This document shows, piece by piece, positions 1 through 64,000 of a stretch of DNA of 64,000 nucleotides. The position numbers were made by a program, and so were the translations under genes. The DNA comes from Flavobacteriales bacterium. Lineage in GTDB: Bacteria > Bacteroidota > Bacteroidia > Flavobacteriales_D > Sanyastnellaceae. Within the stretch, counting starts at the first letter, position 1, and each line of letters opens with the position of its first letter. Location: the NCBI GenBank assembly GCA_018402085.1, contig JAGYJM010000002.1, forward strand, positions 682,001 through 746,000. The letters are read 5' to 3'. The notes under the pieces were generated by a model. That model made no database searches and was not told the DNA's origin. It saw only the letters and a program-made list of their open reading frames with translations.

Positions 1-391
1 CAAAGAAGACGATGCGCGCATCAGGCTTGGCGACGCGAAGAATTTCTTTCTTCACCTTACCGAAATCTGCCTCACCGTAAAAGTGGTGCAGAGCGTCTCG
101 CAGAACGATGGTGTCAAACTGATTGTCTTTAAAAGGAAGCGCCTCTGCATTGGCTTCGCGGAAGGTACACTGCGGGTAGCGCTCCTGTGCCTTTGCTACG
201 GTTTCGCCGTGGTAGTCAATGCCAATGCTATTGAACCCCTTTTCAGTCAGGATAGCCGTTGTCGTGCCATGTCCGCAACCCATGTCCAGGATGTCTTTCC
301 CTTTGCACTGGTCGGCAATGTGATTGATGTGCTTACGATCCACGCGGCCCCAGAACATATCAAGGCGCTTCTCAGGATTTTTGATTTCCAT
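1..391 (-). CDS. Class I SAM-dependent methyltransferase (partial, runs off window start)
   Basis: Manual minus-strand translation from ATG at 391: MEIKNPEKRLDMFWGRVDRKHINHIADQCKGKDILDMGCGHGTTTAILTEKGFNSIGIDYHGE...; DMGCGHG SAM-binding motif I. Not in the ORF track because it is truncated. Confidence 0.85.
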   Translation of the reverse strand, partial: MEIKNPEKRLDMFWGRVDRKHINHIADQCKGKDILDMGCGHGTTTAILTEKGFNSIGIDYHGETVAKAQERYPQCTFREANAEALPFKDNQFDTIVLRDALHHFYGEADFGKVKKEILRVAKPDARIVFF

Positions 392-638
392 AAAACAGTA
401 AATAGCGTGCAGTCAATGCGGCTTTTGACGTGACCAAGATAGCTTTTTCAAAGTATGTGTCGATGGTGCAGGCTCTCAGCATAGAGCGGTTTCCGTTTTG
501 CGCATAAGAAAGAAACCCGAAATTAGAGGTTCGATGAAGCATTCTCGAAACATCGTTATGACGTTCTGCTAATTTTTAATTTTCAAGATTTAGCTTTCAA
601 TTTGCGGTCTTACAGGCAGCGCCTAACGTCTTATCCCT

Positions 639-1658
639 ATGACCGTAACCATTGTAATACCCTGTTTGAACGAAGAGCACTACATCGAGCGCTGCCTGGC
701 ATCGATTCGTTCACAGGATTTCCCGTCAGAACGGCTGGGTGTCTTCGTGGTAGATGGTATGAGTACCGACGGTACGCGTGATCGCATCCGGCCATTTCTG
801 GCCGAAAAAGAAGACGGATGCACGATTCACCTCATTGATAATCCGGATCGCTTTACCCCTCGCGCGCTGAACCTTGGTATTCAGGCGTCAGACAGTGATG
901 TGGTCATTATTCTCGGTGCGCATGCCGAGCTTAAAGAAGATTTCGTGCGCCGTAACCTGGAGGTACTGAATGAACAGCCCGAAGCGGGGTGCGTGGGCGG
1001 TGTGATTGAAAATGTGAATGAAAACACGACTGCCGAAGTGATTGCGCGCGCCATGAAGTCGCCATTTGGTGTGGGGAACGCGCGCTTCCGAACGGGTGGT
1101 AAAGCCGGCTTTGTCGATACAGTCGCCTTTGGGGCCTACCGGCGAGAGGTGTTTGAAACTGCTGGATTGTTCGACGAAGACCTCGTGCGCAACCAGGATG
1201 ATGAATTCAACTACCGCATACAGCAGCGCGGATTCAAGGTCTATTTTGACCCATCCATTCGCTCAAAATACTATGTGCGTGGCAGCTTCGGGAAGCTTTT
1301 CAGGCAATACCGGCAGTACGGTTACTGGAAGGTGTATGTGAACAAGAAGCACAACGCCGTAACAAGCATCCGCCAGATGATTCCGTTTTTATTTGTTGCC
1401 TATCTCGCTTTGAGCCTGCTGATATGGCTGCTTCGGGCTGACTGGGGCGGTTTCTTTTTGGGCGGACTCTTTCTCTGGTTTTTCGGTGCACTCACCGCGG
1501 CTTTCTTGCTGCGTACTCCTTCGCCAATGATTACGCCACTTATTCGCGCTTTCTTTACCTTACATTTGAGTTACGGACTGGGCTACGCGCATGGCATCTG
1601 GCATTTCTTAATCCTTCGCCGCGCACCCTCCAGCTCCGGTAAGCGAAGCACACGTTAA
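639..1658 (+). CDS. Glycosyltransferase family 2
   Basis: TVTIVIPCLNEEHYIERCLASIRSQ, VDGMSTDGTRD, C-terminal TM helices. Confidence 0.9.
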   Translation: MTVTIVIPCLNEEHYIERCLASIRSQDFPSERLGVFVVDGMSTDGTRDRIRPFLAEKEDGCTIHLIDNPDRFTPRALNLGIQASDSDVVIILGAHAELKEDFVRRNLEVLNEQPEAGCVGGVIENVNENTTAEVIARAMKSPFGVGNARFRTGGKAGFVDTVAFGAYRREVFETAGLFDEDLVRNQDDEFNYRIQQRGFKVYFDPSIRSKYYVRGSFGKLFRQYRQYGYWKVYVNKKHNAVTSIRQMIPFLFVAYLALSLLIWLLRADWGGFFLGGLFLWFFGALTAAFLLRTPSPMITPLIRAFFTLHLSYGLGYAHGIWHFLILRRAPSSSGKRSTR

Positions 1659-2887
1659 TGCCTTCATCCCGCACGATGCAGCGCCTCACAGAGGTGCACC
1701 ATTACCTCACCATTGCACTCGCTGTGCTGTTTCCCTTGAGCAAGCGTCTTGTGCCTCCGTTGATCATTTTGTGGGTGTTGCTTTCGTTTTTTCTTTTTTC
1801 GCGCAGAAATGCGCGGATGGCTTGGTCGACCTTGTTAATCATGGCTTCGTATTACGTCTGCAATGTGCTTTGGCTCTTTCCGAGTGAAGATCGGGATGCG
1901 GCGCTTTTCTCGCTTGAAGTGAAGGCTTCGTTGCTCGTTTTTCCGATGGTCTGGATGTTCCTGCCTCCGTTGAGCTTGAGGAAACGCCTCGATATTCTGC
2001 TCGCACTGGTCTGGGGCTGCCTCGCTTTTGTGGCGGCCAGCCTGATTCATGCCGTTGTGAGGTATTCAGCGACGGGTGATCCGCATGTCTTTTATTATGA
2101 TGACCTCGCCTGGATTTTTCACCCGACCTACCTCGCCACTTACGAAGCATTCGCGCTGGTGGTGCTGGGCAGGATGTACATCAAGAAGATTTTCGCTCTG
2201 GGACGTCCGTGGTTGCACCACCTGAGCGCGGTGTTGCTGATTGTGCATATCGGACTATTGTCATCGAAAGCAGGTTACCTCTGCGCATTGCTCGCGCTTT
2301 TGCTGGTTTCGATTCAGCAGCTGCAAAAGAAGCGCACCTTCGAGGCGGTGGGTTATATGGTCTTGGGTACGGGATTGTTGTTTGCGACCATTGCGGTTTC
2401 TCCTGCGGCATTGAGTCGGGTTCAGGAGACGACTTCTGCCGGAGAAGAGCTCGAGAATGTGCTTGGAGACGAAGAAGACACGCATGTGGTGGCCACCAGC
2501 AGCAGCGGTGCACGTCTGGTAGCCTGGCGCAGTTCATGGGAAGTGTTGGTGAAGAATCCGTTTGGAGTGGGTACGGGCGATGTGGTGCCTGAGCTGATGA
2601 AGATTTACCAGCGGGATCACGAAGAATACGCATTTCGGAAGAAGATGAATCCGCACAACCAGTTTCTTCAAGCAGGCGTAGCCTTTGGCTGGGTGGGTGT
2701 GCTGGTCTTGGTGGCGATTTTTTTAATGGGACTTCATCTTGCGCTGAAGCGCAAGGATTTTTTATTCCTCGCCTTTTTGTTGTTGCTCGGCATGAATATG
2801 CTGTTTGAATCTTTTCTCGAGGTACAATCGGGCGTGGTCTTTTTTGCCTTTTTCTACGGGTTTTTTGTGCGGTCGCCGTTGAGGTAA
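1658..2887 (+). CDS. O-antigen ligase family protein (polytopic membrane)
   Basis: Multi-TM; GVGTGDVVPELMKIY...NPHNQFLQAGVAFGWVG is typical of Wzy/WaaL proteins; overlaps the preceding stop. Confidence 0.8.
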   Translation: MPSSRTMQRLTEVHHYLTIALAVLFPLSKRLVPPLIILWVLLSFFLFSRRNARMAWSTLLIMASYYVCNVLWLFPSEDRDAALFSLEVKASLLVFPMVWMFLPPLSLRKRLDILLALVWGCLAFVAASLIHAVVRYSATGDPHVFYYDDLAWIFHPTYLATYEAFALVVLGRMYIKKIFALGRPWLHHLSAVLLIVHIGLLSSKAGYLCALLALLLVSIQQLQKKRTFEAVGYMVLGTGLLFATIAVSPAALSRVQETTSAGEELENVLGDEEDTHVVATSSSGARLVAWRSSWEVLVKNPFGVGTGDVVPELMKIYQRDHEEYAFRKKMNPHNQFLQAGVAFGWVGVLVLVAIFLMGLHLALKRKDFLFLAFLLLLGMNMLFESFLEVQSGVVFFAFFYGFFVRSPLR

Positions 2888-2927
2888 TTGTGAGGCTCTT
2901 TTTTTAATTTTCCCGATCTTCGTAGGC

Positions 2928-3584
2928 ATGCATACGAATGACGTGGGAGATATGAACGCGTATACCAAAGTGACAGCACTGATTGACTTCAACCATCCGG
3001 CGGTGAACGAGTTTCGCAGTTCACTCGAGCTGGAAGGGAAGACAGATACCGAAAAGGCACTATCCATCTACTATGCTGTACGCGACCGCATTCGCTACAA
3101 CCCATTCGATATTCGTTTCGAAGCTGAAGCACTCATGGCCGATAAGGTCTTGCAGAAGGGACACGGACATTGCGTTGATAAGGCACTCTTGTTCGTGACA
3201 CTCTGCAGGGCAGAGGGTATTCCTGCGCGTATTGGTTTAGCGAGGGTTCAGAACCACATGGGTACTGCGAAGCTCGAAGAAAAACTCGGTACCAATGTGC
3301 TCGCTCCGCACGGGTATGCAGAGGTATTTTTAAACGACAAATGGATCAAATGCACCCCCGCCTTCAACAAAGAACTCTGTGAGCGCCTCGGTGTTGAACC
3401 GCTTGATTTTGATGGTGAACATGACAGCATCTTTCAGGCTTATGACCGCGCAGGTGGAACCTTTATGCAGTACCTCGAAGACTACGGTACCTTTGCAGAT
3501 CTGCCCGTAGATTTCATCAGAGAGGTGATGGAAAAGACCTATCCGAATCTTTTTGACGACAAGGGACAGTTCTTGCTGGCTTGA
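2928..3584 (+). CDS. Transglutaminase-like cysteine protease family protein
   Basis: GHCVDKALLFVTLCRAEGIPARIG...PHGYAEVFLNDKWIKCTPAFN (Cys-His-Asp arrangement). Confidence 0.85.
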   Translation: MHTNDVGDMNAYTKVTALIDFNHPAVNEFRSSLELEGKTDTEKALSIYYAVRDRIRYNPFDIRFEAEALMADKVLQKGHGHCVDKALLFVTLCRAEGIPARIGLARVQNHMGTAKLEEKLGTNVLAPHGYAEVFLNDKWIKCTPAFNKELCERLGVEPLDFDGEHDSIFQAYDRAGGTFMQYLEDYGTFADLPVDFIREVMEKTYPNLFDDKGQFLLA

Positions 3585-3640
3585 CTTAGCGCTCTTTCTT
3601 ACGATCACAGACATTCCCCTGAAGAAGTCTCTTGACCTTG

Positions 3641-5278
3641 TTACTCCGCCACTGCAGCGCGGTCTTTGCTCTTGGCGTATTTGCGGGCTGCTTTCACGAA
3701 GCTCTGAAACAATGGGTGTGGCTTTGCTACCGTACTCTTGTATTCCGGGTGGAACTGCGCCCCAACGAAGTGTGGGTGTCCGTCAAGCTCAACGATTTCA
3801 ACCAGCTGGCTGTCAGGATTGACACCAGTAGCTTTCATACCGGCCTTTTCAAATGCTGCGAGGTAATCGTTGTTGAACTCAAAACGGTGGCGGTGGCGTT
3901 CTTCGATGTGTTTTTCGCCATAAGCCTTGTAGGAGATGCTTCCTTCAGAGAGTTCGCACGGGTAAGCGCCCAGTCGCATAGTGCCTCCAAGCGTGGTGAT
4001 GCTCTTCTGTTCGGCCATGAGGCTGATCACAGGGTGCGGAGTGTACTCTTTAATCTCGGTTGAGTGTGCCTTTTCGTAGCCAAGCACATTGCGTGCAAAC
4101 TCAATCACGGCGCACTGCATACCGAGGCAGATCCCGAAGAAGGGTACCTTCTCTTCGCGCGCATAGCGGATCGCGGTGAGCTTGCCGTCAATACCCCGGG
4201 AACCGAAGCCCGGCGCCACGAGAATACCGTCTACATCGCCCAGTTCTTCTTCGAGGTTGCGCTCTGTTAAAGTCTCGCTGTGCACCCATTTGATGTCAAC
4301 CTTCACCTCATTGGCCGCGCCGGCGTGGTCGAAGGCCTCGGCAATCGATTTGTAGGCATCTTTGAGTTCAACATACTTGCCGACAAGCGCGATCTTGACC
4401 TGATGCTTCGGGTTCTTGTAACGATCGAGAAACTGCATCCACTTTTTTAGGTCAGGCTTGCGGCGATTCTTAAGGTTAAGCTTCTCGAGTACCACTTCAT
4501 CGAACTTTTCTTCGAGCATAAGCAGCGGCACATCATAGATGGTCTCGGCATCAATGCTTTGGATGACCGCGTTGAGCTTAACGTTGCAGAACCGTGCAAC
4601 CTTGCTTCGCACTGATGGGGTAAGCTCATGCTCGGTACGACAAACCAGAACGTCTGGCTGCACGCCAAACTCCAGGAGCTGCTTCACACTGTGCTGTGTA
4701 GGTTTTGTCTTTAGCTCGCCGGCGGCAGAGAGGTAAGGAATCAGGGTGAGGTGTACGACCAGTACATCGTTGGGCTTCTCCCATTTCATCTGTCGTACCG
4801 CTTCAATGTAGGGCAGTGACTCAATGTCGCCCACCGTTCCGCCTATTTCAGTAATCACGAAGTCGAATTCGCTCTTCGAACCGAGGATCTGCACACAGCG
4901 CTTGATTTCGTCGGTAATATGGGGTACAATCTGCACCGTCTTTCCGAGGTACTCTCCTTTGCGTTCTTTGTTGATGACCGACTGGTAGATGCGGCCCGTT
5001 GTGACATTATTGGCCTGAGAGGTTGATACATTCAGAAAACGCTCGTAATGACCGAGGTCAAGATCGGTTTCCGCACCGTCATCGGTCACATAGCATTCAC
5101 CGTGTTCGTAAGGGTTTAACGTGCCGGGATCTACGTTGATGTAAGGGTCAAGCTTCTGGATAGTTACACGGTAACCGCGTGCTTGCAGTAGTTTAGCCAG
5201 TGAGGCTGAAATGATGCCCTTACCCAGGCTGGAGGTTACGCCTCCGGTGACGAAGACGTACTTGGTTGATTGGTTCAT
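3641..5278 (-). CDS. pyrG: CTP synthase
   Basis: [57 protein letters not shown]-terminal GATase FFGICLGMQ. Confidence 0.98.
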
Positions 5279-5552
5279 TGTCCCGTTGTGTGCATACGGG
5301 ACTCAAAATTACAGTTTTCGAATGGAGCAGGAAGGGTTCGTGGATAAATTGTTGAGATCGGGTGGTCGCAGGCATAAAGTTGAGCTGCCTGTCTGGTGCT
5401 GTTACCGAAGTGACGTGGGTTCACTGATGGTACATGGTTGGTGGCTGGCGTCAGCGCAAAAGCGCTGGATGAATCTTTCTTCGTCCAAATACCGACATGT
5501 ATCCTGCCTTGTTCGGGAAAACGAGCCCTCAACGGAGACCAGACGAGTCCGT

Positions 5553-6653
5553 TTATTCGTCAAGACTCTGGGTGAGCGACCGCACCACTTTAAATCCCGA
5601 GAGGAATTCGCGAGCAATGATGCGAATCAGTGTATAAGCCGGAATCGCCAGTATCATACCACCCACACCTGCCAGCGTGCCCGCCATGGTTATCACAAGA
5701 AAAATCTCCAATGGATGTGCCTTCACGCTATTGCCGAAGATATACGGTTGTACCAGAAAGTTATCAATCAATTGAGCGGTGATGAAGGTGCCGGCAATTT
5801 TATAGATCAGCGGCATAATTTCAGTGCTGAAATCAAGGTCGATATTGGCCGTAATTGTGATCAGCAAAGCAATGGCTGCGCCTATGTACGGACCGAGGTA
5901 AGGAATTAGGTTGATGAACCCTGCCAGAAATCCGATCAGAAAGGCATTCTCAATTCCGAAAATGCTGAGTCCGGCCGTGATCAGAATGGTCATGATCGAC
6001 ACCTGAATCAAGAGCCCGCCGAAGTATCGACTGAGCAGCTTTCTTGTGCGGTTGACCACGTTCTCCATTTGCTGCATCTGTTGATCAGGAGTGGCTTTCA
6101 GAATGGCCCTCGGCAGCATCTCGCGGTCTCGCAAGAAGAAGAAAGCAATGAAGAGTACAGAAAACAACGTGATCAGCACATTACCGATCAGTCCGAATAC
6201 ATTGTTGAACACCCCGCGGATGTCGCTGAAACTCACCACTTCCTTGACTTGCTGCACAATATACTCTTCATTGCTTCGCTCGTCACCACTGAGGTTATAG
6301 GGCTCAAGCGAGGAGAGTATATTTGAGAACTCTCTCTGCAGGTTCACCGTCACTTGATCTACATTGATTTTTGAAAGCGACTTTGCTTCCGATGCCACTA
6401 AGGGGGCAAACAAGGCAAAAAACAGGTAAATCAATACCAGAAACGCTAACAGGGTTACCACTGATGCCACACTTGAAGGCACGTGCCACGTACCAATCTT
6501 GATACTTTGCAAGAAATTCACAAGCGGGCCTCCAATAAATGAAACCACCGCCGCAATCAACACCCAGGCGACCACATTCTGAAAGTACCAGACCGCAAGA
6601 CACAGCAGGGCGAGTCCGACCATCCCAAGTACAATCCGCGCTCGGCGACTCAC
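5553..6653 (-). CDS. AI-2E family transporter
   Basis: GFINLIPYLGPYIGAAIALL, LIDNFLVQPYIFGNSVKAHPLEIFLVI; GTG start overlapping the upstream gene. Confidence 0.92.
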   Translation of the reverse strand: MSRRARIVLGMVGLALLCLAVWYFQNVVAWVLIAAVVSFIGGPLVNFLQSIKIGTWHVPSSVASVVTLLAFLVLIYLFFALFAPLVASEAKSLSKINVDQVTVNLQREFSNILSSLEPYNLSGDERSNEEYIVQQVKEVVSFSDIRGVFNNVFGLIGNVLITLFSVLFIAFFFLRDREMLPRAILKATPDQQMQQMENVVNRTRKLLSRYFGGLLIQVSIMTILITAGLSIFGIENAFLIGFLAGFINLIPYLGPYIGAAIALLITITANIDLDFSTEIMPLIYKIAGTFITAQLIDNFLVQPYIFGNSVKAHPLEIFLVITMAGTLAGVGGMILAIPAYTLIRIIAREFLSGFKVVRSLTQSLDE

Positions 6654-7153
6654 AGTAATTCTTTATGTTGTTTCGGGAAGTCGTGAAATACGATGCTTCC
6701 GCAACCGTTTCCGCAATGCTCCCAGGTCTCGAGCTCCATCTCAATGGTCACCACACCGTTGGTTGGCATATGCACTATTTCACCTGTGAGGTATTCGGTT
6801 AAGTAGCTGAACCCCGGGTTGTGACCAAACATCAATACACGAACGCAATCATTGTCGATGGCATTGATCACATCCATCAGATGTGAAACCGAAGCTTCAT
6901 AGATGCGCTCGTCTACGCGAATTTCGTTCTCTGGTTGACCAAAGACCTTCGCATATTCAAGTGCTGTATGATAAGCCCGTCTGGCAGGCGATGAAATGAT
7001 GCAGTCAGGCGCGGGGTGCTCCTCTTTCATTAACCTGGCCATGAATGGAGCATCGCGCACGCCCCGCTCATTGAGCGGACGTTCAATGTCAGGGAGACTG
7101 TCTTGTTGCCACGATGATTTTGCGTGGCGGATGAGGGTGAGTGATCGTTTCAT
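6650..7153 (-). CDS. sixA: SixA-like histidine phosphatase
   Basis: KRSLTLIRHAKSSW (RHG-type motif), VLMFGHNPGFSYL. Confidence 0.88.
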   Translation of the reverse strand: MKRSLTLIRHAKSSWQQDSLPDIERPLNERGVRDAPFMARLMKEEHPAPDCIISSPARRAYHTALEYAKVFGQPENEIRVDERIYEASVSHLMDVINAIDNDCVRVLMFGHNPGFSYLTEYLTGEIVHMPTNGVVTIEMELETWEHCGNGCGSIVFHDFPKQHKELL

Positions 7154-7274
7154 TTCACCGAAAATAGCAATTCAATGCGTGATACAGACAAGAATTTCGC
7201 ATCCGCCCATTTTTGGGCGAATCTAAAAATGAGATGCGGTATGAAAAACTTATTTTTGTAGGAAACCCTAAAAA

Positions 7275-7940
7275 ATGGCAAGCGAAACAGTTGAGAATTA
7301 CCTCAAGTGTATTTACACCCTGCAAAGCGACCAGGAAGATGGCGTGAGCACGAATGCCATCGCTGAGCGACTTGAAACACAGGCATCATCGGTGACAGAC
7401 ATGCTGAAGAAGTTGCGCAGCAAGAAGCTGGTAGAGTATAAGAAGTACAAAGGGGCTACATTGACAGAATCAGGGCGCCGCATAGCGGTTGATATTGTGC
7501 GGCGTCACCGCTTATGGGAGGTCTTTCTGGTTGAAAAACTTGATTACAAGTGGGATGAAGTGCATGAAATCGCCGAAGAACTCGAGCATGTGGGCCCGGA
7601 TGACTTCATTCAGCGACTTGACAACTTTCTCGGGGAGCCTGAATTTGATCCGCACGGCGATCCCATACCGGATTCGGAGGGTAACCTCAACGATACGCGA
7701 GATGCCGTGCCGGTGGCAAGTTTAGAGCCCGGGCAGCGCGGTAAGGTAGTAGGCGTGCGCGATTCTTCTGCTGATTTTCTCCAGTACCTTGATTCGGTGA
7801 AGCTCAACCTGGGGGCAGAGTTGCTGCTTAAAGAGCGCTTTTCATTTGACCAGTCGCTTTTGCTCGATGTAGATGATTCACCCCGCCAGATTTCGCAGCT
7901 CGTGGCGCGAAACCTCCTTGTGATTAAACAACACTCATGA
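7275..7940 (+). CDS. DtxR/MntR-family metal-dependent transcriptional regulator
   Basis: SETVENYLKCIYTLQ...VSTNAIAERLETQASSVTDMLKKL; DtxR dimerisation region and FeoA/SH3-like C-terminus. Confidence 0.93.
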   Translation: MASETVENYLKCIYTLQSDQEDGVSTNAIAERLETQASSVTDMLKKLRSKKLVEYKKYKGATLTESGRRIAVDIVRRHRLWEVFLVEKLDYKWDEVHEIAEELEHVGPDDFIQRLDNFLGEPEFDPHGDPIPDSEGNLNDTRDAVPVASLEPGQRGKVVGVRDSSADFLQYLDSVKLNLGAELLLKERFSFDQSLLLDVDDSPRQISQLVARNLLVIKQHS

Positions 7941-8758
7941 ACAGTCTGATCTCATTTTTTGAAGAAATTGACCCGATTACCGGGGCGTTGATTGCAACGG
8001 TCTTTACATGGTTGATGACTGCGGCCGGAGCTTCGCTGGTTTTTTTCTTTAAAGACCTTCAGCGCAAAGCGCTGGATGGGATGCTCGGCTTTACCGGAGG
8101 GGTAATGATCGCTGCAAGTTTCTGGTCGTTGCTTGCACCTGCCATTGAGATGAGTGAGGGAGAAGGCTTTCGGAAGGCCATTCCGGCAGCTATCGGCTTT
8201 CTTACCGGGGCGCTCTTTCTCTACTTTCTTGACAAATACCTGCCGCACCTGCACATCAATTTCAAGCGCGAAGAAGCTGAAGGAATTGAAACCAACTGGC
8301 ATAAAACCACCCTGTTGGTGTTGGCCATCACCCTGCACAACATCCCGGAGGGGCTCGCAGTAGGCGTCTTGTTTGGCGGTGCAGCAGCCGGACTCGAGGG
8401 AGCATCGATCGGTGCTGCGGTCGCCCTGGCGATCGGTATCGGTATTCAGAACTTTCCGGAGGGCATAGCCGTCAGCATGCCCTTGCGTCGGCAGGGGGTG
8501 TCACGGCGTAAATCAGCATGGTACGGGCAGTTGTCAGCCATTGTTGAGCCCATTGCCGGGGTGCTCGGGGCCTTGCTGGTGATCCAGATTGAGCCTATTC
8601 TCCCTTATGCGCTGGCCTTTGCCGCAGGCGCTATGATTTATGTAGTAGTAGAGGAGGTGATCCCGGAGACCCAGCGCGACAAATACACCGATATCGCCAC
8701 ACTCGGGCTCATTGCCGGCTTCATTGTGATGATGCTGCTCGATGTGGGGCTGGGCTAA
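7937..8758 (+). CDS. ZIP family metal transporter
   Basis: LAITLHNIPEGLAVGVLFGG and GIQNFPEGIAVSMPL metal-binding motifs; ATGA overlap with the DtxR gene. Confidence 0.93.
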   Translation: MNSLISFFEEIDPITGALIATVFTWLMTAAGASLVFFFKDLQRKALDGMLGFTGGVMIAASFWSLLAPAIEMSEGEGFRKAIPAAIGFLTGALFLYFLDKYLPHLHINFKREEAEGIETNWHKTTLLVLAITLHNIPEGLAVGVLFGGAAAGLEGASIGAAVALAIGIGIQNFPEGIAVSMPLRRQGVSRRKSAWYGQLSAIVEPIAGVLGALLVIQIEPILPYALAFAAGAMIYVVVEEVIPETQRDKYTDIATLGLIAGFIVMMLLDVGLG

Positions 8759-9291
8759 AGCTTCATACGCCGGAAAACGAGCGTGACAAAAACGAGTAAA
8801 AATGCCGGAAAAGGACTCTGCGTAAAGCCGAGAAACTCACGCGATACATTGTAGGCCGCCTCTTTCATACCGGTGATGCTTCCCACGAAAAGCAGAACTC
8901 CACTCACGAGCACGGCCGCCAGTGTGATCAATAGCAACATTTTTATCGGCTTGAACGCTTCCAAAAAGATACGAATAAAGACCAGGTTCAGCACGAAATG
9001 GATCAGGATGAGCGCCTGGGCAAGCACCCATTTTGAGGCCTTTAGCTGCGTTTCTGACAGATGATGCAGCAGTTTCCATTCGCGGTGGTGTGCGTAATAA
9101 TCTAGCAATGGCCACTGAGAGCGCATGGCATTGAGGGCTTCTGACCGCTCTTCAGGAGCCTGTTCAAAGAACGCCGCGTTACCTGCGGTCATATCCAGGT
9201 AAAAGTTGACATTGAGTTTAGCGGTTTCCTGCAGAAACAGCATACCGAGCATCAGTGGAACCAGAAGCAGGGCGAGGTACTTCTTAGGCAT
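8755..9291 (-). CDS. Exosortase F system-associated membrane protein
   Basis: Start at MPKKYLALLLVPLMLGMLFLQETAKLNVNFY; multi-TM; overlaps the 3' end of the XrtF-like gene. Confidence 0.75.
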   Translation of the reverse strand: MPKKYLALLLVPLMLGMLFLQETAKLNVNFYLDMTAGNAAFFEQAPEERSEALNAMRSQWPLLDYYAHHREWKLLHHLSETQLKASKWVLAQALILIHFVLNLVFIRIFLEAFKPIKMLLLITLAAVLVSGVLLFVGSITGMKEAAYNVSREFLGFTQSPFPAFLLVFVTLVFRRMKL

Positions 9292-9835
9292 GGGACGCCT
9301 GTTTGCGGTTCTTGCCGGCCGGACTAAAGAACTGAATCCAGCCGTACCACAGTGCGAAAACCACACCGTAAACGATAATGGTAAAGGTATAGTCGTGGTT
9401 GAATTGCAGCCAGGCCGGATTGATATTTACGATAATCGCAAGGGCAACTACCCGAATGACATTCACCCAATGCACCACTAGCATACCTGCCGGAATGTAC
9501 CAAAGCTTATGTTTGAGAGGTCCGGGAAAGGCAAAAATGAAAATGGCAAACAAGGCAAATAGGGCCACGCCGTCACATGCTTCACCAACATAGAGAGAAG
9601 GCGCTCCTTCAATTCCTACACGGTTCATCCAGGGGGCGGCTTCAAATTGGGTTAGTGCATAACCTGAAAGCTCGAGGATCCATTCACTCCCTTGCACAAT
9701 CCAGACGATTACCCACTCATCTAAAGAGGTATCAGGACGAAGCCAGAATTCATACGCCACATACCAAGACAGGTAACTCAGGCCTCCCAGCAGAAGAAAA
9801 CGCAGAAGGGGATTATCCTTCAGTCGCTCCCACAT
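9284..9835 (-). CDS. xrtF: Exosortase family protein XrtF
   Basis: Multi-TM with exosortase/archaeosortase residues Cys (GEACDGVALF), Arg (VNVIRVVAL), His (FNHDYTFTI). Confidence 0.85.
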   Translation of the reverse strand: MWERLKDNPLLRFLLLGGLSYLSWYVAYEFWLRPDTSLDEWVIVWIVQGSEWILELSGYALTQFEAAPWMNRVGIEGAPSLYVGEACDGVALFALFAIFIFAFPGPLKHKLWYIPAGMLVVHWVNVIRVVALAIIVNINPAWLQFNHDYTFTIIVYGVVFALWYGWIQFFSPAGKNRKQASHA

Positions 9836-9837
9836 GA

Positions 9838-10080
9838 TCAGTTTTTACGGCTGAGGTCGTAAGCTTTTTTACCGCCGAAGGCTACACCCGCCGCTATTAA
9901 GGCGCTTAGACCACCATCAATCGGAATACAAGGGTCACCAAAAGGACCTCCGCAAGGGTCACCACCGTCATCCGGAAACGGAGCCGTTTGTGCGAATGAC
10001 ACTGCCGGCAAGGCAAGCAGGGCGATGAGAGCACCTCGACATATCCACTTTTTCAGCATCATAGTCATTTGATTAAACAC
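9838..10080 (-). CDS. Small secreted protein with likely PID-CTERM sorting signal; candidate XrtF substrate
   Basis: 80 aa: signal peptide, short Pro/Gly/Asp/Cys-rich middle, then PIDGGLSALIAAGVAFGGKKAYDLSRKN (PIDGG, TM, basic tail); directly upstream of xrtF. Confidence 0.75.
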   Translation of the reverse strand: MFNQMTMMLKKWICRGALIALLALPAVSFAQTAPFPDDGGDPCGGPFGDPCIPIDGGLSALIAAGVAFGGKKAYDLSRKN

Positions 10081-10119
10081 AAATATAAGACTTGTTCGCC
10101 TCGTTTTACATTGTTTAGT

Positions 10120-11457
10120 TCACGTTAACGTCAGTCCACCGCCCCAATTACCTGAACTCATCAGTAACAAGGCGCTATTCTCGCGCGACAGGTTGTCGAT
10201 AAATTCTTGCACGGCTTCTCTTCGTGTACACACGATTAAATCTTCGCGCTGAAAAGCGCGGATGATATGTTCTTTCGTGACTTCGGGCAGTTTTTTTCGC
10301 CGAACGACTTCAGGGTCAAAATACACCAGGGCCTGATCTGCGTCGTCTATGGTGTGGGCATAATGCGGAAGAAACGCATGATTGAGACTGCTGAAAGTGT
10401 GCAATTCGATGCAGGCGATCAGTTGGCGCTGAGGGTAGCGCTCTCTGACTGCTGCAGTGGTAGCTCTCAGTTTACTGGGTGCATGAGCGAAATCCCGGAA
10501 TACCGTGAAAGAACCTTCGTCATGTATGTTCTCAAGCCGCCTCGAGGCGCCGCTGAAACTCTCCATCGTATGATAAAAATCTGCAGCAGAAATACCCAGG
10601 GCTTCACATACAGTGCGGGCGCCCTCCATATTCTGCAGGTTATGCCGTCCGAATACCTGCATCTTATATGTACCAAAGGCAGTATCTACGTAGACGCCAC
10701 CCTCTTGAATGCGGTAATCCGGAGCCTGGTATGGCAGAAGATCCAGGCAATCAGGGGCGTTTTTGACGAGCCTTGATACTTCCGGGTCTTCGCGGTTGTA
10801 TACAAGTTTACCGCCTCGCTCCATGCTGCTCATGAAGCCGCTGAATTGTGCGAGATAGTTCTCGTAAGTAGGAAACACGTTCATGTGATCCCAGGCGATG
10901 CCGCTGATCAAACCGATATGAGCATGATACAAATGAAACTTTGGTCGGCGGTCGATAGGAGAGGCCAGGTATTCGTCTCCTTCGAGTATGGCAAGGGTGG
11001 TTTCTTTTTCGAGATTGACACTTCGCTCAAATCCTTCAAGTAGAGCACCTACCAGGTAGTCGCAAGGCTTGTTGAGGCGTTCAAGCGCGTGAAGAATCAT
11101 GGATGTGATGGTTGTTTTGCCGTGGCTACCACCGATCACTACCCGAAGCTTTTCACGGGTTTGCTCGTACACGAATTCAGGGTAGGAATATACCGGTACT
11201 TCGAGTTGCCGGGCCCGCTCAAGCTCGGGGTTGTCTTCACGGGCGTGCATGCCGACAATCACCGCGTCAAGGTCTGATGAAATGCGATCAGGGTGCCAGC
11301 CGTCTTTTCTTGGCAATAACCCGGCATCCAGGAGCCGGCTTCGCGAGGGTTCAAAGATTTCGTCATCAGAGCCCGTAACGGCAATGCCTTTATGTTGAAG
11401 CGCGAGCGCCAGGTTATGCATGGCACTCCCGCCGATGGCGATGAAGTGTACTTTCAT
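10120..11457 (-). CDS. mpl: UDP-N-acetylmuramate:L-alanyl-gamma-D-glutamyl-meso-diaminopimelate ligase
   Basis: MKVHFIAIGGSAMHNLALALQHKGIAVTGSDDEIFEPS; VVIGGSHGKTTITSMILHAL ATP-binding site; RDFAHAPSKLRAT. Confidence 0.92.
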   Translation of the reverse strand: MKVHFIAIGGSAMHNLALALQHKGIAVTGSDDEIFEPSRSRLLDAGLLPRKDGWHPDRISSDLDAVIVGMHAREDNPELERARQLEVPVYSYPEFVYEQTREKLRVVIGGSHGKTTITSMILHALERLNKPCDYLVGALLEGFERSVNLEKETTLAILEGDEYLASPIDRRPKFHLYHAHIGLISGIAWDHMNVFPTYENYLAQFSGFMSSMERGGKLVYNREDPEVSRLVKNAPDCLDLLPYQAPDYRIQEGGVYVDTAFGTYKMQVFGRHNLQNMEGARTVCEALGISAADFYHTMESFSGASRRLENIHDEGSFTVFRDFAHAPSKLRATTAAVRERYPQRQLIACIELHTFSSLNHAFLPHYAHTIDDADQALVYFDPEVVRRKKLPEVTKEHIIRAFQREDLIVCTRREAVQEFIDNLSRENSALLLMSSGNWGGGLTLT

Positions 11458-11585
11458 GAACGGAAGTACGTAAATCTTCACGTTACCTTCACCACCGATG
11501 CCTTCGAAGAATGAACACGTCTACGTCAATTTACCGTTTGTCCATTTACTGAAACGTCAGTGCACAACCGTCGTATCTTTGTACA

Positions 11586-11963
11586 GTGAGTTCCACAAGT
11601 AAAATTCTGATCGGTCTGGCCACTCTGCTGCCCGTGGTATTGTTGGTGTTGTATGCGCTGTCACTAATACCCGGAGGTCTTACGGTCATTGCTTCTTCAG
11701 AAGGTGCCGGTCGCGCAATGCCGATTGGTGTGATGTCGCTTGGTGTGAGTATGATGTTGATCCTCGCTTTCGTGGTTTCATCTATTGCCTTATTGGTGTA
11801 TTACTTCGTTCATGTGTTGAACAACAAGCGCCTTGAGAGTTCTACGCGGTTGATGTGGGCATTGGTCATTCTTTTTTTCTCCAATCTGGGTTTTATCGTC
11901 TATTGGTACTTTCAAATCTGGCGTGAAGATGATGACCGTATTTCGCATAACTGTCATAATTGA
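11586..11963 (+). CDS. Small integral membrane protein, unknown function
   Basis: 125 aa, about three TM helices, GTG start. Confidence 0.55.
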   Translation: MSSTSKILIGLATLLPVVLLVLYALSLIPGGLTVIASSEGAGRAMPIGVMSLGVSMMLILAFVVSSIALLVYYFVHVLNNKRLESSTRLMWALVILFFSNLGFIVYWYFQIWREDDDRISHNCHN

Positions 11964-12099
11964 CCGTTCATCCTGATATCTGTGAGCTGGTCACAGAAGC
12001 GCTTCGCCGTGAACTTTTCTTTTTGCACCTTTACTCTACCACGATATGCGGTGTGAAAACTGACGCATCCTGCCTTTTCAGGCAGTAAAAAAAGAAACG

Positions 12100-12957
12100 A
12101 TGACTGCTTTCTGGAAAGACGTTCAACTGGGCATTCGAACCTATTTTAAAAGCTGGGGCTTTATCGTGCGCAATGGCATGATGCACTACTATCTCTACCC
12201 GCTGATTTTCATCATTCTGTTCAGCGTATTTGCCACCTTCGGAATTGGTATGCTTGATGAAATGATTACGCCCCTTGTTCAAGACTGGCTTGGCGTAAAA
12301 GAGCTTCCGGGCGATTCGTGGTGGGATAAAACCCTGGCATTCTTCAGTAAGATAAGCACATACCTTGTGAGCTTTGTGATCTGGGTTTCATTGTTATACG
12401 TGTATTTCAAGATCAATAAGTATGTGATATTGATCGTGATGTCGCCCATCATGGCCTTAATTGCAGAGAAGACAGATGAGAAACTCACCGGCCAGGTGTT
12501 TCCGTTTTCGATGACCCAGCTGGTACGCGATGTCTGGCGAGGCATTCTGATAGCGATCAGAAACCTATTTCTAGAGATCCTTCTGACGATTTTAATTCTT
12601 GTAGTGAATACAGTCATCACGGTACTGCTGCCTCCGATCACGGTGATTACCACACCTCTCGTGACGGTAGCTTTATTTCTGATCGGAGCTTACTTCTATG
12701 GTTTTTCAACCATGGATTATACCAATGAGCGCTACCGATTGAATGTGGGTGAAAGTGTGCAGGTGATTCGAAAGAATAAAGGTTTGGCTGTTGCGAACGG
12801 AGCGATTTTTTCCATTTGGCTACTCATACCTTTTATTGGTACCTATTTAGGAGCCATATTCGCACCAGTGACCTGCACAGTGGGCGCAACACTTGCGCTG
12901 CTGGAGAAGAAAGAAAAAGGAGAAATTCAGCGTTATCAGCCGGTACGGAGCACTTAA
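12100..12957 (+). CDS. EI24 domain-containing (CysZ-like) membrane protein
   Basis: FWKDVQLGIRTYFKSWGFIV..., GFSTMDYTNERYRL, TCTVGATLALLE. Confidence 0.82.
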   Translation: MTAFWKDVQLGIRTYFKSWGFIVRNGMMHYYLYPLIFIILFSVFATFGIGMLDEMITPLVQDWLGVKELPGDSWWDKTLAFFSKISTYLVSFVIWVSLLYVYFKINKYVILIVMSPIMALIAEKTDEKLTGQVFPFSMTQLVRDVWRGILIAIRNLFLEILLTILILVVNTVITVLLPPITVITTPLVTVALFLIGAYFYGFSTMDYTNERYRLNVGESVQVIRKNKGLAVANGAIFSIWLLIPFIGTYLGAIFAPVTCTVGATLALLEKKEKGEIQRYQPVRST

Positions 12958-14516
12958 CGCCAGACGAGTAGTTTACGCTGCACCGTGCGCGTTTCCAAAC
13001 CAATTTGCACGATGTAATATCCGGTGTTAAGGTCGCTGACCATCACCGATTGCCCTGTGTAAGGTAAGTCGCGCACCTGGCGACCACTTTGATCATATAT
13101 CCGAATAGATAGCAGCGCTTCGTCACTGTCATTCACAAAGTTGACAAAGCTTGAGGCAGGGTTCGGGAACATGGCTACTGCAGACTGAAATGCATCTTCA
13201 TCAACTTCTCCAAAACGGAGGTAAGTGCCGTCGAGAAACAACAAGTCCTGGTTAAAAGGGTTGAGGTGTTTTCTGAAATCTTCCCAGGCCACAGACATCT
13301 TCGAAAAGTAGTCAGCACCATTTTCATTGCAGCGATCGGTACCTCCCTGAAACACACCGGAGACACGTCCGTGCTCATCAATCAGGGGAGCACCTGAGCT
13401 TCCACGTTCTGTGGTGCCTTGATTCCATTGAGGCACAGAGAAGGTCGCTCGCCCCTGCCAGAGGGTATGACCAGGTGCCTGTTCAGTCATGGCATACTGC
13501 TGACGCATACCAAAGGGGTGACTGATGGTACTCACATGTTGGGGTGTCACACCCGAACGATCCCATCCGGCGTAGTAAACGCCCCATCCGGGTTGGGGGC
13601 GACTGCTCAATTCGAGCAATACCATGCTGGCGTCTGCGTTCACTTCGAGGATTTCTGCGCCAGCAATGGAGCGAAACTTTCCATTCGGATTGAATTCATT
13701 GCATTCTTCGTTCAGGAACCTGAACGAAAAAAGCCACGTCTCCGGATGCCCCCAAAGGTTGGCTGCGTTGGTGAGCAGCAGCGGACGTCCGTCATAATTT
13801 GCATTATTCAGCAGCACACCTGTGGCATAGCGGGTGCCGTCATCTACTGTGATGAGCGTAATGGCAGATGAGATATCGCCTGAATTGGATTCGTCGAGGC
13901 AGGCCATATCAACAAAACAGCTCGCCTCTTCGAGGTTTACGCCGTGGTTGATCGGGCGGTAAGAATGCGCGATGGTGCGCACTGAGAGGCGCCCCTGATC
14001 GCGCACCGCAAAAGGCTCATAATACTCGATGATGAGATTGTCACCACTGATTCTCGAAGTGGTTAAAATGCCCGTATTTTTATTATTGGTGTGGGTCAAT
14101 GCGCCTATGACCTCAAGTCCGTTCGGATCGTAGAGGTGTACCGTCGCGCCTTTCGGGATATCAAATTCATCGAAGGTGACGCCCAATGCCAGCGCTTCAG
14201 GTGAATACACCCCAAGCATCCAGATGCGGTCACCATTTGGAAGGTTCGTCCACCGGCCCGAAGTGCTCAGATTGAAATTCACGTTGCGCTTCACGGCGAA
14301 GCGCAACGGGGCGGATTTTACATCTTGCGATAAGACATCCTCGGCAAACAGTACTTCGGTGTTCACATCATCAAGCGCATTAAAATTCAGCGACTCAATC
14401 AGGTTGTCGCCTATGCGTGTGGCCACAGGCTGTGTACCCAGCGTCACCTGAGATAAGAGCGGTAAGCTCATCAGCGCGAACGCAATAGACACTATGTGAA
14501 CGATCCTGATATGCAT
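12954..14516 (-). CDS. Trypsin-like (lysyl endopeptidase-related) serine protease homolog with T9SS C-terminal sorting domain; catalytic His apparently lost
   Basis: GSSGAPLIDEHGRVSGVFQGG; VYYAGWDRSG; C-terminal FPNPASSFVNF...SIRIYDQSGRQV...GYYIVQI...RKLLVWR; likely start MHIRIVHIVSIAFALMSLPLLSQ. Confidence 0.85.
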   Translation of the reverse strand: MHIRIVHIVSIAFALMSLPLLSQVTLGTQPVATRIGDNLIESLNFNALDDVNTEVLFAEDVLSQDVKSAPLRFAVKRNVNFNLSTSGRWTNLPNGDRIWMLGVYSPEALALGVTFDEFDIPKGATVHLYDPNGLEVIGALTHTNNKNTGILTTSRISGDNLIIEYYEPFAVRDQGRLSVRTIAHSYRPINHGVNLEEASCFVDMACLDESNSGDISSAITLITVDDGTRYATGVLLNNANYDGRPLLLTNAANLWGHPETWLFSFRFLNEECNEFNPNGKFRSIAGAEILEVNADASMVLLELSSRPQPGWGVYYAGWDRSGVTPQHVSTISHPFGMRQQYAMTEQAPGHTLWQGRATFSVPQWNQGTTERGSSGAPLIDEHGRVSGVFQGGTDRCNENGADYFSKMSVAWEDFRKHLNPFNQDLLFLDGTYLRFGEVDEDAFQSAVAMFPNPASSFVNFVNDSDEALLSIRIYDQSGRQVRDLPYTGQSVMVSDLNTGYYIVQIGLETRTVQRKLLVWR

Positions 14517-14720
14517 AGGTACAATCTTATAAAGGTAGATGATTTTTTTCGTTCCGCCAACAAAGGCTTGGATTCCCACAGACATGTTGACGGTGCACGC
14601 CGACTTATTTCCGCTTATCCTTTTCCCTTTGCCGATGATCCTAAATGCACATTGATTGGCCTGAAAAACAGAGAAATTCGAAAATGTGCGTAACATTCTT
14701 ATAAGTGAATCGTCTTATTT

Positions 14721-15245
14721 ATGCCGATGACTGCTGACCAATTTCAACGTGATATCCTGCCGCTCAAAGACAAACTGTTTGCGGTGGCCTTGCGCTACTT
14801 GCGTAACCGCGAAGAATCGCGGGATGCAGTGCAGGACGTTTTCGTTCGGTTTTGGGAGTATCGCAGCGAATGGTCGCGCCTACGTAACGTAGAAGCCATG
14901 CTGGTGACGATGACGCGTAACCGGTGTCTTGATCTGTTGAAGAAGTCAGGAGGCAACGCGCATTCTATTGACGCAGTATTCGACCTTTCAGATGGTCAGT
15001 CGCCCCCTGATACACAGGCAGAGCACCTGGAGTTGAAAGCGCAATGGCATGCATTCGTTGCTACATTGCCTTCAGATCAGCGCAAGATGCTTGAGCTACG
15101 CGACGGGAAGCAATACACCTACGAAGAAATCGCAGCAGAAACCGGCAAGACCATGAGCAGCGTTAAAGTTACCTTGCACCGCGCAAGAATGGCTTTGCGC
15201 AAGCACTTTGAAGCAATGTACGCCTATGACACCACAAGAAAGTGA
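14721..15245 (+). CDS. ECF RNA polymerase sigma factor
   Basis: FAVALRYLRNREESRDAVQDVFVRFWEYRSEW; region 4 LELRDGKQYTYEEIAAETGKTMSSVKVTLHRARMALRKH. Confidence 0.95.
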   Translation: MPMTADQFQRDILPLKDKLFAVALRYLRNREESRDAVQDVFVRFWEYRSEWSRLRNVEAMLVTMTRNRCLDLLKKSGGNAHSIDAVFDLSDGQSPPDTQAEHLELKAQWHAFVATLPSDQRKMLELRDGKQYTYEEIAAETGKTMSSVKVTLHRARMALRKHFEAMYAYDTTRK

Positions 15246-15714
15246 ACAACTTGATGACATCCTGAGTCGCTTCTGGAAGGGCGAGAGCTCGCTCGAAGAG
15301 GAGGCTTGGCTCAGGTTGAAATCCATAAATGAAGAATTGCCCGATCACCTTGCTGAACTAGGAGCCTACTTCGAAGCGGTGGTGCCTGACGAGGGGCTCG
15401 ACGATTGTTTTGACGATGAGGTGCTCGAAGCTATTGGGCAGCGCAACGTGCGCAGGCTTGGTTTTAGCCGCAAGACGATACTCTATGCCGCGGCTATTGC
15501 ATTGTTCGCCATTGGTGCGTGGTTCTTTGCGCGTGAATCATCTCCGCAAAACAACCAGACCGCACAGCAGGAAGAAGTCATGGAAGCCTGGGAGCAAACC
15601 CGCGCAGCACTGAAGCAAGTCGGTGGTAAACTCCATCAGGCAAAGGGGCACGCTGCTTTCATGAATCGGTTTGAGCCGGTTGGCATCACCTTACAAAAGA
15701 ACCCTACGAAATGA
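15226..15714 (+). CDS. Putative anti-sigma factor-like membrane protein
   Basis: Overlaps the sigma gene; N-terminal cytosolic region plus single TM (TILYAAAIALFAIGAWFFA). Confidence 0.6.
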   Translation: MTPQESEQLDDILSRFWKGESSLEEEAWLRLKSINEELPDHLAELGAYFEAVVPDEGLDDCFDDEVLEAIGQRNVRRLGFSRKTILYAAAIALFAIGAWFFARESSPQNNQTAQQEEVMEAWEQTRAALKQVGGKLHQAKGHAAFMNRFEPVGITLQKNPTK

Positions 15715-16259
15715 ATACGAAGAAATTGATCATCCGATGCTTTTGCATCGCCGCCATCCAAATGAGCATGGCTGCACCGGCGTTCGCACAGGAGAATGCT
15801 ATCGATCTGATACTTCAGGAATTGACCGTGGATGAACGCTTTACACAGGTCACCATTTCAGGGAAGATGTTCGAACTCATGACCTCCATTGACCCTGAAA
15901 CACCGGAAGAGCGCGCTATGCTCGATGCCGTGAGCAACCTCGACGGATTAAAAATCCTTGCCTGCAGTTCTTGTAAAGATGAAGAGGACCTGTTCGATGA
16001 GGTTTATTATGCGGTGAGAAGGTCAGATAAGCGCAAGTATGAAGTGCTGCTCGAGGTCAGAAACGAGAAAGAGAAGGAGACCTTTTTTGTTTACGATGAA
16101 GGTGGCGAAGTCAGAGAACTCCTCCTCATTGGATATGCACGTAAAGAGTTTTTTCTCATTTCGCTCACGGGAGTCATCGACCTCGCGCAGATTGCCAATA
16201 TTGGACGTGCCCTTGAAGTTGAAGGTTTAAACCGACTCGAATCACTTGACAAACAATGA
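15711..16259 (+). CDS. DUF4252 domain-containing protein
   Basis: Signal peptide; TQVTISGKMFELM...LDGLKILACSS...EVRELLLIGYARKEFFLISLTGVIDLAQIANI. Confidence 0.8.
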   Translation: MNTKKLIIRCFCIAAIQMSMAAPAFAQENAIDLILQELTVDERFTQVTISGKMFELMTSIDPETPEERAMLDAVSNLDGLKILACSSCKDEEDLFDEVYYAVRRSDKRKYEVLLEVRNEKEKETFFVYDEGGEVRELLLIGYARKEFFLISLTGVIDLAQIANIGRALEVEGLNRLESLDKQ

Positions 16260-16843
16260 AGTTCCGGATCACAATTCTCGCGCTGCTTGCCGCCGTTTCA
16301 GTTGCCGGACAATCTTCACCGGTCAGCGAGCTGATGGAGCGCACCATGAAAGAATACGAAGCGTATCGCCAGGCAGCAAAGGAAGCGGCACGCGACACCA
16401 CAAAGCAAGCCGTCAACACCAATGATCGTCCGCTCGTTTTCGATGACAACTACCTGTACCCCTCGATTGTGCGGGCGATGAATTTTCAGGGCGACACCCT
16501 GCTCAACGAACTGTCTATTCAAATGACGGAGCTGACCTACCTGACTTCGGCAGGAGGCACTAAAAAAGATGCCCTTGAAGCCTTAAATGCTCTTCGGCCT
16601 GAGCTGGAGGAAGCAGGCTTCGAAGTGTGGATCGAATATTCAGGCGATCCTTCCGGATGGCTTGTAGTAAAGTCACACGATGAGCTGATCACGCATCTTG
16701 TTGGAGCCATGCTGCAGCAAGAAAAGCTGCTCATTGTCGATTACAAAGGAAAACTTACTCCCCAGCAACTAGTAGAGCTGCGCAACCTCGACATGCAGAA
16801 GCTCACCGGCACGCTGAACCTTCAAACGCTTTTCGGACCATGA
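16256..16843 (+). CDS. Secreted protein with DUF4252-like C-terminus
   Basis: Signal peptide; KLLIVDYKGKLTPQQLVELRNLDMQKL; overlaps neighbours by ATGA. Confidence 0.6.
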   Translation: MKFRITILALLAAVSVAGQSSPVSELMERTMKEYEAYRQAAKEAARDTTKQAVNTNDRPLVFDDNYLYPSIVRAMNFQGDTLLNELSIQMTELTYLTSAGGTKKDALEALNALRPELEEAGFEVWIEYSGDPSGWLVVKSHDELITHLVGAMLQQEKLLIVDYKGKLTPQQLVELRNLDMQKLTGTLNLQTLFGP

Positions 16844-17736
16844 TGCTTGAAACCCATAATCTCTCTAAGAACTTTGGCAGCATTCGTGCGGTGCAGCAGA
16901 TGAATCTGCAAATACCCGAGGGCAGCGTATTCGGTATTCTCGGACCCAATGGCAGCGGTAAATCCACTACGCTCGGAATGGTGCTCGGGGTGGTCACGCC
17001 AAGCGAAGGCAGCTTCAGCTGGTTCGGTAAAGGCGATGATCACCACGTCAGGCGCGAAATAGGAGCAATTCTTGAACGACCGATCTTTTACCCCGCTTTC
17101 ACGGCTGTGCAGAACCTGAAGGTCACAGCTAAGATCAAAGGGGTGGGCCAGGAGCGCATTGATGAGTGTCTTAAACTGGTTGGTCTATTTGATCGCCGTC
17201 ACTCAAAGTTCAAAACTTACTCACTCGGCATGAAGCAACGGCTCGCCATTGCTGCAGCGATGCTGCCGGATCCCAAAGTGCTGATTCTTGATGAGCCTAC
17301 GAACGGACTCGACCCCACCGGTATTGCCGAGATTCGTGAGCTCATCAAAGACATCGCCCGGGGAGGCAAGACCATTGTGCTTGCCAGTCACCTCCTCGAT
17401 GAGGTGCAAAAGGTGTGTACTGAATTTTGCGTCTTACGATCCGGGAAGTTGATTTACCAGGGGCCCGTGAGTGAAACCGGCGAAAGCCTGCAACGAACCA
17501 CCGTAGATCTCGCGGCCGGTGATCAAGCCCTCGATGAGGTGCTCAAACGCATCGATTTAGTAGAGTCGTTTACAAAAATGCCTGACGGACACTACCGCGC
17601 AGAGGTAGCAGGAGAGTGCACCGCTGCCGATCTGAATAAAGTGCTCTTTGATCAAGGCATTGTCTTGTCGTACCTGCACACTCATAGACAAAGCCTTGAA
17701 GAGAAGTTTCTCGAAATCCTCAAAAACCAAGCCTGA
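16840..17736 (+). CDS. ABC transporter ATP-binding protein
   Basis: GPNGSGKST Walker A, YSLGMKQRLAIAAAML, LILDEPTNGLDP. Confidence 0.97.
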   Translation: MMLETHNLSKNFGSIRAVQQMNLQIPEGSVFGILGPNGSGKSTTLGMVLGVVTPSEGSFSWFGKGDDHHVRREIGAILERPIFYPAFTAVQNLKVTAKIKGVGQERIDECLKLVGLFDRRHSKFKTYSLGMKQRLAIAAAMLPDPKVLILDEPTNGLDPTGIAEIRELIKDIARGGKTIVLASHLLDEVQKVCTEFCVLRSGKLIYQGPVSETGESLQRTTVDLAAGDQALDEVLKRIDLVESFTKMPDGHYRAEVAGECTAADLNKVLFDQGIVLSYLHTHRQSLEEKFLEILKNQA

Positions 17737-18539
17737 TGCGCCTGCTGCAGATTGAACTCCTGAAACTTCGTCCCGCCCGCTATTTCTGGGTGCTCGGTGG
17801 TCTTTTCATTGCCATCCTCATCGGTATCCCGATAGGTACCTACGCACTAGGTAACTGGCTGATTGAGAACTTGTTCCCAAAGAATGGGGTTTTTCAGAAT
17901 ATTCTGCCTTTTTACGATTTTGCAGATATCTGGCAGAATTTCACCTTCCTGTTTCAATATGCCACCATTTTGCTTTCGAGCCTTGTGGTGATCAATGTAG
18001 CGCAAGAGTTCAGCTTGAGTACGGCGCGGCAGCAAGTGATTGACGGGCTCAGCCGCCGTGAATTTTTTCGCGGCAAAATATACCTGATGCTCGCCATCTC
18101 AGGGGTGATCACCTCGCTCGTTTTTCTGATTGGCCTGGTTTTCGGCCTCATGTATTCGCCGGTGACTTCGCCTGCTGTAATGTTCGCTAACGTCGAGTTC
18201 ATTGGGGCCTACTTTTTGCACCTGCTGCATGATTTTCTGCTCGCAATGTTTGTAGCGCAACTGGTACGCCGCACAGGCATCGCGGTGGTGATTTTCATCT
18301 TCTACGGCTGGATCGAATCGTTTATTGGTGCGTTGGTGCGCTTTGCCTGGCAAAAACCACTGCTGGCAGACCTGTTGCCCAATGCAGCTACGAAGGTGCT
18401 GATTCACAATCCGTTTCCGAAGTATGCGCTCGAAAAGACAGTCACTACGCTTCAATGGGGCGATCTCGCGATTTCTTTTGGATATATCATTTTCTGGCTG
18501 CTGATCAATCGTTGGCTTCTGCTGCGGCGCGATCTCTGA
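17736..18539 (+). CDS. ABC transporter permease (ABC-2 type)
   Basis: Multi-TM; follows the ATPase gene directly. Confidence 0.85.
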   Translation: MRLLQIELLKLRPARYFWVLGGLFIAILIGIPIGTYALGNWLIENLFPKNGVFQNILPFYDFADIWQNFTFLFQYATILLSSLVVINVAQEFSLSTARQQVIDGLSRREFFRGKIYLMLAISGVITSLVFLIGLVFGLMYSPVTSPAVMFANVEFIGAYFLHLLHDFLLAMFVAQLVRRTGIAVVIFIFYGWIESFIGALVRFAWQKPLLADLLPNAATKVLIHNPFPKYALEKTVTTLQWGDLAISFGYIIFWLLINRWLLLRRDL

Positions 18540-18608
18540 TTTTGGTCATAAAAGCAACTTTTATCGTCGTATTTTCATCCTGTAAGTAGTTTCACTTACA
18601 CGATCACT

Positions 18609-19931
18609 ATGCGAATAAATCAGGCTTTTTTGTCGCTTCTTGCGGCGTTTACCCTCCTTTCTTTCTGCGCAAAAGCGCAGGATTGTTACAATCTCGGATC
18701 CATAGATTTCGGTGATTGTGAAATGGCCATGGGCATCGGATTCATAAACAATGAGTGTGTGGCCATTTCCGGATGCGGTTGGGAAGTGGGGGGGATCGAC
18801 TACAGCGTTTTTAGCTTTGAAAGCTTTGAAGATTGCGCATCGTGTATAATTGAAAATCCCTGCATGGATCTCGGTGAGATTGATTTCGGCTTATGCGATA
18901 TGGCCATGGGTATTGCGGTTATCAACGGAGAATGCCAGGGTGTTTCAGGCTGTGGTTGGGAAGTTGGAGGCATAGATTACAGCCCCTATTTCTTTCAAAA
19001 CACTGAATCTTGCGAAGCCTGCCTGAATGGAGAAGAATGCGTTGACCTGCAAGGCATCGACTTTGGTTCTTGTGACGCTATTCTCGGGATTGGTTTGCTC
19101 GAAGGCACTTGTACCTACATCAGTGGCTGCAGTTGGGAAGCGGGCGGAGTAGATTATAGCGTCTACAGCTACGATTCGATGGCCGATTGCCAGCTGACAT
19201 GCGAAGAAGATCCGGGTTGCATTGATCTTAGCGGGCTTGATTTTGGCGATTGTGATTTATTTCTCGGTTACGCCAATGTAGATGGTTCGTGTGCGGCACT
19301 CTCAGGCTGCGGGTATAATGCCGGTGGAGTCGATTATAGTCCGTATTTTTTTGACACCGAAGACGCCTGCGAATTGATTTGCACAGGCTGTATAGACCCC
19401 TCATTGATTGGTACGCTTGATTGTGAAGACATCTATGAACCGGTTTGTGGCTGTGATGACCAGACCTATTGGAACAGTTGCTTTGCTCAGAACGACGCCG
19501 GTGTCACTGAATGGACCGACGGCCCGTGCGCATGTCCGGATTCAACTGTGGTAGACCTCGATATGGCCTGCTTTACAGTCATTGACCCGGTATGTGGTTG
19601 CGACGGAGAGACCTACAATAATTCATGTGAAGCCTATTTCTGGAACGGCATTACACAGTGGACAGACGGGCCGTGTGATACCGGGGTAGAGGATGCTTCC
19701 GGATCGAAAATTGAACTGTGGTACCTGCGATCCGGCATGCTTCATATCGAAGGAGTTCGCCATCCGGCGCTTCTGCGCCTGTATGCGCTCAACGGACAGC
19801 TCATCTTTGAAGGCAATCTTGCGGCGAATCAGCGCAGCTTGCAGCTTCCCGCGCTTTTGCGCGGTATTTACATCGCAGAAGCGATGGAAGAGGGAAGTCG
19901 CCCGGTAAGGAAGCGCATAGTGATTTATTGA
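18609..19931 (+). CDS. Secreted Cys-rich protein: four ~55-aa IDFGxC...GIDYS modules, two Kazal-like modules, T9SS-type C-terminus
   Basis: Repeats with SGCGWEVGGIDYS; PVCGCDDQTYWNSC and PVCGCDGETYNNSC; C-terminal LYALNGQLIFEGNLAANQRSLQLPALLRGIYIAE. Confidence 0.8.
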   Translation: MRINQAFLSLLAAFTLLSFCAKAQDCYNLGSIDFGDCEMAMGIGFINNECVAISGCGWEVGGIDYSVFSFESFEDCASCIIENPCMDLGEIDFGLCDMAMGIAVINGECQGVSGCGWEVGGIDYSPYFFQNTESCEACLNGEECVDLQGIDFGSCDAILGIGLLEGTCTYISGCSWEAGGVDYSVYSYDSMADCQLTCEEDPGCIDLSGLDFGDCDLFLGYANVDGSCAALSGCGYNAGGVDYSPYFFDTEDACELICTGCIDPSLIGTLDCEDIYEPVCGCDDQTYWNSCFAQNDAGVTEWTDGPCACPDSTVVDLDMACFTVIDPVCGCDGETYNNSCEAYFWNGITQWTDGPCDTGVEDASGSKIELWYLRSGMLHIEGVRHPALLRLYALNGQLIFEGNLAANQRSLQLPALLRGIYIAEAMEEGSRPVRKRIVIY

Positions 19932-19979
19932 GAAAGGCAAAATGGTCTTTCAGGTGAATTACGGGCGCATTCGAGGGCA

Positions 19980-21218
19980 TCACTCATAACGCAGCGATTC
20001 GATAGGATCGAGCGCAGCAGCGCGCTTCGCAGGGTAGTAGCCGCTGATCACGCTTGTCAGAAAGCAGAGGGTGACACCAACAATGATCCACAACCACGGA
20101 ATGACAAAAGGCGTCTCGAAGAAGAGCGAGACCATATTACCGATCAGCAGTCCGAGAAGGATGCCAAAAAATCCACCAATCTGACCGATCACGATGGCCT
20201 CTACGAGAAACTGCATTCTGATGATGGCGGCACTTGCGCCAATGGCCTTGCGCACACCAATTTCACGAGTTCGCTCAGTCACAGAAACCAACATGATATT
20301 CATGAGCCCTATGCCCGCGCCGAACAGCGTGATGATACCGATTACAGTGGCTGCAATGGTGACAACGTCTATGCCTTCAAGCATGGTTTCGATCATGGCG
20401 CTGCTTTGTTGGATGTCAAATGAAGAGGCTGCGCCTGCAGCATCTTGCCGGATCACCCTGAAGACACCGTAAGCTTCGCTGATGGCATCATCCATACTGC
20501 GGGCATCGCTTACCTGAACGCTCACACTGTAATTCGTGTTCTCAGTGGCGTATTGCTTTCTCAGGTTGCTCAGCGTGATAAAACACTGGTTGTCTTGCGA
20601 CATGCCCATGACCTGGCCCTTTGAAGCCAACACACCGACTACCCGGCAGGGGAAGGAGCCAATGGAAATTTCAGCGTCTACCGGGTCTTCCCACTCCTTA
20701 AATAGCTCATTGACAATATCTTGACCGAGGATCACCAGGTTCTGAGAGCTGCTCATATCACCCGGCGTGAAGCCACGTCCGCTGGCGAGCTCATAGCCTG
20801 AGATGCGCAAGTAGTTTTCATCAATCCCGAGTACTTGCACATTAGGGTTGGTTTTCTCTTCAGCGCGTTTCAAAGTGGCCACACTGGAACCAAAGGCTGA
20901 AAGCCCTACACGAGCACCAAAGTTGTAGTTCTCCTTAAATTCTTTCGCCTGTCTGTACGTGATGGGCTGGCCCTGTTTTTCGACGCGCCCCATGCGGCGC
21001 CCGCGACTCCGTTTCATCTCCACCGTGAAGGTGTTGGTACCGAGAGAAGAGAATTCTTGCTGGATGTTCGATTTGAGCGATTCAGTGGCGGTCACCATAG
21101 ACACCAGTGCCATAATTCCGATGGCGATGATCGAAACCGTCAGGATGGTACGCAAAAGCTGACTCCTTATGGAGCGGATCGAAACTTTTATGTTTTCGGC
21201 TACTGTGGCCCTTTTCAT
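19980..21218 (-). CDS. MacB-like ABC transporter permease (FtsX domain)
   Basis: NIKVSIRSIRSQLLRTILTVSIIAIGIMALVS; LMNIMLVSVTERTREIGVRKAIGA; start at MKRATVAEN. Confidence 0.93.
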   Translation of the reverse strand: MKRATVAENIKVSIRSIRSQLLRTILTVSIIAIGIMALVSMVTATESLKSNIQQEFSSLGTNTFTVEMKRSRGRRMGRVEKQGQPITYRQAKEFKENYNFGARVGLSAFGSSVATLKRAEEKTNPNVQVLGIDENYLRISGYELASGRGFTPGDMSSSQNLVILGQDIVNELFKEWEDPVDAEISIGSFPCRVVGVLASKGQVMGMSQDNQCFITLSNLRKQYATENTNYSVSVQVSDARSMDDAISEAYGVFRVIRQDAAGAASSFDIQQSSAMIETMLEGIDVVTIAATVIGIITLFGAGIGLMNIMLVSVTERTREIGVRKAIGASAAIIRMQFLVEAIVIGQIGGFFGILLGLLIGNMVSLFFETPFVIPWLWIIVGVTLCFLTSVISGYYPAKRAAALDPIESLRYE

Positions 21219-21357
21219 GAATCCAAATGTAGCGAAAGGGTACACTTCACCGCATGAAATCTTGTGAACGGCATGATTCAAGGCCGTGCGGCTTCCGGCT
21301 GAAGTTTCTATCTTTGCAGCCCTAAGAAAGTTCTTTCAAAATTTCAACACCACCTTT

Positions 21358-23625
21358 ATGGTATTCGATATCGAAATGATCCGTGAGGTTTACGCTAAAA
21401 TGCCCGAACGCATTGAACAGGCGCGAAAGCTGACAGGTAAACCACTCACCCTCTCAGAAAAAATTCTTTATAGCCACCTTTGGGACGCCGAACCCAAAGA
21501 AGAGTATACCCGTGGCAAATCATACGTGAACTTCTCGCCTGACCGCGTGGCGATGCAGGATGCAACAGCCCAGATGGCATTGCTTCAGTTTATGCAGGCA
21601 GGTCGCGACAAAGTAGCAGTTCCTTCTACAGTGCATTGCGACCACTTGATACAGGCACGTATCGGCGCGAACAAAGACCTCCAGGAGTCGATCAACAAGA
21701 ACAATGAAGTCTTCAACTTCCTTCAGTCGGTGTCTAACAAATACGGCATTGGCTTCTGGAAGCCCGGCGCAGGGATCATTCACCAGGTGGTACTTGAAAA
21801 CTACGCCTTCCCGGGTGGAATGATGATCGGCACTGATTCGCATACGGTGAATGCAGGCGGACTCGGAATGGTGGCCATCGGCGTTGGTGGTGCCGATGCG
21901 GTTGACGTTATGGCCGGAATGCCCTGGGAGCTGAAATTCCCGAAACTTATTGGGGTGCACCTCACCGGGAAGATGAATGGCTGGACAAGCGCAAAAGACG
22001 TGATCCTGAAAGTAGCCGGAATACTCACAGTGAAAGGAGGCACCGGGTCGATCGTAGAGTATTTCGGTCCGGGTGCCGAATCGATCTCGTGTACCGGTAA
22101 AGGAACCATCTGTAACATGGGCGCAGAGATCGGTGCAACAACCTCAACCTTCGGTTACGATGACAGCATGGAGCGTTATCTCCGTGCTACCGGACGCACA
22201 GAAGTGGCCGAAGCGGCCAATGAAATTCGTGAACATCTCACGGCTGATGCCGCATGCTACGAACGCCCTGAAGCGTACTTTGATGAGGTGATCCATATCA
22301 ACCTTTCCGAACTTGAGCCACACCTCAACGGACCATTCAGTCCGGACATCGCTACGCCGATTTCAAAAATGGCTGAAGAAGCAGAGAAGAACGGATGGCC
22401 AACCAAAGTGGAGTACGGACTGATCGGTTCCTGCACCAACTCAAGCTATGAAGATATCTCACGTTCTGCTTCGATAGCGAAGCAAGCGACCAATAAAAAA
22501 CTGAAGACACGGGCCAATATCACTATTACCCCGGGCTCTGAGCAAGTGCGCTTTACCATTGAGCGTGACGGTTTCATCAACATCTTTGAAGACCTTGGTG
22601 CCAGCGTGTTTGCCAATGCCTGTGGGCCATGCATCGGACAGTGGGCACGCGAGGGGGCTGAAAAGAAAGAGAAGAACACCATCGTTCACTCGTTCAACCG
22701 AAACTTCGCGAAGCGTGCAGACGGCAATCCGAACACCCATGCTTTTGTTGGTTCGCCTGAACTCGTGACGGCTATCGCCATTGCCGGAGACCTTCGCTTC
22801 AACCCACTCACCGACAAACTGATCAATGAGTCGGGTGAAGAAGTGCTGCTTGAGCCACCACACGGAGAAGAACTTCCGGAAAAAGGCTTTGACGTTGAAG
22901 ATCCGGGCTATGTAGCTCCGGCAGAAGATGGCAGCCGGGTTGAAGTTGTTGTCAAAGAGGGTAGCGATCGCCTTCAGTTGCTCGATCCTTTTAATCCTTG
23001 GGATGGTGAAAACCTCACGGGAGCCAAACTACTCATCAAAGCCTTCGGTAAATGTACCACCGACCACATCTCGATGGCGGGGCCATGGTTGCGCTACCGC
23101 GGTCACCTCGATAACATCGCCAACAACACGCTAACCGGTGCGGTAAATGCATTTAATCAGGAGACCAACAAGGTCAAAAACCAACTCACCGGAGAATACG
23201 GGGAGGTGCCTCAGGTACAGCGTGACTACAAGGCGGAAGGAGTTCCTACGGTCGTGGTTGGCGATAGCAACTACGGTGAGGGTTCTAGCCGTGAGCATGC
23301 CGCGATGCAGCCCCGTCACCTCGGAGTGAAGGTTGTGTTGGTCAAGAGCTTTGCCCGCATTCACGAGACGAACCTCAAAAAGCAAGGTATGCTCGCTCTC
23401 ACCTTTGCAGATGAAAGCGACTACGATAAGATCCGGGAAGATGATGTTTTCAACTTCGTTGATCTGAAAGACTTTGCTCCCGAGAAGCAGGTCACCATTG
23501 AGCTTGTGCATAAAGACGGCATAACAGATACCATCATGACCAATCACAGCTACAATGAGCAGCAGATTGGTTGGTACCGCGCCGGATCAGCTCTGAACCT
23601 GATCAAAGAGCAGAATAAAGACTAA
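21358..23625 (+). CDS. Aconitate hydratase
   Basis: [76 protein letters not shown]. Confidence 0.97.
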
Positions 23626-23644
23626 GGTTAAAACTATTCGAAAT

Positions 23645-23677
23645 AAAAAATCCGCAGAATTATCTGCGGATTTTTTT
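23645..23677 (+). terminator. Rho-independent terminator after aconitase
   Basis: aaaaaatccgcagaattatctgcggattttttt: perfect stem tccgcaga/tctgcgga with T-run. Confidence 0.85.
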
Positions 23678-23790
23678 GTTGGAACAACTTGGTTAAGCGT
23701 AGAAAGAACCGTCTCGTAGTGTAGAACAGATGAAGATAAAGTGTAATAAGAGAGTGCTTTCAGGCTTCAGTTGTTGTGAGTTTCGAATGT

Positions 23791-24156
23791 CTACTTTCCG
23801 GTAGCGCGAAATACAAAGCGCATGTGGTGAACCTCTTCACCGGTGCTTGCGAAGCGCATGCCTTCCAGTTTGCGAATCACATAATTGCGGAACTCTGCAT
23901 TACTGGCGTTCGACTCGAGAACGGTAATCATACCGCAGCTCTCGATGCGAAAGCTCACGAGCACCACCTCCACATCATGTGTAGGCTTGAGAGTTCCTGG
24001 GTAGCTGATGAGCCGCGAAATCTCTTTACGGACTTCGACGGTAGCGGCAACGGGGTTTCCTCCGGCGTTGGCAGTCTGAGCCAACGAAGCAATGAGGAGG
24101 AGAGTTGAGAATGAGCGAATTACACGTTTCACAGTGGGTTGTTTTTCTTGGTGCAA
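23791..24156 (-). CDS. Small secreted hypothetical protein
   Basis: Signal peptide; EVVLVSFRIESCGMITVLESNASNAEFRNYVIRKLEGMRF, resembling a TonB-C-like fold. Confidence 0.6.
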   Translation of the reverse strand: MHQEKQPTVKRVIRSFSTLLLIASLAQTANAGGNPVAATVEVRKEISRLISYPGTLKPTHDVEVVLVSFRIESCGMITVLESNASNAEFRNYVIRKLEGMRFASTGEEVHHMRFVFRATGK

Positions 24157-24307
24157 ATGTCTGACGAGTTTCTCGTTGAACCGATTAATGCCCTGTGAAT
24201 GCTATGTTGTTGATTTGCAATGAAGATTAAGCGCAGGTTCCTTTTATGAAGGGCATATTAACTTCCATTCATGTCGAAACTGTCTCCTTCTCGGTATTTT
24301 TACCGCT

Positions 24308-24952
24308 ATGAGCGTTTTTGAACTGCCAAACGGTGAAAAATTAATGCTGCTGCCGCAACGTGCCGCAATGTGGAACAGGTCCAAAATGCTCATCGTAAGC
24401 GATATTCATATTGGTAAAAGCGGGCATTTTCGAAAAAACGGAGTGCCCCTCCCTGTGGATACGAACAACGAGAATCTCTGGAAACTCTCAGGTCTACTCC
24501 TCGACCACAAACCTGAACGACTCCTGATTCTGGGTGATCTTTTTCACAGCAGTTACAATCCTGAATGGGAGGCCTTTAATGATATGCTGGCCAATTTCGA
24601 TCAACTGGAAACCATTCTGGTTAAAGGAAACCACGACCCGATATCCAATGAGCGATTGCTCACAAGCGGCATGATAATCCACAATGAACTTATTGAAGAT
24701 GGATTTCATTTCACACACGAGCCCATAGAAGAGGACCGGGGCGGCAGGGGATATAACCTGAGCGGACATCTTCATCCGGCAGTGAAATTGAAGGGCGTCG
24801 GACGTCAGCACCTGCGCCTGCCATGTTTTTGGTTTACCGAAAAAAACGGAGTTCTGCCGGCTTTCGGCAGCTTCACCGGTACGCATCCCATTCGGCCTAA
24901 AAAAGCAGATAAGGTCTACGCCATCACAAACGAGCAGGTAGTGGAGGTGTGA
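24308..24952 (+). CDS. pdeM: Ligase-associated DNA damage response endonuclease PdeM-like metallophosphoesterase
   Basis: LIVSDIHIGKSGHFRKNGVPLP, LLILGDLFHS, LVKGNHDP, NLSGHLHPAV. Confidence 0.88.
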   Translation: MSVFELPNGEKLMLLPQRAAMWNRSKMLIVSDIHIGKSGHFRKNGVPLPVDTNNENLWKLSGLLLDHKPERLLILGDLFHSSYNPEWEAFNDMLANFDQLETILVKGNHDPISNERLLTSGMIIHNELIEDGFHFTHEPIEEDRGGRGYNLSGHLHPAVKLKGVGRQHLRLPCFWFTEKNGVLPAFGSFTGTHPIRPKKADKVYAITNEQVVEV

Positions 24953-24953
24953 G

Positions 24954-25343
24954 CTAACGCTGGCTGATCAGCTCCGTCTCTTTAAGCAATACGCCACGAC
25001 GGTATCGGTATTCTTTGACCTTTCGCCCATTCTTATCATAGTCGTAATGGGTGCCTTCTTCGAACCCATTCTCATAAAATTCCCATGACTTCACGTGGCC
25101 ATTTTCCCAATAGTAGATCCATTCACCGTGCTCTACACCTCGCTGGTAATGACCCACATAATCGAGTTGGCCATTGGGGTAGTACAGCTCTTCTTTGACA
25201 CGGTCCTGGCCTTTCCCCTTGGTGTATACCACTACATAAGGCTTGCCATTGTCATGCTTGCGCACGATGTGTTTGGTGAGCGATGTTTGCTGCAGCGAGA
25301 GTGGCGCAATGACGAATAATAGAAGTGTGAAATAGGTCTGCAT
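24954..25343 (-). CDS. MORN-variant repeat protein (YwqK-like)
   Basis: YYPNGQLDYVGHYQRGVEHGEWIYYWENGHVKSWEFYENGFEEGTHYDYDKNGRKVKEYRYRRG. Confidence 0.8.
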   Translation of the reverse strand: MQTYFTLLLFVIAPLSLQQTSLTKHIVRKHDNGKPYVVVYTKGKGQDRVKEELYYPNGQLDYVGHYQRGVEHGEWIYYWENGHVKSWEFYENGFEEGTHYDYDKNGRKVKEYRYRRGVLLKETELISQR

Positions 25344-25439
25344 CTTTATAGGGCTGGTTATAAGCTATACGCATTTGGGATGCGGGGGTTTCAGCTCAAT
25401 GAAGAAACCAATTGCCTTGAGTCTCGTAGAAAACAGCGA

Positions 25440-26954
25440 ATGAAGCGTGCGGTGGATAACATGCAAAGAGCCTTGGGCACCTTGTGGGTGCTCTTGTTGA
25501 TGCCTCTCCTTTTTTGTGCACAGGAAAACCTGTGGATGCGACCGGCTATAGACCAACAGGCATGGCAGCACGACCTTCAGGTGCTTGACCGCTTCATCAG
25601 AGAACACCACGGTGGAATATTTAGGTATTGCTCGCCGTCGCAACTCGATTTCCTCTACGCTTCGTTGCACGATACGGAGCAAGACACCCTCACGATGCGT
25701 GAGGTCTTCTTGCGGGTCAGTAATTACATTGATGCGCTTCGTGACGGACATACCTATGCGATGCCGCCTGAAGAAATCAGTGACCGATTACTCGCCTCTG
25801 AACGCTTCTTCCCCTTGACGCTCGAAGTCAATGATTTTGAGGCGTGCATCGCTGAAAATTTCTCAGACATCCAATCACTTTCAACCGGTAAACGCATCGT
25901 GCAGATCAATGGCCTGCCTATCCGCCGAATTCTGCTCGAGTTGCGACCCTATCTCACCGCCGATGGCTTCTCTTCCAGCGGCAAATGGGGGGTGCTGCAG
26001 GGGCAGTTTTGGTGGTACTTCGGACTTCACTTCGGATTTGCAGAAAGTTACACGGTGTCAATTGAAGATGAATCTGAAGTTAGCGAATACCACCTGCCCG
26101 CAGTTCGTATGGATGACTTCTTCAATAAACAGCAAGAACTCTACCGAAGCAGCATGAGAAGTGCAGAGCCTGTGCAACATCAGGTCATCGGTAGCTCGGG
26201 AATCCTGCAGGTCTCCACCTTCGGCGAAAAACCACTCCGCTACTTCCGCCGAACGTTTAGAAGGGCACTTCGTAGCTTCCGCAAAGAAGACGTAGCGCAG
26301 CTCATCATTGATATCCGTGGGAATGGTGGCGGACGAGAAGGGGTAGAGAATTTACTCTTGAATTGCTTTACTCACAACCTTGAAGACAAATACCGGGAGG
26401 TGACCATTCGTCGCCCGAAGGCGGTGAGTTACGAGCATATTCAGCACCCGCGCTATAATCAACTCAAGGATGCGCTGTACCGTGCAGTTGAATTCAGAAC
26501 TGATAAACAAGGCAAATGGCAACGTAAGAACCGCTTCAGAAGAACGTTCAGAAAGCCTCGTTACGTTTTCGATAAGCCGGTATATGTGTTGATTGACCGC
26601 GAAGTATTCTCCGGAGCCTCAGAATTTGCAGCACTCGCTTCAGATTACGGTCAGTCCTGCACCCTCGTAGGAGAAGAAACTTGTGGAGGATACAGCGGAC
26701 ACACCAGCGGGTACTATTATACCCTGGTACTCCCGGAAAGCCAGATTCGGGTCAAGGTGCCGCGTATTTGGTTCGGACTCAATGTGCGAGATACGTACAA
26801 TGGAGGTGTGCTTCCTGACTGGAGGCTCAGTTGGTTTGGTAAAGACGGCGGCTACAGTGAAATCAACGATCTGATTGAGCTTCAGGCACGCTGGAGGCAA
26901 GAAGAAGTTTTAAAGGGAAGCTCTACTGAATCTCAACAGAGAAGTTACCCTTGA
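25440..26954 (+). CDS. S41 family peptidase
   Basis: DGHTYAMP; LIIDIRGNGGG; PVYVLIDREVFSGASEFAALASDY (catalytic Ser). Confidence 0.88.
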   Translation: MKRAVDNMQRALGTLWVLLLMPLLFCAQENLWMRPAIDQQAWQHDLQVLDRFIREHHGGIFRYCSPSQLDFLYASLHDTEQDTLTMREVFLRVSNYIDALRDGHTYAMPPEEISDRLLASERFFPLTLEVNDFEACIAENFSDIQSLSTGKRIVQINGLPIRRILLELRPYLTADGFSSSGKWGVLQGQFWWYFGLHFGFAESYTVSIEDESEVSEYHLPAVRMDDFFNKQQELYRSSMRSAEPVQHQVIGSSGILQVSTFGEKPLRYFRRTFRRALRSFRKEDVAQLIIDIRGNGGGREGVENLLLNCFTHNLEDKYREVTIRRPKAVSYEHIQHPRYNQLKDALYRAVEFRTDKQGKWQRKNRFRRTFRKPRYVFDKPVYVLIDREVFSGASEFAALASDYGQSCTLVGEETCGGYSGHTSGYYYTLVLPESQIRVKVPRIWFGLNVRDTYNGGVLPDWRLSWFGKDGGYSEINDLIELQARWRQEEVLKGSSTESQQRSYP

Positions 26955-27435
26955 AAGAGATGTCGAAGCCCACCGGCTGTCCGTTCACGGTTTCGCGCAG
27001 AACCATCTCGAAGCTGACAGATTCTGTTCCACCCAGAAAGGCCGGACTAAAGTTCACAACTCCGTTGGTGCAGGTGTAGGTTCTTACCGGTAGCAACTCA
27101 TCATTTTGATTAACCTCTTCAAAGTAGTTGAATACCTCATCTTCAGGAATAAACTGCACTACCTGATCCACGCTGTCTGTACCGAGTTGGATATTCAGGT
27201 TGTGGGCTTCCGTTTCGCCCTCAAGACGAATATCAGCCGTGAGAAAATAACGGCGAGAAAGAATATTGTCATCGTCAGGCTGGGTGTATTCGGCCATGAG
27301 TAGCGGGTATTCTTCACCCTGCCATGTGATGGTGCCGCACTCACACATGTACTCCGGATTGACGAAGTCTTCGTTCTTGGCACAGCCGGCCAAAAAGAGC
27401 ACCATGATCAAAAGAAGCGGAAAACCTGTTTTCAT
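26923..27435 (-). CDS. Putative lipoprotein, unknown function
   Basis: Likely start MKTGFPLLLIMVLFLAGCAKNEDF (lipobox LAGC); 3' end overlaps the S41 gene convergently. Confidence 0.7.
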   Translation of the reverse strand: MKTGFPLLLIMVLFLAGCAKNEDFVNPEYMCECGTITWQGEEYPLLMAEYTQPDDDNILSRRYFLTADIRLEGETEAHNLNIQLGTDSVDQVVQFIPEDEVFNYFEEVNQNDELLPVRTYTCTNGVVNFSPAFLGGTESVSFEMVLRETVNGQPVGFDISFKGNFSVEIQ

Positions 27436-27558
27436 GCCAGTAACTTTAAGAGCGTGAAAATAGTGAATTCTCCCTAACCCTTTTCTGCAAACAGAAGTGA
27501 CTATGGTACTTCCATGCATTCACACACAAGCTTAGTGGGTAAGCTTAGATACTCAACA

Positions 27559-28674
27559 CTAAGCGCCTTGCGAGCCGAACAGCATGAATAAGAGACCTCC
27601 AACAGCGAGTATTGCAAGCACCAGGAAGAAAATCTTCCAGAAGCTGTAAGGGCGTTCACCGCGCACCTCGCCGCTCTGTCCGTTGATCAGGAAGCGGTAA
27701 ACTTTGCCTTTGTACCGGTAGGTGCTGACGTATATCGGCAGAAGAATATGCTTGAAAGTGAGATTGTCCCACTGGGTATTCATTGAGATAATGCGTTGCT
27801 TGTCACCCCCAATGTCACGCTTCACAAGCACCCGGATTTGATCGGTGATCTGTTGCTTGCCAATCTCAAAGCCTTCGTCTAAGTTTACATTGTAGCTCTC
27901 TACAAGGAATCCGCGCAGGTAATCATGGTCGAACGGAACAAGCTGCTTCAGGTTCCACGGATGCAGCTTCATGGTGATGTCAGTAGGAAGGGCGGTGTTG
28001 GCAAGCACAAGTTCATCATCAAAAAAGTGCTTTACCTGACCGGAAGCCGGGTACCAGTCAGTCACGGTTTTGGTACGGGTACGGCGCTCGGTTTTGCCGT
28101 CAACGGTTACGGTGTAGCTCTCGGTTTTGGTCCGGTTTACACCTCTTTTCCCTTGATAAATAGTGAATGTGTCGGCATCGAAAGTCCAGAAAGGAATATA
28201 CACTCCCTTCAGTTTATCCGGGAGGTTCTGCATTTTCTTCAGGTCATTTGGCGCAAACCACAATGAATGCAGCCACTTTTTGTAGCGCTCAATACCGTCG
28301 CGGTGATTGATCTGGAAGGGAATCAGCGCTTGTGGTTTGATCTGCTCCGTCTCTTTGGCTGAGTCCATCAGCAGGTGGCCACCGCAGAACAGACAGGTAC
28401 GCCCAACGGACGTACCTTTGAAGGGGTTTAAGGCACCGCAGCTCTCACACTCTACATTGGTGACTTTTTCTGTTCCGGCATCCTCAGTACCTTTTGAGAG
28501 GTAGTCATGCAGTTCCTTTTCCCGAATTTCAATGGCCGATTCATCAATCGTGTTCTGAGTAGAACAGTAGTCGCATGTCAACTCTGTGGTTCCCGGCTTG
28601 TAACGCAGCTCCGCACCACAGTTGCTACAGTGGGTTTTCTTTACCCCTTCGGCTGTTTCCTGTACTTCAGCCAT
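27559..28674 (-). CDS. Zinc-ribbon domain protein
   Basis: HCSNCGAELRYKPGTTELTCDYCS and ECESCGALNPFKGTSVGRTCLFCG; C-terminal TM. Confidence 0.8.
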   Translation of the reverse strand: MAEVQETAEGVKKTHCSNCGAELRYKPGTTELTCDYCSTQNTIDESAIEIREKELHDYLSKGTEDAGTEKVTNVECESCGALNPFKGTSVGRTCLFCGGHLLMDSAKETEQIKPQALIPFQINHRDGIERYKKWLHSLWFAPNDLKKMQNLPDKLKGVYIPFWTFDADTFTIYQGKRGVNRTKTESYTVTVDGKTERRTRTKTVTDWYPASGQVKHFFDDELVLANTALPTDITMKLHPWNLKQLVPFDHDYLRGFLVESYNVNLDEGFEIGKQQITDQIRVLVKRDIGGDKQRIISMNTQWDNLTFKHILLPIYVSTYRYKGKVYRFLINGQSGEVRGERPYSFWKIFFLVLAILAVGGLLFMLFGSQGA

Positions 28675-28677
28675 GGC

Positions 28678-29814
28678 TTAGCTGTTTGGCAGGGGAGGAG
28701 GTGCGCTTCCGAAGAAGCCTCTCACATCGTCAATATCCGCAGCTTTCGACCATTCTGACATACCTTCTTTCCATAAGAGGGTGTCACGACTGATCTGCTG
28801 ATCGTTGATCATTTTCTGAATGGTGGTCATATCGAACGGACCGGCTTGCTGGCCGTTTATAGCAGCCCAGTATTGTGTTTGTCCCGGTAGTGGTGGTGGA
28901 CCTGCTTTCGGCGCGGTAGCGCCGGATGCTCCGGTTGGCGTGCCTCCTTGAGCGCCTTGTTGACCTTGCTGGAAGAGCCCCCCGGCCTGGTTTGACATCA
29001 TAAAGCCCATACCGAGTCCCATGGCAGAACCTGCAGCACCCTGGTTCTCGGCGGCTTTCTCCATCGCTTTCGCCGCTTTCATCTGGGCCAGCTTGTGGAG
29101 GTCAATTTTATCGAGGCGACTCAGCTCGAAGATCTCTTTCTTGATCTCTTCAGGCATCGAGACGTTCTCAACGAGGAACTTCGTCAGCGTCAGTCCGTAC
29201 TCTTCAAATTCAGGCTGCAGTTGCTCCAGGGCAAATTCGCTGAGCTCGTTCACGTTACCCGCAAACCCTTCTACCGGGATGCGCGCTTCACCAACGGCAT
29301 CGGTCAGTCGCGTAACGACGATGCTTCGCAGCTGGGCATCTATCTCATCCGTGGTGAACTGGCCGTCGGTACCCACAATCTCCTTGAGGAACTTCGCCGG
29401 ATCTGAAATCCGGATAGCGTAGGTTCCAAAAGAGCGGATTTCAAGCATCCCGTAACGCTCATCAGATAGAATGATCGGAGACTTGGTGCCCCAGCGACAA
29501 TCCGTAAAGTTCTTGGTGTTGAAGAAGTAGACTTCGGCTTTGAACGGACTGTTAAAACCGTACTTCCATCCTTTCAGGGTCGAAAGAATCGGCATGTTGG
29601 AGGTGGTGAGCTCGTACATGCCCGGACCGTACACATCTGCAATCTGGCCTTCGTTTACGAGCACGGCCATCTGCGACTCGCGCACTGTCAGCTTTGCACC
29701 GTTCTTAATTTCATTCTGGTACCGCTCAAAGCGATATACCATGGTGTCTTGCGTAGGGTCTGTCCACTCAATGATGTCAATGAGTTCGCCCCTCAGTTTA
29801 TCCCAAATACCCAT
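28678..29814 (-). CDS. SPFH domain protein (YdjI/virion-core-like) with C-terminal GYF_2 domain
   Basis: VRESQMAVLVNEGQIADVYGPGMYEL...; C-terminal YWAAINGQQAGPFDMTTIQKMINDQQISRDTLLWKEGMSEW. Confidence 0.85.
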   Translation of the reverse strand: MGIWDKLRGELIDIIEWTDPTQDTMVYRFERYQNEIKNGAKLTVRESQMAVLVNEGQIADVYGPGMYELTTSNMPILSTLKGWKYGFNSPFKAEVYFFNTKNFTDCRWGTKSPIILSDERYGMLEIRSFGTYAIRISDPAKFLKEIVGTDGQFTTDEIDAQLRSIVVTRLTDAVGEARIPVEGFAGNVNELSEFALEQLQPEFEEYGLTLTKFLVENVSMPEEIKKEIFELSRLDKIDLHKLAQMKAAKAMEKAAENQGAAGSAMGLGMGFMMSNQAGGLFQQGQQGAQGGTPTGASGATAPKAGPPPLPGQTQYWAAINGQQAGPFDMTTIQKMINDQQISRDTLLWKEGMSEWSKAADIDDVRGFFGSAPPPLPNS

Positions 29815-29862
29815 CCGGATCTTTTTGTAGTTGTACCCGCGAAAGATACGAATTCGATTGTC

Positions 29863-30213
29863 TTATAACTGCTCTCTGCGGCGCCTTTCAGCCTTTCCGG
29901 CGATGGAAGTTATTAACGATAAAATAAGTGAGAACAGCAGTGCCCACCAGAAACTGTCTACCCTGAACCCATCAAGCAGGTAATCTGCCAATAAAATAGT
30001 CGCGGCATTAATAACGAAAATGAACAGTCCGAGGGTGATGATGGTGGCGGGAATGGTGAGGAAAATGAGGAGCGGGCGCACAACCGCATTGAGTAGTGAA
30101 ATAACTACGGCTACTACGATCACATTCCACCAGTGGCTGTCAACGTACACTCCCGGTAATAACCAGGAGCCCAGCAACACAGCAATCATTGTCAATATGA
30201 AGGTTCTGAACAT
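29863..30213 (-). CDS. Phage holin family protein (4-TMS membrane protein)
   Basis: LNAVVRPLLIFLTIPATIITLGLFIFVINAATILLADYLLDGFRVDSFWWALLFSLILSLI. Confidence 0.88.
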   Translation of the reverse strand: MFRTFILTMIAVLLGSWLLPGVYVDSHWWNVIVVAVVISLLNAVVRPLLIFLTIPATIITLGLFIFVINAATILLADYLLDGFRVDSFWWALLFSLILSLITSIAGKAERRRREQL

Positions 30214-30652
30214 GGGAGAGGAGTTTAAGTGTGTCACGAAGATACGGAATGTGAGCCGTCAGCCGTCTGCGTCTGCGGCCTACGTGTCAATGACCAAAAC
30301 AGGTTGTCACATTTGAGCCTACCGGAGAGGGATGCGCCACGCGCATCCTTTACGCTGAACCACAATTCACAAACGGCTATAAGACGTCTCCTAACCCGAA
30401 GGCGTCCTGAAAGACCCCTCACCCGAGTTCTAAACGCTAACTAGTAATCGATGAATAATGAACTCTAAATCAGCGCATCCTTGCGCTGATTCTTTCTTTC
30501 AGAATACGAACATAAGGACGCGCTTAGCGCGTCTGATAGCATTTCAAGAGTATTACAGGTCCCGTAAGCGTCCTGCAAGCGTCCCACAGGCGTCTTCCCC
30601 CCCCCTTACCGCAATAAAGCTGTGATCTTTCCCAGGACACCATTCGCTACTT

Positions 30653-31345
30653 TTGCCCAAAATGATCGTAGACGTGATCATACCAGCCTGGAATGAAGAA
30701 GCGAGTATTGGCAAAGTTGTTGCCGATCTTGACCGATCGCTTGTGCGCCACGTGTTCGTGACCGATAATAACTCTAGCGACCGCACCGCTGAAGTTGCAC
30801 AACAGGCTGGAGCAAGCGTACTGACTGAAAAGCGCCAGGGTTATGGCTCAGCATGCCTGAAAGGCATTGCTGCAGCGAATGATTGTGAGCCACCCGCTGA
30901 CGTCATTGTGTTTATGGATGCCGATTACAGCGATTACGCTGAAGAGATGTCGCAACTCTTGCAACCCATTGTTGTCGGTGAGGCCGACATGGTGATCGGT
31001 TCACGCGCCCTTGGCGATCGTGAATCAGGAAGTATGACTGGTCCTCAGGTTTTTGGAAATTGGCTGGCAACACGAATGATCCGGATGATCTACGGTTATC
31101 GCTACACTGATCTGGGCCCGTACCGCGCCATCCGCCTCGACGCTTTAAATCGTCTTGGTATGCGAGATCCCAATTACGGCTGGACTGTCGAGATGCAAAT
31201 CAAGGCCCTGAAGCACGAACTGCGCATCTGTGAAGTGCCGGTGAATTACCGCAAGCGCATAGGAGTCTCGAAAGTTTCAGGCACCGTCAAAGGCACTATC
31301 TTAGCAGGCTACAAGATCATTACGACCATTATCAAATACGCCTAG
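30653..31345 (+). CDS. Glycosyltransferase family 2 (DPM/UGP-like)
   Basis: VDVIIPAWNEEASIGKVVADL, VTDNNSSDRTAEVA, GPYRAIRLDAL. Confidence 0.92.
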   Translation: MPKMIVDVIIPAWNEEASIGKVVADLDRSLVRHVFVTDNNSSDRTAEVAQQAGASVLTEKRQGYGSACLKGIAAANDCEPPADVIVFMDADYSDYAEEMSQLLQPIVVGEADMVIGSRALGDRESGSMTGPQVFGNWLATRMIRMIYGYRYTDLGPYRAIRLDALNRLGMRDPNYGWTVEMQIKALKHELRICEVPVNYRKRIGVSKVSGTVKGTILAGYKIITTIIKYA

Positions 31346-32823
31346 TGCAACTCGCTGTCCTCATCATATATGGTCTTTTATTGCTGTTCATCTTTGTATA
31401 CAGCTTCGTACAGTTGAGCCTGGCGTTGAACTACCGCAAGGCCCTTGCTAATCGCGCCGTGAAAACGGCGGATAAAGATGCGTTCGAGAAGAATACCGTT
31501 GACTGGCCCATCGTCACAGTACAATTACCGGTGTACAACGAGTTGTATGTCATTGAGCGCTTGATTGACGCGGTGGTTGCGCTCGATTATCCACAAAACA
31601 AGCTCGAGATTCAGGTACTCGACGACGGCAATGATGAATCCGTTGAAATTGCAGTGAAGCGCATTGCCCATTGGCAAGCGAAAGGATACGACATTCACCA
31701 CGTTCGTCGTGACGACCGCGTAGGGTACAAAGCAGGGGCGCTGGCATACGGACTCGAAATCGCGCGTGGTGAGTTCACAGCTATTTTCGATGCGGATTTT
31801 GTTCCGCGCAAAGACTTTTTAAAGCGCACCATTCCGCAACTGATGGCAGACGACAGGGTAGGAGTGGTACAAACCCGCTGGGAGCATCTGAACCAGGAGT
31901 ATTCAACCCTCACCCGTTTGCAAGCCTTCGGCCTCGATGCCCACTTCAGCGTAGAACAACTTGGCCGCAATACGGGCGGGCACTTCATCAACTTCAACGG
32001 CACGGCCGGGGTGTGGCGCAATGCCTGTATCCGCGATGCGGGCGGTTGGCAACATGATACGATCACTGAAGACCTTGACCTGAGCTACCGCGCCCAGTTG
32101 AAGGGATGGCGCTTTATTTACCTCGAAGAAGTAGGTTCACCTGCCGAGCTGCCGGCCGAGATGAACGCATTGAAGAACCAGCAGTTCCGCTGGACCAAAG
32201 GCGCGGCTGAGTGTGCGGTAAAAAACCTGCCATCGGTACTCCGCAAACGAGGTCTGGGCATGGGGACGAAAGTCCATGCGATCTTTCACCTCATGAACAG
32301 CTTCATCTTTCTGTGCGTTTTCGGAACGGCTTTACTTAGTTTGCCTGTCTTGTGGGTGAAGAGCACCACAGTGGCCTATGATATGCTGTTCAACCTTGCA
32401 AGTGTGTTCCTGGTGAGCTTTGTGATCCTTGCTTTCTTCTACTGGACCGCCTTTCGACGCACCGGTAAAGGTTTTCTGGTCTTTATGCGAGACTTTCCGC
32501 TTTTTCTCATGGTCTCCATGGGGATGTCATTGCATAACAGCATTGCTGTGATTGAGGGTTACATTGGTAAGAAGTCGCCTTTCATCCGCACTCCTAAATT
32601 TGCGATTGCTGAACACAAAGGTGGATGGGGTGATAAGAAGTACCGTGCGCTGAAGGCAAATCCATTGACGCTGGTTGAGGCCTTACTGGCAGTGTACTTT
32701 GCCGGCGGGATTGCCTTTGCCTTTTACGCCGGCGAGTTCGGACTCGTGCCGTTTCACATCATGCTGACACTGGGCTTCGCTTATGTCGCCTGGTATTCAT
32801 TCAAGCACACACGGGTAGGGTAA
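31345..32823 (+). CDS. Cellulose synthase-like glycosyltransferase family 2
   Basis: VTVQLPVYNELYVIERLIDAV, FDADFVP, TEDLDLSYRAQLKGW, QQFRWTKGA. Confidence 0.93.
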   Translation: MQLAVLIIYGLLLLFIFVYSFVQLSLALNYRKALANRAVKTADKDAFEKNTVDWPIVTVQLPVYNELYVIERLIDAVVALDYPQNKLEIQVLDDGNDESVEIAVKRIAHWQAKGYDIHHVRRDDRVGYKAGALAYGLEIARGEFTAIFDADFVPRKDFLKRTIPQLMADDRVGVVQTRWEHLNQEYSTLTRLQAFGLDAHFSVEQLGRNTGGHFINFNGTAGVWRNACIRDAGGWQHDTITEDLDLSYRAQLKGWRFIYLEEVGSPAELPAEMNALKNQQFRWTKGAAECAVKNLPSVLRKRGLGMGTKVHAIFHLMNSFIFLCVFGTALLSLPVLWVKSTTVAYDMLFNLASVFLVSFVILAFFYWTAFRRTGKGFLVFMRDFPLFLMVSMGMSLHNSIAVIEGYIGKKSPFIRTPKFAIAEHKGGWGDKKYRALKANPLTLVEALLAVYFAGGIAFAFYAGEFGLVPFHIMLTLGFAYVAWYSFKHTRVG

Positions 32824-34214
32824 TGCAGTGGCTGCCGGTCATCCGCCGCATCCTGTTCATCGCCTCGCTCTACGCCGGATACCTCTTCATGGGCTACGCG
32901 GTTGAGCGCAGTGATTTTGCTCTGGTGGTCATTGGTTTTGCCTTCTTGTCTGTCGGATTCGGGCTCTTGCTGAAGCACCGCGATGAATTCAGGTTTCGTG
33001 ACCTATTCTGGACTGCGCTTTTGTTTCGGGCTGCCTTTCTGCTTTCAGAACCGAGGTTGTCAGATGACCTCTACCGCTTTATGTGGGACGGAGCGTTGAC
33101 CCTCAACGGTGAGAACCCTTATTTGCACTTGCCATCTGGTTTGATGCAAGATGGTCGCGCGGTGGAGTACGGCATCGATGCTTTGTACGATGACCTCAAT
33201 TCGAAAAACTACTACACGGTGTATCCGCCGGTGAACCAGGCGATTTTTGCTGTGGCCGTCTTGATGGGAGGCAGCAAGGTGCTGGCAACGGTCTTCTGGT
33301 TTCATCTGATCTTGATCTTGTTCGAGGCCTTGTTGTTGGTCCTGATGAAGCGCCTCCTCGATTATTTTAAGCGTCCGTGGCAGTGGATGGCGCTCTATGC
33401 CTTTCACCCGCTGGTGATTGTGGAGCTGACCGGCAATCTGCACTTTGAAGGGGTGGTGGTGACCTTCATGGCCTTGGCTGTGTGGTGGGGAGTGCGTCCG
33501 CCTTTGCAGCACCCTGTGTTTCGTTGGTTGCCGTCGGCGGCGGCCTTTGCATTGGCCGTGAGTACGAAGCTGACACCATTGATGCTCGTTCCTTTGGCCG
33601 TTGTGGTATTGTTTCGTTTTTCTTCTCGCCGCGAAAGCGGCGGATGGCGACCCGTGCTGGCAAACGGAGCCTGGGGTACAGCAGTGCTCGCGCTGACTTT
33701 TGTGCCGTTCTGGAGCTCAGAACTCTGGGTGCACTGGCAGTCGAGCATCGGACTGTATTTCAGAACCTTCGAGTTCAATGCGAGTGTCTACTACTTGGTG
33801 CGTGAGATAGGACAGGCGATGCTGGGCTACAATCCGATCGCGACGGTGGGTCCGGCACTTTCGATAGCCTCTGCCACAGGGATTCTCGCGATAGCCGCAG
33901 CAGCGCTTCGCATCCGCCGTTTTAACGGCGAAAACATCGCTAATCTGCTGCTGTTTACTTTTGCTTTGTACTACCTGCTTGCCACCACGGTGCATCCCTG
34001 GTACCTGACCTATCTGGTTGCCCTACTACCCTTTGCCTCGTCGCGTTTCAGAGGCCTGCTCGGCTGGACACTCGTGGTGGTATTCAGCTACAGCCACTAC
34101 CACAGCGGTCTATTCGAAGAACGGTATGGCTGGATAATTGCGGAGTATTTGATCGCTCTACTGGTGTTCATCGCAACACTCGTAGAGTCGCGAGAATCAC
34201 CCGACAAAAACTAA
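32823..34214 (+). CDS. Polyprenol-phosphate mannosyltransferase-like integral membrane glycosyltransferase
   Basis: DDLYRFMWDGALTLNGENPYLHLP, YYTVYPPVNQAIFAVAV, multi-TM, terminal member of the glycosyltransferase operon. Confidence 0.8.
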   Translation: MQWLPVIRRILFIASLYAGYLFMGYAVERSDFALVVIGFAFLSVGFGLLLKHRDEFRFRDLFWTALLFRAAFLLSEPRLSDDLYRFMWDGALTLNGENPYLHLPSGLMQDGRAVEYGIDALYDDLNSKNYYTVYPPVNQAIFAVAVLMGGSKVLATVFWFHLILILFEALLLVLMKRLLDYFKRPWQWMALYAFHPLVIVELTGNLHFEGVVVTFMALAVWWGVRPPLQHPVFRWLPSAAAFALAVSTKLTPLMLVPLAVVVLFRFSSRRESGGWRPVLANGAWGTAVLALTFVPFWSSELWVHWQSSIGLYFRTFEFNASVYYLVREIGQAMLGYNPIATVGPALSIASATGILAIAAAALRIRRFNGENIANLLLFTFALYYLLATTVHPWYLTYLVALLPFASSRFRGLLGWTLVVVFSYSHYHSGLFEERYGWIIAEYLIALLVFIATLVESRESPDKN

Positions 34215-34215
34215 C

Positions 34216-34266
34216 TTTCCCAGTTTCCCAGTTTCCCAGTTTCCCAGTTTCCCAGTTTCCCACTTT
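34216..34266. repeat. 8-bp tandem repeat (tttcccag)n
   Basis: tttcccagtttcccagtttcccagtttcccagtttccc immediately after the stop of the preceding CDS. Confidence 0.95.
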
Positions 34267-34315
34267 CCCGAATCGTCCATAAGTCCATAAGTCGATAGGT
34301 CGATGAGTCGATGAG
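34264..34315. repeat. 52-bp direct repeat, left copy
   Basis: tttcccgaatcgtccataagtccataagtcgataggtcgatgagtcgatgag; identical copy at 35907-35958. Confidence 0.95.
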
Positions 34316-34481
34316 GCAATGAGTCGAGGACTTGGTAGCAAGCTCATCACGCGAAACGTGAATTCAGCAATTAATGGTTTCTTAACCGAGATTTGAGTCA
34401 TTATTTCTGTAAATGATGTCAACAGTTTTGGTACTTCCCGATCATCCTGCGTTCTTACGCAGCAAGAATAAAAGCTGAAAT

Positions 34482-34907
34482 ATGTTCGATATACTAGAAG
34501 ATTACGCTATTCAAGACCATTTTTTCGTGAATCCGGATTCCGATCTTTCTGCGGTCTGCAATGCACCAAGAAACGCCGTTGGAGTTTATCTTGTCTACTC
34601 ACTGCACCATGGAGAGGTCGAGTTGGTTTACATTGGCTCTTCAGGCAAAGTATTGCAAGATGGCTCTGTCAGATATCGGGTAGGAGGGCTTTACGACCGT
34701 ATAGTAAATGGCAAGCAATTTGGTGAAGCACGCCGTCGAAGCTGGAAGAAGCGTATGGTTACGGAGGAAATCGACGCACTGGATGTGTACTGGTATCATA
34801 CGATGGACAACGAGGTTCAGGATATACCAAGCTACGTAGAGAGTTACCTTTTGCAGGCACATTACTCGTTGTACAGAAGGTTGCCGCGCTGGAACAAAGA
34901 GGCATGA
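34482..34907 (+). CDS. GIY-YIG superfamily-like protein
   Basis: VGVYLVYSLHHGEVELVYIGSSG, GGLYDRIVNG, YVESYLLQAHYSLYRRLPRWNKE (GIY-YIG core, candidate Glu and Asn). Confidence 0.65.
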   Translation: MFDILEDYAIQDHFFVNPDSDLSAVCNAPRNAVGVYLVYSLHHGEVELVYIGSSGKVLQDGSVRYRVGGLYDRIVNGKQFGEARRRSWKKRMVTEEIDALDVYWYHTMDNEVQDIPSYVESYLLQAHYSLYRRLPRWNKEA

Positions 34908-35007
34908 GGGCGGTTTCGCAAATCGTCGATGCCTCAATGCGTCCATCGTTATCCGGTATCCTGTGTAAGCCTGTAAGCCAGTTCGTTGAAATTCGATGAG
35001 TCCATCC

Positions 35008-35958
35008 GTCAACGGACGCCTGGAAGGCGCCCCTATCTGCTGTTCCCACACATTCTATCGCGCCGCAATGATGCGGCGGCATCTAGCGCTTCCCGATAAA
35101 TCGCGACAAGTCTAGCGCTGAATAACACGTCTTGCTACCTACCTACCTCGCTTCCTCGCTTCCTCCCGGTTTCCCGAAAAGTCGATAGGTCCATAAGTCC
35201 GTAAGCCGATAGGTCGATACGTCAACGGACGCCTGGAAGGCGCCCCTATCTGCTGTTCCCACACATTCTATCGCGCCGCAATGATGCGGCGGCATCTAGC
35301 GCTTCCCGATAAATCGCGACAAGTCTAGCGCTGAATAACACGTCTTGCTACCTACCTACCTCGCTTCCTCGCTTCCTCCCGGTTTCCCGAAAAAGTCGAT
35401 AGGTCCATAAGTCCGTAAGCCGATAGGTCGATACGTCAACGGACGCCTGGAAGGCGCCCCTATCTGCTGTTCCCACACATTCTATCGCGCCGCAATGATG
35501 CGGCGGCATCTAGCGCTTCCCGATAAATCGCGACAAGTCTAGCGCTGAATAACACGTCTTGCTACCTACCTACCTACCTCGCTTACTCCCCGTATCCCGG
35601 TTTCCCAGTTTCCCTACCTCGCTATCTCCCTACCTCCCAGTTTCCCGAAAAAGTCGATAGGTCCATAAGTCCGTAAGTCGATAGGTCGATACGTCAACGG
35701 ACGCCTGGAAGGCGCCCCTATCTGCTGTTCCCACACATTCTATCGCGCCGCAATGATGCGGCGGCATCTAGCGCTTCCCGATAAATCGCGACAAGTCTAG
35801 CGCTGAATAACACGTCTTGCTACCTACCTACCTACCTACCTACCTCGCTTACTCCCCGTATCCCGGTTTCCCAGTTTCCCTACCTCGCTATCTCCCTACC
35901 TCCCAGTTTCCCGAATCGTCCATAAGTCCATAAGTCGATAGGTCGATGAGTCGATGAG
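35008..35958. repeat. Four tandem copies of a ~213-258 bp repeat
   Basis: Core gtcaacggacgcctggaaggcgcccctatctgctgttcccacacattctatcgcgccgcaatgatgcggcggcatctagcgcttcccgataaatcgcgacaagtctagcgctgaataacacgtcttgctacctac begins at 35008, 35221, 35435 and 35693. Confidence 0.97.
35907..35958. repeat. 52-bp direct repeat, right copy
   Basis: Identical to 34264-34315. Confidence 0.95.
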
Positions 35959-35971
35959 TCCATTGGTCTCC

Positions 35972-37975
35972 CTACCGTATCCCCCGAATAATGTAATCGT
36001 AGATCGGATTATTGGCCTCAGTGTTCGGCTGGGCGAAGGCTTCGGTGATCCATTGGGGTTTTTTCAGGATACCGCGCTCCATCATCTCCAGTATAGTGCC
36101 ATACCATTCAAGAGAGGTCTTGCCGATGAGCAGAGGAGTGAGGTCGTTGCCATCGTCCCAGAAGCGGAACAATTCGCGCAAGCCCCTGAGGTAGAGATGG
36201 TCTTTGGTAAACCCTCCGCCGCGGAAAATCCGGACCGTCAGGTAATAGGCTTCATCTACATCCATTTCCAATTCGTTGACCATATGTCGGTATACATGAA
36301 TGAAATCAGCCCCTTTGACCATCATATCGGTGGCAATGACGCGGGCACCGAGTTGCTTGAGTCGGTTCAGGGTGATATTGCCGCTGAGGTATTCAGCCAG
36401 CACGGCTAATCCTTCTTGTGTCATGGTGCTCACCGGAAGACCCAGGTTGAAAACCTTCAATGGCTGTTTATTGCTGTTCATGGTCGTGACCATGTGCACC
36501 CCGATCTCGTGATGAACCAGAAAGCGCAGTTCTTTCGGGCGAAAGGTCGCTCCCTTTTTAAGCAGCACTTTTTTCTCTGCGTTCACGACCATGGCCGAAG
36601 CAGCCAAGCTGCGTGTGATTTCGATTTTACCTTTGAAGCCATAGCGCTCAAAGCTCTCTTTAAAGAGACGTATAGCATCGTCAGTACCAAGCGTAGGCTC
36701 AGCGATGGTCTCTTCTACTTGAGGCAGGTGTAGCAAGAACCGGGCATTTCGAAGGTCTTGTTCGCCGGGTTCGCCAAAATAGCGCAGTGAATTGTACAGG
36801 AAGCGACTTGTGCCAAGCGAGCCGAGCATATCAATTTTGTCGCTGTAGGCGTTGATTACAGCTTCGTACAAACGCTGTATATGGATATCACTGATCTTCT
36901 CAACCTCCATGCGGTGCAGCTTGCGCTTGAGCTGAAAAGGGTCGAAACGAATGGGTTTGTACTCAAATTCCGGATTGATCGTACAGCGCGAAGCGAAAAA
37001 GCGCTTTTTTTCACCTTCAATATTGATGGGGTTGATCGCACTTAACAATTCAAAGCCCCTGAGCGTTTCGTAAAGTTGGCTGTCAACCTCAAGAATCGCC
37101 TCCTGCAAGTCTTTCGACAGCAAGCGGGCCTTCTTTTTGTGCTCCCAGTTGGTGTACTCTTTCGAGAAGGCGTGAGCGTGATTGAGCACGGCCTTCTTAA
37201 GCTTCATCTTAACCGCCCGGATCACCGAAGGGTAGGGCTCACCGGTTTCTTCGTTGCAATATACCTTGGCGATCTCTGTTGCGAGCACCAGTGTATTCTT
37301 GAAGTTTTCAGTGATGAAGGATAGGTTGAAACCACGCCCAAAGAATACATCATTGACCGCAACGGTGTTTGGGATGCCGTGATCCAATTCGATGCGCTTG
37401 AGTTCTTCGAGCCAGTCTTGAACGCCCTCTCCAAACACATCCATATTCACATTCTCAGCACCGATGTTCCACGTTGGTACTTCGCGCTCCCATCGACGCC
37501 AGTTGTAAGAGTGGAGGTCATAGACTACACAGGCATCGAAGAGTTCTTCGAGTTTCGCAATCAGGGCATGTGTCACCTTGTAGTAGAGCCGGTGTTTCTT
37601 CAGGCTGCGGTCTTTCTCCGCTTTGGTGAGTGGCTTTTTCCACACCTTCTTGCCCCAGGCTTCTTCGAAGATGCAGCTTGCGGGCGGACGATTCAGGTCA
37701 TACTCAAACCTGCTGTCAAGCCCGACCAGCTTAATAGGCATAGATGATATGAACGCCCCGGTGTACGGGTCTTCTTCATACCAGCGATCGAAGTCTGACA
37801 AGCGTGCTTTGAGTTTCAGCTCATCGCGAAAACGATGTCCGTCGTGAATCGCAGTGCATACGTAAGGTACATACTCATTTATAGAAATGCGGAAACCTGC
37901 ATCGCTGGCTTCCGCTTCAAATGTGACCCCCTGCTGTATTCGCCGGATGATCTCTTCGCATGTGAGTTTACGCAT
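35972..37975 (-). CDS. N-formylglutamate amidohydrolase-like domain fused to flavohemoglobin expression-modulating QEGLA-motif (DUF1704/MATCAP-like) metallopeptidase
   Basis: N-terminus IHDGHRFRDEL...GLDSRFEYDLNR...VVYDLHSYNWRR; C-terminal HHEIGVHMVTTMN...MTQEGLAVLAEYLSG. Confidence 0.85.
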   Translation of the reverse strand: MRKLTCEEIIRRIQQGVTFEAEASDAGFRISINEYVPYVCTAIHDGHRFRDELKLKARLSDFDRWYEEDPYTGAFISSMPIKLVGLDSRFEYDLNRPPASCIFEEAWGKKVWKKPLTKAEKDRSLKKHRLYYKVTHALIAKLEELFDACVVYDLHSYNWRRWEREVPTWNIGAENVNMDVFGEGVQDWLEELKRIELDHGIPNTVAVNDVFFGRGFNLSFITENFKNTLVLATEIAKVYCNEETGEPYPSVIRAVKMKLKKAVLNHAHAFSKEYTNWEHKKKARLLSKDLQEAILEVDSQLYETLRGFELLSAINPINIEGEKKRFFASRCTINPEFEYKPIRFDPFQLKRKLHRMEVEKISDIHIQRLYEAVINAYSDKIDMLGSLGTSRFLYNSLRYFGEPGEQDLRNARFLLHLPQVEETIAEPTLGTDDAIRLFKESFERYGFKGKIEITRSLAASAMVVNAEKKVLLKKGATFRPKELRFLVHHEIGVHMVTTMNSNKQPLKVFNLGLPVSTMTQEGLAVLAEYLSGNITLNRLKQLGARVIATDMMVKGADFIHVYRHMVNELEMDVDEAYYLTVRIFRGGGFTKDHLYLRGLRELFRFWDDGNDLTPLLIGKTSLEWYGTILEMMERGILKKPQWITEAFAQPNTEANNPIYDYIIRGIR

Positions 37976-38999
37976 CCTCTACGGTTTTTCGCAGTTCGCT
38001 GCGTCGCATCGTAGCTGATTGACGCAGCTTGACCTGGTTGTCACAATAGTCAATGATTTTTTCCTGAAGCTTAACTTTGTTCAGTCGGTTGATACGCACA
38101 ATACCCCCTGGACTCAACACATTCACTTCTATCAGCTTCTCACCGATCAGGTCAAGTCCGACGAAGAAGAGTCCATCACGCACCAGTTTTGGCCCGATGA
38201 TATTGCACAAACGTCGCTCTGCTTTGGTCAGCACGTGTTTTTGAGCGGTACCCCCTGTAGAAATGTTTGAGCGGGCATCGCCTTCAGCAGGTACACGTCG
38301 CATGGCACCAATTGGCTCACCATGCAGCATCAGCACCCGTACGTCACCATTTTCTGCCCCCTCAACGTAATCTTGCAGGATGACGTAGTTGCTTTCACCG
38401 TCTTTGCCCGTGATGTAGAAATCGAGCAATGAGTTCACGTTTGAACGTGCTGACTTCTCAAGAACAATCACCCCGCTGCCCCCATATCCGTTGAGCGGCT
38501 TCATGATCATTTTCTTCGATTCGCTGTCTTTGATGACGGCCTTCAGGTATTCTTTGTTCTTCGAAACGTGCGTTGCCGGAATGATCTCATTTTTAGGATC
38601 ATACAGCGCCGCAGTGTACAGCTTGTTGTTTGCTTCTCGAAGCCCTTCAACATCGTTGATGATGAACAGATCGTTTTTAAGCGGATCAAGAAAGTTCAGT
38701 ACGAACGGGTCAAGTGGCGGATTTGCACGCATGAAAACCACGTCAAATCCAGCCAGGGGCAACATCTGCTCGCTGAATTTAGCCTGCTTGTGAAAGCTAC
38801 GGGCTGAATTTGAAACTTTGTCATGCTTGCTTAGCATTTTCACAAAAGCCATCGGCAAACAATCGCGAATTGTGAGATTCGAAGGGGTTGTGATCGCTAC
38901 TTTATACCCGCGGCGCGCGGTCTCATGAATCAGCCGCAAAGTGCTGTCGGTATCGGGATCTACGCGCTCCCAGGGATACATGATAAACAGGTAATTCAT
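37968..38999 (-). CDS. Glutathione synthetase-like ATP-grasp protein
   Basis: Likely start MNYLFIMYPWERVDPDTDSTLRLIHEA; RANPPLDPFVLNFLDPL; MKPLNGYGGSGVIVLEK; FVGLDLIGEKLIEVNVLSPGGI. Confidence 0.88.
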   Translation of the reverse strand: MNYLFIMYPWERVDPDTDSTLRLIHETARRGYKVAITTPSNLTIRDCLPMAFVKMLSKHDKVSNSARSFHKQAKFSEQMLPLAGFDVVFMRANPPLDPFVLNFLDPLKNDLFIINDVEGLREANNKLYTAALYDPKNEIIPATHVSKNKEYLKAVIKDSESKKMIMKPLNGYGGSGVIVLEKSARSNVNSLLDFYITGKDGESNYVILQDYVEGAENGDVRVLMLHGEPIGAMRRVPAEGDARSNISTGGTAQKHVLTKAERRLCNIIGPKLVRDGLFFVGLDLIGEKLIEVNVLSPGGIVRINRLNKVKLQEKIIDYCDNQVKLRQSATMRRSELRKTVEDA

Positions 39000-39055
39000 A
39001 TATTCAATTCTGTGCGCGGAAGATACGGTAAAGTCAATTGGAAATCGATATGTCA

Positions 39056-39075
39056 GCGCACACTGCAGTGTGCGC
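39056..39075. repeat. 20-bp perfect palindrome
   Basis: gcgcacactgcagtgtgcgc is its own reverse complement; a half-related copy lies ~45 bp downstream (cacacttcagtgtgcgccgtgaagtcga). Confidence 0.95.
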
Positions 39076-39233
39076 CGAGAAGTCGAGACTTGAATACACA
39101 CTTCAGTGTGCGCCGTGAAGTCGAAATGCCCACTGATCAGGTTCCCCCTCAGAAGTAGTTTGAGTTGGAGTTGGAGAGTGACCAGATCCCTGAAGTACCC
39201 CAAGTCCTACCACCAACCACCAACCATTCCCCC

Positions 39234-39300
39234 GATCCCCGATCCCCGATCCCCGATCCCCGATCCCCGATCCCCGATCCCCGATCCCCGATCCCCGATC
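39234..39300. repeat. 7-bp tandem repeat (gatcccc)n, ~9 copies
   Basis: gatccccgatccccgatcccc..., abutting the stop codon of the minus-strand CDS at 39300. Confidence 0.97.
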
Positions 39301-40046
39301 TAAAACACCACATTCACAAACAGTTCAATCCCCCTAAAATCAAAGGTGAGGTCATTCGAAGGCGCAGAGGCACGCAGTTGTGGGGCTGAAAACGATTCAG
39401 CAACAGGCCAGCGATAACGCAGCTCAGGCGTCCATTGCAAAATGAAATTCAGGTGGTCACGAACCGTGATTTTTTGTCCGATCGAAAAATCACCACCGAT
39501 GTAAACGTAATCTACCGTCAGTGATGTCGCTTGAGGTGCCACGAATGGAGAAGGTACATAGGCGTCGATCTCCGGATCGAGGTAGAATGGATTGCTGAGC
39601 TGATCTTCACGGAAACGTTCGAAACCAATGAAACCGTCGAAACCGTAGACCATGGTAAACGTGCGGTTCGGCTTGAAAAACTCCATCCCCATGCGGAAGT
39701 CTGTCCGGAAATGGTCACGCGTAACATAGTTGAAGGTGATGGTCGTATCTGACCATTCGAGCGGTAGGTTCTGCCGTTCATCGCGCACGCGGTCAACGAT
39801 TTCGTACCCCACCTGAAAGCGCCATTTTTTGTTCGGCTGCGTCTGTCGTTTGTACATCACGCCGAAATGTGCGCGTACCGGGTCGCCGTTCATGAGAAAA
39901 AGCACTCCGGGTGTGAGATTCACCCCGATGGCATTGATACGATCGGGCATTTCATACTCCATCGGCTCGTTGTCGTATTGAGCCGAAACCTCAAGGCTGC
40001 TGAGCCAGAGTGATAGAGGTAAAATGAGATAGATGCATGACTTCAC
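39300..40046 (-). CDS. Secreted hypothetical (outer-membrane-beta-barrel-like) protein
   Basis: Signal peptide MKSCIYLILPLSLWLSSLEVSAQ; alternating aromatic strands; C-terminal VNVVF. Confidence 0.6.
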   Translation of the reverse strand: MKSCIYLILPLSLWLSSLEVSAQYDNEPMEYEMPDRINAIGVNLTPGVLFLMNGDPVRAHFGVMYKRQTQPNKKWRFQVGYEIVDRVRDERQNLPLEWSDTTITFNYVTRDHFRTDFRMGMEFFKPNRTFTMVYGFDGFIGFERFREDQLSNPFYLDPEIDAYVPSPFVAPQATSLTVDYVYIGGDFSIGQKITVRDHLNFILQWTPELRYRWPVAESFSAPQLRASAPSNDLTFDFRGIELFVNVVF

Positions 40047-40159
40047 ATCGGGAAGGTAATTGTTTTGGATCAGTCGTTAATCATGTTTAACCGACTCCTT
40101 CCGACTGGTCTTCCTGATAAGTCACGATCCTCAACACCTGCTTTCTTTACCTTCGCATC

Positions 40160-41413
40160 ATGAAGTTATTGTTCAAGAATATCAAGGGACTTGTGGGAGC
40201 GTTTGATGCACCTCCCGGGGTGCGTTCAGGCGCAGAAATGGATCAATTACCGGTCATCGAGCATGCCTGGCTGGCGGTTGAAGACGGCATCATCGCCGAT
40301 TTCGGTTCAATGGAAGACTGGCCCGGAATCAGTGACTGGCGTGGCCTTGAGATCGAGGATGCAGATGGCAAGTACATCCTGCCGGGCTGGGTAGATTCGC
40401 ATACCCACCTGGTCTACGCTGCAAGCCGCGAGCAGGAGTTTGAAGATCGGATCAAAGGATTGACGTACCAGGAAATTGCCGCTCGGGGCGGTGGTATTTT
40501 GAATTCTGCGCGCAAGCTGGCAGATGCTTCTGAAGAAGAGCTTTTTGAAAGCGCCCTGAAAAGGGCGGATGCGTTGATTCGCTTCGGTACAACGGCCTTT
40601 GAGATAAAAAGCGGGTACGGACTAACCCTCGAAACGGAGTTGAAAATGTTGCGGGTCGTCAGGCGGCTGAAAGAGGTGCTGCCGGTGCCCGTGCGCGCCA
40701 CTTTTCTTGGGATGCATGCGGTGCCTGAGTCGTACAAGACGAATCCGGATGCTTATGTGAAGCATGTCATCGAAGATATGCTTCCGGCGGTGGCTGATGA
40801 AGGTCTTGCAGATTATGTGGATGCCTTCCTTGAAGACGGGTATTTCAGTGCTGCACAAACCCTCGAGCTGCTAAGGGCAGCAACGGCCTACGGCATGAAG
40901 GGGAAAGTTCATGTGAATCAGTTTACGGCAACGGGTGGCGTGCGCACCTGCGTTGAAGCCGGTGCCTTGTCGGTTGACCACCTTGAAGAACTCATTGACG
41001 ACGACATCGCAGCACTCAAAGGCAGTTCAACAATGCCGGTTGCATTACCGTCATGCTCTTTCTTCCTCGGAATTCCGTATACCCCGGCAAGGCGGATCAT
41101 TGATGCCGGACTCCCACTCGCCCTCGCCAGCGATAACAACCCCGGAAGTACGCCCAGCGGGAATATGAACCTCGTAGTCGCCCTGGCTTGTATCAAAATG
41201 AAGATGACCCCTGCTGAGGCGATCACTGCCGCAACAATCAACGCAGCGCACGCTTTGGAAATCGGGTCACACGCAGGCAGTATTCATCCCGGCGCTCCGG
41301 CGAATATGATCCTCACAGAGAAAATGCCTTCGCTGGCATACCTACCATACGCATTCGGCGAGAACCATATCGAGCGGGTTTACATTAACGGAAAGGTGTA
41401 CGAGGGAGCCTGA
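40160..41413 (+). CDS. hutI: Imidazolonepropionase
   Basis: ILPGWVDSHTHLVYAASREQEFEDRIKGLTYQEIAARGGGILNSARKL; HVNQFTATGGV; ALASDNNPGST. Confidence 0.96.
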   Translation: MKLLFKNIKGLVGAFDAPPGVRSGAEMDQLPVIEHAWLAVEDGIIADFGSMEDWPGISDWRGLEIEDADGKYILPGWVDSHTHLVYAASREQEFEDRIKGLTYQEIAARGGGILNSARKLADASEEELFESALKRADALIRFGTTAFEIKSGYGLTLETELKMLRVVRRLKEVLPVPVRATFLGMHAVPESYKTNPDAYVKHVIEDMLPAVADEGLADYVDAFLEDGYFSAAQTLELLRAATAYGMKGKVHVNQFTATGGVRTCVEAGALSVDHLEELIDDDIAALKGSSTMPVALPSCSFFLGIPYTPARRIIDAGLPLALASDNNPGSTPSGNMNLVVALACIKMKMTPAEAITAATINAAHALEIGSHAGSIHPGAPANMILTEKMPSLAYLPYAFGENHIERVYINGKVYEGA

Positions 41414-41454
41414 GTGTGAAAAATTTTTCTCATCTTTAAGGGAGAATCCACTCT

Positions 41455-42831
41455 ATGCAAGATGCTGATGTACTGGTAGTTGACGATGACGTTGAATTGG
41501 CGCTGTTGCTTGAAGGCCTGTTGAAGAAACAATCCTGGACCGTTGCGAGAGCCTCTTCGGTCAACGAAGTAAAAGGCTGGCTAAGCCGGCACTCGCCCAG
41601 GCTTGTGTTATGTGACTACCGGCTTCCCGACGGGAGCGGCATTGATATTCTCCACCTCGTTCATGAAAAGGATGAGCACATCCCTGTCATGCTAATGACA
41701 GGTTACTCCGATGTGCGTCTCGCTGTGTCAGCACTGAAACAAGGTGCAGTAGATTTTTTATCAAAACCACTTCAGCCCGAAGAGCTGACCCGAAAGGTAA
41801 CAGGCTTGCTACAACAGCAGAAGAAAAGCAAGCCGAAAAAGTCTGCAGTCAAACCTGGCGCACCTTCAGGAGACAAGCGCTTCATTCACGGTAAGAGTGT
41901 GAAAGCGCTCAGACTGAAAGAACAGATTCGACTGGTGGCACGCTCGCCTTTGTCGGTCTTGATTCAGGGTGAAACGGGAACCGGGAAAGAGTTCGTTGCC
42001 CTCAAAATTCATGAGCAGAGCCGTCGGTCAGCTGGTCCTTTTGTTGCGGTAGATTGTGGCGCACTGCCCGAGAATATGGCCGCTGGTGAACTCTTCGGAT
42101 ATGAAAAGGGAGCATTCACAGGAGCGGTATCATCGCACAAGGGATGCTTCGAACAAGCCGAAGGCGGAACCCTGTTTCTCGATGAACTCGGCAACCTGAG
42201 CTACGACAACCAAATGCGGCTGCTGCGCGTGTTGCAAGAACATTCAGTAAGGCGCCTCGGGGCTACTAAAGAAAGAAAGGTGGATGTGCGCATCCTCTCG
42301 GCCACGAATGAAGACCTTACTGAAGCCATCAGAGAGGGCACTTTCAGGGAAGATATCTTTCACCGATTGAATGAGTTTCCCCTGCGCACCATCGCACTGC
42401 GCGAAAGAATGGAAGACCTGGAAGACTTTGTGCGGTACTTTCTCAAACTCGCGAACCGGCAGCTAGGCAGAAAAGTGAAAGGCATCTCCGACCTTGCAAT
42501 CGCGAAGCTGATAAAATATTCATGGCCGGGTAACTTACGTGAATTACGCAATGTGATTACCCGTAGTGTACTCGCTTGCGAAACTGATCGCCTCGATGCC
42601 GATGACTTGCCCTGGCTACTTGACCACCAAGACGCTCATTCACATGGCGGTGCTTCTTCTCGTAACCGCACACTAAGGCCGCTCAAAGAAAGCGTGGCAG
42701 AGGCAGAAAAGCGAGCAATTCTGGATGCGCTTGAATACACTTCTAATAATCGCACAAGAGCTGCAGCGCTGCTGGCCATTGACCGGAGAACCCTCTACAA
42801 CAAACTAAAAGAGCACCGTATCGATGGCTGA
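41455..42831 (+). CDS. Sigma-54-dependent response regulator (NtrC family)
   Basis: REC domain VLVVDDDVELALL; GETGTGKEFVA; ELFGYEKGAFTGAVSS; Fis-like C-terminal HTH. Confidence 0.96.
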   Translation: MQDADVLVVDDDVELALLLEGLLKKQSWTVARASSVNEVKGWLSRHSPRLVLCDYRLPDGSGIDILHLVHEKDEHIPVMLMTGYSDVRLAVSALKQGAVDFLSKPLQPEELTRKVTGLLQQQKKSKPKKSAVKPGAPSGDKRFIHGKSVKALRLKEQIRLVARSPLSVLIQGETGTGKEFVALKIHEQSRRSAGPFVAVDCGALPENMAAGELFGYEKGAFTGAVSSHKGCFEQAEGGTLFLDELGNLSYDNQMRLLRVLQEHSVRRLGATKERKVDVRILSATNEDLTEAIREGTFREDIFHRLNEFPLRTIALRERMEDLEDFVRYFLKLANRQLGRKVKGISDLAIAKLIKYSWPGNLRELRNVITRSVLACETDRLDADDLPWLLDHQDAHSHGGASSRNRTLRPLKESVAEAEKRAILDALEYTSNNRTRAAALLAIDRRTLYNKLKEHRIDG

Positions 42832-43516
42832 GAAAAGCAGCACATCCAAAGATTTACGCGCCGAAACAGCCGGAGCATCGCTCGTGAGAAACATCGCACA
42901 TGAATTGCGCAACCCGCTGACGAATGTCAGACTGGCATACGCTCAGCTGCTCGACGAAATGGGCGAACGCAATGCGCAAGCTGAAGCCTATCACTTATTA
43001 ATTGAACGAAACCTCCGTAAGGTGGATGACTTAATTGACACTCTGCTGCGCACCTACGGAGAGGTCAAACTGCGTTTGCAGCCCCTGTCGCCTGAAAAGA
43101 TCGTGCAATGCGCCATCCATAATGTGCAGGATCGGGCCGACTTGAAGCAGGTGAAACTGGTCGTTTCCAAAAGCCATATAAACCAACAGATATCGGCAGA
43201 TCCAGATCATTTGGAGCTTGCCCTGACAAATGTGCTGCTCAATGCCGTAGAGGCCGCAGCTATTGAAAGACAAAAAGTCTACGTTGATTGCCGGTCTGAA
43301 GAAGACACCTTCAGATTGACCATTCGGGACGAGGGTCCGGGACTTCCGGATGATATGGAGCGTATTTTCTCTCCGTTTTACAGCGGTCGAAGGGGAGGTA
43401 CGGGGCTCGGCCTGACCGTCACCCGCGTGATTATTGATGCGCACGAGGCCCAGCTCAAAGCCGAAAACCATCCCGAGGGAGGCGCGGTATTCACATTTCT
43501 TTTTAAAACTGTGTAA
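42824..43516 (+). CDS. Sensor histidine kinase without evident sensory domain
   Basis: NIAHELRNPLTNVRLAYAQL; DEGPGLPDDMERIFSPFYSGRRGGTGLGLTV; overlaps the regulator gene. Confidence 0.93.
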   Translation: MAEKSSTSKDLRAETAGASLVRNIAHELRNPLTNVRLAYAQLLDEMGERNAQAEAYHLLIERNLRKVDDLIDTLLRTYGEVKLRLQPLSPEKIVQCAIHNVQDRADLKQVKLVVSKSHINQQISADPDHLELALTNVLLNAVEAAAIERQKVYVDCRSEEDTFRLTIRDEGPGLPDDMERIFSPFYSGRRGGTGLGLTVTRVIIDAHEAQLKAENHPEGGAVFTFLFKTV

Positions 43517-43643
43517 TTTCTTACACAGGTGTGTACGTTTTATCCCGCCATTTCTGGCGGTTAAACATCACAAAACATTGATTATCAATTTTTTATATAT
43601 GTGGCATGGTATTCCCACTATATAGCGTAAACAGATACGAATT

Positions 43644-44171
43644 ATGGAAACAAATACCATGTCACAAGAAGTGAAACAAGAACAGCCAAAAAAGAGGAAA
43701 CACGCTTTGTTAGGATTTGACCGCACCGAGGCTCGTCGCATCACAGATGCGCTGAACGAAGTATTGGCCAACTACTCTATGCATTATCAGAAACTGCGCA
43801 ACTTTCACTGGAACGTCGTAGGAGCCGACTTTTTTGATGTCCATGAAAAGTTTGAAGATCAGTACAATGAAGCGAAAGAAAACATTGACGAAGTCGCAGA
43901 GCGAATTCGCATTTACGGCGATACCCCGTTCAGCAACATGAGCGATTACCTCAAGCACTCTACCATCAAGGAGTCGCCGACCGACATGAAGGCGATGGAA
44001 ATGGTCAAAGAAATTCTCAAAGATTATCGCATTCTACTCGAATACCTCACCGAAGTAGTAGAAGTCGCGCTCGATACAGGAGACAGCGGAACCGAGGATA
44101 TGTGCAAAGGCTTCATCAAAGACATCGAGGTGCACCACTGGATGATGAGCTCTTTCTCAGCAGATGCCTGA
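43644..44171 (+). CDS. dps: Dps/ferritin-like DNA-binding protein
   Basis: LANYSMHYQKLRNFHWNVVGADFFDVHEKFEDQYNEAKENIDEVAERIR. Confidence 0.95.
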   Translation: METNTMSQEVKQEQPKKRKHALLGFDRTEARRITDALNEVLANYSMHYQKLRNFHWNVVGADFFDVHEKFEDQYNEAKENIDEVAERIRIYGDTPFSNMSDYLKHSTIKESPTDMKAMEMVKEILKDYRILLEYLTEVVEVALDTGDSGTEDMCKGFIKDIEVHHWMMSSFSADA

Positions 44172-44212
44172 TCAGCAGAATCATCAAATTATTCATTGAA
44201 AAAGTAAAAATT

Positions 44213-44416
44213 ATGAGTACCGATTTTAATACCGATAAGTTAAAAGCCAGATGGCAGGAAGCCGTTGGTAAACTGAAACAAAAATATGGCGAAGTCATCG
44301 ATGATGACATCGTTCACGCTGAAGGAGTGACCGATGAAGTGGTTGGTAAGCTGCGACAGAAACTCAATAAAACCGAAGAAGAAGTTCGTAAAGAGCTCGA
44401 TTCACTCATAAAGTAG
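44213..44416 (+). CDS. CsbD family stress protein
   Basis: STDFNTDKLKARWQEAVGKLKQKYGEVIDDDIVHAEG. Confidence 0.85.
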   Translation: MSTDFNTDKLKARWQEAVGKLKQKYGEVIDDDIVHAEGVTDEVVGKLRQKLNKTEEEVRKELDSLIK

Positions 44417-44460
44417 TGAGCGCTGAGAATCAACCCTTTAACCACAAACACCCTAAAACG

Positions 44461-44913
44461 ATGAAATCACTGAAACATAGTATATGGATTCTTGCAGCCA
44501 CGTTTTTTCTGCTGACTGCATGCGAGAGCCGCGACGGTAACGCACAGGATCAGAAAGACGCGAAGAAAAGCGCTCAGGAAGACAAGATGTTTGAAGACGA
44601 GAGGAAGGCTCTTAAAGCAGAGCTTCAGGATACCCGCAAGCGTATCAAAAAAGAGGTCAATACCCTCGAAAAGCAAATGGCTAAAGCCGACAAAAAGACG
44701 GAGAGACGTATTGACAGCATGAAAGTGACGCTTGAAAAACGCCAGCAAAAGGTGCAGAAGCAACTTGATGCAGTTAGTGAAGCAACTGACGAATCCTGGT
44801 CTGACGTCAAGCGGAAGACCGATAAGATGGTTGACGACATTGACCGCGAACTTGAGTCACTCGGCAAGGAGCTTAAGGAAACGTGGAACGATGTCGGAGA
44901 TGGCAACAGTTAA
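44461..44913 (+). CDS. Coiled-coil lipoprotein, unknown function
   Basis: MKSLKHSIWILAATFFLLTACESRDGN lipobox, Lys/Glu-rich coiled coil. Confidence 0.7.
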   Translation: MKSLKHSIWILAATFFLLTACESRDGNAQDQKDAKKSAQEDKMFEDERKALKAELQDTRKRIKKEVNTLEKQMAKADKKTERRIDSMKVTLEKRQQKVQKQLDAVSEATDESWSDVKRKTDKMVDDIDRELESLGKELKETWNDVGDGNS

Positions 44914-45043
44914 GTTGCCCTTTGTCAGGACCAAGCTGAAAGTCACTCCAGAACGGGGTGGCTTTTTCTTTTGTATTATCGTCAATTCTGCTTGAATACT
45001 GTTGCGAAAACACGCATTTTCGTCTCCTCAAAAGATGATCACC

Positions 45044-46741
45044 ATGGCCAGAAGACTCGTAGAATGCGTACCCAATATTTCAGAAGGAAGAAACCGCGAC
45101 ATTATTGATGCAGTGGCATCTGTCGTTGAAACGGTTGAAGGTGTTAAACTGCTTGATGTTGATCCGGGAAGTTCAACCAACCGCACCGTCATCACTTTTG
45201 TTGGCGAGCCGGAAGTCATGGTTGAAGCTGCATTTCGCCTCATCAAGCGAGCCTCAGAGCTCATTGATATGCGCAAGCACAAGGGTGAACACCCTCGCAT
45301 GGGAGCTACGGATGTTTGTCCGTTCGTTCCCGTTAGCAACGTCAGCATAGACGATTGCATCGAGCTTGCCCGTGCACTTGCCAAGCGTGTAGGTGAAGAG
45401 CTAAATATCCCCGTATATCTTTATGAGAGTGCCGCTCAAGATGAAAAACGACGCAACCTTGCGTACTGTCGAAGTGGCGAGTACGAAGGCATGGCGAAAA
45501 TATCAAAGCCTGAATGGAAGCCTGATTTTGGCCCGAATGAATTCAATGACCACGTCCGCCAGACCGGTGTCACTGCCATTGGCGCCCGTGATTTCCTCGT
45601 GGCTTACAACATCAACCTGAATACCACTTCTACGCGTCGTGCCAATGCCGTGGCCTTTGACATCCGCGAGGCGGGTCGTGTCAAGCGTGAGGGTAACCTG
45701 CTCACCGGAAAAAAAGTGCTTGATGAAAACGGCGAACCTGTGCGCATTCCCGGTTCTCTGAAAGCAGTGAAGGGCATCGGCTGGTACATCGAAGAGTATG
45801 GCATCGCCCAGTTGTCACTCAACTTGACCAATATCAGTATCACCCAGGTGCATACGGCCTTTGATGAAGCCTGCGAGCGTGCACGCGATCGGGGGCTGCG
45901 CGTGACGGGTAGTGAGATTGTAGGACTGATTCCGAAAAAAGTGCTGATCGATGCTGCCCACCATTACCTGAAGAAGCAAGAGCGTTCAATGGGCATTTCA
46001 GAGGCAGAGAAAATTAAAATTGCCGTGAAGTCACTCGGATTAGATGACCTTAAGCCCTTTGATCCGCGGGAGAAAGTTATTGAGTACATGCTTGAGGATG
46101 CTTCTGAGAAGCGTCTGATCGACCTGAACCTGGTTGATTTTGCACAAATGACCAGCTACGAATCACCAACTCCGGGTGGAGGTTCAATTGCAGCATATGT
46201 GGGTGCCTTAGGCGTTTCGCTAGGTACCATGGTGGCCAATCTGAGTGCGCATAAGCGCGGCTGGGACGATCGCTGGGAAGCATTCTCTGAATGGGCCGTT
46301 CGCGGAATGGAGTTGCAAGAGACGCTACTGTCATTGGTTGACGAAGACACCCAGGCCTTTAATCGCATCATGGATGCCTACGGCATGCCAAAAGGCAATG
46401 AGGCAGAGAAGCAGGCGCGTAAAGACGCCATTCAGGAGGCCACGAAATACGCTATTGAAATTCCGTTGCAGGTGGCTCGAACTTCGTTGCAAAGCATGGC
46501 GGTCATGAAAGAGATGGCGGCCACAGGTAATCCGAATAGTGTGACAGACGCCGGAGTGGGTGCACTTTGTGCGCGCACTGCAGTGATAGGCGCTGCCATG
46601 AACGTACAGGTAAATACCGGTGATCTTGAAGATGCACACTACAGCGCAAAAGCGCTGGATGAAGCGGCGCAACTGATCCGTCAGGCCGAAGTAATAGAAC
46701 TGGAGGTTCGGGACATCGTGCAGCGCGTACTTGCCCGATAG
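45044..46741 (+). CDS. ftcD: Glutamate formimidoyltransferase fused to formimidoyl-THF cyclodeaminase
   Basis: MARRLVECVPNISEGRNRDIIDAV...HPRMGATDVCPFVPV; C-terminal ESPTPGGGSIAAYVGALG. Confidence 0.95.
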   Translation: MARRLVECVPNISEGRNRDIIDAVASVVETVEGVKLLDVDPGSSTNRTVITFVGEPEVMVEAAFRLIKRASELIDMRKHKGEHPRMGATDVCPFVPVSNVSIDDCIELARALAKRVGEELNIPVYLYESAAQDEKRRNLAYCRSGEYEGMAKISKPEWKPDFGPNEFNDHVRQTGVTAIGARDFLVAYNINLNTTSTRRANAVAFDIREAGRVKREGNLLTGKKVLDENGEPVRIPGSLKAVKGIGWYIEEYGIAQLSLNLTNISITQVHTAFDEACERARDRGLRVTGSEIVGLIPKKVLIDAAHHYLKKQERSMGISEAEKIKIAVKSLGLDDLKPFDPREKVIEYMLEDASEKRLIDLNLVDFAQMTSYESPTPGGGSIAAYVGALGVSLGTMVANLSAHKRGWDDRWEAFSEWAVRGMELQETLLSLVDEDTQAFNRIMDAYGMPKGNEAEKQARKDAIQEATKYAIEIPLQVARTSLQSMAVMKEMAATGNPNSVTDAGVGALCARTAVIGAAMNVQVNTGDLEDAHYSAKALDEAAQLIRQAEVIELEVRDIVQRVLAR

Positions 46742-46910
46742 GGAAATACCTGCTGAAGCTGTATTCAATACAGAATGCGGTGAAATCTCCTGCTTCCTGA
46801 AATCCTACACCAGAATTGCGAACGGTTTTCCTGAATGGAGTATCTATTCGGGTCAACTTTACGTATCAGGAAGAAGACCCACACCGCCCTGAAAACAGCT
46901 AATTTCTGAA

Positions 46911-49190
46911 TTGAACGCAGCAGCTAACATATCCGCACGTCAGCGACTTGAGCGAGTAGTTTATTTCTTCCCGCTTCAACTGCTGTTTCTGCACTTCAAA
47001 AAGAATCTGTTCCTGCTGTTTTTCTGGGTTTTGCTGTTTGGTTATACCCTTAATTACTTTGCTGCCCGCTATGGCGTGGCCTACCAGTTTTTGTATCCCG
47101 AATATGTAGGGCAGAACAGCCTCTTTGCCTTTGCGATGGTCGGATTTGCGCTGGGCGGTTTTATCCTGGCGTTTAACCTGTACACCTACATACTGCATGG
47201 CTACCGGTTTCCGTTCATCGCGACACTGAACAGACCTTTTCTCAAGTTCAGCGTAAACAATTTTATCATTCCCTTCAGCTTTGTGCTGACGTATATTTTC
47301 GCGAGCATAAAGTTTCAACAGACGCAAGAGTTGCTCGGTGATGAGCGCATTGCGATGAACATTTTCGGTTTTATGCTTGGGATGTTCAGTTTTCTGCTGA
47401 TCTCACTGCTTTATTTTCGTTTCACGAATAAGAACGTACTTAGCTACGAGACTGCCGACCAGGAAAAGCGAAAAAAGACGCGTGAAGAAATGGTCAAAAC
47501 GAACCTCCACCGCCGGGCACAATGGGGCAGTGGCTTTCATAAAAACGAGTGGAGGGTAGAAACATATCTTGCAAGTTGGTATAGGGTGAAGCTGGCACGA
47601 ACGGCACATCACTATGATCGTGGCTTGCTCGCAAAGGTACTCGCGCAGAACCACCTGAACGCGAGTATTTTTGAGCTGCTGCTCATCGCATCGTTCATCC
47701 TTATTGGGTCGCTCGGGGAGAATCCCTACTTCGTCTTGCCCGCCGCTGCGAGTGTGATGCTGCTATTTACCATGCTGTTAATGCTGATCAGTGCATTGCA
47801 CAGCTGGATTCGGGGTTGGACGGTGACCGTATTCGTTTTGGTCTTTGTGGTCATTAACTTCTCTATGCCGCAGCTCGGGTTTTTGAATGTCGAGAACCAT
47901 GCTTACGGCCTTGATTATGACGCACCCATGGCGAATTACGACAAAGATTATATTCTCTCGCTGAACAACAACGACTCGATGGCTACGGCCGATTTTAAGC
48001 TAACCGTAGGCATATTAAACAATTGGCGGCGCAAACACCAGGCAGAGGCCATACGTACCGGACAAAAACCAAAACTGGTCATTATCAATACGAGTGGGGG
48101 AGGGTCACGTTCTGCTTTGTGGACTTTCAGCAGCCTCTCGTACGCTGACAGCATTCTTGGAGGGCGGCTCTTCAACCATGCGGCATTGATTTCCGGTTCA
48201 TCCGGAGGGATGATCGGTGCTGCTTATCTACGAGAGCTGAAGTTACAAGAGGCGCAAGACAGCCTTGCGGTTATTCATCGTTCAACGCACCTCACGCGGA
48301 TAGGGCAAGACTTACTGAATCCGATTATTTTCAGTATTGCCACCAATGACTTTTTTGTGCGTTACCAAAAGGTGCAAGACGGTGATCGTGAGTACACCAA
48401 AGACCGCGCCTGGGCTTTTGAAAAACGCCTCAACGAGAATACAGATTACCTTTTAGACAAGAGGCTTGGCGATTATGTTGAGCCTGAGCAGAAAGGCATC
48501 ATACCAATGATGGTTATGGCACCTACGATTGTTAACGACGGCCGACGGCTGCTGATCAGCGCCCAGCCATGCAGTTACCTCACTCAGAACAAACCCATCA
48601 GCACAGTGAACTACGAAGCCATTGGTGAAGATGTAGAGTTTCTCCGCCTTTTTCGCGATCAGGATCCCTACAACCTGAAGTTCACCAGCGCTTTGCGTAT
48701 GAACGCAACCTTTCCCTATGTTTTGCCCATTGTCACGCTGCCTTCAGAACCTCCTGTGGAAGTAATGGACGCCGGAATGCGCGATAATTTCGGCATGAAG
48801 ACGACCTTGCAGTTCTTGTATACCTTCCGCAACTGGATCAACACGAATACCAGCGGCGTAGTTATTCTGCAGGTGCGCGATGTACAGCGCAACAGTGAAC
48901 GCCAGCGCATTCAGCAGACCCTCTTCAACAGGGTGATGGCCCCGTTGGGCTCCGTTTATGGTAATTTCACAAGGATGCAGGATTATAACAATGATCAGCT
49001 CATCCGTTACCTGTCAGCCTGGTTTGAAAATGACATTGATATTGTCACCTTTCAACTGGCGCCAAGCAAAGAATCGTCGGTATCTCTGAGCTGGCACTTA
49101 ACCTCTACTGAAAAGCAGACCATTCGTCGTGAGCTTAATTCTGAAGAATTCACCGGTGCGGTAGAAACGCTGGAAACATTGTTGCCCTAA
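46911..49190 (+). CDS. Patatin-like phospholipase with N-terminal membrane domain
   Basis: TSGGGSRSALWTF oxyanion motif, ISGSSGGMIGA nucleophile elbow, DAGMRDNFG; several N-terminal TM helices. Confidence 0.85.
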   Translation: MNAAANISARQRLERVVYFFPLQLLFLHFKKNLFLLFFWVLLFGYTLNYFAARYGVAYQFLYPEYVGQNSLFAFAMVGFALGGFILAFNLYTYILHGYRFPFIATLNRPFLKFSVNNFIIPFSFVLTYIFASIKFQQTQELLGDERIAMNIFGFMLGMFSFLLISLLYFRFTNKNVLSYETADQEKRKKTREEMVKTNLHRRAQWGSGFHKNEWRVETYLASWYRVKLARTAHHYDRGLLAKVLAQNHLNASIFELLLIASFILIGSLGENPYFVLPAAASVMLLFTMLLMLISALHSWIRGWTVTVFVLVFVVINFSMPQLGFLNVENHAYGLDYDAPMANYDKDYILSLNNNDSMATADFKLTVGILNNWRRKHQAEAIRTGQKPKLVIINTSGGGSRSALWTFSSLSYADSILGGRLFNHAALISGSSGGMIGAAYLRELKLQEAQDSLAVIHRSTHLTRIGQDLLNPIIFSIATNDFFVRYQKVQDGDREYTKDRAWAFEKRLNENTDYLLDKRLGDYVEPEQKGIIPMMVMAPTIVNDGRRLLISAQPCSYLTQNKPISTVNYEAIGEDVEFLRLFRDQDPYNLKFTSALRMNATFPYVLPIVTLPSEPPVEVMDAGMRDNFGMKTTLQFLYTFRNWINTNTSGVVILQVRDVQRNSERQRIQQTLFNRVMAPLGSVYGNFTRMQDYNNDQLIRYLSAWFENDIDIVTFQLAPSKESSVSLSWHLTSTEKQTIRRELNSEEFTGAVETLETLLP

Positions 49191-49229
49191 CCACAGTTGC
49201 ATCGGTATCTTTGCAATAAGAACAGTGTT

Positions 49230-49538
49230 ATGTTAGGAACACCCATTCAGCGCCTGCGCGTCATCGCCATCCTCGAAGGCATAAGTTACTTGCTATTCGC
49301 TATCACCATGCCACTCAAGTATGGGTATGACATCCGTGAACCGAACATGTACGTAGGTATGGCCCACGGCTATCTCTTTGTGCTCTATATCGTTCTGGCC
49401 ATCTATGCGATCATCCGTTATCGCTGGAACTTCCGTCAGAGCGCACTCACACTCGTAGCCTCGATTATCCCCTTTGGCACCTTCTACGCTGATCACGTCT
49501 TTTTCAAGAAAGTAGCAGCCGATAAGAAGGTAGGTTAA
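49230..49538 (+). CDS. DUF3817 domain-containing membrane protein
   Basis: LRVIAILEGISYLLFAITMPLKYGYDIREPNMYVGMAHGYLFVLY...SIIPFGTFYADH. Confidence 0.9.
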   Translation: MLGTPIQRLRVIAILEGISYLLFAITMPLKYGYDIREPNMYVGMAHGYLFVLYIVLAIYAIIRYRWNFRQSALTLVASIIPFGTFYADHVFFKKVAADKKVG

Positions 49539-49647
49539 TTCGAAGCCTGCATCAGCTTATCTTTTCGGCTGAATGATTCCGCATTTCCCTTAATTTGAGG
49601 GGTCATCGGAAAAGTCATTTTCCGTAGGTTTATCAAAATCACAGGAA

Positions 49648-51231
49648 GTGAACCCAACGAATAACAACGATAGAGACCACGCTGAAGAGCCGAACGAAGA
49701 GAACGGATCGACTCCTTTCAACGAAGAAGAAGAGACACCTGAAGAAAAGACCAGACGCGAGGCTGACGAAGCCGAAGAAGAAGCACGTAAAGAGGAAGCC
49801 GATAAAGCTGCCGGACGCAGTCAGCGTGCTTTTCGGGTCTTTACCGCCAATGCCTTGAACTTCTTTCGTCATACCCTGAGTCTAAAAGAAGGTGTTGATA
49901 AGAAGGCCACCGTTGAAGGCATCGAGCGAGACGTTGAGTTTAGAGGCCATGCTGCATGGATTTTGGTATTCTCAGTATTGATTGCATCGATTGGACTCTC
50001 GGTTGGGAATACTGCGGTCATCATCGGTGCGATGTTGATCTCTCCGCTGATGGGGCCTATCTTGGGTATCGGCCTCGCTGCCGGCACGAATGACCTTCCA
50101 ATGCTCAAGCGGTCAATGGCCAACTTGTTCATTGCTATTTTCATCAGTGTGTTGATTTCGGCATTGTACTTCCTGATCATTCCGATGCCCGAGATCAACC
50201 TCGAATTGCAAGACCGTAAGCAGGCAACGCTGCTGGCGATTGCGATAGCGCTCTTCGGTGGTGCTGCCGGTATTATTGCCGGGTCGCGTCGCTATAAAAG
50301 TAACGTCGTTCCCGGTGTGGCCATCGCTACTGCGCTTATGCCGCCACTGTGTACGGTTGGATTCGGACTGGCAACATTGCAGTGGGATTATTTTTTTGGC
50401 GCAGCATACCTCTTCTTTATCAATTCGGTTTTTATCGCGCTGCCGACCTATTTCTATATCCGCTACATGCGTTTTCCGGTAAAGAAGTTCATTGACCCGA
50501 AAGTGGAGCGCCGCATTCGTTGGAGAATTTCGATTTTCCTGATCATCACGGTGGTGCCAAGTGGGTACATTTTCTATAACGTACTTCAGAAGAGCTTTTT
50601 TCACGGGCGTGCTCAGAGTTTTTTGCAAGAGGTGGAGTTAAGTCTGAGCGACCGCAGCACAACCCTGATCAGCGAGCGCATTGTTTATGATGTCGATACT
50701 CCGTCAATCAAAATTGCGCTCATGGGTGACCCTTTAACCCCTGACTTACGCGATCATTGGAAAGATTTGCAGCAACGCTACGAGCTCGAGGATTGCAACC
50801 TTGATATACGGGAGCCCCGTGATTTTGGCACTGAGATTGCCAAGTTACGTGAGCAGAGCAGGGAGCTTTCAGAGGGTCAGGTCAAGGAGTTTTATCTGCG
50901 TGAGCTCGATGACCGCAATCGTGAACTTGACTCGCTCGAACAGGTTTTGTCAACCTATCAGGAGGGCAGTCAACAGCTCGATGAGATCGCAGGAGAGATA
51001 AAAATGCTTTTCCCGGGGATTGAGCGGGCGGCTTTTGCTTTTCTCGAAGAAACAGACTTTACCAACGGAACAGATACGATCCCAACTTTGTTGGTGAAGT
51101 GGACACCTGAATTGGATAAACGGGAGCGCAAAGAATCAGAAGCGAAGCTTACCGAATGGCTGCGCATCCGCATCCGCAATCAGGAGGCAAGGGTTATGCA
51201 TTACGCGGGCTATGAAGACGACGAACAGTAG
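49648..51231 (+). CDS. DUF389 domain-containing membrane protein
   Basis: ASIGLSVGNTAVIIGAMLISPLMGPILGIGLAAGTND...IAIALFGGAAGIIAGSRR. Confidence 0.9.
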   Translation: MNPTNNNDRDHAEEPNEENGSTPFNEEEETPEEKTRREADEAEEEARKEEADKAAGRSQRAFRVFTANALNFFRHTLSLKEGVDKKATVEGIERDVEFRGHAAWILVFSVLIASIGLSVGNTAVIIGAMLISPLMGPILGIGLAAGTNDLPMLKRSMANLFIAIFISVLISALYFLIIPMPEINLELQDRKQATLLAIAIALFGGAAGIIAGSRRYKSNVVPGVAIATALMPPLCTVGFGLATLQWDYFFGAAYLFFINSVFIALPTYFYIRYMRFPVKKFIDPKVERRIRWRISIFLIITVVPSGYIFYNVLQKSFFHGRAQSFLQEVELSLSDRSTTLISERIVYDVDTPSIKIALMGDPLTPDLRDHWKDLQQRYELEDCNLDIREPRDFGTEIAKLREQSRELSEGQVKEFYLRELDDRNRELDSLEQVLSTYQEGSQQLDEIAGEIKMLFPGIERAAFAFLEETDFTNGTDTIPTLLVKWTPELDKRERKESEAKLTEWLRIRIRNQEARVMHYAGYEDDEQ

Positions 51232-51265
51232 AACTGATGCCAAACAGGGGAGGGCAATTGGTGCT

Positions 51266-51712
51266 TCAGTGAACTTCCCTGATCTCTACAGATTGTCCGC
51301 GCCAATCAATTGTTTCACCTGCTTTCTTTCCTGAAAACGCATTGCCGACCGGCGACTGCATCGAAACGGCATAGACCGTTACGCCATCAATTTCTTCAGC
51401 ACCGATGCCTCCAGCAAAGAGGAATGTACCGGTGGATGCCACTACAAGCGCACCAAATACCACCGAGGTGGTTTCTGTGGCTACTGCTGTTTTCAGGTTC
51501 TGGCGATGCTTGCGCAACTGGCTGAGCTGTTGCTCAATCAGAGCTTCCTGCTGCCGCATCATTTCCCTTCCGGTTTCGAATTTGTCTCCTGCACTGCTTT
51601 TCTGCTCGCCCTCTTTTGATTCGGTGAGTGCCTTCAGGTCTTGTTCAAGTCCGGCCACTTTCGTTTCGATTCGTTCGAGAAATACCTGAATGATTTGTGA
51701 CTTATACTTCAT
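51266..51712 (-). CDS. Hypothetical protein with GreA-C-terminal-like end
   Basis: Coiled-coil N-terminus; VYAVSMQSPVGNAFSGKKAGETIDWRGQSVEIREVH. Confidence 0.7.
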   Translation of the reverse strand: MKYKSQIIQVFLERIETKVAGLEQDLKALTESKEGEQKSSAGDKFETGREMMRQQEALIEQQLSQLRKHRQNLKTAVATETTSVVFGALVVASTGTFLFAGGIGAEEIDGVTVYAVSMQSPVGNAFSGKKAGETIDWRGQSVEIREVH

Positions 51713-52000
51713 GAAGCTGGTTGTGATTAGCGAAGATAGTGGAAGGCTTTTAAACGCTTAGATGCTTTCTATGAAGTTGAATGTGGCATTTGTGAAATAG
51801 ATTTTTCTTTCTCCCCGGTGCGTCAGAACTTCGCAGCGGTCGTGGCGCCGGTGGGGGCGGGGCCCGGCAGCGACCAGCAGATACACGAGGTTGAATTTTT
51901 CATCGATCATTTCATAAAGCCATTGATATTGTTGTCATTTTCTGTCGTTTAGAGGCTGTATCCGGGGTTTGAGAGGTTGGTTTAGTTATTAGTAAAAAAA

Positions 52001-52025
52001 GAAGCCCCTGCGAGAGGGGCTTCTT
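52001..52025 (-). terminator. Rho-independent terminator-like hairpin
   Basis: gaagcccctgcgagaggggcttc with a T-run on the minus strand (aaaaaaa at 51994-52000). Confidence 0.7.
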
Positions 52026-52262
52026 CTAACCAAAAACTTAATTAACTACATAGACTACCATCATTGTCCTCGTTATGGATCATCTATTATTATCGAATTA
52101 AGCGCTGCAAAAGTAGTACTCCTTTTATTGAACTCTCCAGCTATCGATGGTCTGGAGTGAGCGTTTTCGAAGAGGCGACGGTATTGTTATGTGTGAAGTC
52201 TCTGCAGACAGATGAGAGGTTGTGTTCTCCAGATCAACGGATAGATGTGCAGATCAAAAAGC

Positions 52263-52369
52263 CATCCGCCGCTTTTGCGGCGCACTGAAAAGTAAACTAC
52301 TGAACGACAAGTCACATTGAGCCCCAAGGCAAGCCGGTATGTTATATCGTAAGAAAGAAAAAGCCCCCT
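52263..52369. repeat. ~107-bp intergenic repeat, copy 1
   Basis: catccgccgcttttgcggcgcactgaaaagtaaactactgaacgacaagtcacattgagccccaaggcaagccggtatgttatatcgtaagaaagaaaaagccccctc; near-identical to 63355-63461. Confidence 0.95.
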
Positions 52370-52390
52370 CTCAAAAGGAGGAGGCTTTTT
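52359..52390 (-). terminator. Terminator of the giant gene
   Basis: aaaagccccctctcaaaaggaggaggcttttt just after the minus-strand stop at 52411. Confidence 0.8.
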
Positions 52391-52410
52391 ATGTAGGTTA
52401 ATTGAACGGA

Positions 52411-55400
52411 CTATTCACAAGGAGCACCGAAACTGCCCAGGAACTGAAGCAGGTCAGAGCTATTTACCAGACCATCATCATTCAGGTCTTCCGGACAGTT
52501 GTCAATGTAGATACATTCGCCACTGTCAATCGTAGCACTAGCATCATAGTTATCGGCATCGGGGTATGTACATCCTACACAGCTAAAGTCACAGTCACCC
52601 TCATCATAAGTAGCGTCTGCATTGTAGTTGCACGCACCTGAGTTGGTACAACCATAAACCAGTGGCACCTCATTACAATCGCTTAATTCAGTATTGAGTG
52701 TGCGCGTATAAGAGAAGCCACCTCCGTTGTTACCGCCTGTCCAACTGTGCCATACAACATCAAAGTACAGGTTTGTTCCAACGATATGCATTGACCACTG
52801 GGTGTCATTATTGCAGTACAAGTTGGGGTTTGAATCTGCAGCTTCAATCCAGGTGGTATAATCACCTGGTTCATCTGTTGCACCAAGTTTCCAGACGGTA
52901 TTTGAAGGCCCGCCTACAGCGTTACCTGGCCATCCATCCTGATCAAATGCATTGAACAATCCTTGACTATTCGCACGCGCGATCCAGATGTTCTCTGTGA
53001 TTCGATCTTGGTTTTCAGGCAGGGTCCAGTCAGCGTTGTTTTCCTTCGTGAACGTCACGGAGACTTCGCCTTCGAAACAATCGAGAATGGTACACGATCC
53101 ATCGTCAATGGAGGCCATTGCATTGTAGTTGGACGCTACGGGATCTGTACATCCGACATAAATACAAGAGCCGTCGTCAACTGTTACGGCAGAGTTGTAG
53201 TTTACAGCATTACTGTCAGCGCAGCCCGGAATATCGACTGCGATATCGAAGATACAGCTACCATCATCATAATTGGCGTCTACGTTGAAGTTCGTTGCAT
53301 CTTCGTAGGTACAACCACCGATGATACAACTTCCATCATCGGTATTGGCCAATGGATTGTAGTTGTCAGCAGTCTGATCTGTACAACCACTGATAATGCA
53401 TGATCCGTCATCATTATTCGCTTCAGGATTATAATTATCAGCTATTGGATCCGTACAACCAGTGATGATACAAGAACCGTCGTCGTTGTTTGCGTCGGGA
53501 TTGTAGTTATCAGCCTGATCGTTTGTACAGCCGCTGATCACACAAGAACCATCGTCGTTGTTTGCTTCCGGATTATAGTTATCCGCCTGATCATTTGTAC
53601 ACCCGCTGATAATACAAGAGCCATCATCATCAGTTGCTTCCGGGTTGTAGTTATCTGCATTCTCATCCGTACAACCTGGTTCGCAAATTGGTGTTTCCAG
53701 CAGATAGACCACAACACGTCCGTTGCCCGTATTGGCTTGTGCCATTGCAGCAGGGCTGTTAGCAGTGTTGTAGCTACCACCGCCACCGCCGTTACCGCCG
53801 ATGCCGTAGCTACCGCCTCCACCGGAGTAGCCACCGCCACCACCGGCACCGTGACAGCCACCGCCACCACCACCGCCGTAGCCACCGGCGATTCCAGCTC
53901 CACAAGCAGAGGTTCCACCCTGTGCACCATTTACGAATGCCTGGCCTGCAGTCATCTGACCGTCTATTGCACAGAATGAGGCTTCACCATCTGTGAGGTA
54001 ACCGGCACCATTTCCGCCACAGGTGTTCGCATTGTTGGAAGCACCATTTCCGCCGGCGCCACCGATACCGTAGTTATCAGGGCTATTGGGGCTGTAGCCA
54101 TCATTGCCATTTTCAGTAACGCTAGCATGGATATTCCCGTTGTTCGGATCACCTGCAGAACCGCCACCACCACCGGCAGCCATTAGCAATGTTCCGCTTT
54201 GGTCTGTGACGAATGAGCCGCCGCCGCCACCGGCATAGCTGAACTGACCATCTCCATTTTCACCGGCTTGGCCTGGATAAATGAAGAATTGATCACCGGT
54301 CGTCACATCGAAGTTTCCGGCAATCATTGCGCCCAAACCTCCACCTTGACCATCAGCACTACCACCTTGGGCACCATAAACTTCAATGCGAATTTCAGCG
54401 ACTTCGGCCGGAACCACGAACTGTTGCACTGAGCCACTGAAATTGAAGACGAAGTTATTCGTAGATGCTGTTGGGTCATAACAGTTGCCACAGTCATCTA
54501 CTAAGAAGTTGCCTCCACAGTTGCCAGCGCAGTCAACGACATAGATACATGAACCATCATCGTTAGATGCTGCAGGGTTGTAGTTACAAGCTGCTTGATC
54601 CATACATCCGCTGTAGATACAGCTATCATCATCGATATTTGCCGCAGGGTCGTAATTATCTGCACTGACATCAGTACAACCTAAGTACTCACAAGAAGCA
54701 GGATCATCAATGTTGTATGATGGGTCATAATTGTCTGCTTCAGAATCCATACATCCAACCACAGCAGGAACTTCCTGACACCCGCTTTCTTCCACGAGGA
54801 ATGTACGAGTGTATGTAAATCCACCACCTTGGCCGTTGCTTGTCCATGCCTCGAAAACAAATTCGAAGTAGAGATCACTGTCAGTGATTCTCATGGTCAT
54901 GGTATGTGGAATGTCGAATGCATTATTAGGACCACCTATACCACTTTGGTAAACGGCATCTCTCCAGTTATCCCATGTATTAGGCGAGTCAAAGTCACCC
55001 CATTTCCATGTGGTATTCAGCGGAGAGAGGTTTTGGTTGTGGCTTTGCTCGAAGGCTACATTGTAGATACCTTGTTGGTTCTGACGTGTAATGATGCAGG
55101 TAGGCGTGATTTCATCCTGGTTAGCAGGGTCATTGAAGTCAGCGTAATCTGCTTTGGTGAATGTAACCACCGGTGCACCTTGGTACTCGTCACATTCGAG
55201 TACAGTACACGAACCGTCGTCATAATCGGCTTCAGGGTCGTAGTTGTATGCTTCAGGGAGGGTACACCCACCGGTACAAGCCGCTTGAGCGACCTCGAGG
55301 CCGTAAGTAATGATCACCAGACCGTCACCTGAGTTAGCTGCAGGCTGGTTTTCTTGATCTGAACCGGCGTTGAATGAACCACCGCCGCCGCCGGCGCCGT

Positions 55401-58400
55401 TGCAGTTGGTACCGCCGCCGCCGCCACCGGAGTAGCCGCCGCCGCCGCCACCACCCATAGGTGATGAACCACAGCCGTAGTTGAACTGGTTAGATCCGGC
55501 ACCACCGCCGAAACCACCGGTAGAGTCACCACCGAGACCGCCGTTGACAAATGCCTGTCCGCCGTTAGCATCCTGGAATGATGTACCATCGGTGAAGAAT
55601 CCACCTCCGCCACCGGCATTACCGATAGGTCCGCCGTTACCGTTGGTTGAGTATTCACCACCGTTACCATCTGTACCACCGGCACCACCGCCGTTGTCAT
55701 TCGCATATTGCCCTGCGTTACCTGCTTCAGTGATTGCACCGCCGATGCCGGAGTAACCGTTGTTAGACTGGTTGTGTCCGGTACCGCCACCACCACCGGC
55801 GACAACAAGAGGAGTGTTGTCAGCGAGCGCGACGAATGTACCACCGCCACCGCCGTTACCGACCTGGTTAGGAGCTGTTTCACCTTCTTGTCCTACGAGG
55901 ATGTTAAGTACATCACCCGGAGTCACATCTACGGTGCCGGCCATGATGGCTCCTCGACCACCATTGCCCCCGCCTTGAGCACCGCGTGCTTCAATGCGGA
56001 CAGCCGTAACGCCTTCCGGCACGGTCCATGTGTCGATTTGTCCGGAGTACTCGAAGGTTACCTGACCGGAAGCCATATTGGCATCAATACAGTCGCCACA
56101 TGAATCGATGTAAGAAGCACCACCACAAACGCCGGCACAGTCGAACTCGTAAGCACATGAACCATCATCGATTTCAGCAGTGTCATCGTAGTTACATGCT
56201 TCCTGATCGAGACATCCGAGGTTGTAGGCACATGAACCGTCATCTTCGTTCGCCTGCGGATCGTAGTTATCGGCCACAGGATCTGTACATCCCGGATAGA
56301 TACAAGAGCTGTCATCGAGCTCCGCCTCCATGTTGTAGTTCTGAGCCAGAGGATCCATACAACCTACCACAGCGAGGTATTCTTCGCATCCGCTTTCTTC
56401 CGGCAGGAAGGTACGTGTGTATTGGAAGCCCCCACCACTGGCGCAGCAGGTCCATTGATCGAATTGAACTTCGAAGTAGAGGTCCGAATCAATAACGTGC
56501 ATGGTCATGACAGAGTTGCTTCCCTGACTGAGGGCGCTATTGGGTCCACCGAATGGGCTTTGGTATACCGCATCTCTCCAGTTATCGTAAGGATAAGGAG
56601 AGTTGATATCGCCCCACTTCCACTCGGTATTGGCCGGAGAAGAGCTTTGGTTGTGGTTACCTTCAAGAGCAATGTTGAAGAGCCCTTGCGCATTCTGGCG
56701 CGTGATCACACAAGTAGGAGTGACCTGATCCTGGTTCTCCGGTTGGTTAAAGTCAGTATAATTGTCTTTCTGGAACTCTACCACGACATCACCGTCATAC
56801 TCCGGACAGTCAAGCAGTGTACAAGATCCGTCATCGTAATCTGCATCCGGGTTGTAGTTGTATGCTTCGGGGATCATACAGCCACCGATACAAGGAGTAA
56901 GGACTTCGCCAAGAGTGATAACAATGAGACCATCACCTTCACGAACACCACCTTCGTTATCCTGATCGGTTCCGATGTTGTAGGAACCACCGCCTCCACC
57001 ATAGGTAGAGAAGCTGCTCCAATCACCAGCAGCACCCCCACCGGAGTAACCGCCTCCACCACCTGGCGAACCGAGTTCGCCGGCACCACCGCCGCCGAAT
57101 CCACCGTAGTGGCTATTGCCGTAGCACGAAGTGTTTCCGGCGCCACCAGCACCTCCGTTTAGGTAAGAGCGTCCACCTTGAGGTGTGTTACAGTGGGCTT
57201 GCCCATCGGCACCATCAGTGAAGAATCCTCCACCTGCACCGCCGCTGTATGAGCCTGTGCGACTACCGCCGTTACCATCTGAGCCACCGTTTCCTGTGCC
57301 ATTACATTCTGCATTAGCACCTTCTTCAGTGATTTGACCGTTTGCGGCTTCAAGATCGCGAGCGCAGCTATTTCCATAGTTAATTGCAGGGCCACCGCCG
57401 CCTCCACCGGCAATGATGTATGGAGTGTCATCTGCAGCGCGAACAACAAATGATCCGCCACCGCCACCGTTTTCGTTGCCGTGTGGGTCATCGGTATCGC
57501 CTCCGGTTCCGCCCATTTGGCCAACCAGGATATCATATTGTTCACCGGGTGTTACGCTGAACGTACCACTCATGTATGCACCGAGCCCGCCGTCGAGGCT
57601 ATTGAAACCACCGCCGCCCTGAGCGCCGAATACTTCAATTCGAACGGATGTTACATCTTCAGGCACTGTCCATGTTTCGATACTACCTGAATACTCAAAT
57701 GTAACTACCTCATTCACTTGGTTCGGGTCTTCACAATCGCCACAAGGGTTAACAAATGCGGAGCCACCACAAACGCCAGCGCAGTCAAATTCATAAGCAC
57801 AGAGACCGTTGTCGTTGATCGCATCCGGATCGTAGTTACAAGCTGTATCGTCAGTACACCCACTATCGTAGAGGCAAGTTCCGTCTTCGAAGTTAGCCTC
57901 CGGGTTGTAGTTATCAGCGTTAGGGTCAGTACATCCTGCTACGCAGTCAGGAGCGTTGGCATAGGTTATGATTACTTGTCCGTTTCCTTCACGGGCACCG
58001 GCTACTGCATTGAGGAGTACTCCTTCATTGAAGCTACCTCCACCACCTCCGTTCCCGGAGCTGTTATTGCCGCCACCACCACCGGAGTAGCCGCCGCCGC
58101 CGCCGCCACCGTGCCAGCAGGCACCGCCACCGCCGTAGCCACCATCAACGCCTGAGTTTCCAGTACCATTGCAACCATTGGTGCATTGACCACCGAAGAA
58201 GGTGTCAAAGCTGCCACCACCTTCGAGGTTGATACCGTTGATGCATCCTGAAGTTGCTCCGGGGGAGTTCCAGCCTCCGCCTCCGGCACCGGCACAGCCA
58301 TCGCTTCCGCCGCCTCCGGCACCACCGATGCCACCGGCGTACCCACTGCTTGAGTTACCGCCATTTTGACCTGTTTGACCGGCGCCGCCGGCTGTGTTTT

Positions 58401-61400
58401 GGTGTGCACCACCGCCTCCACCGGCAACAAGGAGCGGAGAATTCTGGCCGTTCACCCAAATGAATGAGCCGCCACCGCCGCCGCCACCGTAGTTGGTGCC
58501 GTTGTCATTAGGTTTAGTATCGCCTTGACCACCAACAACAATGTTGAGAGTTTCACCGGGGGTTACCTGAACAGTCGCTTCAATCTGAGCACCACGTCCT
58601 CCGATAGCCGCATCACCCGGGCTATTACCGCCCTGAGCTCCCATGGCATTGATGGTTACTTCAGTCACACCATCCGGTACCACCCATGTTTGAAGTGAAC
58701 CAGTGTAATCGAAAGTAGCATCTGCGTTTGATTGAGCGAGGTCATAGCAGTTACCGCAGTCATCAAGGATGAACGGACCGCCGCAGATTCCTGCACAGTC
58801 AACAGTAAATTCACAGCTACCATTATCGCATGGCGCATTCGGATCATAGTTACAAGCTGCCTGATCGAGACATCCGCCAGCGATACAGGAACCATCATCG
58901 ACATTTGCTGTAGGATCGTAGTTACATGCGGTATTGTCCATACAACCAGCCACAGCAGTGACTTCCTGACACCCGCTTTCTTCAACGAGGAATGTACGAG
59001 TGTATGTAAATCCACCACCTTGGCCGTTGCTTGTCCATGCCTCGAAAACAAATTCGAAGTAGAGATCACTGTCAGTGATTCTCATGGTCATGGTATGTGG
59101 AATGTCGAATGCATTATTAGGACCACCTATACCACTTTGGTAAACGGCATCTCTCCAGTTATCCCATGTATTAGGCGAGTCAAAGTCACCCCATTTCCAT
59201 GTGGTATTCAGCGGAGAGAGGTTTTGGTTGTGGCTTTGCTCGAAGGCTACATTGTAGATACCTTGTTGGTTCTGACGTGTAATGATGCAGGTAGGCGTGA
59301 TTTCATCCTGGTTAGCAGGGTCATTGAAGTCAGCGTAATCTGCTTTGGTGAATGTAACCACCGGTGCACCTTGGTACTCGTCACATTCGAGTACAGTACA
59401 CGAACCGTCGTCATAATCGGCTTCAGGGTCGTAGTTGTATGCTTCAGGGAGGGTACACCCACCGGTACAAGCCGCTTGAGCGACCTCGAGGCCGTAAGTA
59501 ATGATCACCAGACCGTCACCTGAGTTAGCTGCAGGCTGGTTTTCTTGATCTGAACCGGCGTTGAATGAACCACCGCCGCCGCCGGCGCCGTTGCAGTTGG
59601 TACCGCCGCCGCCGCCACCGGAGTAGCCGCCGCCGCCGCCACCACCCATAGGTGATGAACCACAGCCGTAGTTGAACTGGTTAGATCCGGCACCACCGCC
59701 GAAACCACCGGTAGAGTCACCACCGAGACCGCCGTTGACAAATGCCTGTCCGCCGTTAGCATCCTGGAATGATGTACCATCGGTGAAGAATCCACCTCCG
59801 CCACCGGCATTACCGATAGGTCCGCCGTTACCGTTGGTTGAGTATTCACCACCGTTACCATCTGTACCACCGGCACCACCGCCGTTGTCATTCGCATATT
59901 GCCCTGCGTTACCTGCTTCAGTGATTGCACCGCCGATGCCGGAGTAACCGTTGTTAGACTGGTTGTGTCCGGTACCGCCACCACCACCGGCGACAACAAG
60001 AGGAGTGTTGTCAGCGAGCGCGACGAATGTACCACCGCCACCGCCGTTACCGACCTGGTTAGGAGCTGTTTCACCTTCTTGTCCTACGAGGATGTTAAGT
60101 ACATCACCCGGAGTCACATCTACGGTGCCGGCCATGATGGCTCCTCGACCACCATTGCCCCCGCCTTGAGCACCGCGTGCTTCAATGCGGACAGCCGTAA
60201 CGCCTTCCGGCACGGTCCATGTGTCGATTTGTCCGGAGTACTCGAAGGTTACCTGACCGGAAGCCATATTGGCATCAATACAGTCGCCACATGAATCGAT
60301 GTAAGAAGCACCACCACAAACGCCGGCACAGTCGAACTCGTAAGCACATGAACCATCATCGATTTCAGCAGTGTCATCGTAGTTACATGCTTCCTGATCG
60401 AGACATCCGAGGTTGTAGGCACATGAACCGTCATCTTCGTTCGCCTGCGGATCGTAGTTATCGGCCACAGGATCTGTACATCCCGGATAGATACAAGAGC
60501 TGTCATCGAGCTCCGCCTCCATGTTGTAGTTCTGAGCCAGAGGATCCATACAACCTACCACAGCGAGGTATTCGTCACAGCCGCTTTCTTCCGGCAAGAA
60601 GGTACGTGTGTATTCGAAACCACCGCCTTGACCGTTGCCAGTCCATTGATCGAATTGAACTTCAAAGTAGAGGTCCGAATCAATAACGTGCATGGTCATG
60701 ACAGAGTTGCTTCCCTGACTGAGGGCGCTATTGGGTCCACCGAATGGGCTTTGGTATACCGCATCTCTCCAGTTATCGTAAGGATAAGGAGAGTTGATAT
60801 CGCCCCACTTCCACTCGGTATTGGCCGGAGAAGAGCTTTGGTTGTGGTTACCTTCAAGAGCAATGTTGAAGAGCCCTTGCGCATTCTGGCGCGTGATCAC
60901 ACAAGTAGGAGTGACCTGATCCTGGTTCTCCGGTTGGTTAAAGTCAGCATAATTGTCTTTCTGGAACTCTACCACGACATCACCGTCATACTCCGGACAG
61001 TCAAGCAGTGTACAAGATCCGTCATCGTAATCTGCATCCGGGTTGTAGTTGTATGCTTCGGGGATCATACAGCCACCGATACAAGGAGTAAGGACTTCGC
61101 CAAGAGTGATAACAATGAGACCATCACCTTCACGAACACCACCTTCGTTATCCTGATCGGTTCCGATGTTGTAGGAACCACCGCCTCCACCATAGGTAGA
61201 GAAGCTGCTCCAATCACCAGCAGCACCCCCACCGGAGTAACCGCCTCCACCACCTGGCGAACCGGAGTTCTCCGGCACCACCGCCGCCGAATCCACCGTA
61301 GTGGCTATTGCCGTAGCACGAAGTGTTTCCGGCGCCACCAGCACCTCCGTTTAGGTAAGAGCGTCCACCTTGAGGTGTGTTACAGTGGGCTTGCCCATCG

Positions 61401-63130
61401 GCACCATCAGTGAAGAATCCTCCACCTGCACCGCCGCTGTATGAGCCTGTGCGACTACCGCCGTTTCCATCTGAGCCACCGTTTCCTGTGCCATTACATT
61501 CTGCATTAGCACCTTCTTCAGTGATTTGACCGTTTGCGGCTTCAATATCGCGAGCGCAGCTATTTCCATAGTTAATTGCAGGGCCACCGCCGCCTCCACC
61601 GGCAATGATGTATGGAGTGTCATCTGCAGCGCGAACAACAAATGATCCGCCACCGCCACCGTTTTCGTTGCCGTGTGGGTCATCGGTATCGCCTCCGGTT
61701 CCGCCCATTTGGCCAACCAGGATATCATATTGTTCACCGGGTGTTACGCTGAACGTACCACTCATGTATGCACCGAGCCCGCCGTCGAGGCTATTGAAAC
61801 CACCGCCGCCCTGAGCGCCGAATACTTCAATTCGAACGGATGTTACATCTTCAGGCACTGTCCATGTTTCGATACTACCTGAATACTCAAATGTAACTAC
61901 CTCATTCACTTGGTTCGGGTCTTCACAATCACCACAAGGGTTAATAAATGCCGGACCGCCACAAGTACCGCCGCAATCAAATTCGTAAGCACAAGAACCA
62001 TCGTCAATGATCGCGATAGGGTCATAATTACAAGCTAACTCATCAAGACACCCTAAGTCGAAAGAACAGCTTCCATCGTCATCTGTTGCTTCGTCGTTAT
62101 AGTTGTCAGCTGAAGGGTCAGTACAACCCAATACACATAGGGGAGTGTTATCAAAGCTGATGATTACAATACCGTTGCCACTTCCAACTCCTTCATTGCT
62201 TTCAACAAGAACACCGGCGTTAAAGCTTCCTCCGCCACCGCCGTTCCCGGAGCTGTTATTGCCGCCGCCACCACCGGAGTAGCCGCCGCCGCCGCCGCCG
62301 CCGTGCCAGCAGGCACCGCCACCACCGTAGCCACCATCAACGCCTGAGTTTCCTGTACCATTGCAACCATTGGTGCACTGACCACCGAAGAAAGTGTCAA
62401 AGCTGCCACCACCTTCGAGGTTGATACCGTTGATGCATCCTGAAGTAGCTCCAGGGGAGTTCCAGCCTCCGCCGCCTGCGCCGGCACAGCCGTCGCTTCC
62501 GCCGCCTCCGGCACCACCGATGCCACCGGCGTACCCACTGCTTGAGTTACCGCCGTTCTCACTTGTTAGTCCGGGTCCACCGGCCGTATTTTGGTGTGCA
62601 CCACCGCCTCCACCGGCAACAACGAGCGGAGAGTTCTGGCCGTTGACCCATATGAATGAGCCGCCACCGCCGCCGCCACCGTAGTTGGTGCCGTTGTCAT
62701 TTGGTTTAGTATCGCCTTGACCACCAACTACAATGTTGAGGGTTTCGCCGGGAGTTACCTCGACGGATGCAATCACCTGAGCTCCGAGGCCTCCGATAGC
62801 CGCATCACCCGGGCTGTTGCCGCCTTGAGCGCCGGTAGCATCAACTGTGATTTCAGTTACACCTTCCGGCACCTCCCAAGTTTGAAGGCTTCCTGTGAAA
62901 TCAAATATTGCTTCGCCATTTGTGATAGGAGAATAGCAATTGCCGCAGAGGTCAAGGATAAAATCACCTCCACAAACACCATTACAGTCTATTGTCCAAA
63001 CACATGAACCGTCATCAGTGATGGCTGCAGGATCGAAATTACAAGCTGATTGTGCTGTACATCCTGATTGAGCTGAGCCTTGAAAAGACATGAACAGCCC
63101 GATTAGAGCAAGTAGTAAAAAACGTAGCAT
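52411..63130 (-). CDS. Giant secreted multidomain protein, 3572 aa if the single-base frameshift near 61264 is corrected: signal peptide, seven ALK/LTK-like glycine-rich domains, ~30 DDGSC motifs, five WGD/YTRTF beta-domains, C-terminal dockerin-like tail
   Basis: ORFs 61214..63130 (638 aa, signal peptide MLRFLLLALIGLFMSFQGSAQ) and 52411..61344 (2977 aa) are one reading frame apart; comparison with the internal duplicate at ~57071 shows a 1-nt insertion in copy B; ends NCPEDLNDDGLVNSSDLLQFLGSFGAPCE. Confidence 0.8.
53110..53700 (-). repeat. 72-bp coding minisatellite (24-aa GCTNDQADNYNPEANNDDGSCIIS units)
   Basis: About eight consecutive GCTxxxAxNYNxxAxxDDGSC units in the C-terminal third of the giant protein. 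Confidence 0.9.
54760..58950 (-). repeat. Internal duplication copy A (period 4191 bp)
   Basis: Matches 58951-~63100 at constant offset 4191 (4192 past the indel); ~3 kb near-identical (54760-57735 vs 58951-61927), more diverged beyond. Confidence 0.92.
58951..63100 (-). repeat. Internal duplication copy B
   Basis: Counterpart of 54760-58950; identical shadow ORFs such as 55314..55883 and 59505..60074. Confidence 0.92.
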
Positions 63131-63354
63131 TTTGGTTAATTTAATTAGTCGCCATAAAAATACATGTTTCCTTCTAAAAGATCAGCTACAATAGATCGTT
63201 TTGTTTCTGATTCGATAAACGTGTTTTTTTGACCGACGAAGCATGAAGAATGAGGTGATGAAAGGTCGGATATTAAGTTTAAATGGCACAATAAACCGAA
63301 TAAGTCAGTGTGGTCTGGCGACAGGTATTGTTGCGTTTTACTGTTGAGTCTTAA

Positions 63355-63461
63355 CATCCGCCGCTTTTGCGGCGCACTGAAAAGTAAACTACTGAACGAC
63401 AAGTCACATTGAGCCCCAAGGCAAGCCGGTTCGTTATATCGTAAGAAAGAAAAAGCCCCCT
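63355..63461. repeat. ~107-bp intergenic repeat, copy 2
   Basis: Same sequence as 52263-52369 with two visible substitutions (ggtatg/ggttcg). Confidence 0.95.
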
Positions 63462-63479
63462 CAAATGAGGAGGCTTTTT
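63451..63479 (-). terminator. Terminator of the 63497 gene
   Basis: aaaaagccccctcaaatgaggaggcttttt. Confidence 0.8.
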
Positions 63480-63496
63480 ACAAAAGTCATAGGTTG

Positions 63497-64000
63497 TTAT
63501 TCACCAATGTCAGTACAGGTAAGACTGTAGAACGACAAGAAGATGAGCAGGTCAGCTGAATTGACGATCAAATCGCCATTAAGGTCAGCCGGACATTCAT
63601 TGAACGGAACACACTGTTCGATTTCCGGATCCCAGAATGTATCCGGGCCGCAATAGATTTCTCCGTCTTCGCCGTAAGCACACAGGCTATTATCTTCAAC
63701 ATTTGCGTACACCTGATAGTTGAGAGCGGCAGGATCCATACAGCCCGGGCGAGGCATTTCGCAGGCACCGTTGTCAATATTTGCGGCAGGATCGTAATTC
63801 AGAGCCTGAATATCCATGCATCCGTAGATGTCATACGTACATGAGCCATCGTCTTGATCTGCATCAGGGTTGAAGTTGTTTGCGGTCCAGTCAGTGCAGC
63901 CTTGAACGAATGGCACACAGCTACCGTCGTCTATGGTCGCTTGTTCATTATAATTTGCCGCTTCGGGATCGGTGCAACCGAGCACATCACCGCAGGTACA
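63497..64000 (-). CDS. Secreted DDGSC-repeat protein with dockerin-like C-terminus (5'-truncated by window end)
   Basis: GCTDPEAANYNEQATIDDGSCVP repeats; C-terminal NECPADLNGDLIVNSADLLIFLSFYSLTCTDIGE; frame stays open to base 64000, so the listed start at 63985 (GTG) is not the real start. Confidence 0.85.
   Translation of the reverse strand, partial: CTCGDVLGCTDPEAANYNEQATIDDGSCVPFVQGCTDWTANNFNPDADQDDGSCTYDIYGCMDIQALNYDPAANIDNGACEMPRPGCMDPAALNYQVYANVEDNSLCAYGEDGEIYCGPDTFWDPEIEQCVPFNECPADLNGDLIVNSADLLIFLSFYSLTCTDIGE

What the first reader, a model, noticed from the sequence alone, without database searches (positions are those of the whole stretch)
34264..35958. 52-bp perfect direct repeats bracketing an orphan GIY-YIG-like gene plus a four-copy hairpin repeat array
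The same 52 bp (tttcccgaatcgtccataagtccataagtcgataggtcgatgagtcgatgag) occurs at 34264-34315 and 35907-35958. Between them lie one ORF resembling a GIY-YIG nuclease and four ~213-bp repeats. A candidate endonuclease with its own repeats between direct repeats has the layout of an undescribed small mobile or self-propagating element, or of a repeat-expansion locus maintained by the nuclease. Mobility is inference only; the direct repeats could also arise from expansion of an 8-bp satellite.
Basis: partly seen in the sequence, partly recalled or inferred. Interest (0 to 1): 0.66.

Follow-up and report, generated by a model that had tools for sequence, protein, structure and literature searches.

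The report
Species-specific satellite repeats beside nuclease gene
A 1.76-kb stretch of short tandem and hairpin repeats with one small nuclease-like gene has entered between two genes that touch each other in related bacteria, but the repeats are one of many copies of a family scattered through this genome and show no link to the nuclease, so this is most likely an ordinary repeat locus with a passenger gene rather than a new mobile element.

Summary
The 52-bp perfect direct repeat (34264-34315, 35907-35958) occurs exactly twice in the genome. Between the copies lie one 141-aa GIY-YIG-like gene and four repeat units whose first 142 bp are identical. The 1757 bp between the two flanking genes are an insertion: in six relatives that keep both genes, including two of the same genus, their stop codons overlap by 8-25 bp and there is neither repeat nor nuclease. 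Best reading: a lineage-specific compound satellite/hairpin repeat that grew by tandem duplication and carries a horizontally acquired orphan nuclease, plausibly a defence gene; the 52-bp repeats are the satellite's outer modules. By-catch: the nuclease is an unnamed, patchy Bacteroidota family. In two distant genomes it sits behind a type I R-M specificity region whose 3' end is duplicated right after it, so a minority reading as a gene inserting with long target duplication survives.

The parts
32823..34214 (+). Left flanking gene, 463-aa hydrophobic glycosyltransferase-like protein; its end overlaps the next gene in relatives
   Evidence: no Pfam family; orthologues 33-51% identical beside the right-hand gene in G001, G002, G003, G007, G017, G011
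34215..35971 (.). 1757-bp lineage-specific insertion at a convergent gene junction
   Evidence: stop codons of the two flanking genes overlap by 8-25 bp in six relatives
34216..34269 (+). 8-bp satellite (TTTCCCAG)x6.8
   Evidence: TRF
34264..34315 (+). Left copy of the 52-bp direct repeat (junction of the TTTCCC satellite with the GTCSATRR satellite)
34482..34907 (+). Orphan GIY-YIG-like gene, 141 aa; GVY-x13-YIG, C-terminal WN; unnamed family
   Evidence: no Pfam/NCBIfam/PADLOC family
34928..35006 (+). Degenerate satellite between the gene and the array
   Evidence: direct reading; 72% similarity of 34928-35185 to the reference repeat copy
35007..35219 (+). Repeat unit 1 (213 bp); hairpin 1 35014-35032, hairpin 2 about 35060-35079
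35220..35433 (+). Repeat unit 2 (214 bp)
35434..35691 (+). Repeat unit 3 (258 bp, longer satellite tail)
35692..35949 (+). Repeat unit 4 (258 bp), whose tail runs into the right 52-bp copy
35907..35958 (+). Right copy of the 52-bp direct repeat
35972..37975 (-). Right flanking gene, 667-aa MATCAP-type (DUF1704) carboxypeptidase-like protein
   Evidence: Pfam PF08014 E 5.9e-100; orthologues in 7 of 10 relatives searched

Best explanation
The locus is one copy of a compound repeat family found, among the genomes searched, only in this species: an 8-bp GTCSATRR satellite, a pyrimidine and TTTCCC satellite, and REP-like hairpins. It occupies a junction between two convergent genes that is empty in relatives. 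It grew by tandem duplication of a 213-258-bp unit, most likely through replication slippage and unequal recombination between satellite tracts, which explains the identical cores and the variable tails. The 52-bp perfect repeats are the outermost satellite modules, either duplicated or homogenised with each other. The GIY-YIG-like gene is a horizontally acquired orphan of a patchy Bacteroidota family, plausibly an anti-invader nuclease, sitting in the satellite tract as cargo; it neither makes nor maintains the repeats. Shown: the insertion, its lineage specificity, the dispersal of the repeats, the lack of linkage, the patchiness of the gene. Inferred: slippage/recombination as mechanism, the order of events, and the nuclease and defence functions.
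For: Empty junctions in six relatives. Repeat unit with 100 matches genome-wide and none in 60 relatives. Satellite 340 hits here and 0 in 39 relatives; hairpin 1 281 hits here, 0 in two congeners and at most 2 elsewhere. A regular 400-kb sample gives about ten satellite places, so roughly 70-95 in the genome. Of 38 mapped loci one abuts this gene. Other satellite tracts also flank unrelated genes with exact repeats, e.g. a 113-bp and a 38-bp pair. Array cores are identical while tails vary in satellite copy number. The gene is present in 7 of 299 genomes of the order and 13 of 395 of the class, mostly without flanking repeats. GC of the gene is 46.7% against 50.6% for the window.
Against: The 52-bp pair is the longest exact pair in the window outside the array and a large gene duplication, apart from the heptamer satellite at 39230, and it brackets the gene neatly. 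Two homologues elsewhere are also flanked by long direct repeats that start right behind their stop codon. No strain-level comparison was available, so arrival of gene and repeats as one block cannot be excluded.
Confidence: 0.72

Rival explanations
1. The GIY-YIG-like gene is a small mobile gene that inserted here with a long target duplication, as described for restriction-modification genes; the 52 bp are that duplication and the hairpin array amplified later.
For: In Empedobacter stercoris (L075) the last ~72 bp of hsdS are repeated (66/72) from the base after the nuclease stop, and in a Neomarinimicrobiota MAG (L069) the last ~110 bp of an M-S gene are repeated (93/109) within a few bases of the stop; both downstream copies still read in frame to a stop. 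Scores that high were seen in about 0.1% of random windows. Long target duplication of R-M genes: PMC1643837, PMC3031569 citing Nobusato et al. 2000.
Against: Only 2 clear cases of 43 loci, both at type I specificity-gene ends, where hsdS recombination is common (own knowledge); two further cases are probable cassette arrays. Relatives' empty sites lack the 52 bp. Here the repeats are satellite, and the right copy is ~1 kb from the gene.
Confidence: 0.17
2. Nuclease-driven repeat locus: the protein cuts at the hairpins or satellite and drives their copying, so gene and repeats form one self-propagating system.
For: Physical neighbourhood; a distant paralogue (28%) lies 2.9 kb from another large array on contig C1.
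Against: One orthologue against dozens of repeat loci; five other GIY-YIG genes of this genome lie 2.7-120 kb from the nearest mapped satellite; homologues in other genomes have no such repeats; the C1 paralogue stands with a tyrosine integrase and other cargo.
Confidence: 0.04
3. The hairpin module is a REP/REPIN-type element moved by a RAYT transposase.
For: Short GC-rich hairpins with fixed outer stem and compensated inner stem; one Y1 transposase gene in the genome.
Against: No hp1/hp2 hairpin beside that gene; two congeners each have a Y1 gene but none of the repeats; no GTAG tag; CGTC lies inside the stem, whereas the described tag is unpaired (PMC3733652).
Confidence: 0.05

Closest known systems
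TAACTGA heptamer direct repeats of Beggiatoaceae, Cyanobacteria and some Bacteroidetes (PMC4679880)
   Same: Short-unit tandem repeats, largely intergenic, many sets per genome, patchy across lineages, no known mechanism of spread
   Different: 7-bp fixed unit often just before start codons; here an 8-bp degenerate unit combined with hairpins, at all kinds of gene junction
REP elements: GTAG and CGTC superfamilies (PMC3733652)
   Same: Short GC-rich hairpins, intergenic, clustered; CGTC type known in Bacteroidetes without a dedicated transposase
   Different: No unpaired GTAG/CGTC tag; embedded in satellite; units repeated head to tail
GIY-YIG endonucleases (PF01541), including defence nucleases such as PD-T4-3
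   Same: GVY...YIG hairpin, beta-beta-alpha-alpha-beta-alpha order, C-terminal Asn
   Different: Not recovered by PF01541 (own-genome search finds five other genes, not this one), no confident fold match
Restriction-modification genes inserted with long target duplication (Nobusato et al. 2000, cited in PMC1643837 and PMC3031569)
   Same: Gene bracketed by a long direct repeat at an otherwise intact junction
   Different: The empty target in relatives does not contain the 52 bp; here the repeat is satellite

Membership tests
GIY-YIG nuclease | GIY and YIG motifs about 10-13 residues apart in a beta hairpin | tested here: met
   GVY34-36 ... YIG50-52; conserved in alignment A2; strands 34-42 and 45-54 in the model
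GIY-YIG nuclease | Significant match to PF01541 or to a solved GIY-YIG structure | tested here: inconclusive
   One of 27 members at E 0.019; window gene not found by PF01541 in own genome; no profile match to own-genome GIY-YIG domains; no PDB fold hit for it; the paralogue's best hit is PD-T4-3, E 0.27, prob 0.30
GIY-YIG nuclease | DNA cleavage | not testable with these tools
   needs purified protein
Mobile element bounded by target duplication | Empty site with one copy of the flanking repeat | tested here: not met
   six empty sites without any copy; stops overlap by 8-25 bp. Relatives are other species, so this is not a strain-level test
Mobile element bounded by target duplication | Second copy of the whole element elsewhere | tested here: not met
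   52-bp sequence only here; gene single copy apart from a 28% paralogue; none in viral contigs, phages or plasmids
REP/REPIN with RAYT | RAYT gene flanked by the hairpins | tested here: not met
   single Y1 gene at C2:1309048; no such hairpin in the 3.3 kb around it
CGTC REP | Unpaired CGTC tag at one end of the stem | tested here: not met
   CGTC is part of the stem GGACGCC/GGCGTCC (definition)
Integron-type cassette | attC-like site bounding the gene | tested here: not met
   No attC-like inverted repeat beside the window gene by reading; the repeat finder lists no inverted pair
Known RNA family | Rfam match | tested here: not met
   no hit above chance

The most novel reading that the evidence does not exclude
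A family of tiny GIY-YIG-like nucleases spreads through Bacteroidota and neighbours as a self-inserting gene that lands behind the stop codon of a host gene and duplicates the gene end or junction, often in type I R-M loci; the window locus is one landing, in satellite DNA.
Probability: 0.15. Interest if true: 0.6.

Novelty: new member of a known kind. Interest (0 to 1): 0.33.

Why it matters
It shows how quickly an intergenic satellite can invade one bacterial species: hundreds of copies, with none found in two species of the same genus. That makes the open question of how such repeats spread testable by comparing strains. The by-catch, an unnamed nuclease family that recurs in type I restriction loci next to duplicated specificity-gene ends, gives a concrete candidate for an accessory defence nuclease or a mobile gene.

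Tried and rejected
RNA families: nothing. Phage, plasmid or viral origin of gene or satellite: no homologue of the gene, no satellite in viral contigs; one Pseudoalteromonas plasmid record has a pure (CGATAAGT)20 satellite in unrelated surroundings. RAYT-driven spread: rejected. Structured RNA unit: folding energy of the unit is no better than shuffles, z -0.4 to -0.5 as RNA and -1.6 as DNA, although single hairpins are stable. Convergent-junction preference of the satellite: 10 of 31 against 49 of 286 background pairs, suggestive only. Fold search of the 141-aa model gave no confident match in PDB or viral structures. The neighbours of homologues were scanned against defence and Pfam libraries mostly in bulk, with ten read one by one. 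The name of the organism was not determined.

Full report
WHAT IS THERE. The window is G000:C2:682001-746000 of a 3.78-Mb genome in two contigs. The 52-bp repeat is exact and extends no further. It occurs only twice in the genome within three mismatches and never in shuffled windows. Between the copies lie a 141-aa ORF at 34482-34907 and an array of four head-to-tail units starting at 35007. The first 142 bp are identical in all four units; the differences lie in the satellite tail (number of CTAC and A, and a 44-bp extension in units 3 and 4). Each unit holds hairpin GGACGCCTGGAAGGCGCCC, hairpin GCGCCGCAATGATGCGGCGG, an AGCGCT-bounded third hairpin, a CTACCT/TTTCCC pyrimidine satellite and a GTCSATRR satellite. 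The unit junctions are diverged versions of the 52-bp module.

IT IS AN INSERTION. Orthologues of both flanking genes were found side by side in six relatives: G001 and G002 of the same genus, and G003, G007, G017 and G011 of the same family. There the stop codons of the convergent genes overlap by 8-25 bp; here they are 1757 bp apart. None has the nuclease, the satellite or a 52-bp copy at the junction. The relatives are separate species (right-hand protein 56-76% identical), so the order of events within the lineage is not resolved.

THE REPEATS ARE GENOME-WIDE AND SPECIES-SPECIFIC. A single unit finds 100 places in this genome and nothing in 60 relatives. The satellite pattern has 340 hits here and 0 in 39 relatives. 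Hairpin 1 has 126 and 155 hits on the two strands here, 0 in both congeners and 0-2 elsewhere; its control pattern gave 2 in this genome. Because the hairpin is nearly palindromic, some of these hits count one hairpin on both strands. A regular sample of twenty 20-kb stretches gives about ten satellite places in 400 kb, i.e. roughly 70-95 in the genome. Of 38 mapped loci, nearly all are intergenic, and one abuts the GIY-YIG-like gene. Other tracts bracket other genes with exact repeats (113 bp in L109, 38 bp in L037), so a gene between identical satellite copies is a general property of this genome. The hairpins keep their pairing through compensated changes (GGACGCC/GGCGTCC, GGACGGC/GCCGTCC, GGACAGC/GCTGTCC, GGACGCA/TGCGTCC), which suggests a structural constraint or copying of whole palindromes. 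The unit as a whole folds no better than shuffles.

THE PROTEIN. It has no Pfam, NCBIfam or PADLOC family. An alignment of 27 homologues shows a GVY...YIG pair and a C-terminal Pro-x-Trp-Asn. The AlphaFold2 model is confident (pLDDT 93.5) with strand-strand-helix-helix-strand-helix order, as in GIY-YIG domains (own knowledge). No fold hit is significant; for the C1 paralogue the top PDB hit, weak at E 0.27, is the restriction endonuclease PD-T4-3, which I take from memory to be a GIY-YIG phage-defence nuclease. Profile comparison with GIY-YIG domains of this genome fails. I call it GIY-YIG-like, not a proven member. Homologues are patchy: 7 of 299 genomes of the order, 13 of 395 of the class, 29 loci in GTDB contigs mostly from Bacteroidota, none in phage, plasmid or viral collections. 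Neighbours include type I R-M, MmeI-type and GmrSD genes. In 36 of 42 loci the upstream gene is co-directional.

BY-CATCH ON MOBILITY. In Empedobacter stercoris (L075) and a Neomarinimicrobiota MAG (L069) the 3' end of the upstream type I specificity region is repeated within a few bases behind the nuclease stop, in frame to its own stop (66/72 and 93/109 identical). In G512 a 175-bp non-coding repeat (166/175) brackets the gene, and in Flavobacterium silvisoli (L065) it lies in an array of similar intergenic repeats; both look like cassette arrays. The other loci show nothing clearly above background. This keeps alive a reading in which the gene inserts with long target duplication, a pattern reported for R-M genes (PMC1643837, PMC3031569). 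It does not explain the satellite here.

MECHANISM. Most likely satellite tracts arose or arrived at the convergent junction, gained hairpin units, and expanded by slippage and unequal recombination; the orphan nuclease was acquired by horizontal transfer. Whether the nuclease came first, later, or with the satellite cannot be told. A link between nuclease and repeats is refuted as a general rule by the census; as a local accident it cannot be excluded.

VERDICT. Observation confirmed; interpretation partly supported (insertion yes, self-propagating element no). Interest is moderate because of the species-specific repeat invasion and the unnamed nuclease family.

Noticed in passing
L034:3111-9120 (G000 C1:123110-129120): A distant paralogue of the nuclease (L034:4646-5116), a tyrosine integrase (6471-7604) and a 1.2-kb hairpin array stand together; an attC-like inverted repeat (GGCTTTGCGTAGTTGCGG...CCGCAATTACGCAAAACC) lies at about 4500-4640, suggesting a cassette region.
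   Followed up: partly
L075:3775-5490; L069:4719-5534: The 3' end of a type I R-M specificity region is duplicated directly behind a GIY-YIG-like gene.
   Followed up: partly
window 54794-62700: Two near-identical ~4-kb direct copies (longest exact stretch 1589 bp, offset about 4190 bp) inside and around a 2977-aa ORF.
   Followed up: no
window 39230-39300: Perfect (CCCCGAT)10 heptamer satellite between genes; a second intergenic satellite type of this genome.
   Followed up: no
G000 C2:99905-110187, C2:2283217-2283838, C2:2495819-2497616, C2:1056317-1056636: Long arrays with 60-bp period of the same GGACGCC hairpin (GGACGCCAGGATGGCGTCC, GGACGCCTGGGAGGCGTCC) without the 8-bp satellite inside the unit.
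   Followed up: partly
G000 C1:28-791, C1:294572-296381, C2:2141-10470, C2:3467485-3478363: Both ends of both contigs are rich in the satellite, mostly in the same orientation; probably assembly breaks in a repeat-dense region.
   Followed up: partly
L126:1399-1558 (Pseudoalteromonas piscicida NZ_CP074588.1): Perfect (CGATAAGT)20 satellite, one of 13 matching places on that record, with the same 8-bp motif in an unrelated gammaproteobacterium.
   Followed up: partly
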